From a gamma proteobacterium HIMB30 (lineage in GTDB: Bacteria > Pseudomonadota > Gammaproteobacteria > Pseudomonadales > Litorivicinaceae): 64,000 nucleotides of DNA. Positions 1 through 64,000 of the stretch are shown one piece after another (positions within the stretch are counted from its first letter, which is position 1; each line of letters begins with the position of its first letter). The position numbers and the translations under genes are program-made. The stretch covers positions 1-64,000 of the forward strand of contig AGIG01000034.1 in NCBI GenBank assembly GCA_000227525.2. The letters are read 5' to 3'. Below the pieces are notes generated by a model. The model did no database searches and had not been told where the DNA came from. It saw nothing but the letters and a program-made list of their open reading frames with translations.

Positions 1-903
1 ATTAAAGAAATGATTGCGACGCTTCGTGAGCAGCGCAAATCATGGAAAGAGTCTGCGCGAGCTGCAGCCAAGCAAGGTGACCGGGTAACGATCGATTTTG
101 AAGGCTTTATCGACGGCGAGGCGTTCGAAGGCGGCAAGGGTGACAGCCACGCATTAGTGCTTGGTTCTGGATCGATGATACCTGGCTTCGAAGACGGCAT
201 CGTTGGCATGAAAAGGGGCGAGTCTAAAGAGATTGAAGTGACGTTCCCAGAGGACTATCACGCCGAGAATCTGAAAGGGAAGCCCGCAGTGTTTAAGATC
301 GACATGTCGAAACTCGAGCGCGGCGAACTACCGACGGTAGACGAAGAGTTTATTAAAGCCTTTGGGGTTGAGTCCGGTGACGAGAAGGAATTTAAAGCCG
401 AACTCAAAGAGCAGATGGGGCGAGAGCTTTCGCTGACGCTAAAAAATATGAACAAAACCAATGTGTTCGACGTTTTACTTGATAAGAACGCCGATGCGCC
501 CGTGCCAAACGCAGCGATCCAGTCGGAGATTCAAGCACTCAAGCAACAGGCTGTTGAGCGATTCGGAGGTGGCCAACAATTCGATCCGAACCAGTTGCCG
601 GATGAACTCTTCAAAGAGCAGGCTGAGCGGCGCGTTCGACTTGGAATCCTTCTTGGCGCAACAGTTAAAAAGCTCGAATTACAAGCAGATGCGGATCGTG
701 TGCGCGCTTTGATTGATGAGATGGCTGCTGCTTATGATGATCCAGAGCAGGTGGTGAATTTCTATTATTCTAATGACGACAACCTCAAACAGGTTGAGGC
801 ATTGGCTGTGGAAGAACAGGTTGCAGAGGTGCTCCTTGAATCTGCCAAAGTGAAGACTATTGATATGTCATACGCCGACGTCATGAAGAGCCGTCAGGCT
901 TAA
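1..903 (+). CDS. tig: Trigger factor, 5' end outside the window
   Basis: Ribosome-associated chaperone with peptidyl-prolyl isomerase activity that shields nascent chains in the cytosol. The frame is open from base 1, so the first 130-140 residues, including the ribosome-binding domain, lie upstream of the window; 300 residues remain. What is visible is the FKBP-type isomerase domain (GDRVTIDFEGFIDGEAFEGG near its start, then IPGFEDGIVGMKRGE and FPEDYHAENLKGK), followed by the long helical C-terminal chaperone arms. It lies 18 bases ahead of clpP in the classic tig-clpP-clpX-lon order, which makes the identity secure. The ATG at position 10 is internal and is not the real start. Confidence 0.97.
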   Translation: MKEMIATLREQRKSWKESARAAAKQGDRVTIDFEGFIDGEAFEGGKGDSHALVLGSGSMIPGFEDGIVGMKRGESKEIEVTFPEDYHAENLKGKPAVFKIDMSKLERGELPTVDEEFIKAFGVESGDEKEFKAELKEQMGRELSLTLKNMNKTNVFDVLLDKNADAPVPNAAIQSEIQALKQQAVERFGGGQQFDPNQLPDELFKEQAERRVRLGILLGATVKKLELQADADRVRALIDEMAAAYDDPEQVVNFYYSNDDNLKQVEALAVEEQVAEVLLESAKVKTIDMSYADVMKSRQA

Positions 904-921
904 CCGGATAGAGGAAAACAG

Positions 922-1527
922 ATGGCAGGTTTAGTCCCGATCGTTGTCGAACAGAGCTCTCGTGGCGAGCGTTCATATGACATTTACTCACGGCTTCTTA
1001 AAGAGCGTGTCATATTTATGGTCGGGCAGGTTGAAGACCATATGGCCAACTTGATTGTTGCCCAGTTGTTGTTTTTAGAATCAGAAAATCCCGATAAAGA
1101 CATCCATTTGTACATCAACTCCCCAGGTGGATCGGTTACTGCGGGAATGGCGATTTACGACACGATGCAATTTATCAAGCCTGATGTTTCGACTTTGTGT
1201 ATTGGGCAAGCAGCCAGTATGGGTGCCTTTTTGTTGGCAGGCGGTGCAAAAGGAAAACGTTTTGCGCTTCCAAATTCCCGGATGATGATTCATCAACCGC
1301 TTGGTGGATATTCTGGACAAGCATCCGATATTGATATTCACGCGAAGGAAATATTGAAGATTCGAGAGAAATTGAACTCGAAGCTTGCACATCACACTGG
1401 GCAGACAATCAAGCAAATCGCGAAAGATACCGATCGGGATCGCTTCATGGATGCTGCAGAAGCGAAGTCCTACGGTCTGATTGATGACGTATTGGAACAT
1501 CGAGCAGATTCGACCAAAGACTCTTGA
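922..1527 (+). CDS. clpP: ATP-dependent Clp protease proteolytic subunit
   Basis: Serine peptidase that forms the double heptameric chamber of ClpXP/ClpAP and degrades unfolded or tagged cytosolic proteins. The 201 residues match the usual family length. The catalytic serine is in GQAASMGAF (about Ser99) and the histidine in MMIHQPLGG (about His124); the oxyanion-loop segment [11 protein letters not shown] is intact. The ATG start follows GAGGAAAACAG and gives the expected short N-terminal peptide. clpX follows after 49 bases, so the peptidase and its unfoldase are probably transcribed together. Confidence 0.98.
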
Positions 1528-1576
1528 TTTTCCGTTCGTGACAGCGCAGTGTTGACGTAACGGAATAGGTGGATAA

Positions 1577-2869
1577 ATGACAGATACAACAGACCAATCT
1601 TCTGACAATAACGGCAAGGTGCTGTATTGCTCGTTTTGCGGTAAGAGCCAGCATGAAGTTCGTAAACTCATCGCAGGTCCAAGCGTTTTTATCTGTGATG
1701 AGTGCGTCGATCTATGCAACGACATCATTCGCGAAGAGGTGCAGGAGTCAGACGACACCGAGACCTCAGACGGCCTACCCGTCCCACAAGTGATCAAAAC
1801 GACACTCGATGACTACGTCATTGGGCAGGATCGTGCAAAGCGCGTATTGGCTGTTGCTGTCTACAACCACTATAAGCGGTTACGGCACGGTGAACGTGGG
1901 GAACGTGACGTAGAGCTTGGCAAGTCCAACATTCTATTGATCGGTCCCACCGGTTCAGGCAAGACATTGTTAGCTGAAACCCTAGCGCGATTATTAAATG
2001 TTCCGTTCACTATGGCTGATGCAACGACGTTAACCGAAGCGGGTTATGTTGGTGAAGACGTTGAAAATATTATTCAGAAACTTCTGCAGAAGTGTGATTA
2101 CGACGTAGAAAAAGCACAGCAAGGAATTGTCTATATTGATGAGATCGACAAGATCTCACGGAAATCAGACAACCCGTCAATTACTCGGGATGTGTCAGGA
2201 GAGGGCGTGCAACAAGCACTCTTGAAACTGATCGAAGGCACAGTCGCGTCAGTTCCACCTCAAGGTGGTCGCAAGCACCCACAGCAAGAATTCCTTCAAG
2301 TTGATACATCGAACATACTGTTCATTTGTGGTGGCGCCTTTGCAGGCCTCGACAAGGTGATTCGAGATCGCAGTGAGAAGGGTGGCATTGGATTTGGTGC
2401 AGAGGTGCGCTCAAAGGACGAATCCAAATCGGTTGGCGAGGCGTTTGCTGAAGTCGAGCCAGAAGATCTGGTGAAATATGGATTGATCCCTGAGTTTGTC
2501 GGGAGACTTCCTGTAGTTGCAACCCTTGGTGAGCTCGATGAGGATGCATTGATACAGATTTTGTCCGAGCCAAAGAACGCATTAGTCAAACAGTACAAAG
2601 AATTGTTTGAAATGGAAGGTGTGGAGCTCGACGTTCGTGCAGACGCACTGCGAGCTGTTGCAAGAAAGGCGATGGAGCGGAAAACCGGCGCGAGGGGTTT
2701 GCGCTCAATTCTTGAAACTATCCTGTTGCACCCCATGTTTGAAATACCATCGGATAACGATGTGTCAAAAATAGTGATTGATGAAGGTGTCGTCACGGGC
2801 GACAGCGAACCGCTGAAAATCTACGCGGGAGCACCTGACGAGAAACGTTCGGCAAACGCAGCCGATTAA
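1577..2869 (+). CDS. clpX: ATP-dependent Clp protease ATP-binding subunit ClpX
   Basis: AAA+ unfoldase that recognises tagged substrates and threads them into ClpP. It has 430 residues. The N-terminal zinc-binding domain shows four cysteines in two CxxC pairs (CSFC near 18-21 and CDEC near 40-43). The Walker A motif GPTGSGKT is at about residue 121-128 and the Walker B is [10 protein letters not shown]. The pore-loop segment [10 protein letters not shown] and the IGF-containing ClpP-docking region ([10 protein letters not shown]) are present. The ATG follows GGAATAGGTGGATAA. It lies between clpP and lon in the conserved order. Confidence 0.98.
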
Positions 2870-2884
2870 TTTAGGAAGCACAGA

Positions 2885-5302
2885 ATGAGTACCCAGCAGC
2901 TGGACCTTCCACTACTCCCGCTGAGGGATGTGGTCGTGTATCCCCATATGGTTCTTCCCCTATTTGTAGGCCGAGAGAAATCTATCAAGGCTCTACAAAG
3001 CGCGATGGACGGCGGCAAAGAGATTTTGTTAGTTGCCCAGAAAATTGCAAGCGAAGATGAGCCGAGACCAGGTGAGCTGTACGAAGTCGGTACGGTCGCT
3101 TCAATTTTACAGCTCCTGAAATTACCTGATGGGACAGTTAAAGTTCTGATCGAAGGTGGTCAGCGCGCTCAAGTATCGAGCTTTGATCTCGATGGTGATC
3201 ATTACCGAGCCAACGCTGAGATTGTCGAGTCCGTTCCTCTCAAAGAACATCATCAGGAAGCACTTCTACGGGTTCTGATGGATCAGTTTGATAAGTACGT
3301 TAAGGCATCAAAAAAGATTCCAGCGGAAGTATTAGCATCGTTGCAGAGCATTGAAGAGCCTGGACGGCTTTGCGATACGATGGCGGCCCACCTAACGCTG
3401 CCTTTGAAAGAAAAGCAGGCGCTACTTGCGCATTCAGATGTCAAGGAACGACTCGAGTATCTAGTCGCGCTAATGGAATCTGAGCTGGATCTTCTGCAGG
3501 TTGAAAAGCGCATTCGTGGTCGCGTGAAAGAGCAGATGGAGAAAAGCCAGCGCGAGTACTACTTGAACGAGCAAATGAAAGCCATTCAGAAGGAAATGAA
3601 TGATTTGGACGAGGCACCGAACGAAGTCGATGCCATACAGGCGCGAATTGAAGAATCTGGTCTCTCCAAGGAAGGTAAAGAGAAAGCGGAAGGTGAGCTT
3701 CAGAAGCTGAAGATGATGTCACCGATGTCAGCTGAGGCCACAGTTGTCAGAGCCTACTTAGACTGGCTATTGGGTTGTCCGTGGACAAAGCGGTCACGAG
3801 TTCGTCATGATCTTCTTAAAGCACGGGACATCCTCGAAGCCGACCATTATGGTCTCGAAGAGGTCAAAGAACGGATTCTCGAGTATCTGGCAGTCCAGAT
3901 GCGAATGAAGAAGTCAAAAAGTCCAGTTCTTTGCCTGGTCGGACCACCAGGTGTTGGTAAGACATCCCTCGGTGAATCAATTGCCCGCGCGACGAACCGA
4001 GAGTTCGTTCGCATGGCATTAGGTGGCGTTCGCGATGAGTCTGAGATCCGAGGCCATCGGAGAACATACATTGGATCGATGCCTGGCAAGATCATTCAAA
4101 AGCTATCAAAGGCGGGGGTTAAAAACCCTCTATTCTTGTTAGATGAGATCGACAAAATGGGCATGGATCATCGTGGCGATCCGGCTTCAGCACTGCTAGA
4201 AGTGCTTGATCCTGAGCAAAATCATACATTTAACGACCATTATCTCGAAGTTGATTTCGATCTCTCAGAGGTGATGTTTGTATGTACCTCAAACTCAATG
4301 AATATGCCCGCCCCATTGTTGGACCGAATGGAAATTATCCGGATCCCCGGCTACACCGAAGACGAGAAGCTGAACATTGCGAGAAAGTACCTGGTGCCAA
4401 AACAGATTAAAAACAATGGCCTTGGCGCGAATGAGATTGAAGTACCAGATGCAACGCTGACTGATTTGATTCGGTACTACACCAAAGAAGCTGGTGTTCG
4501 TGGTCTTGATCGAGAAGTTTCTAAACTGGCTCGTAAAGTGGTACGGAAACGGATCGAGGATGGCCATAAAAAGATCGGTGGAAATGATGAGGAAACGGTC
4601 GTCGTCACGCCCGATGTGCTAGAAAATTATTCGGGTGTACGTAAGTTCACATATGGTCTCAAGGAAACTGAGGATCGGATTGGCCAAGTTACCGGACTTG
4701 CGTGGACGAGTGTTGGTGGCGAATTGTTAACCATTGAAGCCGTGTCGATGCCTGGTAAAGGTAAACAGATTCGCACGGGCTCGCTTGGTGATGTGATGCA
4801 GGAATCGATCCAAGCAGCAATGACTGTTGCTCGAAGCCGTGCCATCGCGCTGGGTATTGACCCCAATTTCCATGAAAAAACAGATTTACATATTCATGTA
4901 CCGGAAGGAGCGACTCCTAAAGATGGTCCGAGCGCCGGAATCGGAATGTGTACGGCGCTAGTGTCCGTATTGGCTAATGTGCCTGTGAAGGCGGACGTTG
5001 CGATGACTGGAGAAATCACTCTCCGCGGGCAGGTGTTACAGATTGGTGGGCTGAAGGAAAAATTGCTTGCGGCACATCGCGGCGGCATCAAAACAGTCAT
5101 CATCCCGGAAGAAAATGTGCCTGACCTTAAGGAAATCCCAGATAACGTCAAAGCAGATTTGGATATCAAACCGGTCGCTTGGATTGATCAAGTATTTGAT
5201 GTCGCTCTGACTTATCTTCCCGAACCGTTTGTCGCGCAGGATGGGGCGAATGGTTCAGACGGAGAACATGCAACAGAAAAAAATACGCAAAGAGCGCATT
5301 AA
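2885..5302 (+). CDS. lon: Lon protease
   Basis: Homo-oligomeric AAA+ serine protease of the cytosol that degrades damaged proteins and short-lived regulators. The 805 residues carry, in order, the N-terminal LON substrate-binding domain (starting QLDLPLLPLRDVVVYPHMV), a coiled-coil region, the AAA+ module with Walker A GPPGVGKT and Walker B LFLLDEIDKM, and the C-terminal peptidase. By codon count the catalytic pair is Ser683 (in DGPSAGIGM) and Lys726 (in GGLKEKLL). Start ATG 15 bases after the clpX stop, with AGGAAGCACAG as ribosome site. No anomaly. Confidence 0.98.
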   Translation: MSTQQLDLPLLPLRDVVVYPHMVLPLFVGREKSIKALQSAMDGGKEILLVAQKIASEDEPRPGELYEVGTVASILQLLKLPDGTVKVLIEGGQRAQVSSFDLDGDHYRANAEIVESVPLKEHHQEALLRVLMDQFDKYVKASKKIPAEVLASLQSIEEPGRLCDTMAAHLTLPLKEKQALLAHSDVKERLEYLVALMESELDLLQVEKRIRGRVKEQMEKSQREYYLNEQMKAIQKEMNDLDEAPNEVDAIQARIEESGLSKEGKEKAEGELQKLKMMSPMSAEATVVRAYLDWLLGCPWTKRSRVRHDLLKARDILEADHYGLEEVKERILEYLAVQMRMKKSKSPVLCLVGPPGVGKTSLGESIARATNREFVRMALGGVRDESEIRGHRRTYIGSMPGKIIQKLSKAGVKNPLFLLDEIDKMGMDHRGDPASALLEVLDPEQNHTFNDHYLEVDFDLSEVMFVCTSNSMNMPAPLLDRMEIIRIPGYTEDEKLNIARKYLVPKQIKNNGLGANEIEVPDATLTDLIRYYTKEAGVRGLDREVSKLARKVVRKRIEDGHKKIGGNDEETVVVTPDVLENYSGVRKFTYGLKETEDRIGQVTGLAWTSVGGELLTIEAVSMPGKGKQIRTGSLGDVMQESIQAAMTVARSRAIALGIDPNFHEKTDLHIHVPEGATPKDGPSAGIGMCTALVSVLANVPVKADVAMTGEITLRGQVLQIGGLKEKLLAAHRGGIKTVIIPEENVPDLKEIPDNVKADLDIKPVAWIDQVFDVALTYLPEPFVAQDGANGSDGEHATEKNTQRAH

Positions 5303-5306
5303 CCGG

Positions 5307-5335
5307 TTGTTTCGACGGGTTTCGCTTGGTATAAA
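5307..5335 (+). promoter_or_regulatory. Candidate sigma-70 promoter for hupB
   Basis: TTGTTT (5307-5312) and TATAAA (5330-5335) are separated by 17 bases in the 116-base gap between lon and hupB. A dedicated promoter fits the high expression expected of a histone-like protein. A second AT-rich box, TATATT at about 5388, could be another start region but lacks a clear -35. Confidence 0.5.
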
Positions 5336-5418
5336 AGAATCACGCGAAGAAGGGGTAGCCACAAAACAAGAGTGTCGGACGGGCTACTATATTAAAAAAA
5401 CCAATAGGGGTACGATGA

Positions 5419-5691
5419 GTGAATAAGTCAGAATTAATCGATGCGATTGCCGCAGACGCAGGTTTATCTAAAGCAGATGCAGGCAAAGCGCTGGATGCGA
5501 CGTTGTCAGCGGTCACTGGCGCTTTAAAAGGGGGCGACAGCGTATCTTTGGTAGGGTTCGGTACATTTCAGGTAAAAGACCGTGCAGCACGTTCGGGCCG
5601 TAACCCACAAACAGGTGCAACAATTCAAATCGCAGCAGCCAAAGTTCCTGGCTTCAAAGCAGGAAAGGCGCTGAAAGACGCCGTGAACTAA
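5419..5691 (+). CDS. hupB: DNA-binding protein HU-beta
   Basis: Small histone-like nucleoid protein that bends DNA and acts as a dimer. It has 90 residues, the standard HU length, beginning [10 protein letters not shown]. The signature arm region reads [21 protein letters not shown], including the proline of RNPQTG that intercalates in DNA. The start is GTG, preceded by AGGGG; the nearby ATG three codons earlier in another frame runs straight into a stop. It sits between lon and ppiD as in many gammaproteobacteria and has its own promoter and terminator. Confidence 0.97.
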
Positions 5692-5712
5692 TCAACGAGC
5701 GTTACTACAATC

Positions 5713-5736
5713 AAGGGGCCTCTGGCCCCTTTTTTG
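5713..5736 (+). terminator. Intrinsic terminator after hupB
   Basis: A GC-rich stem (AAGGGGCC, loop TCT, GGCCCCTT) is followed by a run of six T. It lies 22 bases past the hupB stop and before ppiD, so hupB is probably a single-gene transcript. Confidence 0.9.
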
Positions 5737-5758
5737 AATCTATAGGTCACAGAACAAC

Positions 5759-7603
5759 ATGCTTCAAAATATTCGAGATAACTCTAGCGGTATCATTGCG
5801 AAAATCATCGTCGGCTTGATCGCCGTGACTTTTGTCGTCACCGGGGTCAATTTTTTCAACGGAGGTGATGGGGATAACGTGATTGCGGAAGTCGACGGAG
5901 TTGAAATCACTGAACGGCGATTTGTGGAAAAGCTCGAACAGGAACGTAGACAACTTCTCAGCATCCTGGGGGATCCAACTGCGGTCAACGAGGATCTATT
6001 AAGGCAGAGCGTACTCAACGCATTAATCGAAGAAGCTGCTGCAACACGCTATTCGCAAAAACTGTCTTTCGGTGTGACCGATCAGTTGGTGGATCAAGTG
6101 CTCGTGGAAATTCCTCAATTCCAGACAGATGGACGTTTTGATGCGCGCTTATTCGATCAAGCCGTCGGACGAATGGGAATGTCACGACTCGGGTTCCGCG
6201 AAGAGTTAAAGCGTAATCTCATCGAATATCAGGTGAAGGGGGCGATTGAAACGTCAATGATCGTCACGCCATCAGAGCTCGATCGACTGAATCGACTACA
6301 AAACCACACACGTTCGGGCGAGTTGGTTGTCATCGATATCGATCCGTTTGTCTCTCAAATGTCCGTCAGTGATGATGAAGTACTCTCGCACTATGAAACA
6401 AATAAGAATTCATTTGTGACCGAAGACTCTGTTGCTCTCGAGTACGTATTGTTGAGTGCAGACAATTTTCAAGAGCAAGTTGTTATCACTGATGAAGACA
6501 TTCGGGCAGCCTATGATGCCGAGGTCGCCTCAGCCACAAGTGATTTGGAACGTCGCGCTCGGCATATCCTGATTTCGAGCGCTGATGACGCACTCGCCAA
6601 GGCCAATGAATTGAAACAGCAGCTTGATGGTGGAGCTGCATTTGCTGATCTCGCAAAACAACATTCGGACGATATCGCGAGTCGCGATACAGGCGGTGAT
6701 CTCGGGTTTGCTCCCAAGGGAACCTTTGATCCTGCATTCGAGAAGGCGCTCGATGAGCTGTCTGTTAATACCGTCTCTCAGCCGATTGAAACCCAATTCG
6801 GCTATCACCTGATTGAACTGTTGGAGACGAGAGCCCGGCCGATCGACTCATTTGAACAACGGTCGATGCGTTTGCGCGTTGAGTTGGAAGAACGAGAAGC
6901 TGACCGCCTTCTTGCGACATCGCTTGAGGAATTCTCCAATATTGCTTTCAGTGGGACATTGGAGGAGCTCAACAGTATTTATGATGTACAGATTGAATCG
7001 ACCGAGCCATTTAGTCGTTCGACGGCTCAGGGCTTGATGGCGAAAGAAGGCGTTCAACGTCGGGCGTTTAATGACACGCTCTACAGTGGTGAGCTGAACG
7101 CTGAGGTCTTTGAGGTCGAGCCCGGGGTCTGGATGACTTTCCGCGTGAAGTCGTTCGATCCAAAAACGGTCAGGCCAATTGATGACGTGAGGGAAGACGT
7201 TGTTGCTATCCTGAAGCAACAAAAAGCATCTGAAGCAGCCCGAAACCTTGCCGAAGAGATTCAAAATCATTGGCAAGATGGACTTGCGGGACTGCCAACC
7301 AAAGCAAGTGATCTCAATACACAGAAGTTTATGGATATTGGTCGTGACGGGGATGATTCAATTGATCGCGAGGTTCTTTCGGTTGCATTTGCAGCATCTG
7401 CTCCGAATGAAGGCCGTCCATCAACGTTCATCGCACCGACAACTGACGCATTTGTTGTTGCACGAGTTGATCAAATTAACTTGGACGCAACAATCGAAAA
7501 CGGAACCGATCTTTCTTCTGCCTTAAGCCAACTCCGAACGAGTCAGGAGGGTAGTGAATTTTGGTCTGTCGTTACAACCGTTGCAGAGGTTGAAAAGCGG
7601 TAA
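5759..7603 (+). CDS. ppiD: Periplasmic peptidyl-prolyl isomerase PpiD
   Basis: Inner-membrane-anchored chaperone facing the periplasm that assists newly exported proteins near the Sec translocon. The 614 residues begin with MLQNIRDNSSGIIAKIIVG, typical of the family, and a single membrane segment at roughly 13-33. A SurA-like N-terminal chaperone region follows, then one parvulin domain at about 260-360 (ARHILISSADDA, then DTGGDLGFAPKGTFDPAFE and FGYHLIEL), then a C-terminal chaperone segment. The stop codon shares one base with the sohB start (TAATG), indicating translational coupling. Confidence 0.95.
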   Translation: MLQNIRDNSSGIIAKIIVGLIAVTFVVTGVNFFNGGDGDNVIAEVDGVEITERRFVEKLEQERRQLLSILGDPTAVNEDLLRQSVLNALIEEAAATRYSQKLSFGVTDQLVDQVLVEIPQFQTDGRFDARLFDQAVGRMGMSRLGFREELKRNLIEYQVKGAIETSMIVTPSELDRLNRLQNHTRSGELVVIDIDPFVSQMSVSDDEVLSHYETNKNSFVTEDSVALEYVLLSADNFQEQVVITDEDIRAAYDAEVASATSDLERRARHILISSADDALAKANELKQQLDGGAAFADLAKQHSDDIASRDTGGDLGFAPKGTFDPAFEKALDELSVNTVSQPIETQFGYHLIELLETRARPIDSFEQRSMRLRVELEEREADRLLATSLEEFSNIAFSGTLEELNSIYDVQIESTEPFSRSTAQGLMAKEGVQRRAFNDTLYSGELNAEVFEVEPGVWMTFRVKSFDPKTVRPIDDVREDVVAILKQQKASEAARNLAEEIQNHWQDGLAGLPTKASDLNTQKFMDIGRDGDDSIDREVLSVAFAASAPNEGRPSTFIAPTTDAFVVARVDQINLDATIENGTDLSSALSQLRTSQEGSEFWSVVTTVAEVEKR

Positions 7604-8646
7604 TGGAATTGTTAGCCGACTATGGTCTGTTCTTATTACAAACGGTCACCATCGTTTTAGCTGTGATCGCCGTCATTATCGTCAGTTCGAAAATTTCAGG
7701 AGGCGGCGATGAGCAAAAAGGGGCGATCAAAATCACCGACTTATCGAAAAAATTTGCTGATCAGTCAAAATATGTCAAAACAGTGCTTGATGACGCGTTA
7801 GCACAGGAAAAACTGTCTTTAATCGATCGGATCAAGAAGCGCCTCAATAAATCGTCGCAGACAACATCAGAAACGCCATCGAAAAAAGAAAAAATAGCCA
7901 TCGTGATTGAGTTCAAGGGCGACATGAAAGCGTCACAAGTTGCAAACTTGCGTCAAGAAGTGACAGCAATCCTGGCGATGGAACGCAAGCCAGATCAGGT
8001 TGTGATTAAGCTGACATCACCTGGTGGTCTCGTGCACACCTATGGATTGGCGAGCTCTCAGTTATCGCGCTTACGTGAAGCACAGATCCCCGTGAGCGCC
8101 TGTGTCGATACCGTTGCAGCGAGCGGAGGATACATGATGGCGGTATGCGCTGAGCGAATTATCGCAGCGCCCTTTGCCGTTTTAGGCTCAATCGGTGTGG
8201 TCGCACAAATCCCAAATATTCATCGATTTTTGAAGAATCGCGATGTCGATGTTGAATTACACACTGCAGGAGCAAACAAACGAACATTGACAATGCTCGG
8301 CGAAAATACCCCGGAGGGCAGACGGAAATTTAGAGAAGATCTGGAACAAACCCATCTCCTTTTTAAGGCATGGATCGCGGAACGGAGACCGAATCTCGAT
8401 CTTGATGCGGTGGCTGACGGATCGATTTTTTATGGGACAGATGCACTCATCAAAGGTTTGTGCGATGAGATCGCGACTTCTGATGATGTGTTATTGGGGT
8501 TGAGTGCGGATCATCATTTGTTTGCGTTGAAGTGGGTTGAAAAGAAATCACTGGCTGCACGACTCAGTCGAGATGCATCTGGCGCAATCGTTGATCAAGT
8601 GGATCAATACATCAATCGATCAAATCAGGACTACACGCGCCTGTGA
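7603..8646 (+). CDS. sohB: Protease SohB, peptidase family S49
   Basis: Inner-membrane serine peptidase related to signal-peptide peptidase SppA, with its catalytic domain in the periplasm. The 347 residues match the E. coli protein length. An N-terminal membrane segment ([19 protein letters not shown]) precedes a charged linker and the S49 domain. The nucleophile lies in [10 protein letters not shown] (Ser174 by codon count), and the [10 protein letters not shown] segment matches the substrate-cleft strand. Its end overlaps the rnhA start by four bases (GTGA). ppiD upstream suggests a shared envelope protein-quality role. Confidence 0.93.
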
Positions 8647-9089
8647 CCCATAAAATCGTCACGCTCTATACCGACGGCGCCTGCAAAGGAAACCCAGGCC
8701 CAGGTGGATGGGGGGTGGTTTTAGAATATGGGGAACATCGGAAAGAATTGTTTGGTGGTGAAGCCGATACCACAAATAATCGGATGGAGCTGACGGCAGC
8801 CATTGAGGGTTTAGCTGCCTTAAAGAGTCAATGCACGGTGAATTTGTACACTGACTCGGTGTATGTGAGAGATGGAATCACGAAATGGCTCGCCAACTGG
8901 AAAGCGAATGGTTGGAAAACAGCCTCAAAAAAACCAGTTTCAAATCAGGACCTCTGGCAACAATTGGATGAAGTGAGCGGTCAACACCAAGTGTATTGGC
9001 ATTGGGTCAAGGGCCATTCAGGACATCCAGGTAACGAACGAGCTGACGAATTGGCCAATCTGGGGGTAGGCGCACCATGCGACAAATAA
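8643..9089 (+). CDS. rnhA: Ribonuclease HI
   Basis: Cleaves the RNA strand of RNA-DNA hybrids during replication and R-loop removal. The 148 residues are near the E. coli length. All four catalytic acids are visible: the first Asp in [12 protein letters not shown], Glu in NNRMELTA, Asp in LYTDSVYV and the last Asp in NERADELAN. The start is GTG within the sohB stop (GTGA), so expression depends on sohB translation. It overlaps dnaQ by 13 bases; rnhA is divergent from dnaQ in E. coli, whereas here they are colinear. Confidence 0.97.
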
Positions 9090-9793
9090 TTCTTGATACC
9101 GAAACCACTGGCCTCGATCCAAAAGATGGACACCGCGTCATCGAAATCGGTTGCATCGAATTGGTCAATCGTCGACTGACCGACCGGACATTTCATGTAT
9201 ACATCAATCCTGAGCGTGAGATTGATCAAGAAGCCATCGACGTGCACGGGATCACAAACGAGTTTCTTGCTGATAAACCAAATTTCGCAGGGATTGCTGA
9301 CGAATTTGTGGAGTTCATCCGCGGTGCAGAACTGATTGCACACAATGCATCCTTCGATATCAATTTCCTTGATTCAGAATTATCGCGGATCCCGGAAGCG
9401 CCAACGATTTTTGCGTTAATGCATGGCGGAGCAGCCATTGATACGTTGGCTATGGCAAAAGAGAAAAGGCCGGGTAAACGTAATTCACTGGATGCGCTAT
9501 GTCGCGATTATAAAATCGATGCCTCTGAGCGAACGTTGCATGGCGCATTGCTTGACGCCGAATTACTGACTCGCGTCTACCTGGCAATGACACGAGAGCA
9601 GAGCAGAATGTTTGGAGGAACCGATAATCAATCACAAGGTTCTCGGTTTGAACCAATTCAACGGTTAACAAGTGTTGATCGGGTGCCACGTGTTTCACAA
9701 CCCACAGATTCTGAATTAGCCAATCACCAATCATTTCTCAACACCTTGAGAGAGACAAAGACCCAATTACTTTGGGACTCGAGTGACACATGA
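9077..9793 (+). CDS. dnaQ: DNA polymerase III epsilon subunit, 3'-5' proofreading exonuclease
   Basis: Proofreading subunit of the replicative polymerase core. The 238 residues show a DEDDh exonuclease: Exo I is [10 protein letters not shown] at the N-terminus, Exo II lies in [11 protein letters not shown], and Exo III is [11 protein letters not shown] flexible tail of about 60 residues containing the polymerase-binding region ends the protein. The start lies inside the end of rnhA and its stop overlaps the nudC start by four bases (ATGA), so rnhA, dnaQ and nudC form one coupled set. Confidence 0.96.
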
Positions 9794-10599
9794 ATTGGCT
9801 TGGTGATCATGATCAAGAGTGGTTACCTGGTCTCAACGAAGGGGCGAATCACCGAGTTCTAATAACAACAGCCGATCGACGTGTAGCGGTCGATGAGAAC
9901 GGCGCTCCTTTATTTGTATCTCTGAATAGTCCACTCATATCGGATCAAGAACCTTATCTTGCTGGCACATTAAACCGGTTGACCTACTATGGTGTCCGTG
10001 CGCCTGAAATGGCTGAGTTAAGTTATGAGCCGTTAAGACCTGTGTTAATCCAACTCAATAGCGAAGACTTCATACCAGTCAACGCAGTCATGCAGGTGCT
10101 CGATTTTTTTGAAGAACATCGATTTTGTGGCCGTTGTGGCAATCAAATGAGCGCTTCAAAATCTGATCGAGGCCGATATTGTGAGCCTTGTGGATTTACA
10201 CAGTATCCCCGCATTTCCCCCTGTGTCATCGTTTTAATTACACGAGGAGATGAGATTCTACTAGCGCGGGCGCCACGATTTGTTGATGGCATGTATTCTA
10301 CGCTTGCGGGTTTTGTCGAGGCCGGAGAGTCAGCTGAACATGCCTGTCATCGGGAGATCGGAGAGGAGGTTGGGGTGCGTATCAAATCTCCGGTTTATCA
10401 GGGCAGCCAGAGTTGGCCATTTAAGCATTCATTGATGCTCGGCTATCGCGCTGAGTGGCTTTCAGGGGATATTGTGATTGACGGGATTGAAATTGTTGAT
10501 GCGCAGTGGTTCAACATTAATCATTTACCCAAACTTCCACCGCATGCGTCAATTTCGCGAGGAATGATTGACGCCTACATCAAAGAGCGTCTCAGTTAA
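9790..10599 (+). CDS. nudC: NADH pyrophosphatase / RNA de-NADding enzyme NudC
   Basis: NUDIX hydrolase that cleaves NADH to NMNH and AMP and can remove NAD caps from RNA. The 269 residues include the diagnostic four-cysteine zinc site (CGRCGNQ, then CEPC) at about 118-139, then the NUDIX box of form G-x5-E-x7-REIGEEVG, and the family SQSWPF motif (here GSQSWPFKHS), which sets substrate specificity. It ends in an 8-base convergent overlap with mltD, so the two transcripts form antisense ends. Confidence 0.93.
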   Translation: MNWLGDHDQEWLPGLNEGANHRVLITTADRRVAVDENGAPLFVSLNSPLISDQEPYLAGTLNRLTYYGVRAPEMAELSYEPLRPVLIQLNSEDFIPVNAVMQVLDFFEEHRFCGRCGNQMSASKSDRGRYCEPCGFTQYPRISPCVIVLITRGDEILLARAPRFVDGMYSTLAGFVEAGESAEHACHREIGEEVGVRIKSPVYQGSQSWPFKHSLMLGYRAEWLSGDIVIDGIEIVDAQWFNINHLPKLPPHASISRGMIDAYIKERLS

Positions 10600-12118
10600 C
10601 AGGAACAACGAGCCATTGACCGGGTCGAATGAGGTTCGACGTCGTGTTGAGTTTTCTAAGATCTTTCACAGTGGTGCGGAAACGTCGAGCGATTTTCCAC
10701 AACGAATCGCCACTTCTCACCTTGTATCGAATCGTTTCGCCATAGGCATTACCGAGCTCCAAGTTGACCAATTGCTTGGATATATTTTCACTCGTACTGG
10801 GCACACGAATCGTTCGCCCAGCAACGATACGCGAATTTGACATTCCATTAAGCATCATCAACTCGGGAACAGTTGCCCCAATTCGTGCTGCGATTTCACT
10901 TAAGGTATCGCCAGATCGTACTTTGTAGGGACGTGTTCTCACGTAATCGCGGACTGAGACACTGACAAGTCGGGTCGAGAATCCCTGGACTGCTGACTTA
11001 GGGAGCACCAATTGATAGGGCTCCTGAGCCGGTGTAATCCAGGACCGAATACATGGGTTGTACCGACGGATCTCTTCTAACGATAGGCCACTTAATTCTT
11101 GCACCAATGACACTTCCATCGGAGCTTCAAGCGCCAATGTTTTAAATCCAATCTCAGGCTCGATGTTTGGAAGCTCAATGCCCTGTGCCTTTGCGTCGAG
11201 AATCAAATCCCGGGTGACCAGCAGACGCGGTACATAGCGGCGAGTCTCTCGAGGCAGCTTGAGAGACCAAAAGTCTGTTGGCTTACCCGCACGCCGATTA
11301 CGCTTGATTGCACGCTCAATGCGACCAGGACCCGCATTATAAGCCGCAATCGCAAGCAACCAATCTCCAAATTTGGCATGCATTTGTTCTAAGTAATCGA
11401 GCGCCGCGCGTGTCGAGTGGATCACATCCCTTCGTTGATCACAGGTTTGACCGAGTTTCAGTTTAAGGACCCTTGCCGTTCCCGGCATGATTTGCCACAT
11501 CCCAACTGCGCCCATCCGCGAGACAGCCCACGGACTATATGCAGATTCGACATAGGGCAATAGGGCGATTTCCGATGGGAGATTACGGCGTTTAACTTCC
11601 CCCCAGACATAGGGAAGATAAAGATCCGCTTTGACTAGAAATTCAGCAAAAAAACCGGGGCTGTGGGTTAAACGACGACGATGTAAATCTGCGTATTTCG
11701 TATTTTTGAGATCTTGAAGATCGAATCGACCGATAATTTCAGCCCAGATAGTTCCTTCAATTGCGGCAAGATCTGGGGACGGTTCAACTGCCGGTTCTTC
11801 GTCTTTAGACGTTTCAACCACATTTGGACTATCAACAGCTTCTCCAAGTTCACGAACGATCGCTAACGGATCGTACATGGATTCGTCGGTTAAAACCGGC
11901 TCAGGGTCGGTGGGCGTGTCCTCAACTGCATCGGGCTCAGCTTCGCTCAACGCGCCATCGACTGAAGCGGATTCAGCCGATGGTTCCGTGCTTTCTACGC
12001 GATCTTCGGTGATGCGTGTTTCACTCACGGTTCCATTTGTGGTTTGCACGGTCTGACAGCCAATCAATATGGCAAAGGATGAGATCAGTGCTCCTTTTAA
12101 GACATCATTCAGTTGCAT
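10592..12118 (-). CDS. mltD: Membrane-bound lytic murein transglycosylase D
   Basis: Outer-membrane lipoprotein that cuts peptidoglycan glycan strands with formation of 1,6-anhydro ends. The 508 residues open with a lipoprotein signal ending AILIGC. An acidic linker of about 100 residues precedes the SLT domain, with the catalytic Glu in LPYVESAYSPWAVS and the family motif AAYNAGPGR. Two C-terminal LysM repeats (YKVRSGDTLSEIA and YKVRSGDSLWKIA) bind peptidoglycan. Its ATG shares a base with the gloB stop (TAATG); gloB-mltD is also an E. coli neighbour pair. Confidence 0.95.
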   Translation of the reverse strand: MQLNDVLKGALISSFAILIGCQTVQTTNGTVSETRITEDRVESTEPSAESASVDGALSEAEPDAVEDTPTDPEPVLTDESMYDPLAIVRELGEAVDSPNVVETSKDEEPAVEPSPDLAAIEGTIWAEIIGRFDLQDLKNTKYADLHRRRLTHSPGFFAEFLVKADLYLPYVWGEVKRRNLPSEIALLPYVESAYSPWAVSRMGAVGMWQIMPGTARVLKLKLGQTCDQRRDVIHSTRAALDYLEQMHAKFGDWLLAIAAYNAGPGRIERAIKRNRRAGKPTDFWSLKLPRETRRYVPRLLVTRDLILDAKAQGIELPNIEPEIGFKTLALEAPMEVSLVQELSGLSLEEIRRYNPCIRSWITPAQEPYQLVLPKSAVQGFSTRLVSVSVRDYVRTRPYKVRSGDTLSEIAARIGATVPELMMLNGMSNSRIVAGRTIRVPSTSENISKQLVNLELGNAYGETIRYKVRSGDSLWKIARRFRTTVKDLRKLNTTSNLIRPGQWLVVPVN

Positions 12119-12840
12119 TAAAAATTGTCTTTTTGCAAACGGCGAGTAGCGAATTCTGAAGAATCTTTCGCACGGAGAAATGGATTAGTGAGCCGCTCCA
12201 TAGCCAACGTAGTCGGCACTGTTGCGCACTGTTTTGAGCGAAGCTCTTCAACTTTTGCTAAACGCTTTTGAATCTCTAGATTCTCAGGTTCGGCAGTCGT
12301 CGCATATTTTAGGTTGGCTAGTGTGTACTCATGAGCACAGTAGATTGCGGTATTGCCGGGTAGCTGATCGAGCTTCTGAAGACTTTCGAACATATTCTCC
12401 GCAGTCCCTTCGAATAATCGACCACATCCTGCGACAAACAATGTATCCCCAGTAAACGCAACTGGCGTTTCAAATAAATCTGAATCAGAGAAAAATGCGA
12501 TGTGATCGAGTGTATGCCCTGGGACTTCGATTGCTCGAAATAACGCGCCAAGCACTTCGATCATATCCCCTTCAACGACCGGACGAGAGGGTCCCTTGAG
12601 CGCTTTCTTCGAACCGATGATTTGCAGTTCACGATAACGAGCACATAGATCTTCGACACCGCCTTGATGATCACCATGCCAGTGCGTTAGCAATATCCCA
12701 ACGAGCGACAGCTGATGCGCTTCGAGGAATTCAATGACCGGTAACGCATCACCAGGATCAACTACCCATGCGTTCCTATCATCTGCGATGCCCCAGATGT
12801 AATTATCGCTGAATGCGTGGATTCGATGGATTCTTAGCAT
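12118..12840 (-). CDS. gloB: Hydroxyacylglutathione hydrolase, glyoxalase II
   Basis: Hydrolyses S-D-lactoylglutathione to D-lactate and glutathione, the second step of methylglyoxal detoxification. The 240-residue protein has the metallo-beta-lactamase metal motif THWHGDH (form THxHxDH), the second metal segment FTGDTLFVAGCGR, and the C-terminal family sequence YCAHEYTLANLKYA. The start ATG overlaps the fabI stop (TGATG) and the stop overlaps the mltD start. A glutathione reductase gene elsewhere in the window (48978-50345) supports a glutathione-based cell. Confidence 0.96.
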   Translation of the reverse strand: MLRIHRIHAFSDNYIWGIADDRNAWVVDPGDALPVIEFLEAHQLSLVGILLTHWHGDHQGGVEDLCARYRELQIIGSKKALKGPSRPVVEGDMIEVLGALFRAIEVPGHTLDHIAFFSDSDLFETPVAFTGDTLFVAGCGRLFEGTAENMFESLQKLDQLPGNTAIYCAHEYTLANLKYATTAEPENLEIQKRLAKVEELRSKQCATVPTTLAMERLTNPFLRAKDSSEFATRRLQKDNF

Positions 12841-13637
12841 CAGGCGTTATCCGAATCCGCCATTGCTGTGATGTTAAATCCATTATCGACATAAATTGTT
12901 TGCCCCGTGATTCCAGCAGCCAGATCAGACGCTAAAAACGCAGCTGTATTGCCAACTTCTTCAATTGTTGTATTGCGGCGGAGGGGTGTCCGTGAAGCGT
13001 TGTAATTCAGCATCGAACGGAAGTCTTTAATCCCACTGGCTGCAAGGGTCCGAATCGGCCCTGCCGAAATCGCATTCACGCGATGTCCTTTTGGCCCCAT
13101 CGATGTTGCTAGGAAACGCACTCCGGCTTCCAAAGACGCTTTTGCAAGCCCCATGACATTGTAGTTTGGCATGGTCTGAACAGCCCCTAAATATGACAGC
13201 GTAATAATGCTGCCATTACGCCCTTCAAGCATCGGTTGCGCCGCTTTCGAAAGCGCGATCAGACTATAAGACGAAATGTCATGAGCGATCTGAAATCCTT
13301 CGCGCGTTGTAACGTCGACAAAACTTCCACTGAGTTGATCACCGGGTGCGAATCCAACCGCGTGAACCACAATATCAATCCCGTCCCAATGCTTAGCTAA
13401 ACCCTCAAAGACAGCGTCGATCTCGTCGTCACTTCCGACATCGCATGGAAAACAGAGCTCTGAACCCGTACCCCAGCCCTCTGCAAACCCCAACACACGA
13501 CTTTTCAGCTTTTCATTCTGATAGGTGAATGCCAAGTCAGCGCCTTCACGATGCATTGCTTCAGCAATGCCGTACGCAATTGATAACTTACTCGCGACTC
13601 CGACGATCAACGCGCGCTTACCAGAGAGCATTCCCAT
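12840..13637 (-). CDS. fabI: Enoyl-[acyl-carrier-protein] reductase, NADH-dependent
   Basis: Last reductive step of each fatty acid elongation cycle; target of triclosan-type inhibitors. The 265 residues form a short-chain dehydrogenase fold with the FabI-specific N-terminus ([20 protein letters not shown]), the catalytic Tyr and Lys in [15 protein letters not shown], and the substrate-loop segment [13 protein letters not shown]. The ATG follows AAAGGGATTTGTA. It heads a minus-strand run fabI-gloB-mltD with single-base stop/start overlaps and is divergent from the methyltransferase gene across 55 bases. Confidence 0.96.
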
Positions 13638-13692
13638 TACAAATCCCTTTTTCGTGTGTTGAAGCTTATTTCGAGAATGGTACCATGAACCG

Positions 13693-14529
13693 ATGGCAGT
13701 TCAGAGCGTGTTTCGACTTAGTTCCCAAGAAAAACAGCGAGCGTGGGATCGCTGGATGAGTGGGCGTCTTGGGCATCGAATTCAGGTCGAGGAGCGAAGG
13801 CTCGCTCGGTCTGAGTTGCGCCGGTTATTCGGTCAAGTTGTTGTTCAAGTTGGCGGGTCCGCTGGCTTCCCTCTGATTGCAGACTCGCTGGCACCTGTTC
13901 GTTTTCATGTGATTTTAGGTGGCGATCTACCCAAGGATTCGCATTGTCCCGTGATTGTAGCTAAGGATAATCTATTACCATTTCCGACTGATTCAGTGGA
14001 TATTCTTGTGCTTCAGCATTCGCTGGATATCAGTGCGCATCCGCACCAGGTGTTGCGCGAGGCGGAGCGAATTCTTCGTCCGGGAGGGCGGCTTCTTCTG
14101 TTTGGCTTCAATCCGACATCGAGCTGGGGACTCAGGCGCATGCTGAGCACGCCACTCGGAAGCCTCTTACCTTGGCAAGCCCGCTTTATGCGCCGATCAC
14201 AAATTGAAGATTGGTGTCGTCTCCTCAACCTTGCGCCAGAAATATCGAAGCATGCAGTGTATGGCCTACCGTTTGTGAAGAAGGGCGTCAGACAGTTGTT
14301 CAAACTGTTTGAACACCGTATGGCAGTAAATGAATGGCCAACAGGGGCGATCTACTGCGTGCGCGCAAAGAAAGAAAGAAACGCATACATCCCTGGAAAG
14401 CCGAGTCCACTTGGTCGCTTGGCTTCTGTTGGAAAAACGTTTAAGCCTGCGGTGGGGCTGCGTCGTAAGCCAATATTGCGCGTAGTGCCGAAACAGGATG
14501 ACGCATCGCGCGACCTGACAGGCGTTTAA
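13693..14529 (+). CDS. Class I SAM-dependent methyltransferase, YafS-like
   Basis: Predicted small-molecule methyltransferase of unknown substrate. The 278 residues carry a methyltransferase-11 type core: a weak first motif ([12 protein letters not shown]), an acidic post-I strand region, motif [27 protein letters not shown] and the helix-turn [19 protein letters not shown]. This pattern and the location near gloB, rnhA and dnaQ match E. coli YafS. The last 30 codons are basic and overlap the 3' end of ydiJ antisense by 89 bases, so the tail may be dispensable. The exact reaction is unknown. Confidence 0.75.
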
Positions 14530-17491
14530 CCTGAGAGCGACACGAATACCCCGTCGCTAAGATTTCGTCACCATTATCACCTGTGGACTCCACTTTAGCT
14601 TGCCAACTCTGGGCATAGATCGTCTTCGAAGTCGCGAGGTTGGCTTTTTCGTGGCCGTAGGTTCCCGCCATTCCACAACACCCGACAGATGCAATCTCCA
14701 GTGACTGGCCAGCCATTGCAAAAATTGATTGCCATAGCGTCAGCGAATCCTTCGCATTTGTGGCCTCTGTGCAATGGGCAAACAAACGAAAACGTTTAAC
14801 AGGTAGTTTCGTTGTAATCGCGCCTTCATCGAGGCGTGCGGCCAAAAATTCCTGAACCAACTGGACCGAAGGGACATCAATCGCTGCCTCTTTATATTCA
14901 GATCGGTAGGTCATCGTCATTGACGGATCGACGCCAACCATGGGGACGCCCAGCGCTTCAATCTGCCGTAATTTTTTGGCATTCGACTCACCTAGTCGCT
15001 TGAACCAACCCAAAAATCCGTGAACATGAAGCGGCTTCCCATTCGGATGAAATGGCATCAATGAAGGCTCCAAACCAAGTATTTTCAAAAGCTCGAAAAG
15101 ATCGACGATGACAGGCGTTTCGAAATAACTCGTAAAAGCATCCTGAACGACAACAACCTGACGATTGAAGCGATCACGATCTTGACGCTTCAGCTCGCCA
15201 AGCCGGTTGAGGTCAGTGACCTGAAATCCAGCTTCCGCAATTGCACGGTGAGGATCAATTCCTGATAGAGAAGGGGAGTCGACAAGACCCAAGCGAGCAA
15301 ATAACCATTGCCCTAGGCGAGATTCCACAACACCGTTATACAGCCGAGGAATTTGTGCAACAACGGGTAATAGGTATTCAAGCGTACCGACGATCCAATC
15401 TTTCAACGGTCGCGAGTAGCGCGTGTAATAAGCGCTCAAAAACTGACTTCTAAATGTCGGAACACTGACTTTGATCGGGCATTGTCCAGTGCATGATTTA
15501 CAGGCCAGGCAGGTTGACATCGCCTCAAATACTTCGTGATTGAAATCATACCTGGAACTCGATTGACTCAATGTTCTGATAACTCGAGTTGGCATCCCCA
15601 GTATGTACTGAGCCACTGTCGGTGTTGGGATTGATTGAACACCTTGATCTGACATCCGAGTGACCCATTCTCGCATCAATCCAGCACGTCCTTTTGGGGT
15701 GTATCGTCGATCACGAGTCGCTTTCCAGCTAGGGCACATGCGGTCATCAAGATCGTAATTATGACAAGCGCCGTTACCGTTACAGAGAAGTGCTGTACTC
15801 GCTGACGATTGCAGGCCCGATGTGATTCGACGATCGTTCGCCCCGCGCGTAGGAACCTCATCAATTTTTAAGAGCATTGAATCGGCGGTGGGGCCTGCGA
15901 TCTTACCGGGGTTTAAGCGATTCATCGGATCGAACAGCGCTTTGACTTGGCAGATCACAGGGTACAGTGTTCCAAAGAAAACAGGCGCATATTCCGAGCG
16001 CACACCTTTACCGTGTTCACCCCATAGAAGACCATGATATTTCTTCGTTAAATCAACAACTTGATCGGTAATCTTGCGAACCATCTCCATGCTTTCAGGA
16101 GTCTTCAGATCGAGCAGTGGGCGGACATGTAACACACCAGCATCAACGTGCCCGAACATGCCATAATCCAAGTCATGATCGTCGAGCAGATCACGAAACT
16201 CGCCAATGTACGGAGCAAGATTTTCAGGCGGAACACAGGTGTCTTCGACAAACGCTACCGGCTTTTTGACACCTTCAACTCCACCAAGCAGTCCAACAGC
16301 ACGCTTTCGCATTGCCCAGACCTGAGAAACTTGGCTTCGTCCTCGAGCAATGGCGTGCGCAAATGACCGACCACCGCTCTGAGCAACTGTTTCAATATAG
16401 CGACTAAACTGATCGACCTTATTGGCAAGAGACGCTGAATCAAAATCAGTAAATTCAACCAGGTTCGTGCCTTGCAAAATTTTATCTGACGCGGGGAAAA
16501 ACTCGGCGACGCTATCCCATATGAAATCGTTCATCGCGAGATTCAGTACTTTCGAGTCCACCGTCTCGATTGATGTTGCGCCATGAGTCATCAGTTCTCG
16601 CGCATCGAATAACGCATCCATAAAGGATTCATATTGGACAGCGACCAGGGCAACTTCTGTTGGCAGCGGTTCTAAATTAATGACCGCTTCACTGATAAAG
16701 GCCAATGTTCCCTCAGAACCACACAACACAGCATTCAGATCAATGCGTCCATCATCGGTTCTCAAATGCTTCAAATCGTATCCAGTCAGGCATCGATTGA
16801 GTTCAGGGAAGCCGTCTGTAATCTGCTCCTTGTTCGAATCATGAATCTCCCGCAGCGCATTTCCAATTCGAGATTCCGCGGAGTCCGTCGGCAACGCATC
16901 CAATTCTGAATCGCTCAAGACTTGCGTCTCAAATTCTTCGCCAGTGAGCAAAACAGCCTTCAATTGAATCACATGATCCCGCGTCTTACCGTATTTCACC
17001 GACCCCTGGCCACTGGCATCTGTATTGATCATGCCACCGATTGTCGCGCGGTTTGATGTCGATAAATCTGGCGCAAAAAATAGGCCATGCTGTCGAATCT
17101 CAGCATTTAAATGATCTTTGACAGCTCCGCATTGAACCCGAGCCCAACGCTCCTCAATATTCACCTCGAGGATGGCATTCATATGTTTGCTGGTGTCGAC
17201 AACCACGCCTGCACCCAGGCTTTGTGCATTCGTGCCTGTCCCGCCTCCGCGAGGATACAGGGTGACATCATATTCATGTGCTGCTCGAGTGATCCGAATC
17301 AGATCCTGGTGGTTCTTCGGATAGACAACAACTTGCGGAAATACCTGATAAATACTGTTATCGGTTGAGAGAACGGCGCGTGTCGCATCATCAAACTGGA
17401 TTTCACCCTCAAATCCGAGAGCATGCAGGGCTCGCGCGTAGTTTTGAGTGGTTTCGGTAACGGGTTCACGGTGGTCCAGACGCGGAATCAT
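14441..17491 (-). CDS. ydiJ: FAD and iron-sulfur D-2-hydroxyacid dehydrogenase, YdiJ family
   Basis: Large cytosolic or membrane-associated oxidase of D-2-hydroxyglutarate or related hydroxyacids. Its 1016 residues align end to end with E. coli YdiJ (1018). Order: FAD-binding PCMH domain (TLYPRGGGTGTNAQSLGAG and STSNRATIGGMINTDASGQG), FAD-oxidase C-terminal domain (GMFGHVDAGVLHVRP, LWGEHGKGVRSEY), a 4Fe-4S ferredoxin segment with CNGNGAC and CLACKSCTGQCP, and a C-terminal cysteine-rich domain ([24 protein letters not shown]). Likely feeds electrons from hydroxyacids to the respiratory chain. The 3' end overlaps the facing methyltransferase. Confidence 0.93.
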   Translation of the reverse strand: MIPRLDHREPVTETTQNYARALHALGFEGEIQFDDATRAVLSTDNSIYQVFPQVVVYPKNHQDLIRITRAAHEYDVTLYPRGGGTGTNAQSLGAGVVVDTSKHMNAILEVNIEERWARVQCGAVKDHLNAEIRQHGLFFAPDLSTSNRATIGGMINTDASGQGSVKYGKTRDHVIQLKAVLLTGEEFETQVLSDSELDALPTDSAESRIGNALREIHDSNKEQITDGFPELNRCLTGYDLKHLRTDDGRIDLNAVLCGSEGTLAFISEAVINLEPLPTEVALVAVQYESFMDALFDARELMTHGATSIETVDSKVLNLAMNDFIWDSVAEFFPASDKILQGTNLVEFTDFDSASLANKVDQFSRYIETVAQSGGRSFAHAIARGRSQVSQVWAMRKRAVGLLGGVEGVKKPVAFVEDTCVPPENLAPYIGEFRDLLDDHDLDYGMFGHVDAGVLHVRPLLDLKTPESMEMVRKITDQVVDLTKKYHGLLWGEHGKGVRSEYAPVFFGTLYPVICQVKALFDPMNRLNPGKIAGPTADSMLLKIDEVPTRGANDRRITSGLQSSASTALLCNGNGACHNYDLDDRMCPSWKATRDRRYTPKGRAGLMREWVTRMSDQGVQSIPTPTVAQYILGMPTRVIRTLSQSSSRYDFNHEVFEAMSTCLACKSCTGQCPIKVSVPTFRSQFLSAYYTRYSRPLKDWIVGTLEYLLPVVAQIPRLYNGVVESRLGQWLFARLGLVDSPSLSGIDPHRAIAEAGFQVTDLNRLGELKRQDRDRFNRQVVVVQDAFTSYFETPVIVDLFELLKILGLEPSLMPFHPNGKPLHVHGFLGWFKRLGESNAKKLRQIEALGVPMVGVDPSMTMTYRSEYKEAAIDVPSVQLVQEFLAARLDEGAITTKLPVKRFRLFAHCTEATNAKDSLTLWQSIFAMAGQSLEIASVGCCGMAGTYGHEKANLATSKTIYAQSWQAKVESTGDNGDEILATGYSCRSQVKRLSGRAMRHPVSALRAILAYDAAPPQA

Positions 17492-17574
17492 CGCAAAAGG
17501 CTCTCTAAGATCGACAACTAAAGTCTAAGTGTGTCATAAACTCGGGTTAGAAACTACGGTGAGGCACGCTCCGG

Positions 17575-18009
17575 ATGGGTTTTTGGGAACAAAAAACATT
17601 GTCAGAAATGACAGACTCAGAATGGGAATCGTTGTGCGATGGATGCGGGCTATGCTGCCTCCATAAACTCGAAGACGTTGAAACACTTCAAGTCGAATTT
17701 ACGTGCGTCAAATGTCGGTATCTCGGTGCAAATCGTCAATGTGAAGTTTACGATCAACGTGTTGACATTGTTGATGACTGTTTAAATGTTCGCGATCTGG
17801 ACCCCGAGCATTATCGATGGCTTCCAGAGAGCTGCGCCTACCGAAGACTCGAAGAGGGTAGACCACTGCCGAAGTGGCATCCGCTGCTTGCTGGAAATGA
17901 TCGCGCAATGGAGAAAGGCGGATATGCTGTCGGTGACTGGGCAATCTCAGATCACTTAGTGACTGCCGACGTCGACTTTATCGTCCGCATTAAAGCGAGC
18001 GAGAGCTGA
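17575..18009 (+). CDS. ycgN: YcgN family cysteine-cluster protein (UPF0260)
   Basis: Conserved cytosolic protein of unknown function with a cysteine cluster likely to bind a metal. It has 144 residues with the full family signature: FWEQKTLSEMTDSEWESLCD, then CGLCCLHKLED, CVKCRYL, a further Cys in RQCEVY and the C-terminal PESCAYRRLEEGRPLPKWHP. In many gammaproteobacteria ycgN lies next to ycgL and rnd; here those two are 37 kb away at 55-56 kb. Its stop is four bases from the end of the facing hydrolase gene. Confidence 0.92.
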   Translation: MGFWEQKTLSEMTDSEWESLCDGCGLCCLHKLEDVETLQVEFTCVKCRYLGANRQCEVYDQRVDIVDDCLNVRDLDPEHYRWLPESCAYRRLEEGRPLPKWHPLLAGNDRAMEKGGYAVGDWAISDHLVTADVDFIVRIKASES

Positions 18010-18013
18010 TGTG

Positions 18014-18943
18014 TCATTTGGTTAAGAACGATCGGATGCACTGAATCTGTTCGTGACTATTCAAAAATGGCGCGTGTCCTGTGTTCGCAATGTCGAGTTT
18101 CTCCACAAAAAGTGCGCTGTCGATCATTCGGTCGAGAATTGACGCAGTCAAAATATCCGACTCCATGCCACGAATCACCAACATACGTGAAGTGATTGAA
18201 GAAAACATCGTCCATGCCAGCGCTGGATTTTGCACCCCACCAAAACGCGCCAAAATTTGCGGATCGTAATGTTGCGTCAAACGTCCATCATCGAGGCGTC
18301 GCAAGGAATGAACCACCAGTCGGTCCCACTCATCGTTTGATAGATCGCCAAATGACGCATAAATGGTCTCGAAATACGCTCGCGCTTCATCTAGATCAGC
18401 AAAGTAATGCGTTTCTGAGGCATATTCACGAATACGCTCTATTGCATCCTCTGGTACTTCAGGTCCGATATCGTTGATTACCAATCGATCAATCAGGTGC
18501 CGCGTCGTTGGATTCGAGGCCATCATCATTCCCAGCGCACCGCCCATGCTTGTACCAATCCAATGAGCACGACCAGAAATATTCAAATGTTTCAGTAAAT
18601 CGACTGCAAGTATCTGATAAAAGGGAAATTCATACTGATCTGCAGCCATCCATTCACTATTGCCACGACCTGGCGTATCCGGGCAGATCACACAAAAATC
18701 GTCAGCGAGTGCATGGGCAAGCGTGAAAAAATCAGACCCATTCCTTGCGAAGCCATGCCAGCATATCACAGCCTGATTTGACCGACTCCCAAGTGTTCGC
18801 ACGAACACCTGAACACCTTGAACTCGAATCAGTTGTTCTTGAAATCCATAAGCGAATGGAAGAGGGGGTTTGTCAACTGTACTCGCAGAGATAGGCGGTC
18901 GGTTCAGTAACCTCAACGCTAAAGATTTGATCTCGCGGTACAT
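18014..18943 (-). CDS. Alpha/beta hydrolase
   Basis: Probable esterase or related alpha/beta-hydrolase of unknown substrate, 309 residues from the chosen start. The nucleophile elbow is GTSMGG (HWIGTSMGGALGMMMA), the oxyanion strand is CWHGFARNGSDF, and the catalytic His is probably in NTGHAPFLNS near the C-terminus. The ATG at 18943 is preceded by GGAGAGGAGTTTC, a better ribosome site than the ATG five codons upstream. It overlaps the 3' end of ppnP by 71 bases on the same strand, an unusually long overlap, so a start further inside cannot be excluded. Confidence 0.75.
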   Translation of the reverse strand: MYREIKSLALRLLNRPPISASTVDKPPLPFAYGFQEQLIRVQGVQVFVRTLGSRSNQAVICWHGFARNGSDFFTLAHALADDFCVICPDTPGRGNSEWMAADQYEFPFYQILAVDLLKHLNISGRAHWIGTSMGGALGMMMASNPTTRHLIDRLVINDIGPEVPEDAIERIREYASETHYFADLDEARAYFETIYASFGDLSNDEWDRLVVHSLRRLDDGRLTQHYDPQILARFGGVQNPALAWTMFSSITSRMLVIRGMESDILTASILDRMIDSALFVEKLDIANTGHAPFLNSHEQIQCIRSFLTK

Positions 18944-19151
18944 GAAACTCCTCTCCATCAGAATAAAGCACTGGCTCTGGATCCGATTGACGTTGTACTA
19001 CAAGAGCACCACTGATCACCACCATCCGTTCATCATCCGATGTCGAAAATTCATATGAGCCTGGACTCATCAAGCCAATCGAACTTCTGCCATTGGAATT
19101 ATCAAAGCTAAACGAAAGTACTTGATCATCAAAATAACTGTTTACTTGCAT
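18873..19151 (-). CDS. ppnP: Pyrimidine/purine nucleoside phosphorylase PpnP
   Basis: Small cupin-fold enzyme that phosphorolyses a broad range of nucleosides to free base and ribose-1-phosphate. The 92 residues match the YaiE/DUF1255 family throughout: NSYFDDQVLSFSF, SIGLMSPGSYEFSTSDDERM, GEEFHVP and YLCEYS at the C-terminus. The ribosome site AGGGAG lies inside an 11-base perfect palindrome (19156-19166), which might fold and limit initiation. The 3' end overlaps the hydrolase gene on the same strand. Confidence 0.93.
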   Translation of the reverse strand: MQVNSYFDDQVLSFSFDNSNGRSSIGLMSPGSYEFSTSDDERMVVISGALVVQRQSDPEPVLYSDGEEFHVPRDQIFSVEVTEPTAYLCEYS

Positions 19152-19213
19152 GAGTAGGGACTCCCTGCGTGAGGTTTAAAACAAATGAAACACTCTATTT
19201 AACATAATAATTA

Positions 19214-19519
19214 TTATGCGCGATTTTGATCGGGATCGACACCGATAATGGTAAAGGTGCCAGCACTCGATCTAAGCTCCAATAAATCATGATATGCGTC
19301 AGACTCGTACCAGTCTGTCATTGCTGTCGCCGTTGGGAACCAAAATAATGCGATCTGTGAGAAATCGCCGAGCCCGTTTTCGTCATCGAGAGTCATCGGC
19401 TTTTCTGCACGAAATCGAATTTCTCCACCATACGGTTCGAGGGTTGCAGGAACTTGTTCTCGGTAATGATTAAAATCCGCCAGGTTATTCACCCGGATTA
19501 ATGCGATCATACGGACCAT
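19214..19519 (-). CDS. DUF1330 family protein (dimeric alpha-beta barrel)
   Basis: Small protein of 101 residues resembling DUF1330/NIPSNAP-like proteins, a ferredoxin-like fold with unknown function. The family pattern is visible: an N-terminal strand MIALIRVNNLADFNHYREQVPATLEPYGGEIR, a middle FSQIALFWFPTATAMTDWYES, and YHDLLELRSSA near the end. The ATG follows AAAGGAATCCCTAGA. It is divergent from the DNA glycosylase with 22 bases between starts. The stop lies within an AT palindrome (ATAATAATTATTAT) that probably belongs to the ppnP promoter region. Confidence 0.7.
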   Translation of the reverse strand: MVRMIALIRVNNLADFNHYREQVPATLEPYGGEIRFRAEKPMTLDDENGLGDFSQIALFWFPTATAMTDWYESDAYHDLLELRSSAGTFTIIGVDPDQNRA

Positions 19520-19541
19520 TCTAGGGATTCCTTTTTTTGTT

Positions 19542-20141
19542 ATGGCTTATTCTGAATCGGCGAAAAACGCACACCATCATCTAACCAAGCTCGGACCAAA
19601 AAAGCTATCTGAATTTATCGAATCCGTTGGGCCCATCGATATTCCAGCCCGGTATGGTGATGACTTGTTGCTTGGACTCAGCCGGATTGTTGTTGGTCAA
19701 CAATTATCGAATCAAGCGGCACGATCAATTTGGGATCGACTTGTGACTCAATATCCGGAGCGTTCCAAATTAATCGACGCACTCAAAAATCCAGAAACGC
19801 CAAACACAGGATTGTCAGCTTCGAAAAAACGAACATTGAGTGACTTGATCCATCGCGGCGATCATTGGATTCAAACAATTGCCACTCACTCTGAAGCTCA
19901 GCGCCGCGAGGTCTTACTTGAGGTCTGGGGCCTTGGTCCGTGGTCGGTTGCGATGTGGGAATTATTTGTTCTACGCAACCCGAATCAATGGAGTGACAAA
20001 GATCTTATTCTTCGCCGCTTAAGTGTTGATTTTGCTGCTGAATTGGGTGAAGACGCGAGAGACTTTGTGGCGCGAGCATCCCCTTATCGCTCCTACTTCG
20101 CTCTGTATTGCTGGCGATTTCATGATCAAAATCGACATTGA
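19542..20141 (+). CDS. DNA-3-methyladenine glycosylase II family protein
   Basis: Base-excision repair glycosylase of the HhH-GPD superfamily, AlkA-like but compact (199 residues, lacking the N-terminal domain of E. coli AlkA). Visible features are the helical segment LSRIVVGQQLSNQAARSIWD, the helix-hairpin-helix LLEVWGLGPWSVAMWEL and the catalytic Asp in QWSDKDLIL, followed by YRSYFALYCWRF typical of the family end. Predicted to remove alkylated purines. The alkylguanine repair gene at 31966-32445 gives the cell a second alkyl-damage repair route. Confidence 0.88.
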   Translation: MAYSESAKNAHHHLTKLGPKKLSEFIESVGPIDIPARYGDDLLLGLSRIVVGQQLSNQAARSIWDRLVTQYPERSKLIDALKNPETPNTGLSASKKRTLSDLIHRGDHWIQTIATHSEAQRREVLLEVWGLGPWSVAMWELFVLRNPNQWSDKDLILRRLSVDFAAELGEDARDFVARASPYRSYFALYCWRFHDQNRH

Positions 20142-20164
20142 ATTCCATCTGTCATCAATAGAGT

Positions 20165-20180
20165 ATCGATAATCATCGAT
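20165..20180 (+). promoter_or_regulatory. Dyad element upstream of sulP, candidate CbbR site
   Basis: ATCGATAATCATCGAT is a palindrome with a 4-base centre. It matches at 15 of 17 positions (extended by one base each way) the element at 31953-31969 ahead of cbbL. It lies 83 bases before the sulP start and near -65 from the putative start site, the usual LysR-type recognition position. It also resembles an FNR box at 8 of 10 positions, so the regulator is not settled. Confidence 0.5.
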
Positions 20181-20202
20181 GCCTTTCATTGATACTATCG
20201 AG

Positions 20203-20231
20203 TTACGCCGACAATGAAATTTCCGTATAAC
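20203..20231 (+). promoter_or_regulatory. Weak candidate promoter for sulP-csoS1D-NUDIX
   Basis: TTACGC (20203-20208) and TATAAC (20226-20231) have 17-base spacing. The poor -35 fits an activator-dependent promoter with the upstream dyad. Inference only. Confidence 0.35.
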
Positions 20232-20262
20232 TCTTAATCGGGACCAATAAGGCATCGGGATT

Positions 20263-21918
20263 TTGGCGATATTTAACGAAATTCGACTGACTAATATTAA
20301 GGGTGATGTATTCGGTGGTGTCACTGCAGCCGTGATCGCCCTGCCAATGGCACTCGCCTTTGGTGTTGCATCTGGAGCAGGCCCTGAGGCGGGTCTCTAT
20401 GGCGCGATTTTGGTCGGACTATTCGCCGCCCTCTTCGGCGCCACCCCGACACTCATTTCTGAGCCGACAGGTCCCATGACGGTGGTGATGACAGCAGTTG
20501 TCGCTAGTCTCATCGCTTCTGATCCAGACCAAGGCCTCGCTATGGCCTTTACTGTGGTCATTTTGGCCGGTTGCCTACAGATTTTCTTTGGAATTCTGCG
20601 TGTTGGTCACTTTGTCACCATGATGCCTTATACGGTGGTTTCGGGATTCATGACCGGCATTGGTATTATTCTGATTGTCCTGCAAATCGGTCCATTTCTA
20701 GGGCAGCCACCGCCAGCGGGCGGCGTTATTGGAACGTTATCTGCCCTCCCGTCCCTGCTTCAGAACATCTCAATCGAGGAAACGTGTCTGGCACTTGGCA
20801 CGTTTTTAATCATCGCTTTGATTCCATCAAGTTATCGGCGATTTGTGCCGCCGCAATTACTCGCACTCGTTGTTGGTTCGGTGGTCGCCTCACTCTTCCT
20901 TGCCGGTGAAGTTCGTGTCATTGGTGCCATCCCGGACGGTCTTCCTGAATTTCAGCTACCCGTCTTCGAAATGAGGCATTGGCAAATTATGATGGCTAAT
21001 GCGTTAGTTCTCGCCATGCTGGGATCAATCGATGCCCTGCTCACCTCAGTGATAGCGGACAGCATGACAAAGCGTGAGTCTGACGCCAACAAAGAGCTTG
21101 TTGGACAAGGTATCGGGAATATCGCATCCGGTCTTTTCGGAGGCATTCCTGGTGCCGGTGCCACAATGGGTACTGTCGTCAATATCCAATCAGGCGGTCG
21201 GTCAGCGCTGTCTGGGTTGTCACGCGTTGCTGTTTTATTAGTCGTTCTGTTGTGGATTAGTGATCTCACCGCCATGATTCCGCTCGCGGTCTTGTCAGGG
21301 ATTGCGTTCAAAGTCGGCCTCGACATCATTGACTGGCGTTTCTTATCTCGAGCACATATTGTCTCTTCGAAAGCCGCCTTGATTATGTACGGTGTCATTT
21401 TGCTGACCGTCTTTGTTGATCTGATCATCGCGGTTGCTGTCGGTGTGTTTATTGCCAACCTACTAACGATTGAACGATTAACAGCAGCCCACGCTGACTC
21501 AGTGAAAGCAATTCGTGATCCGAATGCCGAAGAACTCTCACGTGATGAGCAAACGATCCTGAAGGAGACCAACGGAAGTATTTTGATTTTTGCCTTGGGA
21601 GGCACGCTATTTTTCGGTCTCGCCAAAGCAATTTCTCGGCAACGCGCAGTCTTATCCGATCATCAAGCGTTAATCATTGATTTTACTGATGTTCCATCAA
21701 TCGGGGTATCATCTTCGATGGCAATTGAGGACATGATCAAAGACGATTTAAAAGCGAAAAAGCCTGTCTTTATTACTGGCGCCAACGCTGCAGTCATCGA
21801 TCGCTTACAGCGCCTTGGTTTATTACAGGAATTACCGGCCGATGCCTTGGTAAAAGACCGAAGCACCGCTCTGCAAATGGCCACTCAGATGCTTAAAACT
21901 CAGGAGTCCTCAGCGTGA
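20263..21918 (+). CDS. SulP family anion transporter, candidate bicarbonate importer
   Basis: Inner-membrane transporter of 551 residues with about eleven hydrophobic segments and a C-terminal STAS domain (from about residue 440, including [22 protein letters not shown]). The SulP start signature is clear: [20 protein letters not shown], then [15 protein letters not shown]. The substrate cannot be read from sequence; being coupled to csoS1D and beside the carboxysome operon makes bicarbonate likely (BicA type), with sulfate as the alternative. Start is TTG; a stop lies five codons upstream, so no ATG is available. The stop overlaps the csoS1D GTG by four bases. Confidence 0.88.
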
Positions 21919-22541
21919 ATACCCCCTCAATCGGACTTCGAACGTATGTCTATTGCGATTCGCTACAACCGCAGCTAGCAGCTTATATGGCAACGGTCTC
22001 TCAAGGTTTTCTACCCATACCCGGAGATGCATGTCTATGGGTTGAGGTTTCACCCGGAATGGCTGTTCATCAGCTGACTGATGTCGCACTGAAAGCCACT
22101 CGAGTGCATCTTGCACAACAGGTCGTTGAGCGGGCATATGGATCAATGGTCATTCACCAACGAGACCAGAGCGACGTCCGCGAGGCAGGAAATATTCTAT
22201 TGGCGCGGATGGGTGCACAGGTCTCGGATCGAACACATCCGTCGATTGCCTGGCAAGAGACAATTCGCGGAATGACGCCTGATCATACCGTTTTGATCAA
22301 TCGACAAGATCGGCGTGGCTCGATGATTCTTCCTGGGCAAAGTATGTTTATTCTAGAAACCGAACCTGCTGGATATATTATCTATGCGGCCAACCAGGCC
22401 GAAAAAGCAGCCAATATCACGCTAGTTGATGTCCGTGCGGTCGGTGCATTTGGACGTTTGACGATCGCCGGATCGGAGGCTGATATCGATGCGGCAGCCG
22501 ACGCCGCGATTGCCGCAATCCACAACCCCATGGGAACTTAG
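21915..22541 (+). CDS. csoS1D: Carboxysome tandem-BMC shell protein CsoS1D
   Basis: Minor pseudohexameric (trimer of tandem domains) shell protein thought to form large gated pores for metabolites such as RuBP and 3-PGA. The 208 residues comprise two BMC-type domains; the second is easily read ([56 protein letters not shown]). The GTG start overlaps the sulP stop. Finding it in a facing transcript with the transporter, away from the main shell operon, is notable and suggests influx and pore capacity are co-expressed. Confidence 0.88.
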
Positions 22542-22542
22542 A

Positions 22543-23118
22543 GTGTTAGACGAGATCATCAGCCATATCGAAGCACACAGGGCCTTTGACCATGCGGAGG
22601 CAAGTGCCAAAGCACAAACCCTCGCCTTTATCCGAGCGTATCCCGATTGCCTTCATCGATCATGCCTACAAGGTCATCTGACCGCATCGGCGTGGATCTT
22701 ATCCTCGGATTTACAGGCAGCCGTTCTGTTGCATCATAAAAAGCTCGATCGGTGGTTCCAGCCTGGAGGCCATGTTGATGGAAACCCGAATTTGCTGGAA
22801 TCAGCCTTACGAGAGGCCGCAGAGGAAACTGGGCTCCAGGTCTCTGACTTCAATTTTGCCTCACGGACGATTTTTGATATTGATGCACACACCATTCCTG
22901 CAAGGCCAAATGAGCCAAAACATACGCATTTTGATATTAGATACGCATTCACGGTGGATTATCAGGAATTGCCTGGCAATGCGGAGTCTCACGACGTTCG
23001 ATTCGTGAGTCTCGATCAAGTGCGGCTATTCAACAATACGTCGTCAGTGGTCCGTTTGGTGAGAAAAACAACCGATCAGTTGATGACAACATCTGGCCAT
23101 CGAGCTCTCATTTCTTGA
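22543..23118 (+). CDS. NUDIX hydrolase linked to csoS1D
   Basis: Predicted diphosphate hydrolase of 191 residues. The start is GTG one base after the csoS1D stop, so translation is coupled. The NUDIX box reads GGHVDGNPNLLESA then LREAAEETGL, matching G-x5-E-x7-RE-x2-EE-x-G. It has an N-terminal extension of about 50 residues (ISHIEAHRAFDHAEASAKAQ) and a histidine-rich stretch (TKxHTHFD-like: PKHTHFDIRYAF). Substrate unknown; the position suggests a sugar-phosphate, nucleotide or NAD-derived by-product of carbon fixation. The last 43 bases overlap cbbR antisense. Confidence 0.85.
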   Translation: MLDEIISHIEAHRAFDHAEASAKAQTLAFIRAYPDCLHRSCLQGHLTASAWILSSDLQAAVLLHHKKLDRWFQPGGHVDGNPNLLESALREAAEETGLQVSDFNFASRTIFDIDAHTIPARPNEPKHTHFDIRYAFTVDYQELPGNAESHDVRFVSLDQVRLFNNTSSVVRLVRKTTDQLMTTSGHRALIS

Positions 23119-24074
23119 GTGATGCGTTGCTTTTCACGCATTGAGAAGTCCAGAAAAGAACTCGCCACAAGTGACAGCTTCCGGTCCGACGGATGAATGA
23201 TGTTCCACTGACGTGCGATTGGAAATTGCTCAGCTCTCACAATGCCGAGTGGTCCCTCAGGCCCTTCAATCGTCATCGAATGTAACGATAATACGGATAA
23301 GCCGAGATTCGCGATGACCGCATGTTTAATCGCTTCGTTGCTTCCAAGTTCCATACGGATATTTGGCCGTAAACCCTGTGATTCAAAGACCCGTAATGTC
23401 GCATCGCGAATCCCGGATCCCGGTTCACGCATGATCCAAGGATATTGACTGAGTTCTCTCAGACTGACCTGCTTTTGGGAGTGAAAAAGTTCATGGCTTT
23501 TTGGCGCAATCACAACCAGCGGATTCGGTGCAAATGGATACAGTTCGATACCCTGAATTTCCTCTGCAGCCTGGCCCATGATATACAAATCGTCGACATT
23601 CTCTGACAGTCGCTCTGAGATTCGATCGCGGTTTGAGACCTTTAAAGATAACTCAATACCTGGATATTCTTCACTGAATCGACCCAGCAACTCAGGTGCT
23701 AAGTACTTGGCTGTTGTCACAACGCCCAATTTTAGTTTTCCGCGCTTGAGGCCTTTGAGCTCTGATAATGCCACTTCCAGATCGCTCAATGAGCTGAAAA
23801 TCTCACGAACCGATCGATAGACAATTTGACCGGCGGCCGTGGCCTCAATTTGACGACCATTCTGTTGAAGTAACGGTACGCCAATCGCATCGGTCAACTT
23901 TTTGGTTTGCATCGAGACTGTTGGTTGGGTCAAATACAGCTCTTCGGCAGCCCGGGTGTGACTGCCAAGCCGAACAACTGCCTCAAAAATCTGCAATTGC
24001 CGCATTGTCGTATGACGGACAATGAACTCAGGAACATCTAGATGTGCAAGCGCGTCAAGATCAAGTCCGGACAT
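23076..24074 (-). CDS. cbbR: LysR-type transcriptional regulator CbbR
   Basis: Activator of Calvin-cycle and RuBisCO genes that senses metabolites such as RuBP or NADPH. The 332 residues show the N-terminal winged helix (MRQLQIFEAVVRLGSHTRAA, then LYLTQPTVSMQTKKL) and a LysR substrate domain with CbbR-like features (KLKLGVVTTAKYLAPELLGRF and PGIELSLKVSNR). About 20 extra residues precede the helix-turn-helix. CbbR is usually divergent from and next to cbbL; here it is at the far downstream end of the operon on the same strand, 44 bases after mcdB, so it may be partly autoregulated by read-through. Confidence 0.88.
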   Translation of the reverse strand: MSGLDLDALAHLDVPEFIVRHTTMRQLQIFEAVVRLGSHTRAAEELYLTQPTVSMQTKKLTDAIGVPLLQQNGRQIEATAAGQIVYRSVREIFSSLSDLEVALSELKGLKRGKLKLGVVTTAKYLAPELLGRFSEEYPGIELSLKVSNRDRISERLSENVDDLYIMGQAAEEIQGIELYPFAPNPLVVIAPKSHELFHSQKQVSLRELSQYPWIMREPGSGIRDATLRVFESQGLRPNIRMELGSNEAIKHAVIANLGLSVLSLHSMTIEGPEGPLGIVRAEQFPIARQWNIIHPSDRKLSLVASSFLDFSMREKQRITQEMRARWPDVVIN

Positions 24075-24118
24075 TCACTAACCCGCCATTGTTATCTTCA
24101 ATCGCTTACGAGTGTAGA

Positions 24119-24340
24119 TTAATCAGGCCATACTCGCGAGCGACGCATTGGACTGGCTGACTGGATGTCCGATTTTGGCTTTTGCGCCGTTGCACGTCTT
24201 GTCACTTTTGCTTGTGTTGACGCCTTCGGTTTGGCATTTGCTGGGGCCTTGTTTGAAGTACGTTGGCGTGTTGGTTGAACGGCTTTGACTTTCTCGATCG
24301 ATGCTGCCAGTTTCGATGAAGTGGGCTTTGACTCAGGCAT
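24119..24340 (-). CDS. mcdB: Alpha-carboxysome positioning adaptor McdB-like protein
   Basis: A 73-residue basic, low-complexity protein rich in Ala, Lys, Ser, Thr and Gln, predicted to be disordered, ending in SRVWPD. Small disordered proteins with an invariant C-terminal tryptophan encoded directly after a ParA-type ATPase are the known pattern of alpha-McdB, which links carboxysomes to the McdA gradient on the nucleoid. The gene starts two bases after the mcdA stop with GAGGTAGTT as ribosome site. Sequence similarity alone is too weak to prove function; context and the C-terminal Trp drive the call. Confidence 0.75.
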   Translation of the reverse strand: MPESKPTSSKLAASIEKVKAVQPTRQRTSNKAPANAKPKASTQAKVTRRATAQKPKSDIQSASPMRRSRVWPD

Positions 24341-24342
24341 AA

Positions 24343-24945
24343 CTACCTCTTTGATTGAATTTCTTTGATGAGATTAGTGATTTCCAGTGAAGCAGCGATC
24401 GCTCCTTTTCCTGACTGGTTGACATCTCGCCCATCCAGAATCGCATTGCGATAGACCACTCGGCGTTGAATTGTTGTCTCTAACGCTGAGATTTCGAGCG
24501 ATTCCAACACCTCTTTTGTTTCTCGAGATAGACGAGAGCGAGATTCCATTTGATTCAATACCAAAAATGCCTGAAGTTTCTTGTTGTCCTGTTGCGCCCG
24601 TTGAATCTCTTCGGCAACAGCAAGCGTTGCCCATAAATCCAACGGAGAAGGTAAAACAGGAATCAAGACCACATCAGCCACTCTGAGCACTGCCAGCGTA
24701 TCTGGATGATGAATCGCCGGTGGACAGTCAAAAACCGCATGTTTGGCATAACGATCTTGTTCAGAAAAAGACTCGACTACTAAATTGCTGTTTGATTCAC
24801 GAATTGATGACCAATGCAGAGATGATCGTTGCGGATCCGCATCGTACAGAGTCATCCGGCGTGATTGTGATTGAAAAGAAGCGACGTTAATCGCGAGTGT
24901 GGTCTTGCCAACCCCGCCTTTATTGGAGGCAAACGCCAACCTCAA
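24343..24945 (-). CDS. mcdA: ParA-type ATPase McdA, carboxysome positioning
   Basis: Nucleoid-binding ATPase that distributes carboxysomes along the cell. The 200 residues have the deviant Walker A box NKGGVGKTTLA with the signature lysine, the switch I-like segment YDADPQRSSLHW, and switch II HAVFDCPPAIHH. No partition-site partner ParB is present; instead a McdB-like gene follows immediately. The ATG overlaps the acRAF stop by four bases (ATGA), placing it in the carboxysome operon. Confidence 0.88.
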   Translation of the reverse strand: MRLAFASNKGGVGKTTLAINVASFQSQSRRMTLYDADPQRSSLHWSSIRESNSNLVVESFSEQDRYAKHAVFDCPPAIHHPDTLAVLRVADVVLIPVLPSPLDLWATLAVAEEIQRAQQDNKKLQAFLVLNQMESRSRLSRETKEVLESLEISALETTIQRRVVYRNAILDGRDVNQSGKGAIAASLEITNLIKEIQSKR

Positions 24946-25205
24946 TTCGATTCCTCTTCGAGGTATCCACCGATCGCATCAAGGGTATTGGCAAATTCTC
25001 GCTGTAACTCGGACACGGCATCACTTCCCTCATCGGGATGAATTGTGACGTTCAAATGACTACGCCCAAATGCCATATCAGGGTAAAAACCACATGCCTC
25101 AGATGCTTCCGCAGCAGCGTCTAAAAAATCTCGCAAGGCATCATAATCTTCGAACTGATAACGACGCTCCATACGCGGGGGACGTTTTCGCTCTTTCCAG
25201 CCCAT
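24942..25205 (-). CDS. RuBisCO assembly factor acRAF (pterin dehydratase-like)
   Basis: Degenerate pterin-4a-carbinolamine dehydratase that assists RuBisCO large-subunit dimer formation in alpha-carboxysome organisms. It has 87 residues with the family frame WKERKRPPRMERRYQFEDYD, ALRDFLDAAAEASE and FYPDMAFGRSHLNVTIH. The clustered histidines of true dehydratases are reduced to a single H in the HLNVTIHPDEG region, consistent with loss of catalysis. It is translationally coupled to mcdA. No cbbQ or cbbO is present in the window, so this is the only dedicated RuBisCO helper seen. Confidence 0.87.
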   Translation of the reverse strand: MGWKERKRPPRMERRYQFEDYDALRDFLDAAAEASEACGFYPDMAFGRSHLNVTIHPDEGSDAVSELQREFANTLDAIGGYLEEESN

Positions 25206-25257
25206 GAACTCTACCTATCCAATGAAGTCGCTTATGACTGTATCAAATGCGACCACG

Positions 25258-25300
25258 GAAAAAACCAAAAAGTCAGCCTGGTGGTCGCATCGCGACCACC
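25258..25300 (-). terminator. Hairpin with T-rich tail after the csoS1 pair
   Basis: On the minus strand a 9-bp perfect stem GGTGGTCGC / GCGACCACC with a 3-base loop (25280-25300) is followed after ten bases by TTTTTGGTTTTTT. It lies between csoS1 and acRAF, so it could partly terminate or stabilise mRNA, making shell genes more abundant than acRAF-mcdAB. The gap before the T tract means termination may be incomplete. Confidence 0.65.
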
Positions 25301-25311
25301 ACATGACACAT

Positions 25312-25611
25312 TTAAGATGCAGCTGCCGTCGGTAGAACAGGCTCTACTTCACGGTGTGGACGCGCGATAATGTGCGCCGCTACAAGGCCATCACCGACTC
25401 GTTCACAAGCATCTGCGCCAGCGCGGACTGCGGCATTGACAGCACCAGTCTCGCCTCTGACCATGACTGTGACGTAACCTCCACCGACGAACTCCCGACC
25501 GATCAAACGGACTTCCGCTGCCTTTGTCATTGCGTCGGCAGCTTCAATTGCGGGGACAAGACCGCGCGTTTCGATCATTCCTAAAGCGATACCATAATTT
25601 TCAGTTGACAT
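25312..25611 (-). CDS. csoS1: Carboxysome major shell protein CsoS1, second copy
   Basis: BMC-domain hexamer that forms the facets of the alpha-carboxysome shell and lets bicarbonate and RuBP through its central pore. The 99 residues show the canonical order [36 protein letters not shown] and [20 protein letters not shown]. It differs from the neighbouring copy at only about a dozen residues, mostly at the two ends, though the DNA differs at many third positions. I cannot assign A, B or C paralogue names. Confidence 0.96.
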
Positions 25612-25644
25612 GATAGTTCTCCAAATTAGCTAATAACTATGCGT

Positions 25645-25941
25645 TTATTTAGTTGTTGCTTCCAATACCGGCTCAACCTCTTTGTGCGGGCGCGCAATAA
25701 TGTGCGCAGCCACGAGGCCATCACCGACCCGTTCACACGCATCTGCTCCGGCACGAACAGCTGCATTGACGGCACCAGTCTCACCACGAACCATCACGGT
25801 TACGTAGCCGCCGCCGACGAATTCTCTCGAGATGAGTCGGACTTCAGCCGCCTTTGTCATTGCGTCTGCCGCCTCGATGGCGGGGACTAAGCCACGCGTC
25901 TCGATCATACCCAGTGCGATCCCGTAGTTTTCATTTGCCAT
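25645..25941 (-). CDS. csoS1: Carboxysome major shell protein CsoS1, first copy
   Basis: BMC hexamer of 98 residues, the promoter-proximal copy of the tandem pair. Residues 3-88 are nearly identical to the other copy, with Ser for Gly in the LISREF segment and Lys for Arg in ARPHKEVEP. Ribosome site GGAGTAGGAGAG lies just before the ATG, stronger than most in this operon, fitting the high copy number of this protein. The two copies are 33 bases apart. Confidence 0.96.
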   Translation of the reverse strand: MANENYGIALGMIETRGLVPAIEAADAMTKAAEVRLISREFVGGGYVTVMVRGETGAVNAAVRAGADACERVGDGLVAAHIIARPHKEVEPVLEATTK

Positions 25942-25977
25942 CGTTCTCTCCTACTCCTTCGTTATTGAGACCAGTCC

Positions 25978-25997
25978 GCGCGCTCAGTTTGGCGCGC
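25978..25997 (-). other. Hairpin overlapping the csoS4B stop, upstream of csoS1
   Basis: GCGCGC, 8-base loop, GCGCGC spans the csoS4B stop codon on the minus strand. There is no T tract, so it is more likely a processing or 5'-stabilising hairpin for the csoS1 mRNA segment than a terminator. Confidence 0.45.
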
Positions 25998-26244
25998 TCG
26001 CTGGAGGCCACTGATCAATCACGCCACAAACAGCGAGATCTGTCAGAACTTCGTAATCACCGGTTGCAAACCGTGCTGCAGTACCGGTTGTTAAAAAAAC
26101 CCAATCTCCAGGCTTAGCGCCTACCGTGTCGGTGGCCGCTTGCTGCAGTCCGCTTTCGCTTTCAACGAGCCGAAACATTGTGTGCTTCAGGCCATCGATT
26201 CGACACGAACAAACAATCGATCCAACCACACGACAAATCATCAT
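25984..26244 (-). CDS. csoS4B: Carboxysome vertex protein CsoS4B
   Basis: Pentameric bacterial microcompartment vertex protein (EutN/CcmL fold) that caps the icosahedral corners. The 86 residues contain the family core VGAKPGDWVFLTTGTAARFAT and the C-terminal VCGVIDQWPP. Assignment as 4B rather than 4A follows the conserved gene order after csoSCA and the lower similarity to the other copy. ATGA overlap with csoS4A upstream. Confidence 0.92.
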   Translation of the reverse strand: MMICRVVGSIVCSCRIDGLKHTMFRLVESESGLQQAATDTVGAKPGDWVFLTTGTAARFATGDYEVLTDLAVCGVIDQWPPASAPN

Positions 26245-26504
26245 GAAGCCGTACCTTCTTCAGTGGGCGGCCAATGGTCGATGATTCCAACAATTGTCAA
26301 ATCACTCGGATAACCTTTACTGCCAGCCGCTTCACGGGCAGCACTACTACCGACGCAAATCACCCAATCGCCAGGCTTCGCGCCAACTGCATCAACGGCG
26401 ACCTGAGAACTCGTACCATCCCGAACGACTTGCAAATGCTTATGTTCCATTTCCGCAATTCGGTTTGTTGCAACAAGTGGCCGTTCAACCTGACAAATTT
26501 TCAT
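26241..26504 (-). CDS. csoS4A: Carboxysome vertex protein CsoS4A
   Basis: Pentameric vertex protein of 87 residues with the motif VGAKPGDWVICVGSSAAREAAG and the C-terminal VGIIDHWPP. It begins MKICQVERPLVATNRI, typical of CsoS4A. The start overlaps the csoSCA stop by four bases and its stop overlaps the csoS4B start likewise, so the two low-copy vertex proteins are tied to csoSCA translation. Confidence 0.93.
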   Translation of the reverse strand: MKICQVERPLVATNRIAEMEHKHLQVVRDGTSSQVAVDAVGAKPGDWVICVGSSAAREAAGSKGYPSDLTIVGIIDHWPPTEEGTAS

Positions 26505-28000
26505 GCCTTCCTCTCTATCCCAGTCATTGGGACTGATGAATCAATGATTTCGATAGGGCTTTCTGATTGGCAATCTCTCACAACTTTTAAGATGTGAATC
26601 GATCCACCATCTGCGTGTTGAGGGAACCGCTTGATCGTTGCCTCAGTGATCTGCTGACAGCGGTTCATCGCGCGCTCACGTGCTCCAGGGATCGAACCGT
26701 GATAGTCAAATCGGACGATAATTGGCGCCGGTAAACCACGACTGATGTTGAGCGACTTGAATATTTTTAATCCGACATCGATATCAGACGCGCCTTCCTC
26801 GATCGTCTTTAAATACGCGAAATACATGAGATTGCGGATTTGGATCTCCTCGAATCCCACACCGACTCCGATGAATCGCTCGGCATGTCCGATATCCGCA
26901 TAAGTTCCGTCGAACTCAGCTTTTACTAATTCGATTTGTGACAAATTGTTTTCGATCAATGCACCGACGAAACGCTTCAGTCCAGATCGTGTTGTTGGAC
27001 ATTCACGTGCAACTGCCTGTTGAATCTGTTCACGCGCCCGATCTCTCGGTTCATTTTGGGTCTGCTCGAACAGTTCAATCGACGACAGATGCGAGTCAAG
27101 ACTGATGTCTCCGTTCTCATCTGGTACGTGGACACGAATGGAATCAGTGGCTGTGTCAACACCAATCAGTAGTAAGTCTACTGAGGCCCCGCAGCAATGC
27201 GTATGTTCAATCGCTTCACGGAACGCATATAACGCATCACGACCAGCAAGAGCGGCTTGATCATCCTTGGAGCCATGCGCTGCACATCCTTCGCACTGTC
27301 CATCGATGGTACTGAAGTGATAGACCACTCCTTTTAGATAGCGAGAACCAGAAATCGATGTCGATAAACCTGCTCGCTCGCGCAGCAATTCAACTTCGGT
27401 CCATTTTTGAACGTTATCATCGATGTCAAAAACAGCACCTGCATAGGACTTGCGACGCACTTTGTTTGGCGGCAGACGTAACACCGACCGAATGACGTGT
27501 GCGAGACGCCCGTCAGCACAAGGCGTCAGATCAACTGCGTGTAAACCGCATTCTTCCAGTAATTCATCAAAGTCTGAATCGGAATGCATCGCCAACGGCG
27601 AGGTTGCAATCGAGTGATCACAAAAACGGCGATAGGTCTCAAACACGCAATAGGCGTAGAGCGCTTTGATATCCAGCTGATTGGTCCAGGCAGCATTTAA
27701 TAAATCAAACGGTAGCTCGAAACCCAGTTCCCGATCAGCAATCTCTTGAGCTTGACTCGCAAAATCGATCTCAAACTGAATAGCGACTAATTGTCGAAGG
27801 ACTGGCTCGATCCGATCAAATGAATCCTTTACGCTGCGCTCATAAGATATGAGTTGTGCATTATCCTGCACATCGGTTATTGCATGAATCCCACGTTGCT
27901 TTTCAACGACAGCAGACACCACAGAGGCTCTTGCTCCAGGGCGACCCAGAGGCGCCCGGTTCAATTTGCTCGATTGTGCTGATTTTGAACGTTGCAACAT
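26501..28000 (-). CDS. csoSCA: Carboxysomal carbonic anhydrase CsoSCA
   Basis: Zinc beta-class (epsilon subgroup) carbonic anhydrase inside the shell that turns bicarbonate into CO2 for RuBisCO. From the chosen start it has 499 residues. The Cys-x-Asp-x-Arg site (TPCADGR), the zinc His (AAHGSKDD) and the second zinc Cys (HTHCCGAS) are all present, then a degenerate second half. A basic, disordered N-terminal stretch (QRSKSAQSSKLNRAPLGRPG) is the known RuBisCO-binding type of region. The ATG at 28000 follows GGAGAGCACG; the ATG four codons upstream has a poorer ribosome site. Confidence 0.94.
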   Translation of the reverse strand: MLQRSKSAQSSKLNRAPLGRPGARASVVSAVVEKQRGIHAITDVQDNAQLISYERSVKDSFDRIEPVLRQLVAIQFEIDFASQAQEIADRELGFELPFDLLNAAWTNQLDIKALYAYCVFETYRRFCDHSIATSPLAMHSDSDFDELLEECGLHAVDLTPCADGRLAHVIRSVLRLPPNKVRRKSYAGAVFDIDDNVQKWTEVELLRERAGLSTSISGSRYLKGVVYHFSTIDGQCEGCAAHGSKDDQAALAGRDALYAFREAIEHTHCCGASVDLLLIGVDTATDSIRVHVPDENGDISLDSHLSSIELFEQTQNEPRDRAREQIQQAVARECPTTRSGLKRFVGALIENNLSQIELVKAEFDGTYADIGHAERFIGVGVGFEEIQIRNLMYFAYLKTIEEGASDIDVGLKIFKSLNISRGLPAPIIVRFDYHGSIPGARERAMNRCQQITEATIKRFPQHADGGSIHILKVVRDCQSESPIEIIDSSVPMTGIERKA

Positions 28001-28024
28001 CGTGCTCTCCATGACTGCCCGCTT

Positions 28025-29995
28025 TTAGCCGCGGGCGCCCCCTGAATACGTGATTAACGCGCCATCTGACGTGTTTCCACTCGAGCCTGTCACGCGACTT
28101 GACTCACGCTCGGGCTTTGATTGAGTTTCACGGACCCGCATCTGACCGTCGCCACGTCGTGTCTGATTCCTCGAAATCGCCGAACGCCCTTCCGTTCCAG
28201 TCACTGCACTGTTGCGATCCCAATCATCACCTGTGATCGTCAACCCAAGACTCCGGCCTTCTCCGGTAATCTGTCGATCTGCTCCGATAACCGAGTCTGG
28301 CGCTACCGTCGTGACGTTCGCTCGCGCTACCGGCTGAAAGTTTGCTTCATCTGATCCCGTGATCTTGCCTTCTGCACGACCAAAGGACCCAGTGATGCGA
28401 CGAGCATTGTCACGTTGCTCAAGCATCGCCTGCCGAGCAGGAGTGCCAATACTGAAATTTCGCGTTTCACTGCGTGCCTGTGGCATCCCAAATGCCTCAT
28501 GGAGTTGATCTTCGCCATGATAGGGAGTCCCTGAAATTGGGTGATCGGCGCCACGTGCATCGCCGGTGACGCCATTGGCGACACCTGGCTGAATTCCACT
28601 GATCGCGCTGCCAGCCATTCGACGCGCGCTTTCTACTGCTCCCGCCCCATCGCAAAATTCAAACTGTGTATCGCGACCAACATATGGCGTCCCTGTGAGA
28701 TGCTGACAGGTCCCTGGCTCATCACCAGTCACTGCCTGACTCCTTTGCGGAATCGATCCACTGATACGATTTGTCGCGAGTCGGTTTCCGCCAAATCGCT
28801 GACGAGTTCCTGATTGCGTAGACCGACTGGTCAAATCATTTGCCACGTAGTTATCGCCAGTTACTTGATTCCCGACCGATCGGGTATCACCAGTCACATG
28901 CCGATTGGTCGACAACAATGCGCCAGTCAGACGATCTGGATTTCTCAATGTCTCACCGTGGTGACGCGAAGACTGAGTGGCCGCCAGACCCTGACTTAAA
29001 TATTGAGAGCCCGTCATTGAAACCATCGAGGACGATTCGGTCCCAGTCACCCTGGCATGATTTCGCTCACCTCCGGAGACTGGTAAGCCGTCGGTGGTTT
29101 GATCCGACGTACTTGGTCCATCGTGTCGCCGTATTCCTGCGTGACAGACTGAGAACTGTCCTGCGGCCATATACTCAGTACCAGTGACCGTTTGACACAT
29201 GCCTGTGCGGTTACCCGTCAGTTGCTCCCCAGCCCCCAGTTCATTACCAGAGATCGTATTTCCACCGAGAGCGTCCGACAGACGGGTCGCTTGGCAACGC
29301 GAGCTCTTAGGTTGTAAGCAAGCATTCTCAAACGCTTCACCGGACAAATAATCAGTTCCGGTAATCGCCTGGCATACCCCTTGGTCTGAGCCAGTCATCA
29401 CAGGGTCATGTTGAACTGAAGTACCGGAGACTTCGTTTCCGCCTTCGGTCATCGTCGAAGCAACTTTCCATGAGGCGTCACGCGCGCCCCGGACGGGCCG
29501 AGGCGAGCTTGATTGCTTCAGATTCTTGGCGCCAAACCGGCTTTTTTCCTCACGCAGCGCTCGGGCTGCTGCGCGGCCACTGACACTGCCGCCGAAACCA
29601 TCCTGATTTCCGGTCAATGCGCGTTTACCATAGCTTGACAATGCTTCACGACGCGCCTTTGCGGTTGTCCGCCCGGGTGAATTCTCGACAACGCTTGGTC
29701 GTCCACTCCGAGTGCTCGTACGTAACGCAGGTTGTTGGGCTGAGGCCTCACAATCACAGTTCTGGTTGACCATCGTCGATGCTCGCGTCCGATCAGTCAT
29801 TGGTAAAGCCGCTTTCCCAGTCTGCGACATCAGCCGTCTCCGCTCTTTGGCAGACAAGGTCGCTGGTACCGATTCTGACGAAGCCTGAACATCATTGCTA
29901 TTGACGGCTTGCGGTTGAAGCGCAGATTTACCGCCTTGAGAAAGCGCTTGCCTTCTCGCGAGTGCAAGTTGTTTGCCTGTCATTGAATCACTCAT
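28025..29995 (-). CDS. csoS2: Carboxysome assembly scaffold CsoS2
   Basis: Disordered scaffold that binds RuBisCO and shell and drives alpha-carboxysome assembly. 656 residues. Four N-terminal RuBisCO-binding repeats are visible (LALARRQALSQGGKSAL, KERRRLMSQTGKAAL, KARREALSSYGKRAL, RALREEKSRFGAKNL). The middle region holds five or six VTG-rich repeats such as GVCQAITGTDYLSGEAFENAC and GTCQHLTGTPYVGRDTQFEFC. The conserved C-terminal peptide SSGNTSDGALITYSGGARG is intact. It is shorter than the roughly 870-residue Halothiobacillus protein. Start ATG at 29995 (after AAAGAGG) is preferred; an ATG at 30013 is in frame. Confidence 0.93.
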   Translation of the reverse strand: MSDSMTGKQLALARRQALSQGGKSALQPQAVNSNDVQASSESVPATLSAKERRRLMSQTGKAALPMTDRTRASTMVNQNCDCEASAQQPALRTSTRSGRPSVVENSPGRTTAKARREALSSYGKRALTGNQDGFGGSVSGRAAARALREEKSRFGAKNLKQSSSPRPVRGARDASWKVASTMTEGGNEVSGTSVQHDPVMTGSDQGVCQAITGTDYLSGEAFENACLQPKSSRCQATRLSDALGGNTISGNELGAGEQLTGNRTGMCQTVTGTEYMAAGQFSVCHAGIRRHDGPSTSDQTTDGLPVSGGERNHARVTGTESSSMVSMTGSQYLSQGLAATQSSRHHGETLRNPDRLTGALLSTNRHVTGDTRSVGNQVTGDNYVANDLTSRSTQSGTRQRFGGNRLATNRISGSIPQRSQAVTGDEPGTCQHLTGTPYVGRDTQFEFCDGAGAVESARRMAGSAISGIQPGVANGVTGDARGADHPISGTPYHGEDQLHEAFGMPQARSETRNFSIGTPARQAMLEQRDNARRITGSFGRAEGKITGSDEANFQPVARANVTTVAPDSVIGADRQITGEGRSLGLTITGDDWDRNSAVTGTEGRSAISRNQTRRGDGQMRVRETQSKPERESSRVTGSSGNTSDGALITYSGGARG

Positions 29996-30034
29996 CTCTG
30001 ATGCCTCTTTCATCGCACGACCACCTTGGGTGCG

Positions 30035-30382
30035 TTAGCGAGTTGTCCCTTCGTAAACAACGAAACACAATCCCTGACTTTGGGTGTATGCGTCATAGCC
30101 AATCAAGCGGACGTGATGATCTGGATATGCTCGACGACATGCCTCAAGCTCGCCCGCAATCGTGTTCAAATCCTTTTCGCCAAACATTGGTAATTTCCAC
30201 ATCGTCCAATACGAATTTGCGCACTGCGATGGATGCTCATGTTCAATTGACGGAGTCCAACCTTGACGAATCAGGTATTCAATTTGGTCATACACTTCGT
30301 CTTGGCTGAAGCGTGGTAAGAATCCAAAAGTCTCCAGTGTTTGCGCGGTTTGGAAATCACCTATTTCTGTTTTATTCGCCAT
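30035..30382 (-). CDS. cbbS: RuBisCO small subunit, form I
   Basis: Small subunit that caps the L8S8 enzyme. The 115 residues show [49 protein letters not shown] (split by the usual carboxysomal layout) and FVVYEG at the C-terminus. It lies 47 bases after cbbL and 39 bases ahead of the csoS2 start, with GAGGAATTAGAG as ribosome site. Confidence 0.97.
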
Positions 30383-30429
30383 CTCTAATTCCTCATTAAT
30401 TCAATCTAATCAATACGTTAAATGGATTT

Positions 30430-31842
30430 CTAAACATCGAGTTTATCGACCGTATCGAATTCAAACTTAATTTCTTTCCAGGTTTCGAGTGCGATCGCGA
30501 GCTCTGGGCTGCTTTGTGCCGCCGACATCAAAATATCGCGCGATTCGCGCTCAAGATGACGTCCTTCGTTACGAGCTTTCACGCAGGCTTCAAGAGCAAC
30601 ACGGTTGGCTGCCGCGCCAGCAGCATTCCCCCAGGGATGACCCTGAGTTCCGCCACCGAATTGCAATACCGAATCATCACCAAAGATAGTGACCAGGGCT
30701 GGCATGTGCCAGACGTGGATACCACCGGAAGCAACCGCGAAGACCCCTGGCATTGAGCCCCAATCTTGATCGAAGAACACACCACGCGAGCGGTCCTCAG
30801 GAACAAATGATTCACGAAGCTGATCAACATAACCGAGGGTTGAATTTCGATCGCCTTCGAGCTTGCCCACGACAGTTCCGGTGTGCAGGTGATCTCCACC
30901 GGACAAACGAAGACACTTGGCCAACACCCTGAAATGGATGCCGTGTTTTGGATGTCGGTCGATAACAGCGTGCATTGCACGGTGGATATGAAGCAACATT
31001 CCATTGTCGCGACACCAGTTTGCGAGGCCGGTGTTTGCTGTAAAGCCACCAGTAATAAAGTCATGCATGATAATCGGCTGGTTCAGCTCTTTTGCGAACT
31101 CAGCGCGCTTGTACATTTCTTCGGGTGTTGCTGCGGTGACGTTCAGATAGTGACCTTTCCGCTCCCCTGTCTCTTGCTCTGCTTTTTGGATCGCCTCAGC
31201 AACGAATTCGAATCGATCTCTCCAACGCATGAACGGTTGTGAATTGACATTTTCGTCATCCTTGGTCAGATCAAGGCCACCACGTAAACACTCATACACT
31301 GCTCGGCCATAGTTCTTCGCGGACAGTCCAAGCTTCGGCTTGATCGTACATCCAAGCATTGGTCGTCCATACTTGTTCAGACGATCACGCTCCACCTGGA
31401 TACCGCCTGGCGGACCACCACAGGTTTTAATGTAAGCAATCGGGAATCGAATATCTTCGAGTCGTAAATGGCGTAGTGCCTTGAATCCAAAGACGTTACC
31501 AACCAGTGAGGTCAGTACGTTGACGATGGAACCTTCTTCGAATAAATCGATTGGATACGCGATGAATGCATAAAACGACTCATCGTCGCCTGGCACGTCT
31601 TCAATACGATACGCGCGACCTTTGTAAAACTCGAGATCGGTAAGCAGTTCTGACCAAACGGTACTCCAGGTCCCTGTCGATGATTCGGCAGCAACCGCAG
31701 CTGCAACTTCCTCTTTCGGAACGCCTGGTTGACCAGTACACTTAAAACATGCCAACAGATCTGTGTCCAAAGGGACATAGTCCGGTGTCCAATACATGTC
31801 GCGATATTCTTTAACGCCTGCATCATATGCTTTTGAGGCCAT
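30430..31842 (-). CDS. cbbL: RuBisCO large subunit, form I, carboxysomal
   Basis: Fixes CO2 onto ribulose-1,5-bisphosphate. The 470 residues contain the active-site segments [35 protein letters not shown] (carbamylated Lys with its Asp-Glu metal ligands), [29 protein letters not shown] and [11 protein letters not shown]. The residue before TKDDE is Leu where Phe is commoner (GLDLTKDDE). As first gene of the cso operon it belongs to the carboxysomal IA group. Start ATG follows CAGGAGTGAGTC. Confidence 0.98.
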
Positions 31843-31902
31843 GACTCACTCCTGTGCTTCTCGTCCAGAGGAAACCCGCATGTCTCTCCCTGTGTTGGAC
31901 CG

Positions 31903-31932
31903 AGAATAGGAATGATGGAACAACTAATCCAA
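31903..31932 (-). promoter_or_regulatory. Candidate cbbL operon promoter
   Basis: Reading on the minus strand, TTGGAT (31927-31932) and TATTCT (31903-31908) are 18 bases apart, giving a 5' leader of about 55 bases. Both boxes are imperfect, as expected for an activator-dependent promoter. Not verified by any data. Confidence 0.4.
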
Positions 31933-31952
31933 TAAATGTTTTCTCTCTATCG

Positions 31953-31969
31953 CATTGATAATCATCTAT
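31953..31969 (-). promoter_or_regulatory. Dyad element upstream of cbbL, candidate CbbR site
   Basis: ATTGATAATCATCTATG on the plus strand shares 15 of 17 bases with 20164-20180 region upstream of sulP. It contains a T-N11-A LysR core (TGATAATCATCTA) and the 9-base palindrome TGATAATCA. It lies about 112 bases before the cbbL start, near -65 of the proposed start site, and overlaps the ogt stop codon. Confidence 0.5.
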
Positions 31970-32445
31970 GGATGATGAGAATCGATGATCTGATCACCGT
32001 GAATCCGAAGTCCCTCTCGTTGCAAGAGTGTCTTTTTCGCTTCTAATCCCCAAAAAAAGCCACCGAGTCGATAGTCTCGACGCACAATTCGGTGACAGGG
32101 AACAATGATCGCGCAAGGATTTTGACCGCATGCTGATGCAGCCGCTCGTGTTGCTCGCACATTGCCTGCTCGCTTTGCTAGCTCTGAGTAACTAATCACT
32201 TCACCAAAAGGCACTAGGCGCATTGCTTCCCAGACCTTCAGTTGGAAGTCAGATCCTTCCAATTTGACAGGGATTCCCAAACCATCGCGTCGACCTTCAA
32301 TGCAGTCAATGACAGGCCGCAATACATCGTCGGAAATGCGCCCATTTGATTGTTTGGATTGGGCCTGCTCAACTCGAACGAGTTCGTGGTTGTCAAACAT
32401 GAGCTTGATGAGACCGAAACTTGTATCAATAACGATCTGAGTCAT
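31966..32445 (-). CDS. ogt: Methylated-DNA--protein-cysteine methyltransferase
   Basis: Suicide repair protein that transfers an alkyl group from O6-alkylguanine to its own cysteine. The 159 residues start MTQIVIDTSFGLIKLMF and contain EVISYSELAKRAG, the DNA-binding helix region ATRAAASACGQNP and the acceptor Cys in IVPCHRIVRRDYRLGG. The ATG at 32445 overlaps the stop of the 58-residue gene by four bases; the longer upstream reading into that gene is spurious. It is the last gene of the sulfur-transport set, an unexpected partner. Confidence 0.93.
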   Translation of the reverse strand: MTQIVIDTSFGLIKLMFDNHELVRVEQAQSKQSNGRISDDVLRPVIDCIEGRRDGLGIPVKLEGSDFQLKVWEAMRLVPFGEVISYSELAKRAGNVRATRAAASACGQNPCAIIVPCHRIVRRDYRLGGFFWGLEAKKTLLQREGLRIHGDQIIDSHHP

Positions 32446-32618
32446 TCGTTGGCCCCTGGAGCAAATGAGCAGATCGCGCCCGATGCGCCAGACATTGAAC
32501 CAAATGCCATTGGATCTGGTGCACGATAGGGATCTGGCGGAACACCCAGCGACCAATCAAGTCCAACAACAGCCACTGCGAACACCAACGCAATCATAAT
32601 TCCTGAACGACGACTCAT
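32442..32618 (-). CDS. Unknown 58-residue single-span membrane protein
   Basis: Too short for most gene finders. The protein starts MSRRSGIMIALVFAVAVVG, giving a basic N-terminus and one membrane segment, then a Pro/Gly/Ser-rich tail (LGVPPDPYRAPDPMAFGSMS) with a single Cys (GAICSFAPG). Its ATG overlaps the yeeE stop (ATGA) and its stop overlaps the ogt start the same way, strong evidence it is translated. The stop/start coupling and lone Cys hint at an accessory of the YeeE transporter, but I recognise no family. Confidence 0.7.
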   Translation of the reverse strand: MSRRSGIMIALVFAVAVVGLDWSLGVPPDPYRAPDPMAFGSMSGASGAICSFAPGANE

Positions 32619-33706
32619 CACACGCCCTGCCTGGCCTGTTGCCAGAGTTGATCTCGTAATCGCACTCCGATAACACTGCCGAAAAAACCTGCGAACAACC
32701 AGGCCCATCCGTGAAGCGATCCGGAAGCGATACCACTGAATAAGGCACCAACATTACAGCCGAAAGCCAGTCGTGATGAAACACCCAACAATAGGCCAAA
32801 GAGTGCTGCCACCAAGTAATACCAGATCGCTACCGACTGGTTGAAGGGTTGACTGGATGAATCTTTCCATGCGGCAAGCGCAGCGCCACCGATCAAGCCC
32901 AAGCTGGTCAATGAAGTGGTATCAGTCAATATCGATGTACTGAGAGCATTTGCATTAATCGGATGGATCCAAAATTGCGCGCTACTGGGATCCCAGCCAA
33001 GACTCTGTGCGCCTTTCGCGACCCAGAGACCAAGACCATACACAACGCCCCACGGTTGGCCTGCAACCAAAACATGAATGGTCGCGAGAGCAGCCAGGAT
33101 CGCTGCGGCAATCAATAATTTGCGATTCCACAGGGAACCCACGCTGAATCGTGACGCGATGATTCCCAGCACGAATAGCCCAGCGAGGGTCAAAGCGATA
33201 CTGCCGCCGACACCAAAAGACTCAGTCAGATTGACCGGGATATGCGGGGTCATTTCGATCGCAGTCGGCACGAGTAATGTTCCTAGAAAACTTCCCACGC
33301 AAAACAGCGGCAAAGCAGTCAATGCGATTGCATTCCCTGAACCGGCATTGACTAGGGTTCCAGACCCGCATCCCAAAATCATTTGCATCGAGAGGCCAAA
33401 AACGAATGCAGCAGCAACCATGGTTAACGATACTGGTGCAATCGCTCCGATGAGAGAACCAGGGGCAAACGCAATGATCGGTTGGATCGCGATCGCTGTC
33501 AGCCCGATCGCGACAAGTTGTGCCATGAAGCCCTGTGCATTCCGGTCACGAATTAGTCGCCGCCAGGGACCCGCGAAGCCAAAGCCGAATCGTTCGAGGC
33601 TAAAGCCGATGAGTAGACCCACCAGGAGAAGTAAAGAAAAACGAACGCCCACCGAGATAGCGAGCGTTAATACCAATGCAATAACAAGGAGAATTTGTGT
33701 GATCAA
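32618..33706 (-). CDS. YeeE/YedE family sulfur-compound transporter
   Basis: Inner-membrane protein of 362 residues with nine to ten hydrophobic segments. The conserved cysteine motifs of the thiosulfate-transporter family are visible: GCGSGTLVNAGSGNAI in the first half and FGCNVGALFSGIASGSLHGW in the second, forming the sulfur-relay path. It starts four bases after the periplasmic rhodanese gene stop, which could deliver sulfane sulfur. In place of the usual small TusA-like YeeD partner there is the unknown 58-residue gene. Substrate (thiosulfate or another sulfane sulfur compound) is inferred. Confidence 0.88.
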   Translation of the reverse strand: MITQILLVIALVLTLAISVGVRFSLLLLVGLLIGFSLERFGFGFAGPWRRLIRDRNAQGFMAQLVAIGLTAIAIQPIIAFAPGSLIGAIAPVSLTMVAAAFVFGLSMQMILGCGSGTLVNAGSGNAIALTALPLFCVGSFLGTLLVPTAIEMTPHIPVNLTESFGVGGSIALTLAGLFVLGIIASRFSVGSLWNRKLLIAAAILAALATIHVLVAGQPWGVVYGLGLWVAKGAQSLGWDPSSAQFWIHPINANALSTSILTDTTSLTSLGLIGGAALAAWKDSSSQPFNQSVAIWYYLVAALFGLLLGVSSRLAFGCNVGALFSGIASGSLHGWAWLFAGFFGSVIGVRLRDQLWQQARQGV

Positions 33707-33710
33707 AAAA

Positions 33711-34661
33711 TTAATTCACCAGACTGTTAAACCATTTTTTGGTTTTCAAGATTGCGAACTGTACAGAAGTCGGCACATTTTCCATCGGTTGATTGAGTGC
33801 TGACCATTCAGCCATTGATTCTGCATAGAGTTTCACACCATCAACCCGAGCCACTTCGCTTAATACAAACCAATTGGTCGCTGCCCAATGCCCCGTATTG
33901 CAGTAAGAGATCGTCCCAGGTTGATTCAAACCATTGGCACTCACAATTGCATCAATTTCATCAGCGTGCTTCAGAAGCGGTGTGTTCTTATCAAAAAAAG
34001 CCTCAAAAGCAAATTGTTCTGCGCCCGGAAGAATGCCTGGACGTGCCGCCGCATCATGCCATGCAGTTCCAGCATAGAAATTATCCAGGCGCGCGTCGAG
34101 AAGTCGTGCATTACCGTCTCCAGCGACCTGTTTTGCAACCTCTGCGGTGTCCGCATACCACGCTGAATTCAAGACGAGCGTTGTGTTGACCGGTGAGACT
34201 TTGCTTTCTCCAGATGCCAGCTCAAAACCGTCCTTTTGATAGGCGCCAAAGCCTCCGTTTAAAATCGCGAGCGACTCAAATCCGACACTTTTCAGGGTCC
34301 AGTAAACGCGTGCCGCGGCACCAAAATCTGTGGTTGTTACTCCGTCATGGACAATCACCACGGCATCTTCAACTTGGATGCCTCGTGAGCCAAGTGCCTT
34401 CGCAAGCTTTTTCAGATCGGGCAATTGCCCTGGGTTGGTCTTAGGCCCTCTGAATTCACCATATGACAGATACACTGATCCCGGAATATGCTGCTTTAGG
34501 TAGGCTTTCTCATCACTGCGTATTTCAAGCACCTTCACGCTGTTGTCTTCGATCAAATCGGTCAACGTGAAGCTATCAATTACCGGTGTCAATGTTGACG
34601 CGTGCGATGTCACCGCAAACGCCATCGTGATGGTTCCTAGTAGGGATCCCCATGCCTTCAT
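33711..34661 (-). CDS. Periplasmic tandem-rhodanese sulfurtransferase
   Basis: Exported two-domain rhodanese of 316 residues. A signal peptide precedes a cut near SHAS (MKAWGSLLGTITMAFAVTSHA). The N-terminal domain (VLEIRSDEKAYLKQHIPGSVYL) lacks a catalytic cysteine (HDGVTTTDFGAAARVYW), while the C-terminal domain has the active loop YCNTGHWAA. It can move sulfane sulfur from thiosulfate to acceptors in the periplasm. The ATG at 34661 is chosen because the signal peptide begins there. First gene of the yeeE-58aa-ogt set; expected to be co-regulated with sulfur oxidation. Confidence 0.87.
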   Translation of the reverse strand: MKAWGSLLGTITMAFAVTSHASTLTPVIDSFTLTDLIEDNSVKVLEIRSDEKAYLKQHIPGSVYLSYGEFRGPKTNPGQLPDLKKLAKALGSRGIQVEDAVVIVHDGVTTTDFGAAARVYWTLKSVGFESLAILNGGFGAYQKDGFELASGESKVSPVNTTLVLNSAWYADTAEVAKQVAGDGNARLLDARLDNFYAGTAWHDAAARPGILPGAEQFAFEAFFDKNTPLLKHADEIDAIVSANGLNQPGTISYCNTGHWAATNWFVLSEVARVDGVKLYAESMAEWSALNQPMENVPTSVQFAILKTKKWFNSLVN

Positions 34662-34752
34662 GTCAATGTCCTCTCGTGTCGATGTGAGGATCATAGGCCG
34701 GCAGCGTTAGATCTCAAAAGAATAAGTTTTTCAATGCTTATAACTTTATGTT

Positions 34753-35016
34753 TTATCGAGAGCGCTGCGTTGGACACACATGTCGACCGAAGCGATATCC
34801 GCGACGCTGAACGTGTTTTGTTTTGCGACCGGACACCCGCTCACGCCACATTTTAAAGCTCGATAATTTCATTTCATGTCGCATGAGCTCAATCACATCA
34901 GGCTCACTCAATCCATACGATGCTTCGATTGCTTCAAAGGGAGTTCGATCTTCCCAGGCCATTTCGATCACGCGACTGATTTCATCTGGGGTCAGTGCAT
35001 GTTTTTTCGAAGCCAT
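34753..35016 (-). CDS. DUF2805 / TIGR03643 family protein
   Basis: Conserved small protein of unknown function, 87 residues. It begins LTPDEISRVIEMAWEDRTPFEAI, then GLSEPDVIELMRHEMKLSSFKMWRERV, and ends in a basic tail with GRKTKH and RFGRHVCP. The pattern suggests a helix-turn-helix fold with a possible nucleic-acid role. The ATG, with AGAGGGGGTACG before it, lies inside the end of pgi (25-base overlap, same strand). Confidence 0.85.
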   Translation of the reverse strand: MASKKHALTPDEISRVIEMAWEDRTPFEAIEASYGLSEPDVIELMRHEMKLSSFKMWRERVSGRKTKHVQRRGYRFGRHVCPTQRSR

Positions 35017-36599
35017 CGTACCCCCTCTTGTGTTGATGAAGAAAAATCACTCGCGCACCCTGAGTCAAAGCTTGGGCGTAACGCATTGCATTGTGCTTTC
35101 CCCAACTCAACGCCCCATTGATCATACGAGTTGACATTCCAGAGAACACCCTGAGTAAACACTTTGTGTTCGTATGCCGCGATCAAGGCACCGAGTGTCT
35201 CAGGAGTTAATTGTGTCATCATGATGGTTGAACTCGGGCGATTACCAGGAAAGGAACGGTGCGGTGCTAATCGCCCAGCTTGCGCTGCCGACATCCCTTG
35301 CTCCACCATCTCTTGGTAGGCCTGCTCATGGGACTTGCCGAATGCCAATGACTCAGATTGAGCTAAACAATTGGCATTGAGTAAAACGTGAGACTCAGAA
35401 TCCGTGTTGGACGGATTCGCGCTCAAGATGAAGTCGATCGGACAAATGAGCGTGCCTTGATGCAATAGTTGGAAAAACGCGTGTTGCCCGTTGGTTCCAG
35501 GCTCACCCCAGATCACGGGACAGGTGTCGTATGCAACTGCTTGCCCTTCTCGATCGATCCGTTTCCCATTCGATTCCATTTCCATCTGTTGGAGATAGGC
35601 TGGAAGTCGATGCAATCGTTGCTCATATGGGAGGACTGCCAGTGTTTGTAGGCCAAAACCATTGCGGTACCAAACACCAAGCAAAGCCATGATGACTGGG
35701 ATGTTTGACGATAATGGCGACTCTCGAAAATGCAGGTCCATCTCTCGAGCACCATGAAGGAGCCGGTCAAACACGCCAGGTCCCAATGCAATCATCAAAG
35801 ACAAACCGATCGTCGACCAAACAGAATAACGCCCGCCAACCCAGTCCCAAAATCCAAACATTCGCTCTTTAGGGATTCCAAATGCGCTGACTGCATCCGT
35901 ATTCGTCGATAAGGCGGCAAAATGAGACGCGATCGCCCCGTGACCCAAGGCTTCAGAAATCCACTGCTGTGCTTTGCTCGCATTATGCATTGTTTCCTGA
36001 GTTGTAAATGTCTTTGAAGCAATCAAGAAAAGGGTTGTTTCGGGGTCTATAGCCGCAACTGTATCGTGGAAATGGGCCCCGTCGACATTCGACACGTAGT
36101 GTGGTCGAGGTCCGTCGATCAAAGGTTTGAGTGCCTCGCTGATCATTAGGGGCCCAAGATCCGATCCACCAATACCGATATTCACGACATCGGTGAACTT
36201 CTTTCCCGTTGCACCAACGAGACTTCCATCGCGAATTTGGTCAGCGAAAGTGTAAGCTCGATCACGCGCTTGAAGCACGTCAGAAATAATCGATACCCCA
36301 TTCACATGAAATGCATCATTCGCTTGAGCTCGTAATGCAGGATGAAGAACTGGTCGATCTTCAGTGACATTCACTTTTTCGCCACCAAATAATTGGTCGC
36401 GCTTAGCAACAAAATCACAATTAACCAAAATATCGAATAATGCCTCGAATACAGCCTGGTCAATCCAATGTTTCGAATAATCAAGGCGAAGCCCCGCACC
36501 CATCGTGACAAATCGCGATCCGCGCTCAGAATCATGTTCGAAAAGATCTTTAAGTGATTGATTCCATTGATTAGCAAGGGCGTTTATCTGGTCTTTCAA
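34992..36599 (-). CDS. pgi: Glucose-6-phosphate isomerase
   Basis: Interconverts glucose-6-phosphate and fructose-6-phosphate in the cytosol, here probably serving gluconeogenesis and storage from Calvin-cycle products. About 535 residues from the TTG at 36599, which has GAGG 6 bases upstream; a TTG at 36611 overlapping the previous stop (TTGA) is the alternative. Motifs: NIGIGGSDLGPLM, SKTFTTQETMHNA, GGRYSVWSTIGLSL and the C-terminal SYDQWGVELGK. Preceded directly by the acidic unknown gene and followed by DUF2805. Confidence 0.95.
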   Translation of the reverse strand: MKDQINALANQWNQSLKDLFEHDSERGSRFVTMGAGLRLDYSKHWIDQAVFEALFDILVNCDFVAKRDQLFGGEKVNVTEDRPVLHPALRAQANDAFHVNGVSIISDVLQARDRAYTFADQIRDGSLVGATGKKFTDVVNIGIGGSDLGPLMISEALKPLIDGPRPHYVSNVDGAHFHDTVAAIDPETTLFLIASKTFTTQETMHNASKAQQWISEALGHGAIASHFAALSTNTDAVSAFGIPKERMFGFWDWVGGRYSVWSTIGLSLMIALGPGVFDRLLHGAREMDLHFRESPLSSNIPVIMALLGVWYRNGFGLQTLAVLPYEQRLHRLPAYLQQMEMESNGKRIDREGQAVAYDTCPVIWGEPGTNGQHAFFQLLHQGTLICPIDFILSANPSNTDSESHVLLNANCLAQSESLAFGKSHEQAYQEMVEQGMSAAQAGRLAPHRSFPGNRPSSTIMMTQLTPETLGALIAAYEHKVFTQGVLWNVNSYDQWGVELGKAQCNALRPSFDSGCASDFSSSTQEGVRWLRKNMH

Positions 36600-36607
36600 A
36601 ATCTGCC

Positions 36608-37318
36608 TCAATGAATGATTGGAGTCCCTGATTCAGACGAACTATCGTCTTCTTCGACTTGCTCCAGTTCATCCTCATACTCTTCATCGAACATGCCGGC
36701 TTGCTCAAGATTTGCAACGAGTCCTTCAGGCATCTGCTGATTAAACTCTTCGATCAGATCACGCACGACAGTCTGCAATGCCTCAACCGCAATTTGATGA
36801 TTTTCGCGAATTGCATCATCTTCAATATCCATTTGACCATGCCAATACAGACAAGCCGCCATCGCATCGTGTGCTTCATTCGCCACCTGATCATAAAAAC
36901 CCTGATGCACTCCATCCTGCGATTCAGCCCGATAGATCGTGATACTGAGATCAGCATTCTCACTCCACGGCTCAAGAGTTGCTTGACGCAGAATCATTCG
37001 AACGAGATACAGTTTCTGTCGATTCTCAAGAATACAAATCGCGTCATCGAGACGCACTGGAACGCCATCTTCTCGCTCAGCAAGCGAGACATAGGCAGCC
37101 ATGACCGGTGCGCTAAGCCAGGGCGTTTCATCATCCTCACCAACCAATTGGTCCGCTAATAAACAATGCAAACACTCCAAATCCGGCGACTTCAAAGCAT
37201 ATTCCGCTTGATAGATGGTGAGATCATCGGTCTGCCCGGCATGACGGAAATCCTGATTAAACAGAGTCACCGCATGCTCGGTGTGGGGAGCATCATCAAA
37301 GAGTTCGAGCGCTTGCAA
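36608..37318 (-). CDS. Conserved-looking acidic protein of unknown function
   Basis: I recognise no family. The 236-residue protein starts with TTG, supported by AAGGA seven bases upstream; an ATG eight bases earlier is out of frame. It is soluble, strongly acidic at the C-terminus (EEYEDELEQVEEDDSSSES), and has a Cys pair in LECLHCLLADQLVGEDDE and helices such as LYLVRMILRQATLEP. It overlaps or abuts pgi (TTGA). Codon use looks like neighbours, so it is probably a real lineage-level gene. It may be cytosolic and protein-binding; function unknown. Confidence 0.7.
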   Translation of the reverse strand: MQALELFDDAPHTEHAVTLFNQDFRHAGQTDDLTIYQAEYALKSPDLECLHCLLADQLVGEDDETPWLSAPVMAAYVSLAEREDGVPVRLDDAICILENRQKLYLVRMILRQATLEPWSENADLSITIYRAESQDGVHQGFYDQVANEAHDAMAACLYWHGQMDIEDDAIRENHQIAVEALQTVVRDLIEEFNQQMPEGLVANLEQAGMFDEEYEDELEQVEEDDSSSESGTPIIH

Positions 37319-37473
37319 TCTTGCATCCTTCTAGACGTGACACCATAGTCTTGCAAACATTGGAACAAGAACAAAGGGCATCGTAAAAAAAACGCTGGCG
37401 AATTTGTGTTCCGGCATACACTTCAGACCAGCGTAACGCTCGGGCGAATAATAAAAGGATTAGGATTCAAGCC

Positions 37474-38469
37474 ATGTTTAGATTTTTTATTGACCGGAAA
37501 TGGTGGCCTTGGAGTATCGGCGGCACCATCACAATCGTGTTGGCCGTGTGGTACAGCGTTCAACTCGATGTGCAAATCAACGAGTGGTTCGGCCGCTTCT
37601 ACGATGCACTTCAGCTAGCTTTATCTGAGCCAGGAGCTCTGAGCATTGAAGAGTTCAACGGCTATATGTTCGAGTTTTTCAGCATTGCCGGGATTTACAT
37701 TGTGGTCAACGTGATCTTTAACGGATTCCTGGTCAATCACTGGACCTTTCGGTGGCGTCGCAGTATGGCCGAGTATTACCAGGACAACTGGGGAAAGGCT
37801 CGGTTGATCGAAGGTGCGAGTCAACGAGTTCAGGAAGACACGCTCAAGTTTGCGCGAATCACTGAAGACCTCGGGGTGGGACTGCTCGAAACAATTTTGA
37901 TGTTGTTCGCATTCATTCCCATCCTGTACGGACTCTCGAAAAACGTGACCGAACTTCCGATCATTGGTCCTGTCGATCACGGCCTCGTTTGGGTGGTCAT
38001 TTTAACAGCGATTGGAGGTACGGTGATTCTCGGCTTAGTGGGCTCAAAGCTTCCTGGGATCGAATATGATATCCAAAAAAATGAGGCTGCCTACCGCAAA
38101 GAGCTGGTTATTGGGGAGGACGACACTGGACGCGCGCAAACTGAGCAGGTCAATTTCCTGTTTGACGACGTACGAAAAATCCACTTCAAAGCGTATCTGC
38201 ATTATTTCTATTTCAACATGGCGAAATGGAGTTATTTGCAGGGCATGGTGATCGTTCCTTACTTCGCGCTGGGTCCGACAATTGTGACTGGAGCGATCAC
38301 GCTTGGAGTCGTCAGCCAGACTGTCCGAGCGATGGGTAAAGTCGCGGAGAGCCTGCAATACATCATCCGGAGTTGGTTGAAAATTGTTGAATTGGTCTCT
38401 GTGTATAAACGTTTACGGGAATTTGAAAGACGCATTCACGAAGCAGAATCTGGCGCGTTACGCACATAG
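37474..38469 (+). CDS. SbmA/BacA-like family membrane protein
   Basis: Inner-membrane protein of 331 residues similar to SbmA/BacA, which import peptides and modified compounds using the proton gradient. Visible: a charged N-terminus (RKWWPWSIGGTITI), about seven membrane segments, the family core NHWTFRWRRSMAEYYQDNW and RVQEDTLKFARITEDLG, and a C-terminal SLQYIIRSWLKIVELVSVY. No ATP-binding domain is present. Preceded by a 155-base gap that has a 7-bp inverted repeat (ACGCTGG/CCAGCGT) but no clear promoter. Confidence 0.85.
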   Translation: MFRFFIDRKWWPWSIGGTITIVLAVWYSVQLDVQINEWFGRFYDALQLALSEPGALSIEEFNGYMFEFFSIAGIYIVVNVIFNGFLVNHWTFRWRRSMAEYYQDNWGKARLIEGASQRVQEDTLKFARITEDLGVGLLETILMLFAFIPILYGLSKNVTELPIIGPVDHGLVWVVILTAIGGTVILGLVGSKLPGIEYDIQKNEAAYRKELVIGEDDTGRAQTEQVNFLFDDVRKIHFKAYLHYFYFNMAKWSYLQGMVIVPYFALGPTIVTGAITLGVVSQTVRAMGKVAESLQYIIRSWLKIVELVSVYKRLREFERRIHEAESGALRT

Positions 38470-38547
38470 TGCCGAGGAAAACCGCCCTGTCATGCGTTTG
38501 AAACAAATGCACGGATAGGATACCCAAGCAGAATTCGAAGGAAAACG

Positions 38548-39324
38548 ATGACGCAACTCGCATTAGTAACTGGAAGTACCAGCGGAATCGGCCTCGGAAT
38601 CGCGATAGCCCTCGCTGAAGCCGGTTATCGTCTGGTTCTGAATGGCTTTGGCGAATCTGAGGTGATTGATCAAGCAGTCGCTGACGTCGCAGCAGTCAGT
38701 GCATCTTCACCCATTTATGTCGGAACCGATCTGACCCAACCTCAAGCGATTGAAACCGCACTCGCTGAAGTTATCGCATCGGAAGGACCGATCAGTGTCC
38801 TGGTAAATAATGCAGGGATGCAATTCACCGCACCGGTTGATGCATTTCCGACTGAAAAATGGGATCAGATCATCGCTTTGAATTTGAGTGCTGCTTTTCA
38901 CACGACTCGTTTATGCCTTCCTGGAATGAAAGCACAAAATTTTGGGCGTATTATCAATATTGCGAGTGTCCATGGCTTGGTTGCTTCAATCAATAAACCC
39001 GCTTATGTCGCTGCTAAGCATGGATTAATCGGTCTCACCAAAGCGACGGCGCTTGAAACAGCTGAAATTGATATTACATGCAATGCCATTTGTCCCGGTT
39101 GGACACATACCCCTCTCATCCAAGAACAAATTGAAAAGCGCGCGATGGAACTTAACATCACCTCAGAAGCAGGCGGGCGTGCTTTGTTGACAGAAAAACA
39201 GCCTTCAAAACAGTTTGTTACAACGGATCAGTTGGGAGCGCTGACCCGTTTTCTATGCACGGATGCAGCATCACAAATTACTGGCGCAAGTCTGCCAGTT
39301 GATGGCGGTTGGACCGCACAATAA
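38548..39324 (+). CDS. bdhA: 3-hydroxybutyrate dehydrogenase-like SDR
   Basis: NAD-dependent short-chain dehydrogenase interconverting 3-hydroxybutyrate and acetoacetate, a step in polyhydroxybutyrate turnover. The 258 residues have the Rossmann glycine motif TGSTSGIGLGIA, the active NNAGMQ segment, catalytic Tyr-x3-Lys in YVAAKHGLIGLTK and the BdhA-type NAICPGWTHTPLIQ with QPSKQFVT. The phasin-like gene at 52.7 kb is consistent with a PHB granule system. SDR specificity is hard to prove by eye. Confidence 0.8.
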   Translation: MTQLALVTGSTSGIGLGIAIALAEAGYRLVLNGFGESEVIDQAVADVAAVSASSPIYVGTDLTQPQAIETALAEVIASEGPISVLVNNAGMQFTAPVDAFPTEKWDQIIALNLSAAFHTTRLCLPGMKAQNFGRIINIASVHGLVASINKPAYVAAKHGLIGLTKATALETAEIDITCNAICPGWTHTPLIQEQIEKRAMELNITSEAGGRALLTEKQPSKQFVTTDQLGALTRFLCTDAASQITGASLPVDGGWTAQ

Positions 39325-39340
39325 CGTAGGGAAAATATTC

Positions 39341-40159
39341 ATGTGTAATGAAATCAGTTGTTATCAATCCGATCGACCAGCACTCAATGTCGATCCAGAC
39401 AGCCGCCGTTTGTTTCTCAAAGGTGTCGCATCACTGCCACTCGCTTACGTGCTCACCGATGTCGAATTGGCGAAAGCGGCTGCCCATGGCGGTCAAACGA
39501 TGTCGATTCAGACCGATCTCGCGGGTGAAGTGACCGGATATCTTGCTGAACCTGAGGATAAAAACGCACCAACAGTGATATTGATTCACGAGTGGTGGGG
39601 CCTGAATGATCATATCAAAGCGGTTGCACAGGAATTTAAAGAGAAAGGGTTCCGGGCATTGGCGGTGGATTTATTCAAAGGATCGGTCGCCTCAGATCGT
39701 GACGGCGCGATGGCGCAAATCAAAGCACTGAATCCAGATGAGGCGACTGAGACCATGAACGCATGGGTCGACTGGGCCAAGAACCGAGGCAATGGCAAAG
39801 TTGGCACTTGCGGTTGGTGTTTCGGTGGCGGCTGGAGCCTGCAAACTGCGCTATCGGCGAGTCCTGACGCAAGTGTCATTTACTATGGACGCGTCGGTGG
39901 ATCGGCTGACGATCTCAAAGATCTAACAACACCAATGCTTGGGCATTTCGGAACACTCGATAAAAGTATCAATCCCAAAATGGTTGGTGCTTTCCAGCAA
40001 ACACTTCGCGAGGTTGGCAAGGATCAATTGCTCACCACACACTGGTATACAGCCAATCATGCATTTGCCAACCCTACTGGGGGCCGCTATGACGAAGATG
40101 ATGCGGCGTTGGCCTTTGCACGAACGCTGACATTCCTCGAATCTCATCTTCGCGGTTAA
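39341..40159 (+). CDS. Dienelactone hydrolase family protein, Tat-exported
   Basis: Alpha/beta hydrolase of 272 residues with a twin-arginine signal (SRRLFLKGVASLPLAYVL at about 22-39). The nucleophile elbow carries Cys instead of Ser in CGWCFGGGWS, typical of dienelactone hydrolase; the catalytic His is probably in ANHAFAN near the end. A periplasmic form suggests a general ester hydrolase rather than chlorocatechol degradation. The ATG at 39341 follows TAGGGAAAATATTC, 16 bases after bdhA. Confidence 0.85.
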   Translation: MCNEISCYQSDRPALNVDPDSRRLFLKGVASLPLAYVLTDVELAKAAAHGGQTMSIQTDLAGEVTGYLAEPEDKNAPTVILIHEWWGLNDHIKAVAQEFKEKGFRALAVDLFKGSVASDRDGAMAQIKALNPDEATETMNAWVDWAKNRGNGKVGTCGWCFGGGWSLQTALSASPDASVIYYGRVGGSADDLKDLTTPMLGHFGTLDKSINPKMVGAFQQTLREVGKDQLLTTHWYTANHAFANPTGGRYDEDDAALAFARTLTFLESHLRG

Positions 40160-40167
40160 TCGTCTCG

Positions 40168-40189
40168 GCTCTGTCCTCCGGGATAGAGC
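40168..40189. other. Hairpin between convergent genes
   Basis: GCTCTGTCC / GGATAGAGC with a TCCG loop gives a 9-bp stem including one G-U pair. It lies between the ends of the hydrolase and MAPEG genes. No T tract on either side, so at best a weak bidirectional terminator or mRNA stabiliser. Confidence 0.35.
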
Positions 40190-40599
40190 TACAGCAGATT
40201 CCAGATGACCCAAATCACTCCACTGAGCGCACTTAGGGAGAGTGCGCTCAATGTCAACATCATCCCCAAAACACGCAGTCGGTAGGTCCCGAATTGTGGC
40301 TCCGTCACTATGAGTGATCGCGCATGGAGAACACGCCCAACGACAAAAATCATCCCTAATAGTGCGACCCACCAGAGGTAGCTATCGACTAACTCAAGAA
40401 TCAGCAAACTGACCAAAAAGATTGGCGTTACTTCGGTGAAATTCGCGTGGGCGCGAACAGCTCTCTCAAGCTCAGGCGCACCGTCGGTATTCAAGGGAAT
40501 TTGGGATCTTCGACGTGACTTAATGACTAACGAGGTAAGTATCACCTGTATGACAATCAAGAGACTGCTGATCAATAAGGTAACAACGGGAATTGCCAT
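40189..40599 (-). CDS. MAPEG family membrane protein
   Basis: Small integral membrane protein (136 residues, four hydrophobic segments) of the membrane-associated eicosanoid/glutathione metabolism family. The signature RAVRAHANFTEVTPIFL and GRVLHARSLI are present. In bacteria such proteins may conjugate glutathione, but most are uncharacterised. It begins one base after the chrA stop, so the two are likely co-transcribed. Confidence 0.87.
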   Translation of the reverse strand: MAIPVVTLLISSLLIVIQVILTSLVIKSRRRSQIPLNTDGAPELERAVRAHANFTEVTPIFLVSLLILELVDSYLWWVALLGMIFVVGRVLHARSLIVTEPQFGTYRLRVLGMMLTLSALSLSALSGVIWVIWNLL

Positions 40600-41775
40600 T
40601 CAAATCCACTCCAACCAGTGACAGAGATAGGTCGCGATCACCATCACAGTAACCAACTCAAGCGGCGATCGCTTCAATACGACGCAAGTCAATAAACTTA
40701 ATACCGCAAGCCCAGTGGTCACTTCTGAATACACAGCCTCAGTGAAGACGGGATTGATCAGAATCGCAAACAATAAGCCAACGACGGCCGCGTTGACAAA
40801 TACCAACCGCCTTTTCCAGTGCGTTAATCGGTCTCCGAATATCAACGCGATTGACAACAACATCGCGCCTGGAACAAAAATTGCCAATACACCAACCATG
40901 GCTGCCACCAAGGGAGATTGGTTGATCGTGACAGCGCCTAAATACGAGGCGATGGTGAAAAGCGGGCCCGGCATTGCCTGAGCAAATCCATAACCCGCGA
41001 GAAATACACTCGAGTCCATTGGCGGAACGAACTCTGATTCAAGTAACGGCAGGACAACGTGGCCTCCACCAAATACCAATGCACCGCTGATGTAGTGTCC
41101 CGCAATCAGATCAACCCAAACGTTGCCATTGGTTACCGAGAGAGCGACAACGATCCCCAACACCCAAACAACACCAACACCGACTGAGGCGAGCAAATGA
41201 TTCCGCTGAATTCCAATCGACGGATTGCTCTTGGTATCCGGATCGGATGCAAGCACGTATCCAGCGACCAAAGCAGTTGCGATCAAGCTGACTTGCATAA
41301 GTGCAGTTGGTACCGAATAAAACGCGATCGCTGTGATAAGCGCGATAATTTTTGTCTCGCGATCGACGCATAATTGTTTCCACATGCCAAGGACTGCTTG
41401 CGTTACGATTCCGACCGCGACAATCTTCATGGCGGTGATGAACCATGCACCACTAATGGTCCCACCACCATTTAAGATCCAAAGCCCTGCACACAGCATG
41501 AGAACCGCACTCGGCAGTGTAAAACCAAGCCATGCAGCCGATGCACCCCTCCACCCGGCAAAGCGATAACCGAGCCCCATACCAACCTGTGACGACGCAG
41601 GTCCCGGTATCAGCTGGCATAACGCAACGAGCGATGCGTAGTCACTCTCACTGATCCGGCGTTCTTTCTCGACGAATTGCTGGCGAAAAATACCAATGTG
41701 AGCAATCGGCCCCCCGAATGACGTACAACCAAGCCACAGGAACTGCAAAAAGATCGCCAGTGGATTCGATTTCAA
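40600..41775 (-). CDS. chrA: Chromate transporter ChrA
   Basis: Chromate efflux protein of the CHR superfamily, in the inner membrane. The 391 residues contain the two-domain (long-chain) arrangement, with family motifs FGGPIAHIGIFRQQFVEK, LCQLIPGPASSQVGMGLGY in the first half and FGGGHVVLPLLESEF and GYGFAQAMPGPLFTIASYLG in the second. Start is TTG after GGGAGTTGTT. In sulfur oxidisers a CHR protein might transport sulfate analogues; the default call is chromate resistance. Confidence 0.92.
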   Translation of the reverse strand: MKSNPLAIFLQFLWLGCTSFGGPIAHIGIFRQQFVEKERRISESDYASLVALCQLIPGPASSQVGMGLGYRFAGWRGASAAWLGFTLPSAVLMLCAGLWILNGGGTISGAWFITAMKIVAVGIVTQAVLGMWKQLCVDRETKIIALITAIAFYSVPTALMQVSLIATALVAGYVLASDPDTKSNPSIGIQRNHLLASVGVGVVWVLGIVVALSVTNGNVWVDLIAGHYISGALVFGGGHVVLPLLESEFVPPMDSSVFLAGYGFAQAMPGPLFTIASYLGAVTINQSPLVAAMVGVLAIFVPGAMLLSIALIFGDRLTHWKRRLVFVNAAVVGLLFAILINPVFTEAVYSEVTTGLAVLSLLTCVVLKRSPLELVTVMVIATYLCHWLEWI

Positions 41776-41817
41776 AACAACTCCCTTGAGCGAAACAGGA
41801 ATCTCACAAGATCCAAG

Positions 41818-43484
41818 TTACCTTGCTGCTAACTTCGTCGTATACAGTGCATCAATCTGAGACTGATACAGACCAATCACCTGTTGACGCTTGATCTTGT
41901 GCGTTGGTGTCAGTAGTCCGTTTTCCATTGTGCAGGGCTCACTCATCACAACTGCTTTACGGATTTGTAAAACCGGTGATTTATCTTGGTTATACCGCTT
42001 CAGTACGTCGCGAAGTACCTGCTCATAAGAAGTCTTCTCAACGCCATCAGCAAAACAAATGATTGCAGATAACCAAGGACGCGCATCGCCAACCACCACC
42101 ACTTGATCAATTTCTGAGAACAGATTCAGCTCTTGCTCAATAGGACCAGGAGCGATGTTATCGCCACCGGAATTCACAATAAGATCCTTCAGTCGTCCAA
42201 CGATTCGGATATGTCTATCAGAGTCAATTTCTGCCAAATCACCTGTATGCAACCAGCCATCAATCAGCGCAGCAGACGTCGATTCGGGATCATTCCAATA
42301 ACCTGTCATCACATTGGCTCCTCGCACGAGCAGCTCACCTGCTTCACTGAGACGAACTTCAACACCGGGCAGATTTGGACCCACAGTATCTGCTCGCTCA
42401 TCACCCGGCCGATTCACACTGATCACTGGCGATGCCTCAGTCTGCCCATATCCTTGTAATATACCAACGCCAAGCCCCTGAAAAATTCAGATATTTTGGG
42501 GTTGAGCGCAGCGCCTCCGGAGACAAAATATCGTAATTGACCACCAAACCGCTTGCGAACTTTCTGCCGAACAAGACGCTCACAGAGTGTATTCAGGATT
42601 GTTTCGAATCCTGACAATTTCGACTTCTGGCCCAACCGAATGGTGGTCTCGAAAAGACGACGTTTCAGCGGGCTTTCCTTCGCGATTTGGCTCGTAATCC
42701 GACTGTGTAAAAGCTCATATAATCTTGGTACAGCCGTCATCAATGTGGGACTGACATCAGCCATCATCGACGCGAGTTTATCGAGTTTCTCGCAGTAAAA
42801 AATCTCACCGCCAAGATATAGAGGAAGATAAAGGCCAGCCATGTGCTCATAAGCATGTGCGAGTGGCAAAAATGACAGAAATCGATGCGGTTCTGCCAAA
42901 TTTGCGTCTTCGAGAACTCTGAGAATACTGGTTACATTCGCCTGGAGGTTGTTCTGCGTCAGAGACACTAACTTGGGCAATCCATTAGTCCCTGAGGTCG
43001 CAATCAAGGCATACAGTGCATCTGGGTCGCGGTGACCGTCGACAGCGAACTCGCGCTCGACAATCTGTGCAAACATCGGTTTTTCATCGTCTGTCGTGAC
43101 ATATGTATTGAATTGAATATTCGAGGTCAGCGTGCTTAATCGATCGTATAATGGTCCATTAGACACCACTCCTGCGACAGCACCTGATTTTTCGATCAAA
43201 TACTGAATTTCATGATCCTGGTGAGTTGTGTATGCAGGCACCGAAACAAGGCCATAGATACAACTCGCGATGGCTGTAACCGCCCATTCGGGGCGGTTTT
43301 CCATCAGAATTAAAAGACGATCACCGGCATTGAGCCCGTCGACCTTCCACTGGGCACATAAACGCATTGCAGCTTCGACAACTTCCCCGCGCGAATACGC
43401 AATCCAAGTGTCATTCTGCAAGCGGTAGAGGCAAGGCAATTCCGGTGCGGCCTTCGCGAGCTCCAAAAATGGACTGATTAACAT
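41818..43484 (-). pseudogene. Long-chain acyl-CoA synthetase, frameshifted
   Basis: AMP-forming ligase (FadD/FACS type) that would activate long-chain fatty acids. The N-terminal part (start 43484 to about 42470) holds the adenylation core, including FLPLAHAYEHMAGLYLPLYL and YFVSGGAALNPKISEFFRGL. The C-terminal part resumes in another frame with GYGQTEASPVISVNRPG, TGDLAEID and GRLKDLIVNSGGDN. Between them the reading frame is off by one: about 42468-42474 one base is missing from the expected Gly-Val-Gly-type stretch. The longer C-terminal fragment alone is not a working enzyme. It is either a real mutation or a sequencing error. Confidence 0.85.
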
Positions 43485-43723
43485 CTTAACCTTCCGATTA
43501 ATCACGTCTGTGGTCAGCACCAGATAATGCCTGAAATACTGATGACTGTGGAGCATTCATCGCTGAATCAGTCGGTTGCTCTAGTCGACCATGGATCAAT
43601 CCATGTTAACCATTGATGGGCTTGTGTCGGTGTTTCAACACGAAACTGTGATTTGCGCTCAGAGGGGGCAAGCGTTAGTCATGAGATGTAGGTGTGATAC
43701 CATCATTCACGCCCCCAAAGACA

Positions 43724-43799
<76 letters not shown>

Positions 43800-43840
43800 A
43801 TGGGTGCGGGATTATTAAGGTCTGGACGCATCAAGTCAAC

Positions 43841-44884
43841 ATGCAACGCAAGATTCCACTCACCGACATTGCACAATTTCTCGCAATAAAAGACGCTTAC
43901 GACTGCGTGATTGATGTTCGTGCCCCATCGGAATTTGCCATTGATCATATTCCTGGCGCAATTAATCTCCCTGTTCTCAGTGACGATGAACGCGCTGAAG
44001 TCGGAACAATCTACAAACAGATCGATCCGTTTACTGCAAAAAAACGGGGGGCGGTCCTCACCAATCGAAATATCGCAGCACATATCGAAAAATTGAACGC
44101 GCACGCCAAGGATTGGCGTCCACTGGTCTATTGTTGGCGAGGTGGCCAACGCTCAGGGTCAATGGCACTGGTGATGAATGAGATCGGGTGGCCAGTCTCG
44201 ATCATTTCCGGAGGCTATAAAGCCTACCGGCGGCATATTCAGGAGCAGCTCAATCGCATTCTTCCTCAAATTCAACTGATTGTTCTTGCCGGACCGACAG
44301 GTTGCGGTAAAACCAAGCTGCTCAAACGACTCGAAGAACATGGCCATCAGATCCTTGATCTTGAAGCGCTCGCGGGACATCGCGGTTCACTCCTCGGACA
44401 AGAGCCGGACGAATCACAACCATCGCAAAAGTTGTTCGAGTCGCGTCTTTTTGAAGCGCTGTCGCAACTTGATTTGTTGAAACCCATCTTGATCGAATCA
44501 GAATCGTCGAAAATTGGCGAGGTCCATGTACCACAGGCACTTTTCCAAAATCTCATCACCTCGCAGGTAATCGCTTTCACTTGTGATCGATCGAAGCGGG
44601 CAGCCTTCTTGCTCGAGCAATATCAACATCTCACTCAACACCCAGAAATCACGCAGCAACTGATTCAGCGATTAGAGTTTCGACATGGTAAGAAGCAGAT
44701 TGCGCAGTGGGTCAAACTGATCGAAGAACGGTGCTGGGATCAGCTTGCTGAAAGCCTTCTTGAGCAACACTACGACCCAGCATACGACCGATCACAAAAA
44801 CGACTAAAAGTGACCGCTCATTGCGAACTTGAACGGCCAGGACAGCTAGAATCACTGACCATCTTTGATCAGATCGCCGATTAG
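43841..44884 (+). CDS. selU: tRNA 2-selenouridine synthase
   Basis: Replaces sulfur with selenium in 2-thiouridine at the wobble position of Lys, Glu and Gln tRNAs, using selenophosphate and a geranylated intermediate. The 347 residues join a rhodanese domain with active-site Cys in YCWRGGQRS to a P-loop domain with AGPTGCGKTKLL and the family segment LEALAGHRGSLLG. Start ATG at 43841; the longer upstream reading runs through the tRNA gene. selD, the selenophosphate maker, lies 2 kb away at 46904-48988. Confidence 0.94.
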   Translation: MQRKIPLTDIAQFLAIKDAYDCVIDVRAPSEFAIDHIPGAINLPVLSDDERAEVGTIYKQIDPFTAKKRGAVLTNRNIAAHIEKLNAHAKDWRPLVYCWRGGQRSGSMALVMNEIGWPVSIISGGYKAYRRHIQEQLNRILPQIQLIVLAGPTGCGKTKLLKRLEEHGHQILDLEALAGHRGSLLGQEPDESQPSQKLFESRLFEALSQLDLLKPILIESESSKIGEVHVPQALFQNLITSQVIAFTCDRSKRAAFLLEQYQHLTQHPEITQQLIQRLEFRHGKKQIAQWVKLIEERCWDQLAESLLEQHYDPAYDRSQKRLKVTAHCELERPGQLESLTIFDQIAD

Positions 44885-44923
44885 GTGGATATTCCACTCA
44901 GATTGAGCATGTCAGAAGTACCA

Positions 44924-44962
44924 CAAGACGACTGTCATTCAGTCGTCTTGCATCATCTTTTT
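44924..44962 (+). terminator. Terminator after selU
   Basis: CAAGACGACTG, 5-base loop, CAGTCGTCTTG gives an 11-bp perfect stem, with CATCATCTTTTT behind it. It is 39 bases past the selU stop and close to the extended end of the prpE frame, so it may act for both transcripts. Confidence 0.75.
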
Positions 44963-44968
44963 GTCTCG

Positions 44969-45055
44969 CTAGAAGCGACTCTCGATCTCTGACAGCACAG
45001 CCGGATCTTCGATTGTTGAAGGGGCTGTGTAAGGTTCTCCATCGGCGATCTTTCA
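44969..45055 (-). other. In-frame TGA and conserved tail of the prpE-like gene
   Basis: After the TGA at 45053-45055 the same frame continues for 27 sense codons (KIADGEPYTAPSTIEDPAVL, then SEIESRF) to a TAG at 44969-44971. This tail matches the normal C-terminal end of acetyl/propionyl-CoA synthetases, and the TGA occupies the position of a polar or basic residue. A CGA to TGA transition would explain it. Confidence 0.85.
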
Positions 45056-46837
45056 TAGCGTCGCACGAAGAATCTTACCTGAGCGAGTTTTTGGTAACCG
45101 GTCAACGATGAGCGCTTTGTTGAAGCAAGCGACCGCACCAATCGATGCACGAACAGACGCAATCAGCTCTTTCTCAACCTCATCATGTGATTGACTCGCG
45201 CCATCTTTGAGAACCACAAGACCTAGCGGTAATTGGCCTTTGAGTTCATCTGCAACACCAATCACAGCGCACTCAGCAACTGCCGTATGTGCGGCAACAA
45301 TTTCTTCCATTTCTCCGGTGGATAACCGATGACCGGCCACATTAATCACGTCATCGGTGCGACCCATAATAAACACGTAGCCATCCTGATCGATGAACCC
45401 ACCATCTCCAGTCAAGTAGTATCCGGGATATGGATTCAAATAACTCTCTTCAAATCGCGTTTGATTGCCCCACACGGTCGGGAGACAGCTCGGCGGCAAT
45501 GGTCGTTTTATGACAACACTGCCCTGCTCTCCAGCTGCGACCTGCTTACCTTCTGGATCAAGAATTTCGACTTGAAAGCCGGGCGTTGGTTTTGTTGCAG
45601 ACCCTGCTTTTGGCGCAAATGACTCGAGACCGCGTGGGTTGGATGCAATTGCCCAGCCTGTTTCGGTTTGCCACCAGTGATCAACGATCGGCAAGCCTGA
45701 GATCTCATCGAGCCAGTAATATGTTGGTGGATCAAGGCGTTCACCCGCCAGATACAGCGCTTTGAGTGAGCTAAGGTCATATTTTTTATACAGTTCTGCT
45801 TGCGGATCCTCTTTACGTACTGCACGGAAAGCTGTCGGCGCCGAGAACAGGACTTTGACTTTATATTCTTCAACAACACGCCAAAAAGCGCCCGCGTCCG
45901 GCGTACGAACAGGCTTTCCTTCATACAAAACCGTTGAACAACCAAATAACAGGGGCGCGTACACGATGTAAGAGTGACCGACAACCCAACCGACATCGCT
46001 GGCAGCCCAAAATACCTCACCAGGCTTCATGTCATAGACAGTATCCATCGAATAGGTCATCGCAACCGCATGGCCACCATTATCACGAACAACACCTTTT
46101 GGTTTCCCTGTTGTTCCTGAGGTATACAGAATGTAGAGCGGATGCGTAGAACTCACTGGTACACAATCAATTGGCTGAGCGCTCGCCATCAGATCCGACC
46201 AAATGATGTCGCGTCCGTCGACGGGTGCAAACTGTGCCTGTGGTCTTTCAAAAACGACAACGGAGGCCGGTTTTTTATCGGACAACTCGATCGCTTCATT
46301 AACGATCGGCATGTATTCAATGACTTTCTTGACCTCAATACCGCAAGTCGCGGTCACGATGACCTTGGGCGCTGCGTCGGAGAGTCGCACAGCCAATTCA
46401 TTGGCTGCAAACCCACCAAAAACGACCGAATGGATCGCGCCGATTCGAGCACAGGCGAACATAGCCACGAGAGCCTCTGGTACCATGGGCATATAGATCA
46501 CAACGCGATCGCCCGTAGTCACACCGAGTGACGCAAGACCACCAGCAAATCGCTCAACCTCATCCTTTAATTCAGCATAAGTAATCGCTCTTTTTGTATC
46601 GGTTACCGGTGAGTCATAGTAGATGGCGACTTGATCACCACGACCAGCTTCAACATGACGATCAATGGCGTTATAGCAGGTGTTGAGCGTGCCATCGGGA
46701 TACCACCGTTCTATCCCGTTCATGTCATCAGCCAAGCCGACCTGTGGCTTTTGAACCCAATCGATAAGATCTGCTTTTTCGAGCCAGAATCCCTCGGGGT
46801 CTTGGATGGACTGATCGTATTCTTTTTGATAGCTCAT
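45053..46837 (-). CDS. prpE: Propionyl-CoA synthetase-like ligase, C-terminus cut by TGA
   Basis: AMP-forming ligase that activates propionate or acetate with ATP and CoA. The frame of 594 residues begins EYDQSIQDPEGFWLEKADLI and contains YTSGTTGKPKGVVRD, ASDVGWVVGHSYIVYAPLL, WWQTETGW, the hinge GRTDDVINVAGHRLSTGEME and the catalytic acetylatable Lys in KTRSGKILR. PrpE rather than Acs is favoured by the start and by LDPPTYYWLDE. It stops two or three residues after the catalytic Lys segment, 28 residues short; see the neighbouring TGA feature. Activity of the short form is uncertain. Confidence 0.85.
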   Translation of the reverse strand: MSYQKEYDQSIQDPEGFWLEKADLIDWVQKPQVGLADDMNGIERWYPDGTLNTCYNAIDRHVEAGRGDQVAIYYDSPVTDTKRAITYAELKDEVERFAGGLASLGVTTGDRVVIYMPMVPEALVAMFACARIGAIHSVVFGGFAANELAVRLSDAAPKVIVTATCGIEVKKVIEYMPIVNEAIELSDKKPASVVVFERPQAQFAPVDGRDIIWSDLMASAQPIDCVPVSSTHPLYILYTSGTTGKPKGVVRDNGGHAVAMTYSMDTVYDMKPGEVFWAASDVGWVVGHSYIVYAPLLFGCSTVLYEGKPVRTPDAGAFWRVVEEYKVKVLFSAPTAFRAVRKEDPQAELYKKYDLSSLKALYLAGERLDPPTYYWLDEISGLPIVDHWWQTETGWAIASNPRGLESFAPKAGSATKPTPGFQVEILDPEGKQVAAGEQGSVVIKRPLPPSCLPTVWGNQTRFEESYLNPYPGYYLTGDGGFIDQDGYVFIMGRTDDVINVAGHRLSTGEMEEIVAAHTAVAECAVIGVADELKGQLPLGLVVLKDGASQSHDEVEKELIASVRASIGAVACFNKALIVDRLPKTRSGKILRATL

Positions 46838-46903
46838 GAAACGTCCTTATTACGTACGAACTGTTATCTGGCTTTAATGTGAATCAATTTGACTGAAAAG
46901 TCT

Positions 46904-48988
46904 TTACGACGTTTCGGTGGTAAGCGTGCCGACACATTGCGGTGAAAGGCCGATCGCGCTCCATTGTTTGATTACCTTGCGAGCAATTGCAGAAGGTGCG
47001 GCAATCATCAAAGGACCGCAAGTCTGCGGGTCAAAGAGTACGGGATTTGGAGCGCCATAACCGATTGCTCCGGCGTATGAGCGGTTATCCAAATAGGCAG
47101 TCGACTGAATCCCTTGCGCAACGCATGCGTCAACTGAGGCAAACGAATGAATTTGCTCTGCCCATTGCACAGTGATCTCACTTTCATGGAGCATCTCTTT
47201 TAGATGTCCAGCGACGCCATACCCTGTCACATCGGTCATGGCATGCACACCCTCGCGGATTGCGATCTGACTTGCATCAAATAATGAACACAATGCGCTA
47301 ACGAGCCATTGGTCAATTGACGATCCGACTTCACGCGCTGATGCAAGCGCTGCGAACAGAATCCCAGACCCAATTGGTCCTGTCAGCCAGATTTCATCAC
47401 CGATCTTTGCGCCCACTTTTTTCATAGGCGTTTGACACTCGCCTTCGATGGCAACCGCTATCATCGGTTGCTCGAGTGCCAGACTATGACCGCCAATGAT
47501 GTCAACTTCATAGCGCATGGCCGCATCCTGAAGTCCTGCTACTGCATAGCTCAATTCTTGTGCTTCAAGCCGTTTCGAGAGCGCTCTTTCGACTGCAACA
47601 ACAGTCAAAGCAGTCGTTGGACGGGCACCCATTGCCCAAATATCACTCACTGCATGTCGCATGGTCAGCATGCCGACGAGATATGGGTCGTTGATCAGAT
47701 AGCTTAGAGCGTCGACCGAGCGAATGCGAGACGCTCCTTGGTGTACGGTGATCGCACCGTCTTCAAACTGACTGCCGAAGATTGAGATCAATGTTCCGCC
47801 GGGAAGCTTCGCTGCACACCCTTCGCAACGCATTTCATCTTGAGAGTTCATGGCGTTGAATTTAAATCGCGCCATAAAATTCCGATCAATACGATCCTTC
47901 AACTGAAACAGTGATTGACCTTGATACGACAATACGCCTTTGATCCCAATCGCTTCACCGTCGCCTAAATTCAAAAGCGTCAGCCATTTCTTTTGCGGTC
48001 GAAATGGAGACGCAGATCTCCCCTGAATCAAACGCCACAGGGACTCTGCGAGATACTGCCCTGCTCTCACAGCCATCACGCCAGAGCGTCCACGTTGAGA
48101 AGTCAGATTGATGATGTCACCCGCTGCATAGAGACCGTCGCAGCCGACGACTCGCAAATTGGAATCGACGGTCAGAAATTGATCGGCGGATGCAAGCTCT
48201 GACGCTTTAATCCATTGTGGTGGTGTCACTGGGGTTGCGATACAAACAACATGCGCTTTGAGTGAAACGCCAGTCGACAGCGTCACCGATACATCCGTCG
48301 CTTCAGTGACCTCGACCTCTTCGAGCAGCGTAATCGTTCTAATCGCTAACGCTTTTCGAATCCGTGTCGCTCCTGCTTTCAAGGCCTGATCACGGTCGAT
48401 CGGATGTTTCGAGACCAGCGTTATACTGACCTCCGCTCCGAAGCGTGCTCTGAAAGAAAACGCAAGCTCAATCCCGGCGGCACCGCCTCCGACAATCACC
48501 AGAGACCGATGAGCCTCGCTCAATACACTATCAATACGGGGCAGATCAGCGAGCAGGTTTCGAATTGGTTTCACATAATGACAATCAGGATGAGACACGG
48601 GAAAGCTTTTCGCTGGTGCTGCGCCGGTATTGAGAACTGCGTAGTCATAGTGAACTGACAGTGTCTTAGGATCGAATGACGCCTGGTGACTGATATGAAG
48701 TGTCTTGGTCTCTGCATCGATACGCTCGAGAGATCCTCGAATCAAATGTGCACCAGCCTGTTTACACAAGGCCGCAATATCAATGAAGAGATCGTCCAAA
48801 GAATACTGGCCAGCTAGATAACCCGGGAGCATTCCTGAATATGGAGCCGTGGAATCTGGATGAATGACGACCAACCGCACATGATCAAGTGGCTCCATTG
48901 CAAAACGTCGGATCAGCGAAATATTGGAATGGCCAGCTCCGACTAATACCAGGCTAGATTCGGCCAGAGAGGCGGAACTACGCACCAA
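46904..48988 (-). CDS. selD: Flavoprotein-selenophosphate synthase fusion
   Basis: A 694-residue two-domain protein. Residues 1 to about 380 are a pyridine-nucleotide-disulfide oxidoreductase-like flavoprotein (VLVGAGHSNISLIRRF, IVGGGAAGIELAFSFR, CDGLYAAGDI). The rest is selenide, water dikinase SelD, with the active-site Cys in CEGCAAKLPGG and the ATP region MRHAVSDIWAMGARPTTALT and GGHSL. It makes selenophosphate from selenide and ATP for SelU; the flavin domain may reduce a selenium precursor. This fusion is known in marine bacteria and cyanobacteria. Overlaps gor by 11 bases. Confidence 0.92.
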   Translation of the reverse strand: MVRSSASLAESSLVLVGAGHSNISLIRRFAMEPLDHVRLVVIHPDSTAPYSGMLPGYLAGQYSLDDLFIDIAALCKQAGAHLIRGSLERIDAETKTLHISHQASFDPKTLSVHYDYAVLNTGAAPAKSFPVSHPDCHYVKPIRNLLADLPRIDSVLSEAHRSLVIVGGGAAGIELAFSFRARFGAEVSITLVSKHPIDRDQALKAGATRIRKALAIRTITLLEEVEVTEATDVSVTLSTGVSLKAHVVCIATPVTPPQWIKASELASADQFLTVDSNLRVVGCDGLYAAGDIINLTSQRGRSGVMAVRAGQYLAESLWRLIQGRSASPFRPQKKWLTLLNLGDGEAIGIKGVLSYQGQSLFQLKDRIDRNFMARFKFNAMNSQDEMRCEGCAAKLPGGTLISIFGSQFEDGAITVHQGASRIRSVDALSYLINDPYLVGMLTMRHAVSDIWAMGARPTTALTVVAVERALSKRLEAQELSYAVAGLQDAAMRYEVDIIGGHSLALEQPMIAVAIEGECQTPMKKVGAKIGDEIWLTGPIGSGILFAALASAREVGSSIDQWLVSALCSLFDASQIAIREGVHAMTDVTGYGVAGHLKEMLHESEITVQWAEQIHSFASVDACVAQGIQSTAYLDNRSYAGAIGYGAPNPVLFDPQTCGPLMIAAPSAIARKVIKQWSAIGLSPQCVGTLTTETS

Positions 48989-50345
48989 TCACTCGAGTCG
49001 GTGAACGCATCGTGACAAACTCTTCAGCTGCAGTCGGATGGATTCCAATTGTACGGTCAAAATCCGCTTTGGTTGCTCCAGCCTTTAACGCGACAGCAAA
49101 GCCCTGCAGGATTTCTCCCGCATCTGGTGACAGAAGGTGTAAACCCATGATCTTGTCGCTTGACGCGTCGACAATGAGTTTAAAAAGACTCTGTTCTTGA
49201 CGACCGCTCAATGCATGCTTCATCGGCTTAAAACGACTCACGTAGACGTTCGCACGCAAACCGGCCGCGACAACCGCTTCTTCAGTCATGCCCAACGTGC
49301 CGATATTGGGCTGACAAAAAATCGTGGTTGGAATCAACTCATAATCGACAGTTGCAGATCCAACTCCATCGAATAAGTGCTTTGCAAGCGCCATTCCTTC
49401 AGCCAGTGCGACAGGCGTTAATGCAACACTGCCGGTTACATCACCGACTGCATAAATCGACGGGTCTTTGGTTTGAAAGTTATCAAATACTTCAATCGTT
49501 CCGTCAGTTCGAGTCGTCACCTGGGTATGATTAAGGCCAAGACCCATGGTATTTGGGATTCGCCCGACAGCCATCAGGATTTCGTCGACAACCAGCCCAT
49601 CATCGTCGTCTCCGGAGTGATTCACATGAATTCCGTCACTTTCTTGCTGAAAGCCGAATAATTGATGATTCAGACGGACATCAATTCCTTTCGCAGCCAT
49701 TTCTACCATCAATTGATCAACTATTTCGCGATCAAATTCTTTGAGAAGGTTCGGACCACGGTAGGATAAGGTGGTGTCGACACCAAGACCTGCAAAAATT
49801 CCCGCAAATTCAACTGCAATATAGCCACCACCGACCACCAAAATACGTTTCGGCAGCACATCCAAATCAAAAATTTCATTACTCGTCTTGGTCAGTTCAA
49901 TACCCGGCATTTCAGGTTGGCGGGGCCACCCTCCTGTGGCAATCAGAATCCGCCTGGTCGATAGCGTGCGATCACCAACTGCGACTGTATTGGAATCAAC
50001 AATCACACCTCGACCATGAATCAACTCCGCTCCAGAGTTATCAAGTAATTGATCGTATATCCCATTTAAACGACTGATTTCATGAATTTTATTGTCTCTG
50101 AGTCGAGTCCAGTCAAATCCTTCGGTCGAGTGATTCCATCCATAGCCCGCAGCATCCTGGAATGATTCAGAAAAACTCGATCCGTAAACATAGAGTTTCT
50201 TAGGTACGCACCCCACATTCACGCAGGTGCCACCAAGATATCGATCCTCGACGACCGCGACTTTTGCACCAAAACCTGCTGACATTCGTGCTGCGCGCAC
50301 GCCACCGCTACCGGCGCCAATTACAACTAAATCGTATTGACTCAT
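48978..50345 (-). CDS. gor: Glutathione-disulfide reductase
   Basis: NADPH flavoenzyme that keeps glutathione reduced. The 455 residues contain the FAD motif VVIGAGSGGVRAAR, the redox pair GGTCVNVGCVPKK, the NADPH motif VGGGYIAVEFAGI, the second FAD motif SIYAVGDVTG and the C-terminal active His in IGIHPTAAEEFV. It ends inside the start of the selD fusion. Glutathione reductase can also reduce selenodiglutathione, so the pairing makes metabolic sense. Seven bases follow the quinone oxidoreductase stop. Confidence 0.96.
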   Translation of the reverse strand: MSQYDLVVIGAGSGGVRAARMSAGFGAKVAVVEDRYLGGTCVNVGCVPKKLYVYGSSFSESFQDAAGYGWNHSTEGFDWTRLRDNKIHEISRLNGIYDQLLDNSGAELIHGRGVIVDSNTVAVGDRTLSTRRILIATGGWPRQPEMPGIELTKTSNEIFDLDVLPKRILVVGGGYIAVEFAGIFAGLGVDTTLSYRGPNLLKEFDREIVDQLMVEMAAKGIDVRLNHQLFGFQQESDGIHVNHSGDDDDGLVVDEILMAVGRIPNTMGLGLNHTQVTTRTDGTIEVFDNFQTKDPSIYAVGDVTGSVALTPVALAEGMALAKHLFDGVGSATVDYELIPTTIFCQPNIGTLGMTEEAVVAAGLRANVYVSRFKPMKHALSGRQEQSLFKLIVDASSDKIMGLHLLSPDAGEILQGFAVALKAGATKADFDRTIGIHPTAAEEFVTMRSPTRVIGA

Positions 50346-50352
50346 ATTCCCC

Positions 50353-51315
50353 TCATTTCATCAGGACGATCGTTTTTCCCAACTGATCGCCATGCTGCAT
50401 GTTTTGATATGCCTCGATGATTTCATCTGGCATAACGATTTGCTCTACGCCATGGTGAACTTTGCCACGCTCAACGGCTGGCCATACGATGGTTTCGAGC
50501 TCGGCCAACAGTCGTCGCTTGACTCGATCATGTTGAGTACGAAGGGTGCGTCCGAATACCGTCACATTCTTGGAGAGAAAATCAACCAGGTTGCAGTCGG
50601 TCGATACGCCCCCGAGTAGACCAAAAATTGCAATACGAGCACCATTTGCAGCAACGCTTAAGTCTTTATTGAGATAGCCCGCTCCTACTGGATCCAAGAT
50701 CACATCGAACTGTACGCCAAGTCCTCTAAAATAGGCCGCCCAGTCTTGTGTTCTTAACACGCCGGCTTCAGCACCTCTCGCGAGACAATAGTCCAATTTT
50801 GTCTGTGATCCACAGGTAATGTAGGGAATCGCACCCAAAAGTCGCGCAAGTTGAATGGCAGCAATTCCGACACCTGATGCGCCAGCATGAATCAGGACTT
50901 TATCTTTTGGGACCATTGCTGCTTGATCCCACAGGTTAAGTAGCGCGGTGCACCAGGTCTCGCAGAGGCCAGCCGCCAACGAAAGCTCAAGGCCATTGGG
51001 AACAGACACGACAACCGATGGCGAGCAGACGACGTATTCCGCGATGCCACCGCCTGGAAGTAGTGCGCAAACTTTGCGTCCTAACCACGCCTCATCGACC
51101 CCTTCACCGATCTGATCGATAATCCCAGAACATTCCAATCCAAGAGTGGGTATTTCGACTTTACCAGGATAACGTCCTTTAATTTGCAGGAGATCAGCGC
51201 GATTCAATCCAGCCGCTTCGACCTGTATCCGAATTTGACCTTTTTCGACTTTTGGCGAAGGCAACTCTTGCCATTGAGCCTCGGCCTTCGCATTATTGAC
51301 TCCTAAGACGCGCAT
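50353..51315 (-). CDS. NAD(P)H:quinone oxidoreductase-like zinc-free MDR protein
   Basis: Member of the quinone oxidoreductase/zeta-crystallin branch of medium-chain dehydrogenases. The 320 residues show AAGLNRADLLQIKGRYP, the nucleotide-binding loop HAGASGVGIAAIQLARLLG and GLLGGVSTDCNLVDFLSKN. The Zn-ligand residues of alcohol dehydrogenases are missing, as expected. First gene of a minus-strand run with gor and selD; divergent from nhaA. Physiological substrate unknown. Confidence 0.9.
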   Translation of the reverse strand: MRVLGVNNAKAEAQWQELPSPKVEKGQIRIQVEAAGLNRADLLQIKGRYPGKVEIPTLGLECSGIIDQIGEGVDEAWLGRKVCALLPGGGIAEYVVCSPSVVVSVPNGLELSLAAGLCETWCTALLNLWDQAAMVPKDKVLIHAGASGVGIAAIQLARLLGAIPYITCGSQTKLDYCLARGAEAGVLRTQDWAAYFRGLGVQFDVILDPVGAGYLNKDLSVAANGARIAIFGLLGGVSTDCNLVDFLSKNVTVFGRTLRTQHDRVKRRLLAELETIVWPAVERGKVHHGVEQIVMPDEIIEAYQNMQHGDQLGKTIVLMK

Positions 51316-51369
51316 GAATTTTGTGCACCTATAACTAAAAGCTTGCGTTTAAAGGGGACATTGACGCAC

Positions 51370-52596
51370 ATGAACTCTCCAAATCAAAGTTTAGGACCTC
51401 TGAAGCAGATCAAAGCTGTACTCCACTCAGAAGTCGGTCCAGGAATTTTGCTCGTTATTATGGCAGTTTTAGCGATGACGATCATGAATTCACCGTTGGC
51501 ATCGCATTATGAAAACGTCTTCAGTACGAAAGTCGTGTTCGGTGTTGGTCCTATTGTGATTGATAAGCCATTTCTGCTCTGGGTCAACGATGGCTTAATG
51601 GCCATTTTCTTTTTCTTGATTGGGCTCGAGATCAAGCGCGAACTCATGGTCGGACATCTGTCTGACATCCGCCAGGCACTGTTACCGTTGGGGGCAGCGG
51701 TCGGAGGAATGGCCGCTCCTGCAATTATTTATCTGATTGTCACGCAGGGCGTCGAGGGCGCTGCCAATGGTTGGGCAATTCCTGCTGCGACCGATATTGC
51801 ATTCGCAATTGGGGTTCTTGCACTCCTCGGACCACGGGTGCCTGTTCCGCTGAAAGTCTTCCTGTTAACGCTTGCTGTCGCAGATGATTTGGGTGCGATC
51901 GTGATTATTGCTCTGTTCTACACCGAACAACTGAGCATTGGCTCATTGGGTGTTGCATTTGCTGCACTCGGTGTATTGATTCTGATGAATTACTCAAACG
52001 TCGGTAATAAATCAGCCTATTTGTTTGTTGGCTTTATTATGTGGGTAGCCGTTCTGAAATCGGGTGTCCACGCAACCCTCGCCGGTGTAGCACTTGGTTT
52101 TTGTATCCCGTACACAATTCCCAAACAAGAATCTTCACCTGTTGTTAGGCTCGAACATGAGCTTCACGGATTCTCGAGTTATATCGTCTTACCGTTATTT
52201 GCATTCGCTAACGCTGGAGTTGCTATCGGAGAGCAAGGCTTGGCCATTTTGGGCCACCAAGTCCCAATGGGTATCGCGGCAGGATTGTTTTTCGGTAAGC
52301 CACTTGGGGTGATGCTCTGCTGCTTCCTGATCCTTAAATTTGGCATTGCACAGATGCCACGCCATGTGAACTGGGGTCAATTGTTCGGCGTATCACTGTT
52401 GTGCGGTATTGGTTTCACCATGTCATTGTTCATTGGTTCACTGGCATTCGGCGGCATGGATAATCCGCTGGCGGGACTCGATCGCCTTGGTATTTTGACT
52501 GGATCGATTTTATCGGCTGTGGTCGGCTTCTTCGTGCTGAAGAGGGCTTTACCCGAACGGTCATTTTGTGTTCTTGGGTCGAAGCCGTTGCGGTAA
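51370..52596 (+). CDS. nhaA: Na+/H+ antiporter NhaA
   Basis: Inner-membrane antiporter that exports Na+ using the proton gradient, giving salt and alkaline-pH tolerance. The 408 residues have about twelve membrane segments, the signature GLEIKRELMVGHLSDIRQAL, the ion-binding aspartates in LAVADDLGAIVIIALFYT, and GFTMSLFIGSLAF. ATG at 51370 is chosen over an in-frame TTG at 51361, which has a better-spaced AAGGGG; either is possible. The gene suggests a marine or saline habitat. Confidence 0.95.
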   Translation: MNSPNQSLGPLKQIKAVLHSEVGPGILLVIMAVLAMTIMNSPLASHYENVFSTKVVFGVGPIVIDKPFLLWVNDGLMAIFFFLIGLEIKRELMVGHLSDIRQALLPLGAAVGGMAAPAIIYLIVTQGVEGAANGWAIPAATDIAFAIGVLALLGPRVPVPLKVFLLTLAVADDLGAIVIIALFYTEQLSIGSLGVAFAALGVLILMNYSNVGNKSAYLFVGFIMWVAVLKSGVHATLAGVALGFCIPYTIPKQESSPVVRLEHELHGFSSYIVLPLFAFANAGVAIGEQGLAILGHQVPMGIAAGLFFGKPLGVMLCCFLILKFGIAQMPRHVNWGQLFGVSLLCGIGFTMSLFIGSLAFGGMDNPLAGLDRLGILTGSILSAVVGFFVLKRALPERSFCVLGSKPLR

Positions 52597-52619
52597 AAAA
52601 AGCCGGGCTTAGGCCCGGC
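52595..52619 (-). terminator. Terminator for the phasin-like gene
   Basis: On the minus strand, GCCGGGC, 4-base loop, GCCCGGC is followed by seven T. It lies 32 bases after the phasin-like gene stop. The T run abuts the nhaA stop on the other strand; on the plus strand there is no T tract. Confidence 0.85.
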
Positions 52620-52650
52620 AGAATCGATTGATATGACTTAAAAAAATCCG

Positions 52651-53118
52651 TTAACTAGTCATCAGTTGTTGGGCTTGACCAATCCAATCATCGCGCGTGA
52701 TGCGGCCGGTGAACTTAACGACGTTTGCTTCAAGCTCTGCAATCTCGGCAGGCGTCAACGCGGCGATCTGCGAATACGACGTAATTCCGGCGTCGCGTAG
52801 CTTCTTTTCAAGACCTGGGCCAACGCCTGAAATCAACTTCAAGTCGTCATGTGATGTCGGCGTCTGTGCAATCGCCTTGGTCTTCGAAGCACGCTTTGGC
52901 TGAGCTGATTTTTTTTTCGCGCTGCCTGCTGCAACGGAAGGAAACATCAACTCAATCGCCTCTGCTGAGGTCATCTCAACAAAGTCAAAATTGATCATCG
53001 CTTGGTTCAGTGCTAGTGAATCATCAATCATTTGATCGAATATCGCATTCGATTGAGAGATCACAGCTTCTGCCTGCTTTAAAGCATACATGGTCAAAGA
53101 AGTGTCAATTTGGTACAT
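52651..53118 (-). CDS. Phasin-like protein with C-terminal helix-hairpin-helix domain
   Basis: A 155-residue protein of two parts. The N-terminal 60 residues form an amphipathic helix set (MYALKQAEAVISQSNAIFDQ, MINFDFVEMTSAEAIEL) similar to phasins, which coat polyhydroxyalkanoate granules. A Lys/Ala-rich linker leads to DLKLISGVGPGLEKKLRDAG, a helix-hairpin-helix like that of NuoE/L21-associated fusions, ending ITRDDWIGQAQQL. ATG at 53118 follows GGGAGCAACT; the longer ORF start is not supported. Upstream sit a promoter and two palindromes. bdhA elsewhere fits a PHB cycle. Confidence 0.75.
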   Translation of the reverse strand: MYQIDTSLTMYALKQAEAVISQSNAIFDQMIDDSLALNQAMINFDFVEMTSAEAIELMFPSVAAGSAKKKSAQPKRASKTKAIAQTPTSHDDLKLISGVGPGLEKKLRDAGITSYSQIAALTPAEIAELEANVVKFTGRITRDDWIGQAQQLMTS

Positions 53119-53141
53119 AGTTGCTCCCACTGAGTGTGTTA

Positions 53142-53189
53142 GTGCAGTGCACAATAATATCAATATACTCATTTTATTTTGCATTGCAA
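53142..53189 (-). promoter_or_regulatory. Phasin-gene promoter with two TGC-N3-GCA dyads
   Basis: A promoter read on the minus strand has TTGCAA (53184-53189), 16-base spacing and TATATT (53162-53167). Two palindromes share a TGCANTGCA core: TTGCATTGCAA (53179-53189, over the -35) and GTGCAGTGCAC (53142-53152, just after the start point). They are 37 bases centre to centre. TGC-N3-GCA elements are of the type described for the PHA regulator PhaR. Confidence 0.5.
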
Positions 53190-53257
53190 CAAAATCATGC
53201 TGTTGACCACAGATCAAACTCCGTCAAAATAAAGACAACCAACAATCAGGAGGAGCG

Positions 53258-53989
53258 ATGGGATCTGGACAGCCCGTGATGGGAATGGATTCGGTGACCA
53301 CCGGTCGGTGTCAACAGTGTGCTCTCCATGCCTTATGTCTGCCCGGAATCGTCGGTTGCTTGAATTCAACCTTAGGCTCTCTAGTTGCTGACGACATCAC
53401 GGTTCCAAAAGGCCAAACCCTGTATTGTCACGGCGATACAGCCAGTAATTTGTATGTCGTCAAAAGTGGTGGGTTCAAAATTATGAGGCCACTGTGTGGT
53501 CATGACGCTCATATTTCAGGCTTTCGGATGCCAGGGGATCTTGTCGGTGCTTGCGGCCTAACGGGAGGTCATTATGCATTTACAGCCCAAGCCTTGAGTC
53601 GAACCACGGTCTGTCGACTGCCTTTCGATCGCCTGCGAGAAGCGCAACTCAGGCAACCTGTGCTTGCACAAGGTCTGTTACAAGCGATCGCTCACCAGGC
53701 TGCTCAAGCGCAACGTCAGATCACACGAACTAATCTGCCAGCACTTGCGCGCTTTGGGTTACTGATTCTAGACATCAGTACCCATCACAAAAAGCGAAAT
53801 CTATCCGGTACTGAATTTGAGCTACCCATGCCACGAACCGATATTGCTGATTTTCTCGCACTGGCTCCTGAGACAATTAGTCGTTTAATCAGCTCTCTGA
53901 CTGAGAAAAAGATTTTGATGTTTAAAGGCAAGACCGTTCGTATACTCGACCATCATGCACTCGAACATGCTTGCGAGGCACTCAACTGA
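53258..53989 (+). CDS. fnr: FNR-type oxygen-sensing transcription regulator
   Basis: Crp/Fnr family activator that senses oxygen with a 4Fe-4S cluster and switches genes for low-oxygen growth. The 243 residues show the cluster cysteines in CQQCALHALC (form C-x2-C-x5-C) plus a fourth in TVCRLPFDRL, and the DNA-recognition helix ETISRLISSL with the E-x2-SR contact residues that read TTGAT-N4-ATCAA. Ribosome site CAGGAGGAGCG is strong. It is divergent from the phasin-like gene across 139 bases and overlaps the following transporter. Confidence 0.95.
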   Translation: MGSGQPVMGMDSVTTGRCQQCALHALCLPGIVGCLNSTLGSLVADDITVPKGQTLYCHGDTASNLYVVKSGGFKIMRPLCGHDAHISGFRMPGDLVGACGLTGGHYAFTAQALSRTTVCRLPFDRLREAQLRQPVLAQGLLQAIAHQAAQAQRQITRTNLPALARFGLLILDISTHHKKRNLSGTEFELPMPRTDIADFLALAPETISRLISSLTEKKILMFKGKTVRILDHHALEHACEALN

Positions 53990-55155
53990 ATAACAATCAA
54001 GGATTCGTAGGGCTTCTGGTGACGATGTTTTCCGGAGCAACCAACGACAATCTCGTCAAAACTGCCTTTATCGTCGCGATCACTGCCTTATCTTGGGACG
54101 TTTTCACGCTCAATCCTGTGGTGCTCGCCAATATTGCGGCGCTGTGCTTTATCTTGCCTTTTATTGTGCTCGCCGGATTTGCAGCGCACCAAGCCAATGT
54201 CCAGGCACCCAAGCGTTGGCTGATGATTTTAAAGACCATCGAGCTTGTCCTCGCGTTGATTTCAGCAATCGCCATTTATTTCGAACTTGGGTGGTTATTA
54301 CTCTTGTGTATTGCTGGATTTGGAGTTCAGTCAGCTCTAATCGGACCACTCAAATACGCATTGATTCCTCAATTGACTGAGCAAGCAGACCTGCTCAATA
54401 AAAACGCTTGGATGGAATCAGCAACTTTTGTCGCTATTCTGATTGGTACTTTGATCGCCTCGGATTGGATCCTTCACTCAACAAACCATCTAATCACTCT
54501 GATCTTACTGATGGCTTGTACCGGATTGATGGGCGTTTTTTTCCTTCCCCACTTCGATGGGAGAGCCGACCACAATCAGCGTTCCATTCAATATTTGGTA
54601 CATCAACAGCGTCAGGATCGACAGTCTATGTCTGCAATCTGGTGCATTAGTGGATTTTGGGGTGTCGGATCGGTGTGGCTCACACACCTACCTATGCTCG
54701 CGGTCGACACCTGGCAGCTATCACCTCAATCAATTGGCACCTTACTTAGTTACTTCGTTCTCGGGGTGACGCTCGGGGCATGCCTCGGGGTATTGCTCAA
54801 AGAGCGCCATCTCACCACGAGAGTGATCGCTGGAGCCAGCACCATGGTTTTCGGCACACTCATTTTGCAGGTCAGTGATTTTCAAACCGCCACAATTGGA
54901 CTCGTGCTGACAAGCGCAGGCGGCGGATTCCTTGTATTACCGCTCTATACATTACTGCAAGATGACACGATGGTCGTCGCTAACCGTATTGCTGTGAATA
55001 ACATCGCAAATGCAATGATGATCGTGGCAACTGCCGTGATCTCTCTGCTGGTGGTCGGGCTGCTGAAACTGGATTTACTCCTTTGGCTCTTGGTTTTGAG
55101 CCTCAGCCAACTGTTCCTCTGCCTTTACCATCGCAGCAATTTGAGCCTCAGCTAA
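53971..55155 (+). CDS. LplT-like major facilitator transporter
   Basis: MFS protein of about 390 residues with eleven to twelve membrane segments, resembling the lysophospholipid flippase LplT (VTMFSGATNDNLVKTAF, then LIGPLKYALIPQLTEQADLLNKN and GGGFLVLPLYTLLQ). The separate acyltransferase partner is not seen in the window. The TTG at 53971 lies 18 bases inside fnr with no good ribosome site; a CTG at 53986 that overlaps the fnr stop (CTGA) has GAGG at 7 bases spacing and gives a more natural N-terminus. The 3' end overlaps ycgL antisense by 81 bases. Confidence 0.8.
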   Translation: MRGTQLNNNQGFVGLLVTMFSGATNDNLVKTAFIVAITALSWDVFTLNPVVLANIAALCFILPFIVLAGFAAHQANVQAPKRWLMILKTIELVLALISAIAIYFELGWLLLLCIAGFGVQSALIGPLKYALIPQLTEQADLLNKNAWMESATFVAILIGTLIASDWILHSTNHLITLILLMACTGLMGVFFLPHFDGRADHNQRSIQYLVHQQRQDRQSMSAIWCISGFWGVGSVWLTHLPMLAVDTWQLSPQSIGTLLSYFVLGVTLGACLGVLLKERHLTTRVIAGASTMVFGTLILQVSDFQTATIGLVLTSAGGGFLVLPLYTLLQDDTMVVANRIAVNNIANAMMIVATAVISLLVVGLLKLDLLLWLLVLSLSQLFLCLYHRSNLSLS

Positions 55156-55395
55156 AGCCTCTGGTGCTGGCGGCATCTGCAAAAAATAGCCCTGCTTTTC
55201 AATTGCGTCCAAGACATCCGCCGCTTCAACTCGGGCGAGTTTTTTGTCCTGCGTCAGGGGTAAGACCATGACTGATTCCGTCTGTCCAAACGTCGAAAGC
55301 AAATCATCCGGGACCTGTCGCAGTCCCTCTTTTTGATCGACGTAAAGATACATTTCTTCTTTTTTATTGCCTTTAAAAATCTCAACTATCCGCAA
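55075..55395 (-). CDS. ycgL: YcgL domain protein
   Basis: Small conserved protein of unknown function, 106 residues. The family pattern is read from RIVEIFKGNKKEEMYLYVD through VPDDLLSTFGQTESVMVLPL and GYFLQMPP, plus an alanine/glutamate-rich C-terminal tail. The start is taken as TTG at 55395 because GGAGG lies seven bases upstream and the family start is at this residue; the upstream ATG is in the end of rnd. It overlaps the rnd stop by 10 bases. The conserved rnd-ycgL pair supports the call. Confidence 0.9.
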   Translation of the reverse strand: MRIVEIFKGNKKEEMYLYVDQKEGLRQVPDDLLSTFGQTESVMVLPLTQDKKLARVEAADVLDAIEKQGYFLQMPPAPEALAEAQIAAMVKAEEQLAEAQNQEPKE

Positions 55396-56468
55396 AATAC
55401 ATCCTCCAAGAGCGGTTTTCGCCAACCCGATGGCATCCATTGCCTTCCATCGAGAGACGCGACCAACTGACGCTTTTTCACAAGCATTTCTGGGGCAATT
55501 CCCAAACTTTTAGCGATCGCTTCGACTTTGGTTTGTCGTTCTTTTAGCGCATCTTTCAGCCGCTTCGATAATGGTGGCGGTGGCGGCGCGATCGTCCCTG
55601 CTTCGAGGGATTCGTCCAATACGCGTTGCAACTGGCTACCGAATCGGTCGGCTTGTTTATCTGTTAAACCATGTTGGCTGACTAATTGGTGATGCCGTCC
55701 GACGCGTCCGGCGGCTGCGAGCGAAAATAACGATTGATCACCCAGAACATGTTTTCGAGGTTTATCGACGCGACGTGCTGCGTCTTCACGCCATTGCACC
55801 AAGTGGACCAATCTCGACATCCCTTCTGGACTCAAGCGCCAGGCATTACCAAATTTATGCACCTGCGTTTCCAGATCACCATCAACTAGAGTGGTGGCAT
55901 TTCGCTCCCGAATCGAGCGCATTTCTTCGTGCATCCAGTCAAGTCGCCCAGCCTCTTCGAGTTGCTGACACAAAATCTCATAAATTGGTTCCAAGACTAA
56001 GACATCTTCTTTGGCATATTGACACTGTGCTTCTGATAATGGACGTTTTGTCCAATCAGACCGTGTTTCTTCCTTTGATAATTCTTTCCCCAAAACTTCG
56101 GCAACCAAACCCGATAGACTGAGGGAAATTTTGTCATTCAGCAGTGCATAGGCAACCTGTGTATCAAATACAGGTGATGGAATTGAGCCAGTCAATCGAA
56201 ATAACACTTCATAGTCTTCTTGCGCCGCATGCAAAATGGAGACCGTGGTTCCAGTCAACGCATGACCCAGAGCTTTCAGGTCGAGATCGGCCTGAGGATC
56301 GATCAAGAATGCATCACCATCCACTGCGATCTGGATCAAGCCAGGCCTCGGATGAAAGGTCGATATACGCACAAATTCGGTATCCAGACCGATGGTTGTA
56401 GCATTCTCAACTGCAGTGATCAGCGTATCCAACTGTGATTGTTGGTCGATCCAGTCCGCAACACTCAA
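55386..56468 (-). CDS. rnd: Ribonuclease D
   Basis: 3'-5' exonuclease that trims tRNA and other small RNA 3' ends. The 360 residues show the DEDDy motif order: GLDTEFVRISTFHPRPGLIQ (first acids), LHAAQEDYEVLF, and YAKEDVLVLEPIYE, then one or two HRDC-type helical domains in the C-terminal half (LVQWREDAARRVDKPR). Start TTG overlaps the recR stop (TTGA). Translationally coupled with recR upstream and ycgL downstream. Confidence 0.95.
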   Translation of the reverse strand: MSVADWIDQQSQLDTLITAVENATTIGLDTEFVRISTFHPRPGLIQIAVDGDAFLIDPQADLDLKALGHALTGTTVSILHAAQEDYEVLFRLTGSIPSPVFDTQVAYALLNDKISLSLSGLVAEVLGKELSKEETRSDWTKRPLSEAQCQYAKEDVLVLEPIYEILCQQLEEAGRLDWMHEEMRSIRERNATTLVDGDLETQVHKFGNAWRLSPEGMSRLVHLVQWREDAARRVDKPRKHVLGDQSLFSLAAAGRVGRHHQLVSQHGLTDKQADRFGSQLQRVLDESLEAGTIAPPPPPLSKRLKDALKERQTKVEAIAKSLGIAPEMLVKKRQLVASLDGRQWMPSGWRKPLLEDVFCG

Positions 56469-57064
56469 AATTTGATCTCAGTCCGCGATGTCAGCGCCTG
56501 GGATAACGTAGACACATCAATATGATCGAGCTCACCACCAACCGGCACTCCTTGCGCGAGACGTGTCACTCGTGTTGGTCCACTGATGCTGGCCACGATT
56601 TGATGTGTAGTGGCCTCACCTTCAACTGTGGATGCAAGAGCAATCAGACATTCAACCGGCTTCTCGTTGTGAATCCGTTGAACCAATTCGGACAGACCAA
56701 TTTCTTTCGGTCCAAGCCCCTCAAGGGGGCTCAAAAGTCCGGAAAGGCAATGATAACGCCCCTTAAACAAGCCTGATTGTTCAATGGTCAAGATATCTCC
56801 GGGGGAAGAAACGACACATAACAATGATGGATCACGAGACACGTCCTGGCAGATCGGACAAGGTTGGGTCTCTGTCAAATTACTGCAGATTTCACAGTGT
56901 TCGATGTGTTCCAGTGCCTGACTCAGCATTTCCGCGAGATGTAAACCGCGCTCTCGATCTCGCTCGAGTAGATGGAGTGCCATTCGTGACGCCGACCGTG
57001 GTCCAACCCCCGGTAAACAGCGGAGCGCTTTTTCAAGACGCGTTAATAGCGGGGAGACACTCAT
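56465..57064 (-). CDS. recR: Recombination mediator RecR
   Basis: Zinc protein of the RecFOR pathway that loads RecA at gaps. The 199 residues have the helix-hairpin-helix LRCLPGVGPRSASRMALHLL, the zinc finger CEICSNLTETQPCPIC and the Toprim region CVVSSPGDILTIEQSG. ATGA overlap with ybaB. The dnaX-ybaB-recR order is one of the best conserved small operons in bacteria. Confidence 0.97.
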   Translation of the reverse strand: MSVSPLLTRLEKALRCLPGVGPRSASRMALHLLERDRERGLHLAEMLSQALEHIEHCEICSNLTETQPCPICQDVSRDPSLLCVVSSPGDILTIEQSGLFKGRYHCLSGLLSPLEGLGPKEIGLSELVQRIHNEKPVECLIALASTVEGEATTHQIVASISGPTRVTRLAQGVPVGGELDHIDVSTLSQALTSRTEIKF

Positions 57065-57390
57065 GAAAATGGGAATTTGAATCCAGGGGGCAGATTCAGA
57101 CCTTGAGTAAAAGATCCCATCGACTCCTGTTTCATGGTCTCGAGCTTTTGGTTTGCATCATTAATTGCAGATGCAACAAGCTCACCGACAATCTGCGGCT
57201 CATCACTCAATACATTTGGATTGATCACGACAGACTTACAATCTCCTTGACCATTTAAAGTCACTGTCACTAATCCTGCGCCTGATTCTCCCGTGACCTC
57301 TTTGTCAGACATCGCGGCTTGCGCTTCTTTCATCTGCTCAGCAACTTTCTGAGCTTGCTTCATCATCTCCTGAAGCGGTCCGTCAAACAT
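57061..57390 (-). CDS. ybaB: Nucleoid-associated protein YbaB/EbfC
   Basis: Small dimeric DNA-binding protein of the YbaB/EbfC family, 109 residues: PLQEMMKQAQKVAEQMKEAQ, a strand VTVTLNGQGDCKSVVINPNVL and C-terminal LNLPPGFKFPF. ATG at 57390 is chosen because GGAGGCACTC precedes it; the longer reading adds dnaX sequence. It overlaps the dnaX stop by 8 bases. Confidence 0.95.
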   Translation of the reverse strand: MFDGPLQEMMKQAQKVAEQMKEAQAAMSDKEVTGESGAGLVTVTLNGQGDCKSVVINPNVLSDEPQIVGELVASAINDANQKLETMKQESMGSFTQGLNLPPGFKFPFS

Positions 57391-59230
57391 GAGTGCCTCC
57401 ATCTCTTGGCTCAATAGACTCAATGCGCACTGTTGCATCAAACTGCTCAGTCAATGCGCTCACAAATGGATCTTCAGTAAATTGTTTTTTTGCAAGTGCC
57501 AACCGCTCTTGACTCAGGCGCAACCGATACTGTTCTGGCGTCTCCGCTAAATCGTCTCGGACCTCGACCACCAACACCACAGATTGTCCCACTTGTGACG
57601 CAAACGCCTCAGCGATGCGTCGTTGATGCATGTCATTGATCAGACTGTGAGTATGCGGGTTCGTGGCTAGAATAATTTCATTTGCTGATACGGAGATCAA
57701 TACGGTTTGCGCAAGCAGCGACGCGGTCATCCCATTCAAACCAAGTAGGCGACTCTCATAAACCCAGGCATCCGGAGATAACGAAAGCCCCAAGGGCTCC
57801 TCGGTTACTTCATTTGCGGTATCTTCGGACTGCTCTTCGCTAGTCCGTGTCGCATCGACAAGCACGCGAGCATCAACCGTGATCGCGTGCTCATCCATTT
57901 CATCCTGCATCCGATGGTCTGTTTCCGAGCCAAGTTCAATCACAGCCCCTTCAACAATCGGATCTGTTACCTCATGATGCCCTTTTTCCGACAGATCATG
58001 CGAAGTCTCAGGTGGCGGTATCGATGCGGTATCCAAGCCATCGGTCACAATGGAAAGATTGGGCTCAGGCTCAGGCTCAGGGTTTGATTCAGAATCCGGT
58101 GTCGAGTAATTAGCCTCAGTTTCAGAAAGATACTCGCCTGCACGCGCGGGACGGAATGCGATCATGCGTAGAATCAGCATTTCAAAGGCAGAGCGCGCGT
58201 CAGAGGCCATCGGTAAATCGCGATATCCTGTCAATGCAAACTGATATGCCAACTGAAGAAATTCTGGCGACATTTGAGTGGCCAGCTCTCTCACGGCCTT
58301 CTGCTCACTCGGTGAAAGATGATTGATGGCATCATGATTAATCTGGGTCACCGCCACCTGATGAAGCATTGATTGGATACCGCTGACCAATGCCATCCAA
58401 TCTGGTGTTTCACGAGAGAGTTGCTCAATGCGCTTGAGTGCCTCGATTGCATCCCCTTTTGCAATATCGGCAAGTAGCAGCGGAATTTCTGAAATTCCCT
58501 GCGCTCCAAGCATCTCTATGACGTTCGCCGAGGTGACCGAACCCTGTCCATGTGCGATCGCTTGATCAAGCAGCGTCATTGCGTCTCGAACAGAACCACG
58601 ACCCGCTTTTGCAAGATGCCAGAGCGCATCGTTCTGATACGTAATCTGTTCTTCGGTTAATACGTGTTCAAGATGAGATTGAACCAGATCGGGGCTCAAA
58701 TCCCGAAGATGGAACTGTAGACAACGCGACAACACCGTTGGCAACAATTTCTGAGGGTCTGTCGTTGCCAACAAAAACACAACGTGCTCGGGAGGCTCTT
58801 CGAGCGTTTTCAATAACGCATTAAAGGAATGCGTCGTCAGCATGTGCACTTCGTCAATCAGATACACTTTGTAGCGCCCTTGACTGGGTGCGTAGCTTAC
58901 ATTTTCAAGAAGCTCGCGCGTGTCATCGACCTTTGTGCGACTGGCGGCATCGACCTCCAACAGATCAACAAAACGATTTTCCGAGATCGCCCGACAGTTG
59001 AAGCATACGCCACATGGAGTCGCTGAAATACCCTGCTCGCAGTTTAGGCAGCGAGCCAGAATCCGAGCGATGGTTGTCTTACCGACGCCACGAGTGCCTG
59101 TGAAAAGATACGCATGATGCAAACGACCCGAATCGAGGGCATGTGTCAGTGCTTTTCGCACATGCTCCTGACCGATTAACTGATCGAATGTGGTCGGGCG
59201 CCATTTTCTGGCTAAGACCTGCTGACTCAT
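57383..59230 (-). CDS. dnaX: DNA polymerase III gamma/tau subunit
   Basis: AAA+ clamp-loader subunit. The 615 residues start SQQVLARKWRPTTFDQLIGQ, contain the Walker A FTGTRGVGKTTIAR, the four-Cys zinc module (CLNCEQG...CGVCFNC) and the DEVHML Walker B, then an acidic linker (SNPEPEPEPN) and a C-terminal tau-like domain. The longer reading upstream of ATG 59230 crosses the SRP RNA and is spurious. No A6G slippery heptamer was seen near the domain III/IV boundary, so a shorter gamma form is not predicted here. Confidence 0.95.
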   Translation of the reverse strand: MSQQVLARKWRPTTFDQLIGQEHVRKALTHALDSGRLHHAYLFTGTRGVGKTTIARILARCLNCEQGISATPCGVCFNCRAISENRFVDLLEVDAASRTKVDDTRELLENVSYAPSQGRYKVYLIDEVHMLTTHSFNALLKTLEEPPEHVVFLLATTDPQKLLPTVLSRCLQFHLRDLSPDLVQSHLEHVLTEEQITYQNDALWHLAKAGRGSVRDAMTLLDQAIAHGQGSVTSANVIEMLGAQGISEIPLLLADIAKGDAIEALKRIEQLSRETPDWMALVSGIQSMLHQVAVTQINHDAINHLSPSEQKAVRELATQMSPEFLQLAYQFALTGYRDLPMASDARSAFEMLILRMIAFRPARAGEYLSETEANYSTPDSESNPEPEPEPNLSIVTDGLDTASIPPPETSHDLSEKGHHEVTDPIVEGAVIELGSETDHRMQDEMDEHAITVDARVLVDATRTSEEQSEDTANEVTEEPLGLSLSPDAWVYESRLLGLNGMTASLLAQTVLISVSANEIILATNPHTHSLINDMHQRRIAEAFASQVGQSVVLVVEVRDDLAETPEQYRLRLSQERLALAKKQFTEDPFVSALTEQFDATVRIESIEPRDGGTHV

Positions 59231-59252
59231 GCATGCCTCTTTTGATTGGAAG

Positions 59253-59352
59253 CAACTCCTGCCAGCCACACCCCGGCACACCAAACATCCGCTGCCGCTG
59301 CTCCCTTCCGGGCCTGACGGGGTTCACAAATATCCAATTGCGAGGGGACCGA
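59253..59352 (-). ncRNA. ffs: Signal recognition particle 4.5S RNA
   Basis: About 100 bases with approximate ends. The highly conserved SRP Alu-less core reads on the minus strand as GTCAGGCCCGGAAGGGAGCAG, close to the E. coli GTCAGGTCCGGAAGGAAGCAG, and the facing side GTGTGCCGGGGTGTGGCTGG completes the hairpin. It sits 22 bases before the dnaX start in the same direction; the ffs-dnaX-ybaB-recR order is also found in Firmicutes. Confidence 0.95.
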
Positions 59353-59396
59353 CAAGAGTCACCATTGAATCCCGACTATTCGGGGGCCCTCTATTG

Positions 59397-60158
59397 TCAG
59401 GGTAACCATGCCTCAGATGCAAGTTTGATTGCCATGAGACTGCACATGAACACCACCAAAGGCCGAATCAAAATAATTCCACGCCCGAGCATGACGCGAG
59501 TTCCCAATAAAGCACCAAGAATTTGCGCCGGTATCATGACGGCCACAGCAGACCAAATCACCAAATCACTGGTTGCGAACATCAAAAATGCGGCCAAATT
59601 GGTCATGGCGTTGAAAAGTTTGGCATGGATCGTTGCATCCCGAAGCCCAAGACCGAGCATCGATATCATAAATAATGCAAATAACGATCCTGTACCGGGC
59701 CCAAAAAAACCATCATAAAACCCAATGAAAGCGATACCCATCATTGCGAGAACGCCAAATGATGGTGGGTGATCCATTGCCGTCTGTGGTAGGCGGACAA
59801 AACCAAAATATAAGGCCGCAGCAAACAGCAAAATGGGAACAATTCGATCTAGCCAATCGGCATCCGAGACTGCTCGCAAACTCCATGCCCCGATAAGCGC
59901 CATCACGAAAGCCAGCAAAGCAAAGGGCCATAGCGATGCGATCTTGATGTGACCGGAAGTCATAAGTCTCGACGCGGCGGTTAAAGTACCAGCGAAGGCC
60001 TGACATTTGTTGGTGGCTAAAGCTTGAGCAGGTGTCAGACCGACTAAAAGAAACGCTGGGATCGTGATCAATCCACCGCCACCTGCGAGGGTATCAACAA
60101 ATCCAGCGACAAAAGCAACAGTGGCTAAAAGAAGAAGCCAATCAGCCTCAATGATCAA
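59397..60158 (-). CDS. TauE/SafE family sulfite/sulfonate exporter
   Basis: Inner-membrane transporter of 253 residues with seven or eight hydrophobic segments. Family motifs: [20 protein letters not shown] at the start, [10 protein letters not shown], and [15 protein letters not shown] in the middle. Predicted to export sulfite, sulfoacetate or a similar anion, of interest for a sulfur oxidiser. Start is TTG at 60158 inside the last codons of purC; no ATG fits. It is the last gene of the dapA-bamC-MBL-purC set. Confidence 0.88.
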
Positions 60159-60864
60159 ATACGATGCCTAATCGCTGGCCGACTTCAAGATAAGCGTCCA
60201 GAACGCCACCCAGTTTCTGTCGAAAACGATCTTTATCTTTCTTTTCGCCGGTCGCCTGATCCCATAGACGGCATCCATCGGGACTGAATTCATCACCAAG
60301 CACGATCTCGCCATGAAAACGACCGAATTCGAGCTTAAAGTCGACAAGGTGTAAACCTGCCTCATCGAACATTGCTTTCAAGACGTGATTGGCTTTGAGC
60401 GTCAATTCATGCATCCGAGCCATTTCTTCGCGGGTTGCCCAGCCAAACGCTTCAACATGATGCTCGGTGATCATTGGATCGTGTAATGCATCATTTTTGA
60501 GAAATAATTCAAAAAGCGGTGGATCAAAATCAAGACCTTCCTCCACTCCCAGACGACGGACTAACGATCCTGCCGATTTGTTCCTCACCACACATTCAAC
60601 CGGGATCATATCGAGCCGCTTGACGAGTGCATCTGTAGCGCTCAGTCGGTCGACAAAATGCGTTGGAATCCCCGCATCAGACAATCGAGCCATGATAAAT
60701 GCATTGAACTGGTTATTAATCGCCCCTTTGTCAGACAGTTGCTCGATGATCTCGCCGTCAAATGCCGAGGTATCATCGCGAAACTGCAACACCAGAAGGT
60801 CTGGATCATCTGTTAGATATGCAGATTTCGCCTTTCCTTGATACAACAATTCCAATGCGTTCAT
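60148..60864 (-). CDS. purC: Phosphoribosylaminoimidazole-succinocarboxamide synthase
   Basis: Purine biosynthesis, joins aspartate to CAIR with ATP to give SAICAR. The 238 residues begin [20 protein letters not shown] and contain [44 protein letters not shown] and [18 protein letters not shown]. The ATG at 60864 follows AGGAAGACC and overlaps the MBL gene stop (ATGA). purC next to dapA and bamC is a gammaproteobacterial pattern. Confidence 0.97.
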
Positions 60865-61622
60865 GGTCTTCCTATCTCTATCCAATTAAATCCATCGGAC
60901 TGGGACGCAATCAAACGCTGAACGTCTTGATGCGCTAATACATGATCCAATGCCTGTTTCACTCGGGAGGTATCGTTATTGGTTTCGCTAATATGGCACG
61001 CTACAACAGTTTTGAGTCGATCACTAACAATTCGTTGCAAAAGCTCAGATGCCTGAGCGTTATTCAAATGCCCAAAATCACCACTGACGCGCGTTTTTAA
61101 AAAGGCAGGATAAGGGCCTTTCTGAAGTAATTCGAGATCATGATTAAACTCCACCGAAATCGCATCAAGATCCTGGTAGCCTTCGATAACGCGCGGCGAC
61201 AGACTGCCTAAATCACTCAGAATCCCAAGACGCATGCCATTACAGTGAAAAACAAACTGGAGCGGCTCTCGTGCATCGTGCGGGACTGTCACCGGGCTAA
61301 TATCAATATCACCGATAGAGAATAAGCCACTGATATTAATGGGATTATTGAATCGATCAGTGCCGACTTCGATCCAGGTTCCACGAGACGCATAGACTGG
61401 GATCGAGTGCTTATTAGCAAGTGCTTCAACGCCACTCACATGATCACTGTGCTCGTGAGTGACTAGGATACCGTCTAAGTCTTCGGGATCGAGGCCCAAT
61501 CGTTTCAGACGGGCAAACGCCTCTTTGTAGTGAAACCCGCAATCAACCAGCACGATAGTGGTTTGCGATGCGACGATTGAACCATTCCCTCGACTTCCGC
61601 TACCAAGCGATGCAAATCGCAC
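60861..61622 (-). CDS. MBL-fold metallohydrolase, YycJ-like
   Basis: Metallo-beta-lactamase-fold hydrolase of 253 residues, with the two-metal motif [26 protein letters not shown] at the start and a late metal His in HISETNND. Resembles the YycJ/WalJ exonuclease group, perhaps a nuclease in DNA repair, though RNA or small-molecule substrates are not excluded. Start is GTG overlapping the bamC stop (TAGTG); stop overlaps purC. Situated between bamC and purC. Confidence 0.88.
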
Positions 61623-62665
61623 TAGTACAGACGCTCCCTGAATTCACGTATGAGTTCGTTGGCGCCACCGATCGACGCTGCAGCGCCTGTCGGTACCACC
61701 TTCACGACCAGTCCTTCGTCGGTCGGCTGCATTTGCACTTGATACGATCCAACTGGATCTTCGATAGTGGTCGCAATCGCTCGGTTCAAAGCACTCATTG
61801 TTGCCAAGCGACGTTCTGTTGCTTTGCGGACGTAGCGAATATTGAGTAGACCTTTTTCAAGATCTCCTCCATCGATGGCTCCGCCCAAATCGCGGACTGC
61901 GTCGACCGTCACGCCGAATACGCGCGGGATATCGGCTTGCACCACCAGCTCATCCATTCCCTCGATTCGTCGAGAAGTCATTCGATTCCCAACCTCGAGC
62001 AAAGAAAGGGCTCGCGAGACTGCCTTCCCTTCATCCTCTCGACGCTCAAGATGGTATTTCAATTCATCGAGAATACGACCAGTCAACACGTCATCAAAGC
62101 TTCCACTCGACGGCTCTAATCGGACTTCACTTGTACCGACGCGCAATCCAGCTTCCAGAGAGAAACGAAGCCCAACCCGGCCAACCTCGGGCGCAAAATG
62201 GCGAATAATTCGACTACCAGAATGCGTGTTGACCCCTTGGAATACGCTCGACTCAACGCGCTGCGTACCATCCGTTTGCGCTGATTCGACAACCGTTAAT
62301 TTATTTTCAGTAATGAATCGCTCAAGCTCTGGCCAAACAGCAGACGGCGCCTCTGGGATAGACAGCCAATGCAAATCACCAAGTTGATAGCGGCGGATCG
62401 TCGGCAAAGTGAGCGTGCGCAATGCGGCTTCCGCGCGTGGCGCTTCAAATGATCCACCATACAATCCAGCCGTGGGCTCGTCGACGCCAGGAATTCGAAG
62501 TGATTCATTCACGCGATCATCAGACAGTCCGTCCGGCACCTTCAGCTTCGGTTCGACGTAGGCGGCTTGGTAATCCAGCTGACGATCGCGGATAGCGGCT
62601 TGCTGGTTTGAACCGGAACATCCTACTAATGCACTAATACAAACAATGAAAAGAATACGTCTCAC
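61622..62665 (-). CDS. bamC: Outer membrane assembly lipoprotein BamC
   Basis: Lipoprotein of the BAM complex that inserts beta-barrel proteins in the outer membrane. The 347 residues begin with a signal and lipobox (ILFIVCISALVGCSG). A long extended N-terminal segment (YQAAYVEPKLKVPDGLSDD, typical of BamC's BamD-binding strap) is followed by two helix-grip domains. Start GTG overlaps the dapA stop by four bases (GTGA). Order dapA-bamC is conserved with E. coli. Confidence 0.92.
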   Translation of the reverse strand: MRRILFIVCISALVGCSGSNQQAAIRDRQLDYQAAYVEPKLKVPDGLSDDRVNESLRIPGVDEPTAGLYGGSFEAPRAEAALRTLTLPTIRRYQLGDLHWLSIPEAPSAVWPELERFITENKLTVVESAQTDGTQRVESSVFQGVNTHSGSRIIRHFAPEVGRVGLRFSLEAGLRVGTSEVRLEPSSGSFDDVLTGRILDELKYHLERREDEGKAVSRALSLLEVGNRMTSRRIEGMDELVVQADIPRVFGVTVDAVRDLGGAIDGGDLEKGLLNIRYVRKATERRLATMSALNRAIATTIEDPVGSYQVQMQPTDEGLVVKVVPTGAAASIGGANELIREFRERLY

Positions 62666-63540
62666 AGATGAATACCTGCCTGGCTGCAGGCTTCGCGAAC
62701 CACGATTTCCCCCTCCGAGGTCAACGGCACAAGGGGTAATCGGCAGTCTGGACGCATAAGCCCCATCTCAGCTAACGCCCACTTACTCGGAATTGGGTTG
62801 GGTTCGACGAATAATTTCGAATGGAGCCCCAACAGCTGATTGTTGAGTGCTTCAGCCTCTGCTCGATGACCGGCCATCGCATGGTCAACCATCTGAGACA
62901 TCAGGCGCGGCGCGACATTCGCAGTCACAGAGATGTCACCATCACCACCTAACAGACACAGCTCCATGGCCGTCGGATCATCTCCTGAATAGACAGCAAA
63001 TCCGTCTGGACGATTCTTAAGAACGTACTTCGCTCGCTCTAAATTACCCGTCGCATCCTTGATCCCCGCGATATTCGATACTTCAGCCAATTCGAGTGTC
63101 GTATCGTCGGCAATATCTGTCACTGTCCGTCCAGGGACGTTGTACAAAATAATCGGCAAATGCGTACTGCCTGCAACAGCCTTGAAATGTGCAAGCAAAC
63201 CACTCTGCGGCGGCTTGTTGTAGTACGGAGCAACAGACAAAATTGCATCCGCACCGGCTTCAGTCGCTGCTTCTGTCAACTGGCAAGCTTCTGCTGTTGA
63301 ATTAGAGCCCGCACCCGCGATGACTGGAATACGACCGGCAACGTACTCCACGGTCGCCTTGATGACATCACGATCTTCTGAGTGAGATAGCGTCGCAGAT
63401 TCACCAGTTGTGCCGACAGCAACAATGGCATGTGTGCCCTCGCTCACATGAAACTCAACCAATCGTCTCAGCGCGTCGTAATCCACGGCTCCTGCTGTAT
63501 TAAACGGAGTAACAAGCGCAACGATACTGCCTCGAATCAT
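62662..63540 (-). CDS. dapA: 4-hydroxy-tetrahydrodipicolinate synthase
   Basis: First committed step of lysine and meso-diaminopimelate synthesis from pyruvate and aspartate semialdehyde. The 292 residues match the family: GSIVALVTPFNTAGAVDYDA, VGTTGESATLSH, the Tyr in YNVPGRTV and the Schiff-base Lys in IAGIKDATGNLER. Divergent from bcp across 120 bases. First gene of dapA-bamC-MBL-purC-tauE. Confidence 0.97.
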   Translation of the reverse strand: MIRGSIVALVTPFNTAGAVDYDALRRLVEFHVSEGTHAIVAVGTTGESATLSHSEDRDVIKATVEYVAGRIPVIAGAGSNSTAEACQLTEAATEAGADAILSVAPYYNKPPQSGLLAHFKAVAGSTHLPIILYNVPGRTVTDIADDTTLELAEVSNIAGIKDATGNLERAKYVLKNRPDGFAVYSGDDPTAMELCLLGGDGDISVTANVAPRLMSQMVDHAMAGHRAEAEALNNQLLGLHSKLFVEPNPIPSKWALAEMGLMRPDCRLPLVPLTSEGEIVVREACSQAGIHL

Positions 63541-63660
63541 GTGGAAAAAACCTTCGCTGTGAATAAGCCCTCTATGGTACAGACCGAGCGATTCTTACGG
63601 CAAGGTTGCAAACCAGAAAAAAATCGCCACACACCTCTTTACGCCACATTTGGAGGACTT

Positions 63661-64000
63661 ATGAGCATTGAATTGAATACCCTGATCCCGGAATTTGCAC
63701 CGCTTCAGGCCACTTCCGATACAGAAATTGTGCCGAGCAGTTTGACAGGACAATTTTCAGTTCTTTATTTCTATCCGAAAGATAGTACACCTGGTTGCAC
63801 GACGGAAAGCCAGGATTTCTCGAGCCTGCACGGTGATTTCGCTGCATTGAACTGCCAAATTTTTGGTGTCTCTCGCGACTCACTAAAAAGTCACGAAAAC
63901 TTTAAAGCCAAGTACGATATGCCGTTCGAGCTGATCTCAGACCCTGATGAAGATCTGTGTAACGCATTCGATGTGATGAAAATGAAAAATATGTACGGCA
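63661..64000 (+). CDS. bcp: Thioredoxin-dependent peroxiredoxin Bcp, 3' end cut off
   Basis: Thiol peroxidase that reduces hydroperoxides. The first 113 residues are in the window. The active site reads FYPKDSTPGCTTESQDF: the peroxidatic Cys is present, but the usual resolving Cys five residues later (as in E. coli Bcp) is Gln, so this looks like a 1-Cys type. The ATG follows TTGGAGGACTT. The bcp-dapA divergent arrangement is as in other gammaproteobacteria. Confidence 0.95.
   Translation, partial: MSIELNTLIPEFAPLQATSDTEIVPSSLTGQFSVLYFYPKDSTPGCTTESQDFSSLHGDFAALNCQIFGVSRDSLKSHENFKAKYDMPFELISDPDEDLCNAFDVMKMKNMYG

Follow-up and report, generated by a model that had tools for sequence, protein, structure and literature searches.

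Background

The closest known system is that of NdhR/CcmR of Synechocystis (sll1594), a LysR-type repressor for which the part of a review drawn on here gives the consensus ATAG-N8-CTAT and lists as targets bicA, sbtAB and ndh-13, besides the gene of the regulator (PMC13249358). The review also describes two other cyanobacterial regulators, CmpR and RbcR, with the motifs TTA-N7/8-TAA and ATTA(G/A)-N5-(C/T)TAAT (PMC13249358). For CbbR, the motifs T-N11-A and TNA-N7-TNA are reported in the available portion of its source (PMC2942843). The switching of alpha-carboxysome genes in chemolithoautotrophs seems to be little described, and a text search of a 2026 review on alpha-carboxysomes found no mention of CbbR, LysR, transcription or promoter (PMC12918739). 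In a literature search, whose coverage took in few subscription papers, no description of such an operator in proteobacteria was found, ATAG-N8-CTAT appearing only in a cyanobacterial context.

Here we describe two dyads in a carboxysome locus of a gammaproteobacterium, through which, to judge from the sequence, one LysR-type regulator probably controls a transporter, a shell pore and the carboxysome together.

Results

Genes and dyads of the locus

The window, i.e. the whole stretch of 64,000 nucleotides analysed, contained the following genes and dyads.

20165-20180, plus strand: candidate operator dyad (16 bp), ATCGATAATCATCGAT, 5' of the transporter gene, with the second-best matrix score of the window (16.9)
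20263-21918, plus strand: BicA-like SulP transporter (Pfam Sulfate_transp and STAS; NCBIfam BicA 797 bits, under the cut-off of 880)
21915-22541, plus strand: BMC-domain shell protein (Pfam BMC), called csoS1D-type in a preliminary description
22489-23118, plus strand: NUDIX-domain protein (Pfam NUDIX), final gene of the transporter set
23076-24074, minus strand: LysR-type regulator, NdhR/CcmR-like, proposed binder of both dyads
26501-30382, minus strand: genes behind cbbL (ORFs and relatives), presumably cbbS, csoS2 and csoS3, named by homology to the preliminary annotation
30430-31842, minus strand: cbbL, RuBisCO large subunit (Pfam RuBisCO_large)
31954-31969, minus strand: candidate operator dyad (16 bp), ATAGATGATTATCAAT as read on the cbbL strand, with the best matrix score of the window (22.5)

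Read on the plus strand, site 1 was ATCGATAATCATCGATG (20165-20181) and site 2 was ATTGATAATCATCTATG (31954-31970). Site 1 preceded the genes of the BicA-like SulP transporter, the BMC-domain shell protein and the NUDIX protein, and site 2 preceded cbbL, itself on the minus strand. The shell protein had 70-90% relatives in carboxysome loci. Both sequences had been noticed in the preliminary description and were indeed present, one base to the right of the coordinates given there. Its count of 15 identical bases of 17 was confirmed by direct comparison, and the palindromy that it had reported was seen at both sites, the arms of site 1 being perfect over 6 bp (ATCGAT-N4-ATCGAT) and those of site 2 pairing at 5 of 6 positions.

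A degenerate 17-mer with at most 2 mismatches matched four places in the 2,168,870-bp genome, two of them intergenic (sites 1 and 2) and two within ORFs. With 3 mismatches, four matches were obtained in the window alone, a number which 6 of 100 shuffles also reached and which was thus only mildly rarer than chance. A pair of 17-mers this alike is nothing unusual in 64 kb, and the resemblance of the two sites was by itself weak evidence. The ATNGATNNNNATCNAT pattern matched 11 places in the own genome (control, 1), and among these, besides both window sites, one alone exceeded 11 (16.9) on the matrix described below. The ORF that follows this dyad-like site (G000:C10:83747-83762, in L139) at ~130 bp is GDP-mannose-dehydratase-like, and the site is probably due to chance. 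The exact sequence ATAGA-N6-TCTAT had no copy in the own genome.

The cbbL operator overlapped the end of an alkyltransferase-like ORF (31966-32556, minus strand), whose stop codon TAG (31966-31968) lay inside the operator (ATAGAT).

Conservation of the dyad beyond the genus

GTDB genomes were scanned with a LysR alignment and with peptide patterns of the LysR clade, and 80 loci of 115 were kept, many of them gammaproteobacterial carboxysome loci. As these loci were found via the peptide patterns of that clade, the sample leans to it, and the locus counts are not independent, since this LysR clade served to collect the loci and several of them are closely akin. The set used comprised 20 of 24 cbbL upstream sequences (17 from outside the genus and 3 from within it); L057 and L059 were dropped as too short, and L061 and L129 (matrix scores 11.3 and 1.9) were dropped after inspection, having different-looking promoters and a LysR gene divergent from cbbL. 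The de novo search employed the 17 used sequences, from 19 full-length cbbL upstreams outside the genus.

When every dyad in these 17 sequences was counted, ATAG-N8-CTAT came out on top (13/17) and ATAGA-N6-TCTAT next (11/17); three shuffled control sets reached 2-3. The group dyad was ATAG-N8-CTAT, with ATnG-N8-CnAT as its core. A palindromic matrix, trained solely on the cbbL promoters of these 17 loci, ranked 31953-31970 first (22.5) and 20164-20181 second (16.9) in the 64-kb window, the third place scoring 10.8. Across the 80 loci (1,216,425 positions), 91 places scored at least 11 and 59 at least 15, the latter including the 17 training sites. By comparison, 30 column-permuted matrices gave means of 15.9 (maximum 29) and 1.8 (maximum 8), respectively, on the same loci, and a score of 11 was not reached by any of 560 chunks of coding sequence, each of 350 bp. 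The motif search in relatives that had been proposed with the preliminary description came out in its favour: in front of both cbbL and the transporter gene, relatives have the dyad in an equivalent position. This conservation in relatives settled that the dyads exceed chance.

In four further whole genomes, exact ATAGA-N6-TCTAT was found nine times: five copies within ~70-240 bp of a cbbL or csoS1D start, three separated by a small ORF from a csoS1D or LysR gene ~0.5-0.7 kb away, and one inside unrelated ORFs. Since a reversed control pattern occurred three times in the same genomes, the count of nine was not above chance, and it is the places of these copies, rather than their number, that are striking. 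A sequence-only model (R1), applied to six genomes with 150 candidates scored in each, was insensitive: it found the cbbL sites of the own genome (G000) and of G003 and one other place, missed bicA, and found nothing in Thiohalobacter, where the exact pattern gives two sites.

Conservation within the genus

Among 57 genomes searched (own included), six had cbbL, all of this genus, and the locus LysR was present at 67% identity or more in 4 of 22 genus genomes (own included). In the cbbL upstream regions of G003 and G002, the corresponding position was occupied by ATAGATAATCATCGATG and ATAGATCATCGTTGATG, respectively. Upstream of the transporter gene, the 16-bp dyad was exact in G018 and G021 and partial in G002 and G003.

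In three genomes from other species of the genus (G001, G009 and G013; loci L038, L039 and L040), cbbL was 83-84% identical, and in G001 and G009 a LysR gene of another clade was divergent from it, indicating that two RuBisCO loci, each with a regulator of a different kind, exist in the genus.

Promoter geometry

LysR-type regulators usually have a recognition site together with a weaker site near the -35 box. The following promoter elements were identified downstream of the two dyads.

20187-20200, plus strand: second conserved element, CATTGATACTATCG, a possible weaker LysR contact by the -35 box; the bicA promoters of relatives have a like stretch at this offset
20226-20231, plus strand: putative -10 box TATAAC, 45 bp beyond the dyad, with equal spacing in relatives
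31903-31908, minus strand: putative -10 box TATTCT, 45 bp beyond the dyad
31927-31932, minus strand: putative -35 box TTGGAT, 21 bp beyond the dyad

In each of the 20 cbbL promoters analysed, the end of the 16-bp dyad was followed at 21 bp by a -35 box of TTGG or TTTG, and the distance from the dyad end to a TAnnnT -10 box was 45 bp in four and 46 bp in sixteen. These spacings put the dyad centre near -65 or -66 of the predicted starts. Among transporter promoters, the distance from dyad to -10 box was 45 bp in the window (TATAAC), G021, L052, L053 and L054 and 46 bp in L097; in L058, L074 and L086 the -10 box was missed by the scripted rule, and TATAAA was seen by eye at 46, 45 and 45 bp. The element after the dyad was ATTnATTGG at cbbL and a CGAAACTATC-like stretch at bicA. 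On predicted starts, the promoters therefore had the LysR-type architecture of a dyad near -65 and a second site near -35. The position of about -65 in the preliminary description holds if TATAAC (20226-20231) and TATTCT (31908-31903, minus strand) are the -10 boxes. A generic sigma-70 promoter scan gave no match in 20100-20300 and a single match in 31840-32040, directed away from cbbL.

The bicA dyads (window, L054, L097 and L058) often had CGA arms (ATCGA-N6-TCGAT) and the cbbL dyads AGA arms, a difference that could give different affinities; the CGA-arm bicA dyad in L097 belonged to another lineage.

Genes preceded by the dyad

Scores of at least 11 were obtained for 19 of 20 sequences of the cbbL class (the 17 training sites, a single one from this genus, and L061 with 11.3; L129 missed) and for 7 of 8 bicA genes with their own promoter (3 of the 8 being of this genus; L099 missed). 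These class counts use scores rounded to one decimal, so that bicA of L074 (11.0), absent from the list of matches of at least 11, was counted by rounding. The score was also reached by 5 of 16 csoS1D upstreams and by 20 of 59 LysR-gene upstreams, the other 39 being without it in the relatives; the LysR gene of the window (23076-24074) had no dyad of its own in the matrix scan. Of 21 cases in which bicA directly followed a LysR gene, 13 had a site in front of that LysR gene. Other dyads preceded genes with the Pfam domains Sulfate_transp, Sbt_1, Proton_antipo_M and RuBisCO_small, genes of the SbtA, DabB/NdhF and SulP types thus being included. Among ten proteins examined behind further dyads, one was without a Pfam match.

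SulP upstreams of nine genomes outside the set scored from -3.2 to 3.5. The cbbL promoters beside other LysR types (L038-L040, L061 and L129) scored 9.2, 11.1, 10.4, 11.3 and 1.9, a weak likeness in four of five; L061 additionally held a LysR of the present clade.

In L120 (5375), L121 (9946), L127 (9972) and L128 (9948), the space between a related LysR gene and genes of the Proton_antipo_M or Sbt_1 type held a variant of the dyad containing GCC/GGC, e.g. CATAGCCATATGGCTATG, which possibly belongs to a sister regulator type.

The LysR-type regulator of the locus

The LysR gene at 23076-24074 stands behind the cso genes, on the same strand as cbbL. Among solved structures its product was closest to NdhR/CcmR (5y2v), with CmpR second. 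A 38-row tree placed it in a clade of 16 carboxysome LysRs (100/100), which NdhR joined next at only 90/82. ATAG-N8-CTAT was exact in 21 of 33 aligned group dyads, the window sites matching at only 7 of 8 and 6 of 8 bases. T-N11-A was found in 5 of the 33 dyads and TNA-N7-TNA in none, T-N12-A occurring in all 33, so that the dyads departed from the classical CbbR site. The preliminary description had called the regulator of the locus cbbR; a LysR gene is there, but its nearest PDB relative is NdhR/CcmR and the dyad is unlike the published CbbR motifs.

The residues of the interface that binds 2-oxoglutarate in NdhR and RuBP in CmpR were all four kept in the window LysR (in the clade, 57, 61, 53 and 58 of 61); in this comparison the Lys10 printed in the review was taken as Lys104. 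Five of seven 2-phosphoglycolate contacts were kept, and both differing contacts also differ in most of the clade (H130 to R in 60 of 61, T201 to I in 44 of 61). RuBP, 2-oxoglutarate and 2-phosphoglycolate are, on these residues, candidate effectors.

In a further region of the own genome (L153, G000:C30:74000-86000; 197-6191), a second CbbR-like LysR gene was divergent from fbp, prk, tkt and fba, the genes for fructose-bisphosphatase, phosphoribulokinase, transketolase and aldolase. The regeneration genes of the Calvin cycle thus seem to have a regulator of their own. With the NCBIfam CbbR model the second LysR scored 245 bits and the locus LysR 225, both under the cut-off of 450.

Discussion

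Alternative explanations

That the likeness of the sites arose by chance, or that site 1 is the terminator of the preceding gene, is extremely improbable: a terminator scan did flag 20163-20182, with a weak T tail, and such likeness is not rare in 64 kb, but the scan flagged nothing at the cbbL site and the dyad is conserved with fixed spacing across loci. Oxygen control through FNR boxes, by the FNR-like regulator encoded in the window at 53258-53989, we regard as very improbable. The preliminary description gave both sites 8 of 10 bases of an FNR box, which is correct for site 1, site 2 matching at 9 of 10; the own genome has, moreover, 13 perfect FNR-type boxes (reversed control pattern, 0). 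None of these 13 boxes is at the two sites, however, and none of the 33 dyads is a perfect box (TTGAT-N4-ATCAA). The second base of the left arm was A in 20 of 20 cbbL dyads, where FNR needs T, which argues against FNR; the right counterpart was T in 13, G in 4 and A in 3. The likeness to FNR boxes is taken as a by-product of the AT-n-GAT arms, and FNR may make a second use of the cbbL site.

Binding of the dyads by the second CbbR-like LysR, beside fbp-prk-tkt-fba, is quite improbable. It has the higher CbbR score and is divergent from Calvin-cycle genes, but its own divergent promoter scored -2.0 for the dyad and the best place in the surrounding 12 kb only 7.2, and in relatives the dyads adjoin LysR genes of the other clade, that of the locus LysR. 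Given that the locus LysR does act at these sites, it might instead repress, as NdhR does, at plentiful inorganic carbon. We consider this rather unlikely, the dyad being fixed near -65 rather than over the start and the -35 boxes being poor; in LysR promoters generally, a site at -65 with a poor -35 box fits activation. For repression speak the four kept 2-oxoglutarate interface residues and the nearest solved relative, NdhR, which according to the part of the review drawn on here represses CO2-concentrating genes (PMC13249358).

Proposed mechanism

We consider it likely, from sequence evidence, that both dyads are operators of the locus LysR (23076-24074). Most likely as a tetramer, this protein would recognise ATnG-N8-CnAT centred at about -65, touch a second, weaker element beside the -35 box and help RNA polymerase at promoters with poor -35 boxes. 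We infer activation, rather than repression, from the dyad near -65 and the weak -35 box. The bicarbonate transporter and the shell pore would thereby be coupled to RuBisCO and the carboxysome; the conservation, the spacing, the set of target genes and the company that the motif keeps with LysRs of this clade give good support to the co-regulation by the locus LysR that had been suggested in the preliminary description. As the LysR gene lies behind cbbL-cso on the same strand without a dyad of its own, it is probably read through from the cbbL promoter, which would result in autoregulation. RuBP, 2-oxoglutarate or 2-phosphoglycolate may serve as the effector.

The fixed geometry of the motif makes a regulon of transporter, shell pore and RuBisCO testable. 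The motif also ties the carboxysome regulon to a cyanobacterial CO2-concentrating regulator and names candidate signals, and the conserved promoter is a possible part for moving carboxysomes into other hosts.

Comparison with known systems

Like CbbR, e.g. of Acidithiobacillus ferrooxidans, which the available portion of its source describes as a LysR-type regulator linked to cbbL with a recognition and an activation site near the promoter (PMC2942843), the locus LysR is linked to cbbL; its gene, however, stands behind the cso genes and is not divergent from cbbL. The cyanobacterial regulators CmpR and RbcR are likewise of the LysR type and, in the passages of the review cited, activate genes for bicarbonate uptake and for RuBisCO, but their motifs differ from the dyad, ATTA(G/A)-N5-(C/T)TAAT occurring in none of the 33 (PMC13249358). 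NdhR/CcmR of Synechocystis, the nearest solved relative, shares the LysR type, has a reported consensus, ATAG-N8-CTAT, that the window sites match at 7 and 6 of 8 bases, and has targets in common, the proteobacterial dyad being found at bicA, SbtA-like, NdhF/DabB-like and LysR genes; it differs in that the proteobacterial dyad is also found at RuBisCO and alpha-carboxysome genes, and in that NdhR/CcmR is described there as a repressor, whereas the site fixed near -65 suggests activation here (PMC13249358). As a tentative reading, to which we give slightly less than even credence, one CO2-concentrating regulon, with one LysR type and the operator ATAG-N8-CTAT, may be common to cyanobacteria and chemolithoautotrophic proteobacteria, and in the latter it would have come to include the genes of RuBisCO and the alpha-carboxysome and have switched from repressing to activating via a site fixed near -65.
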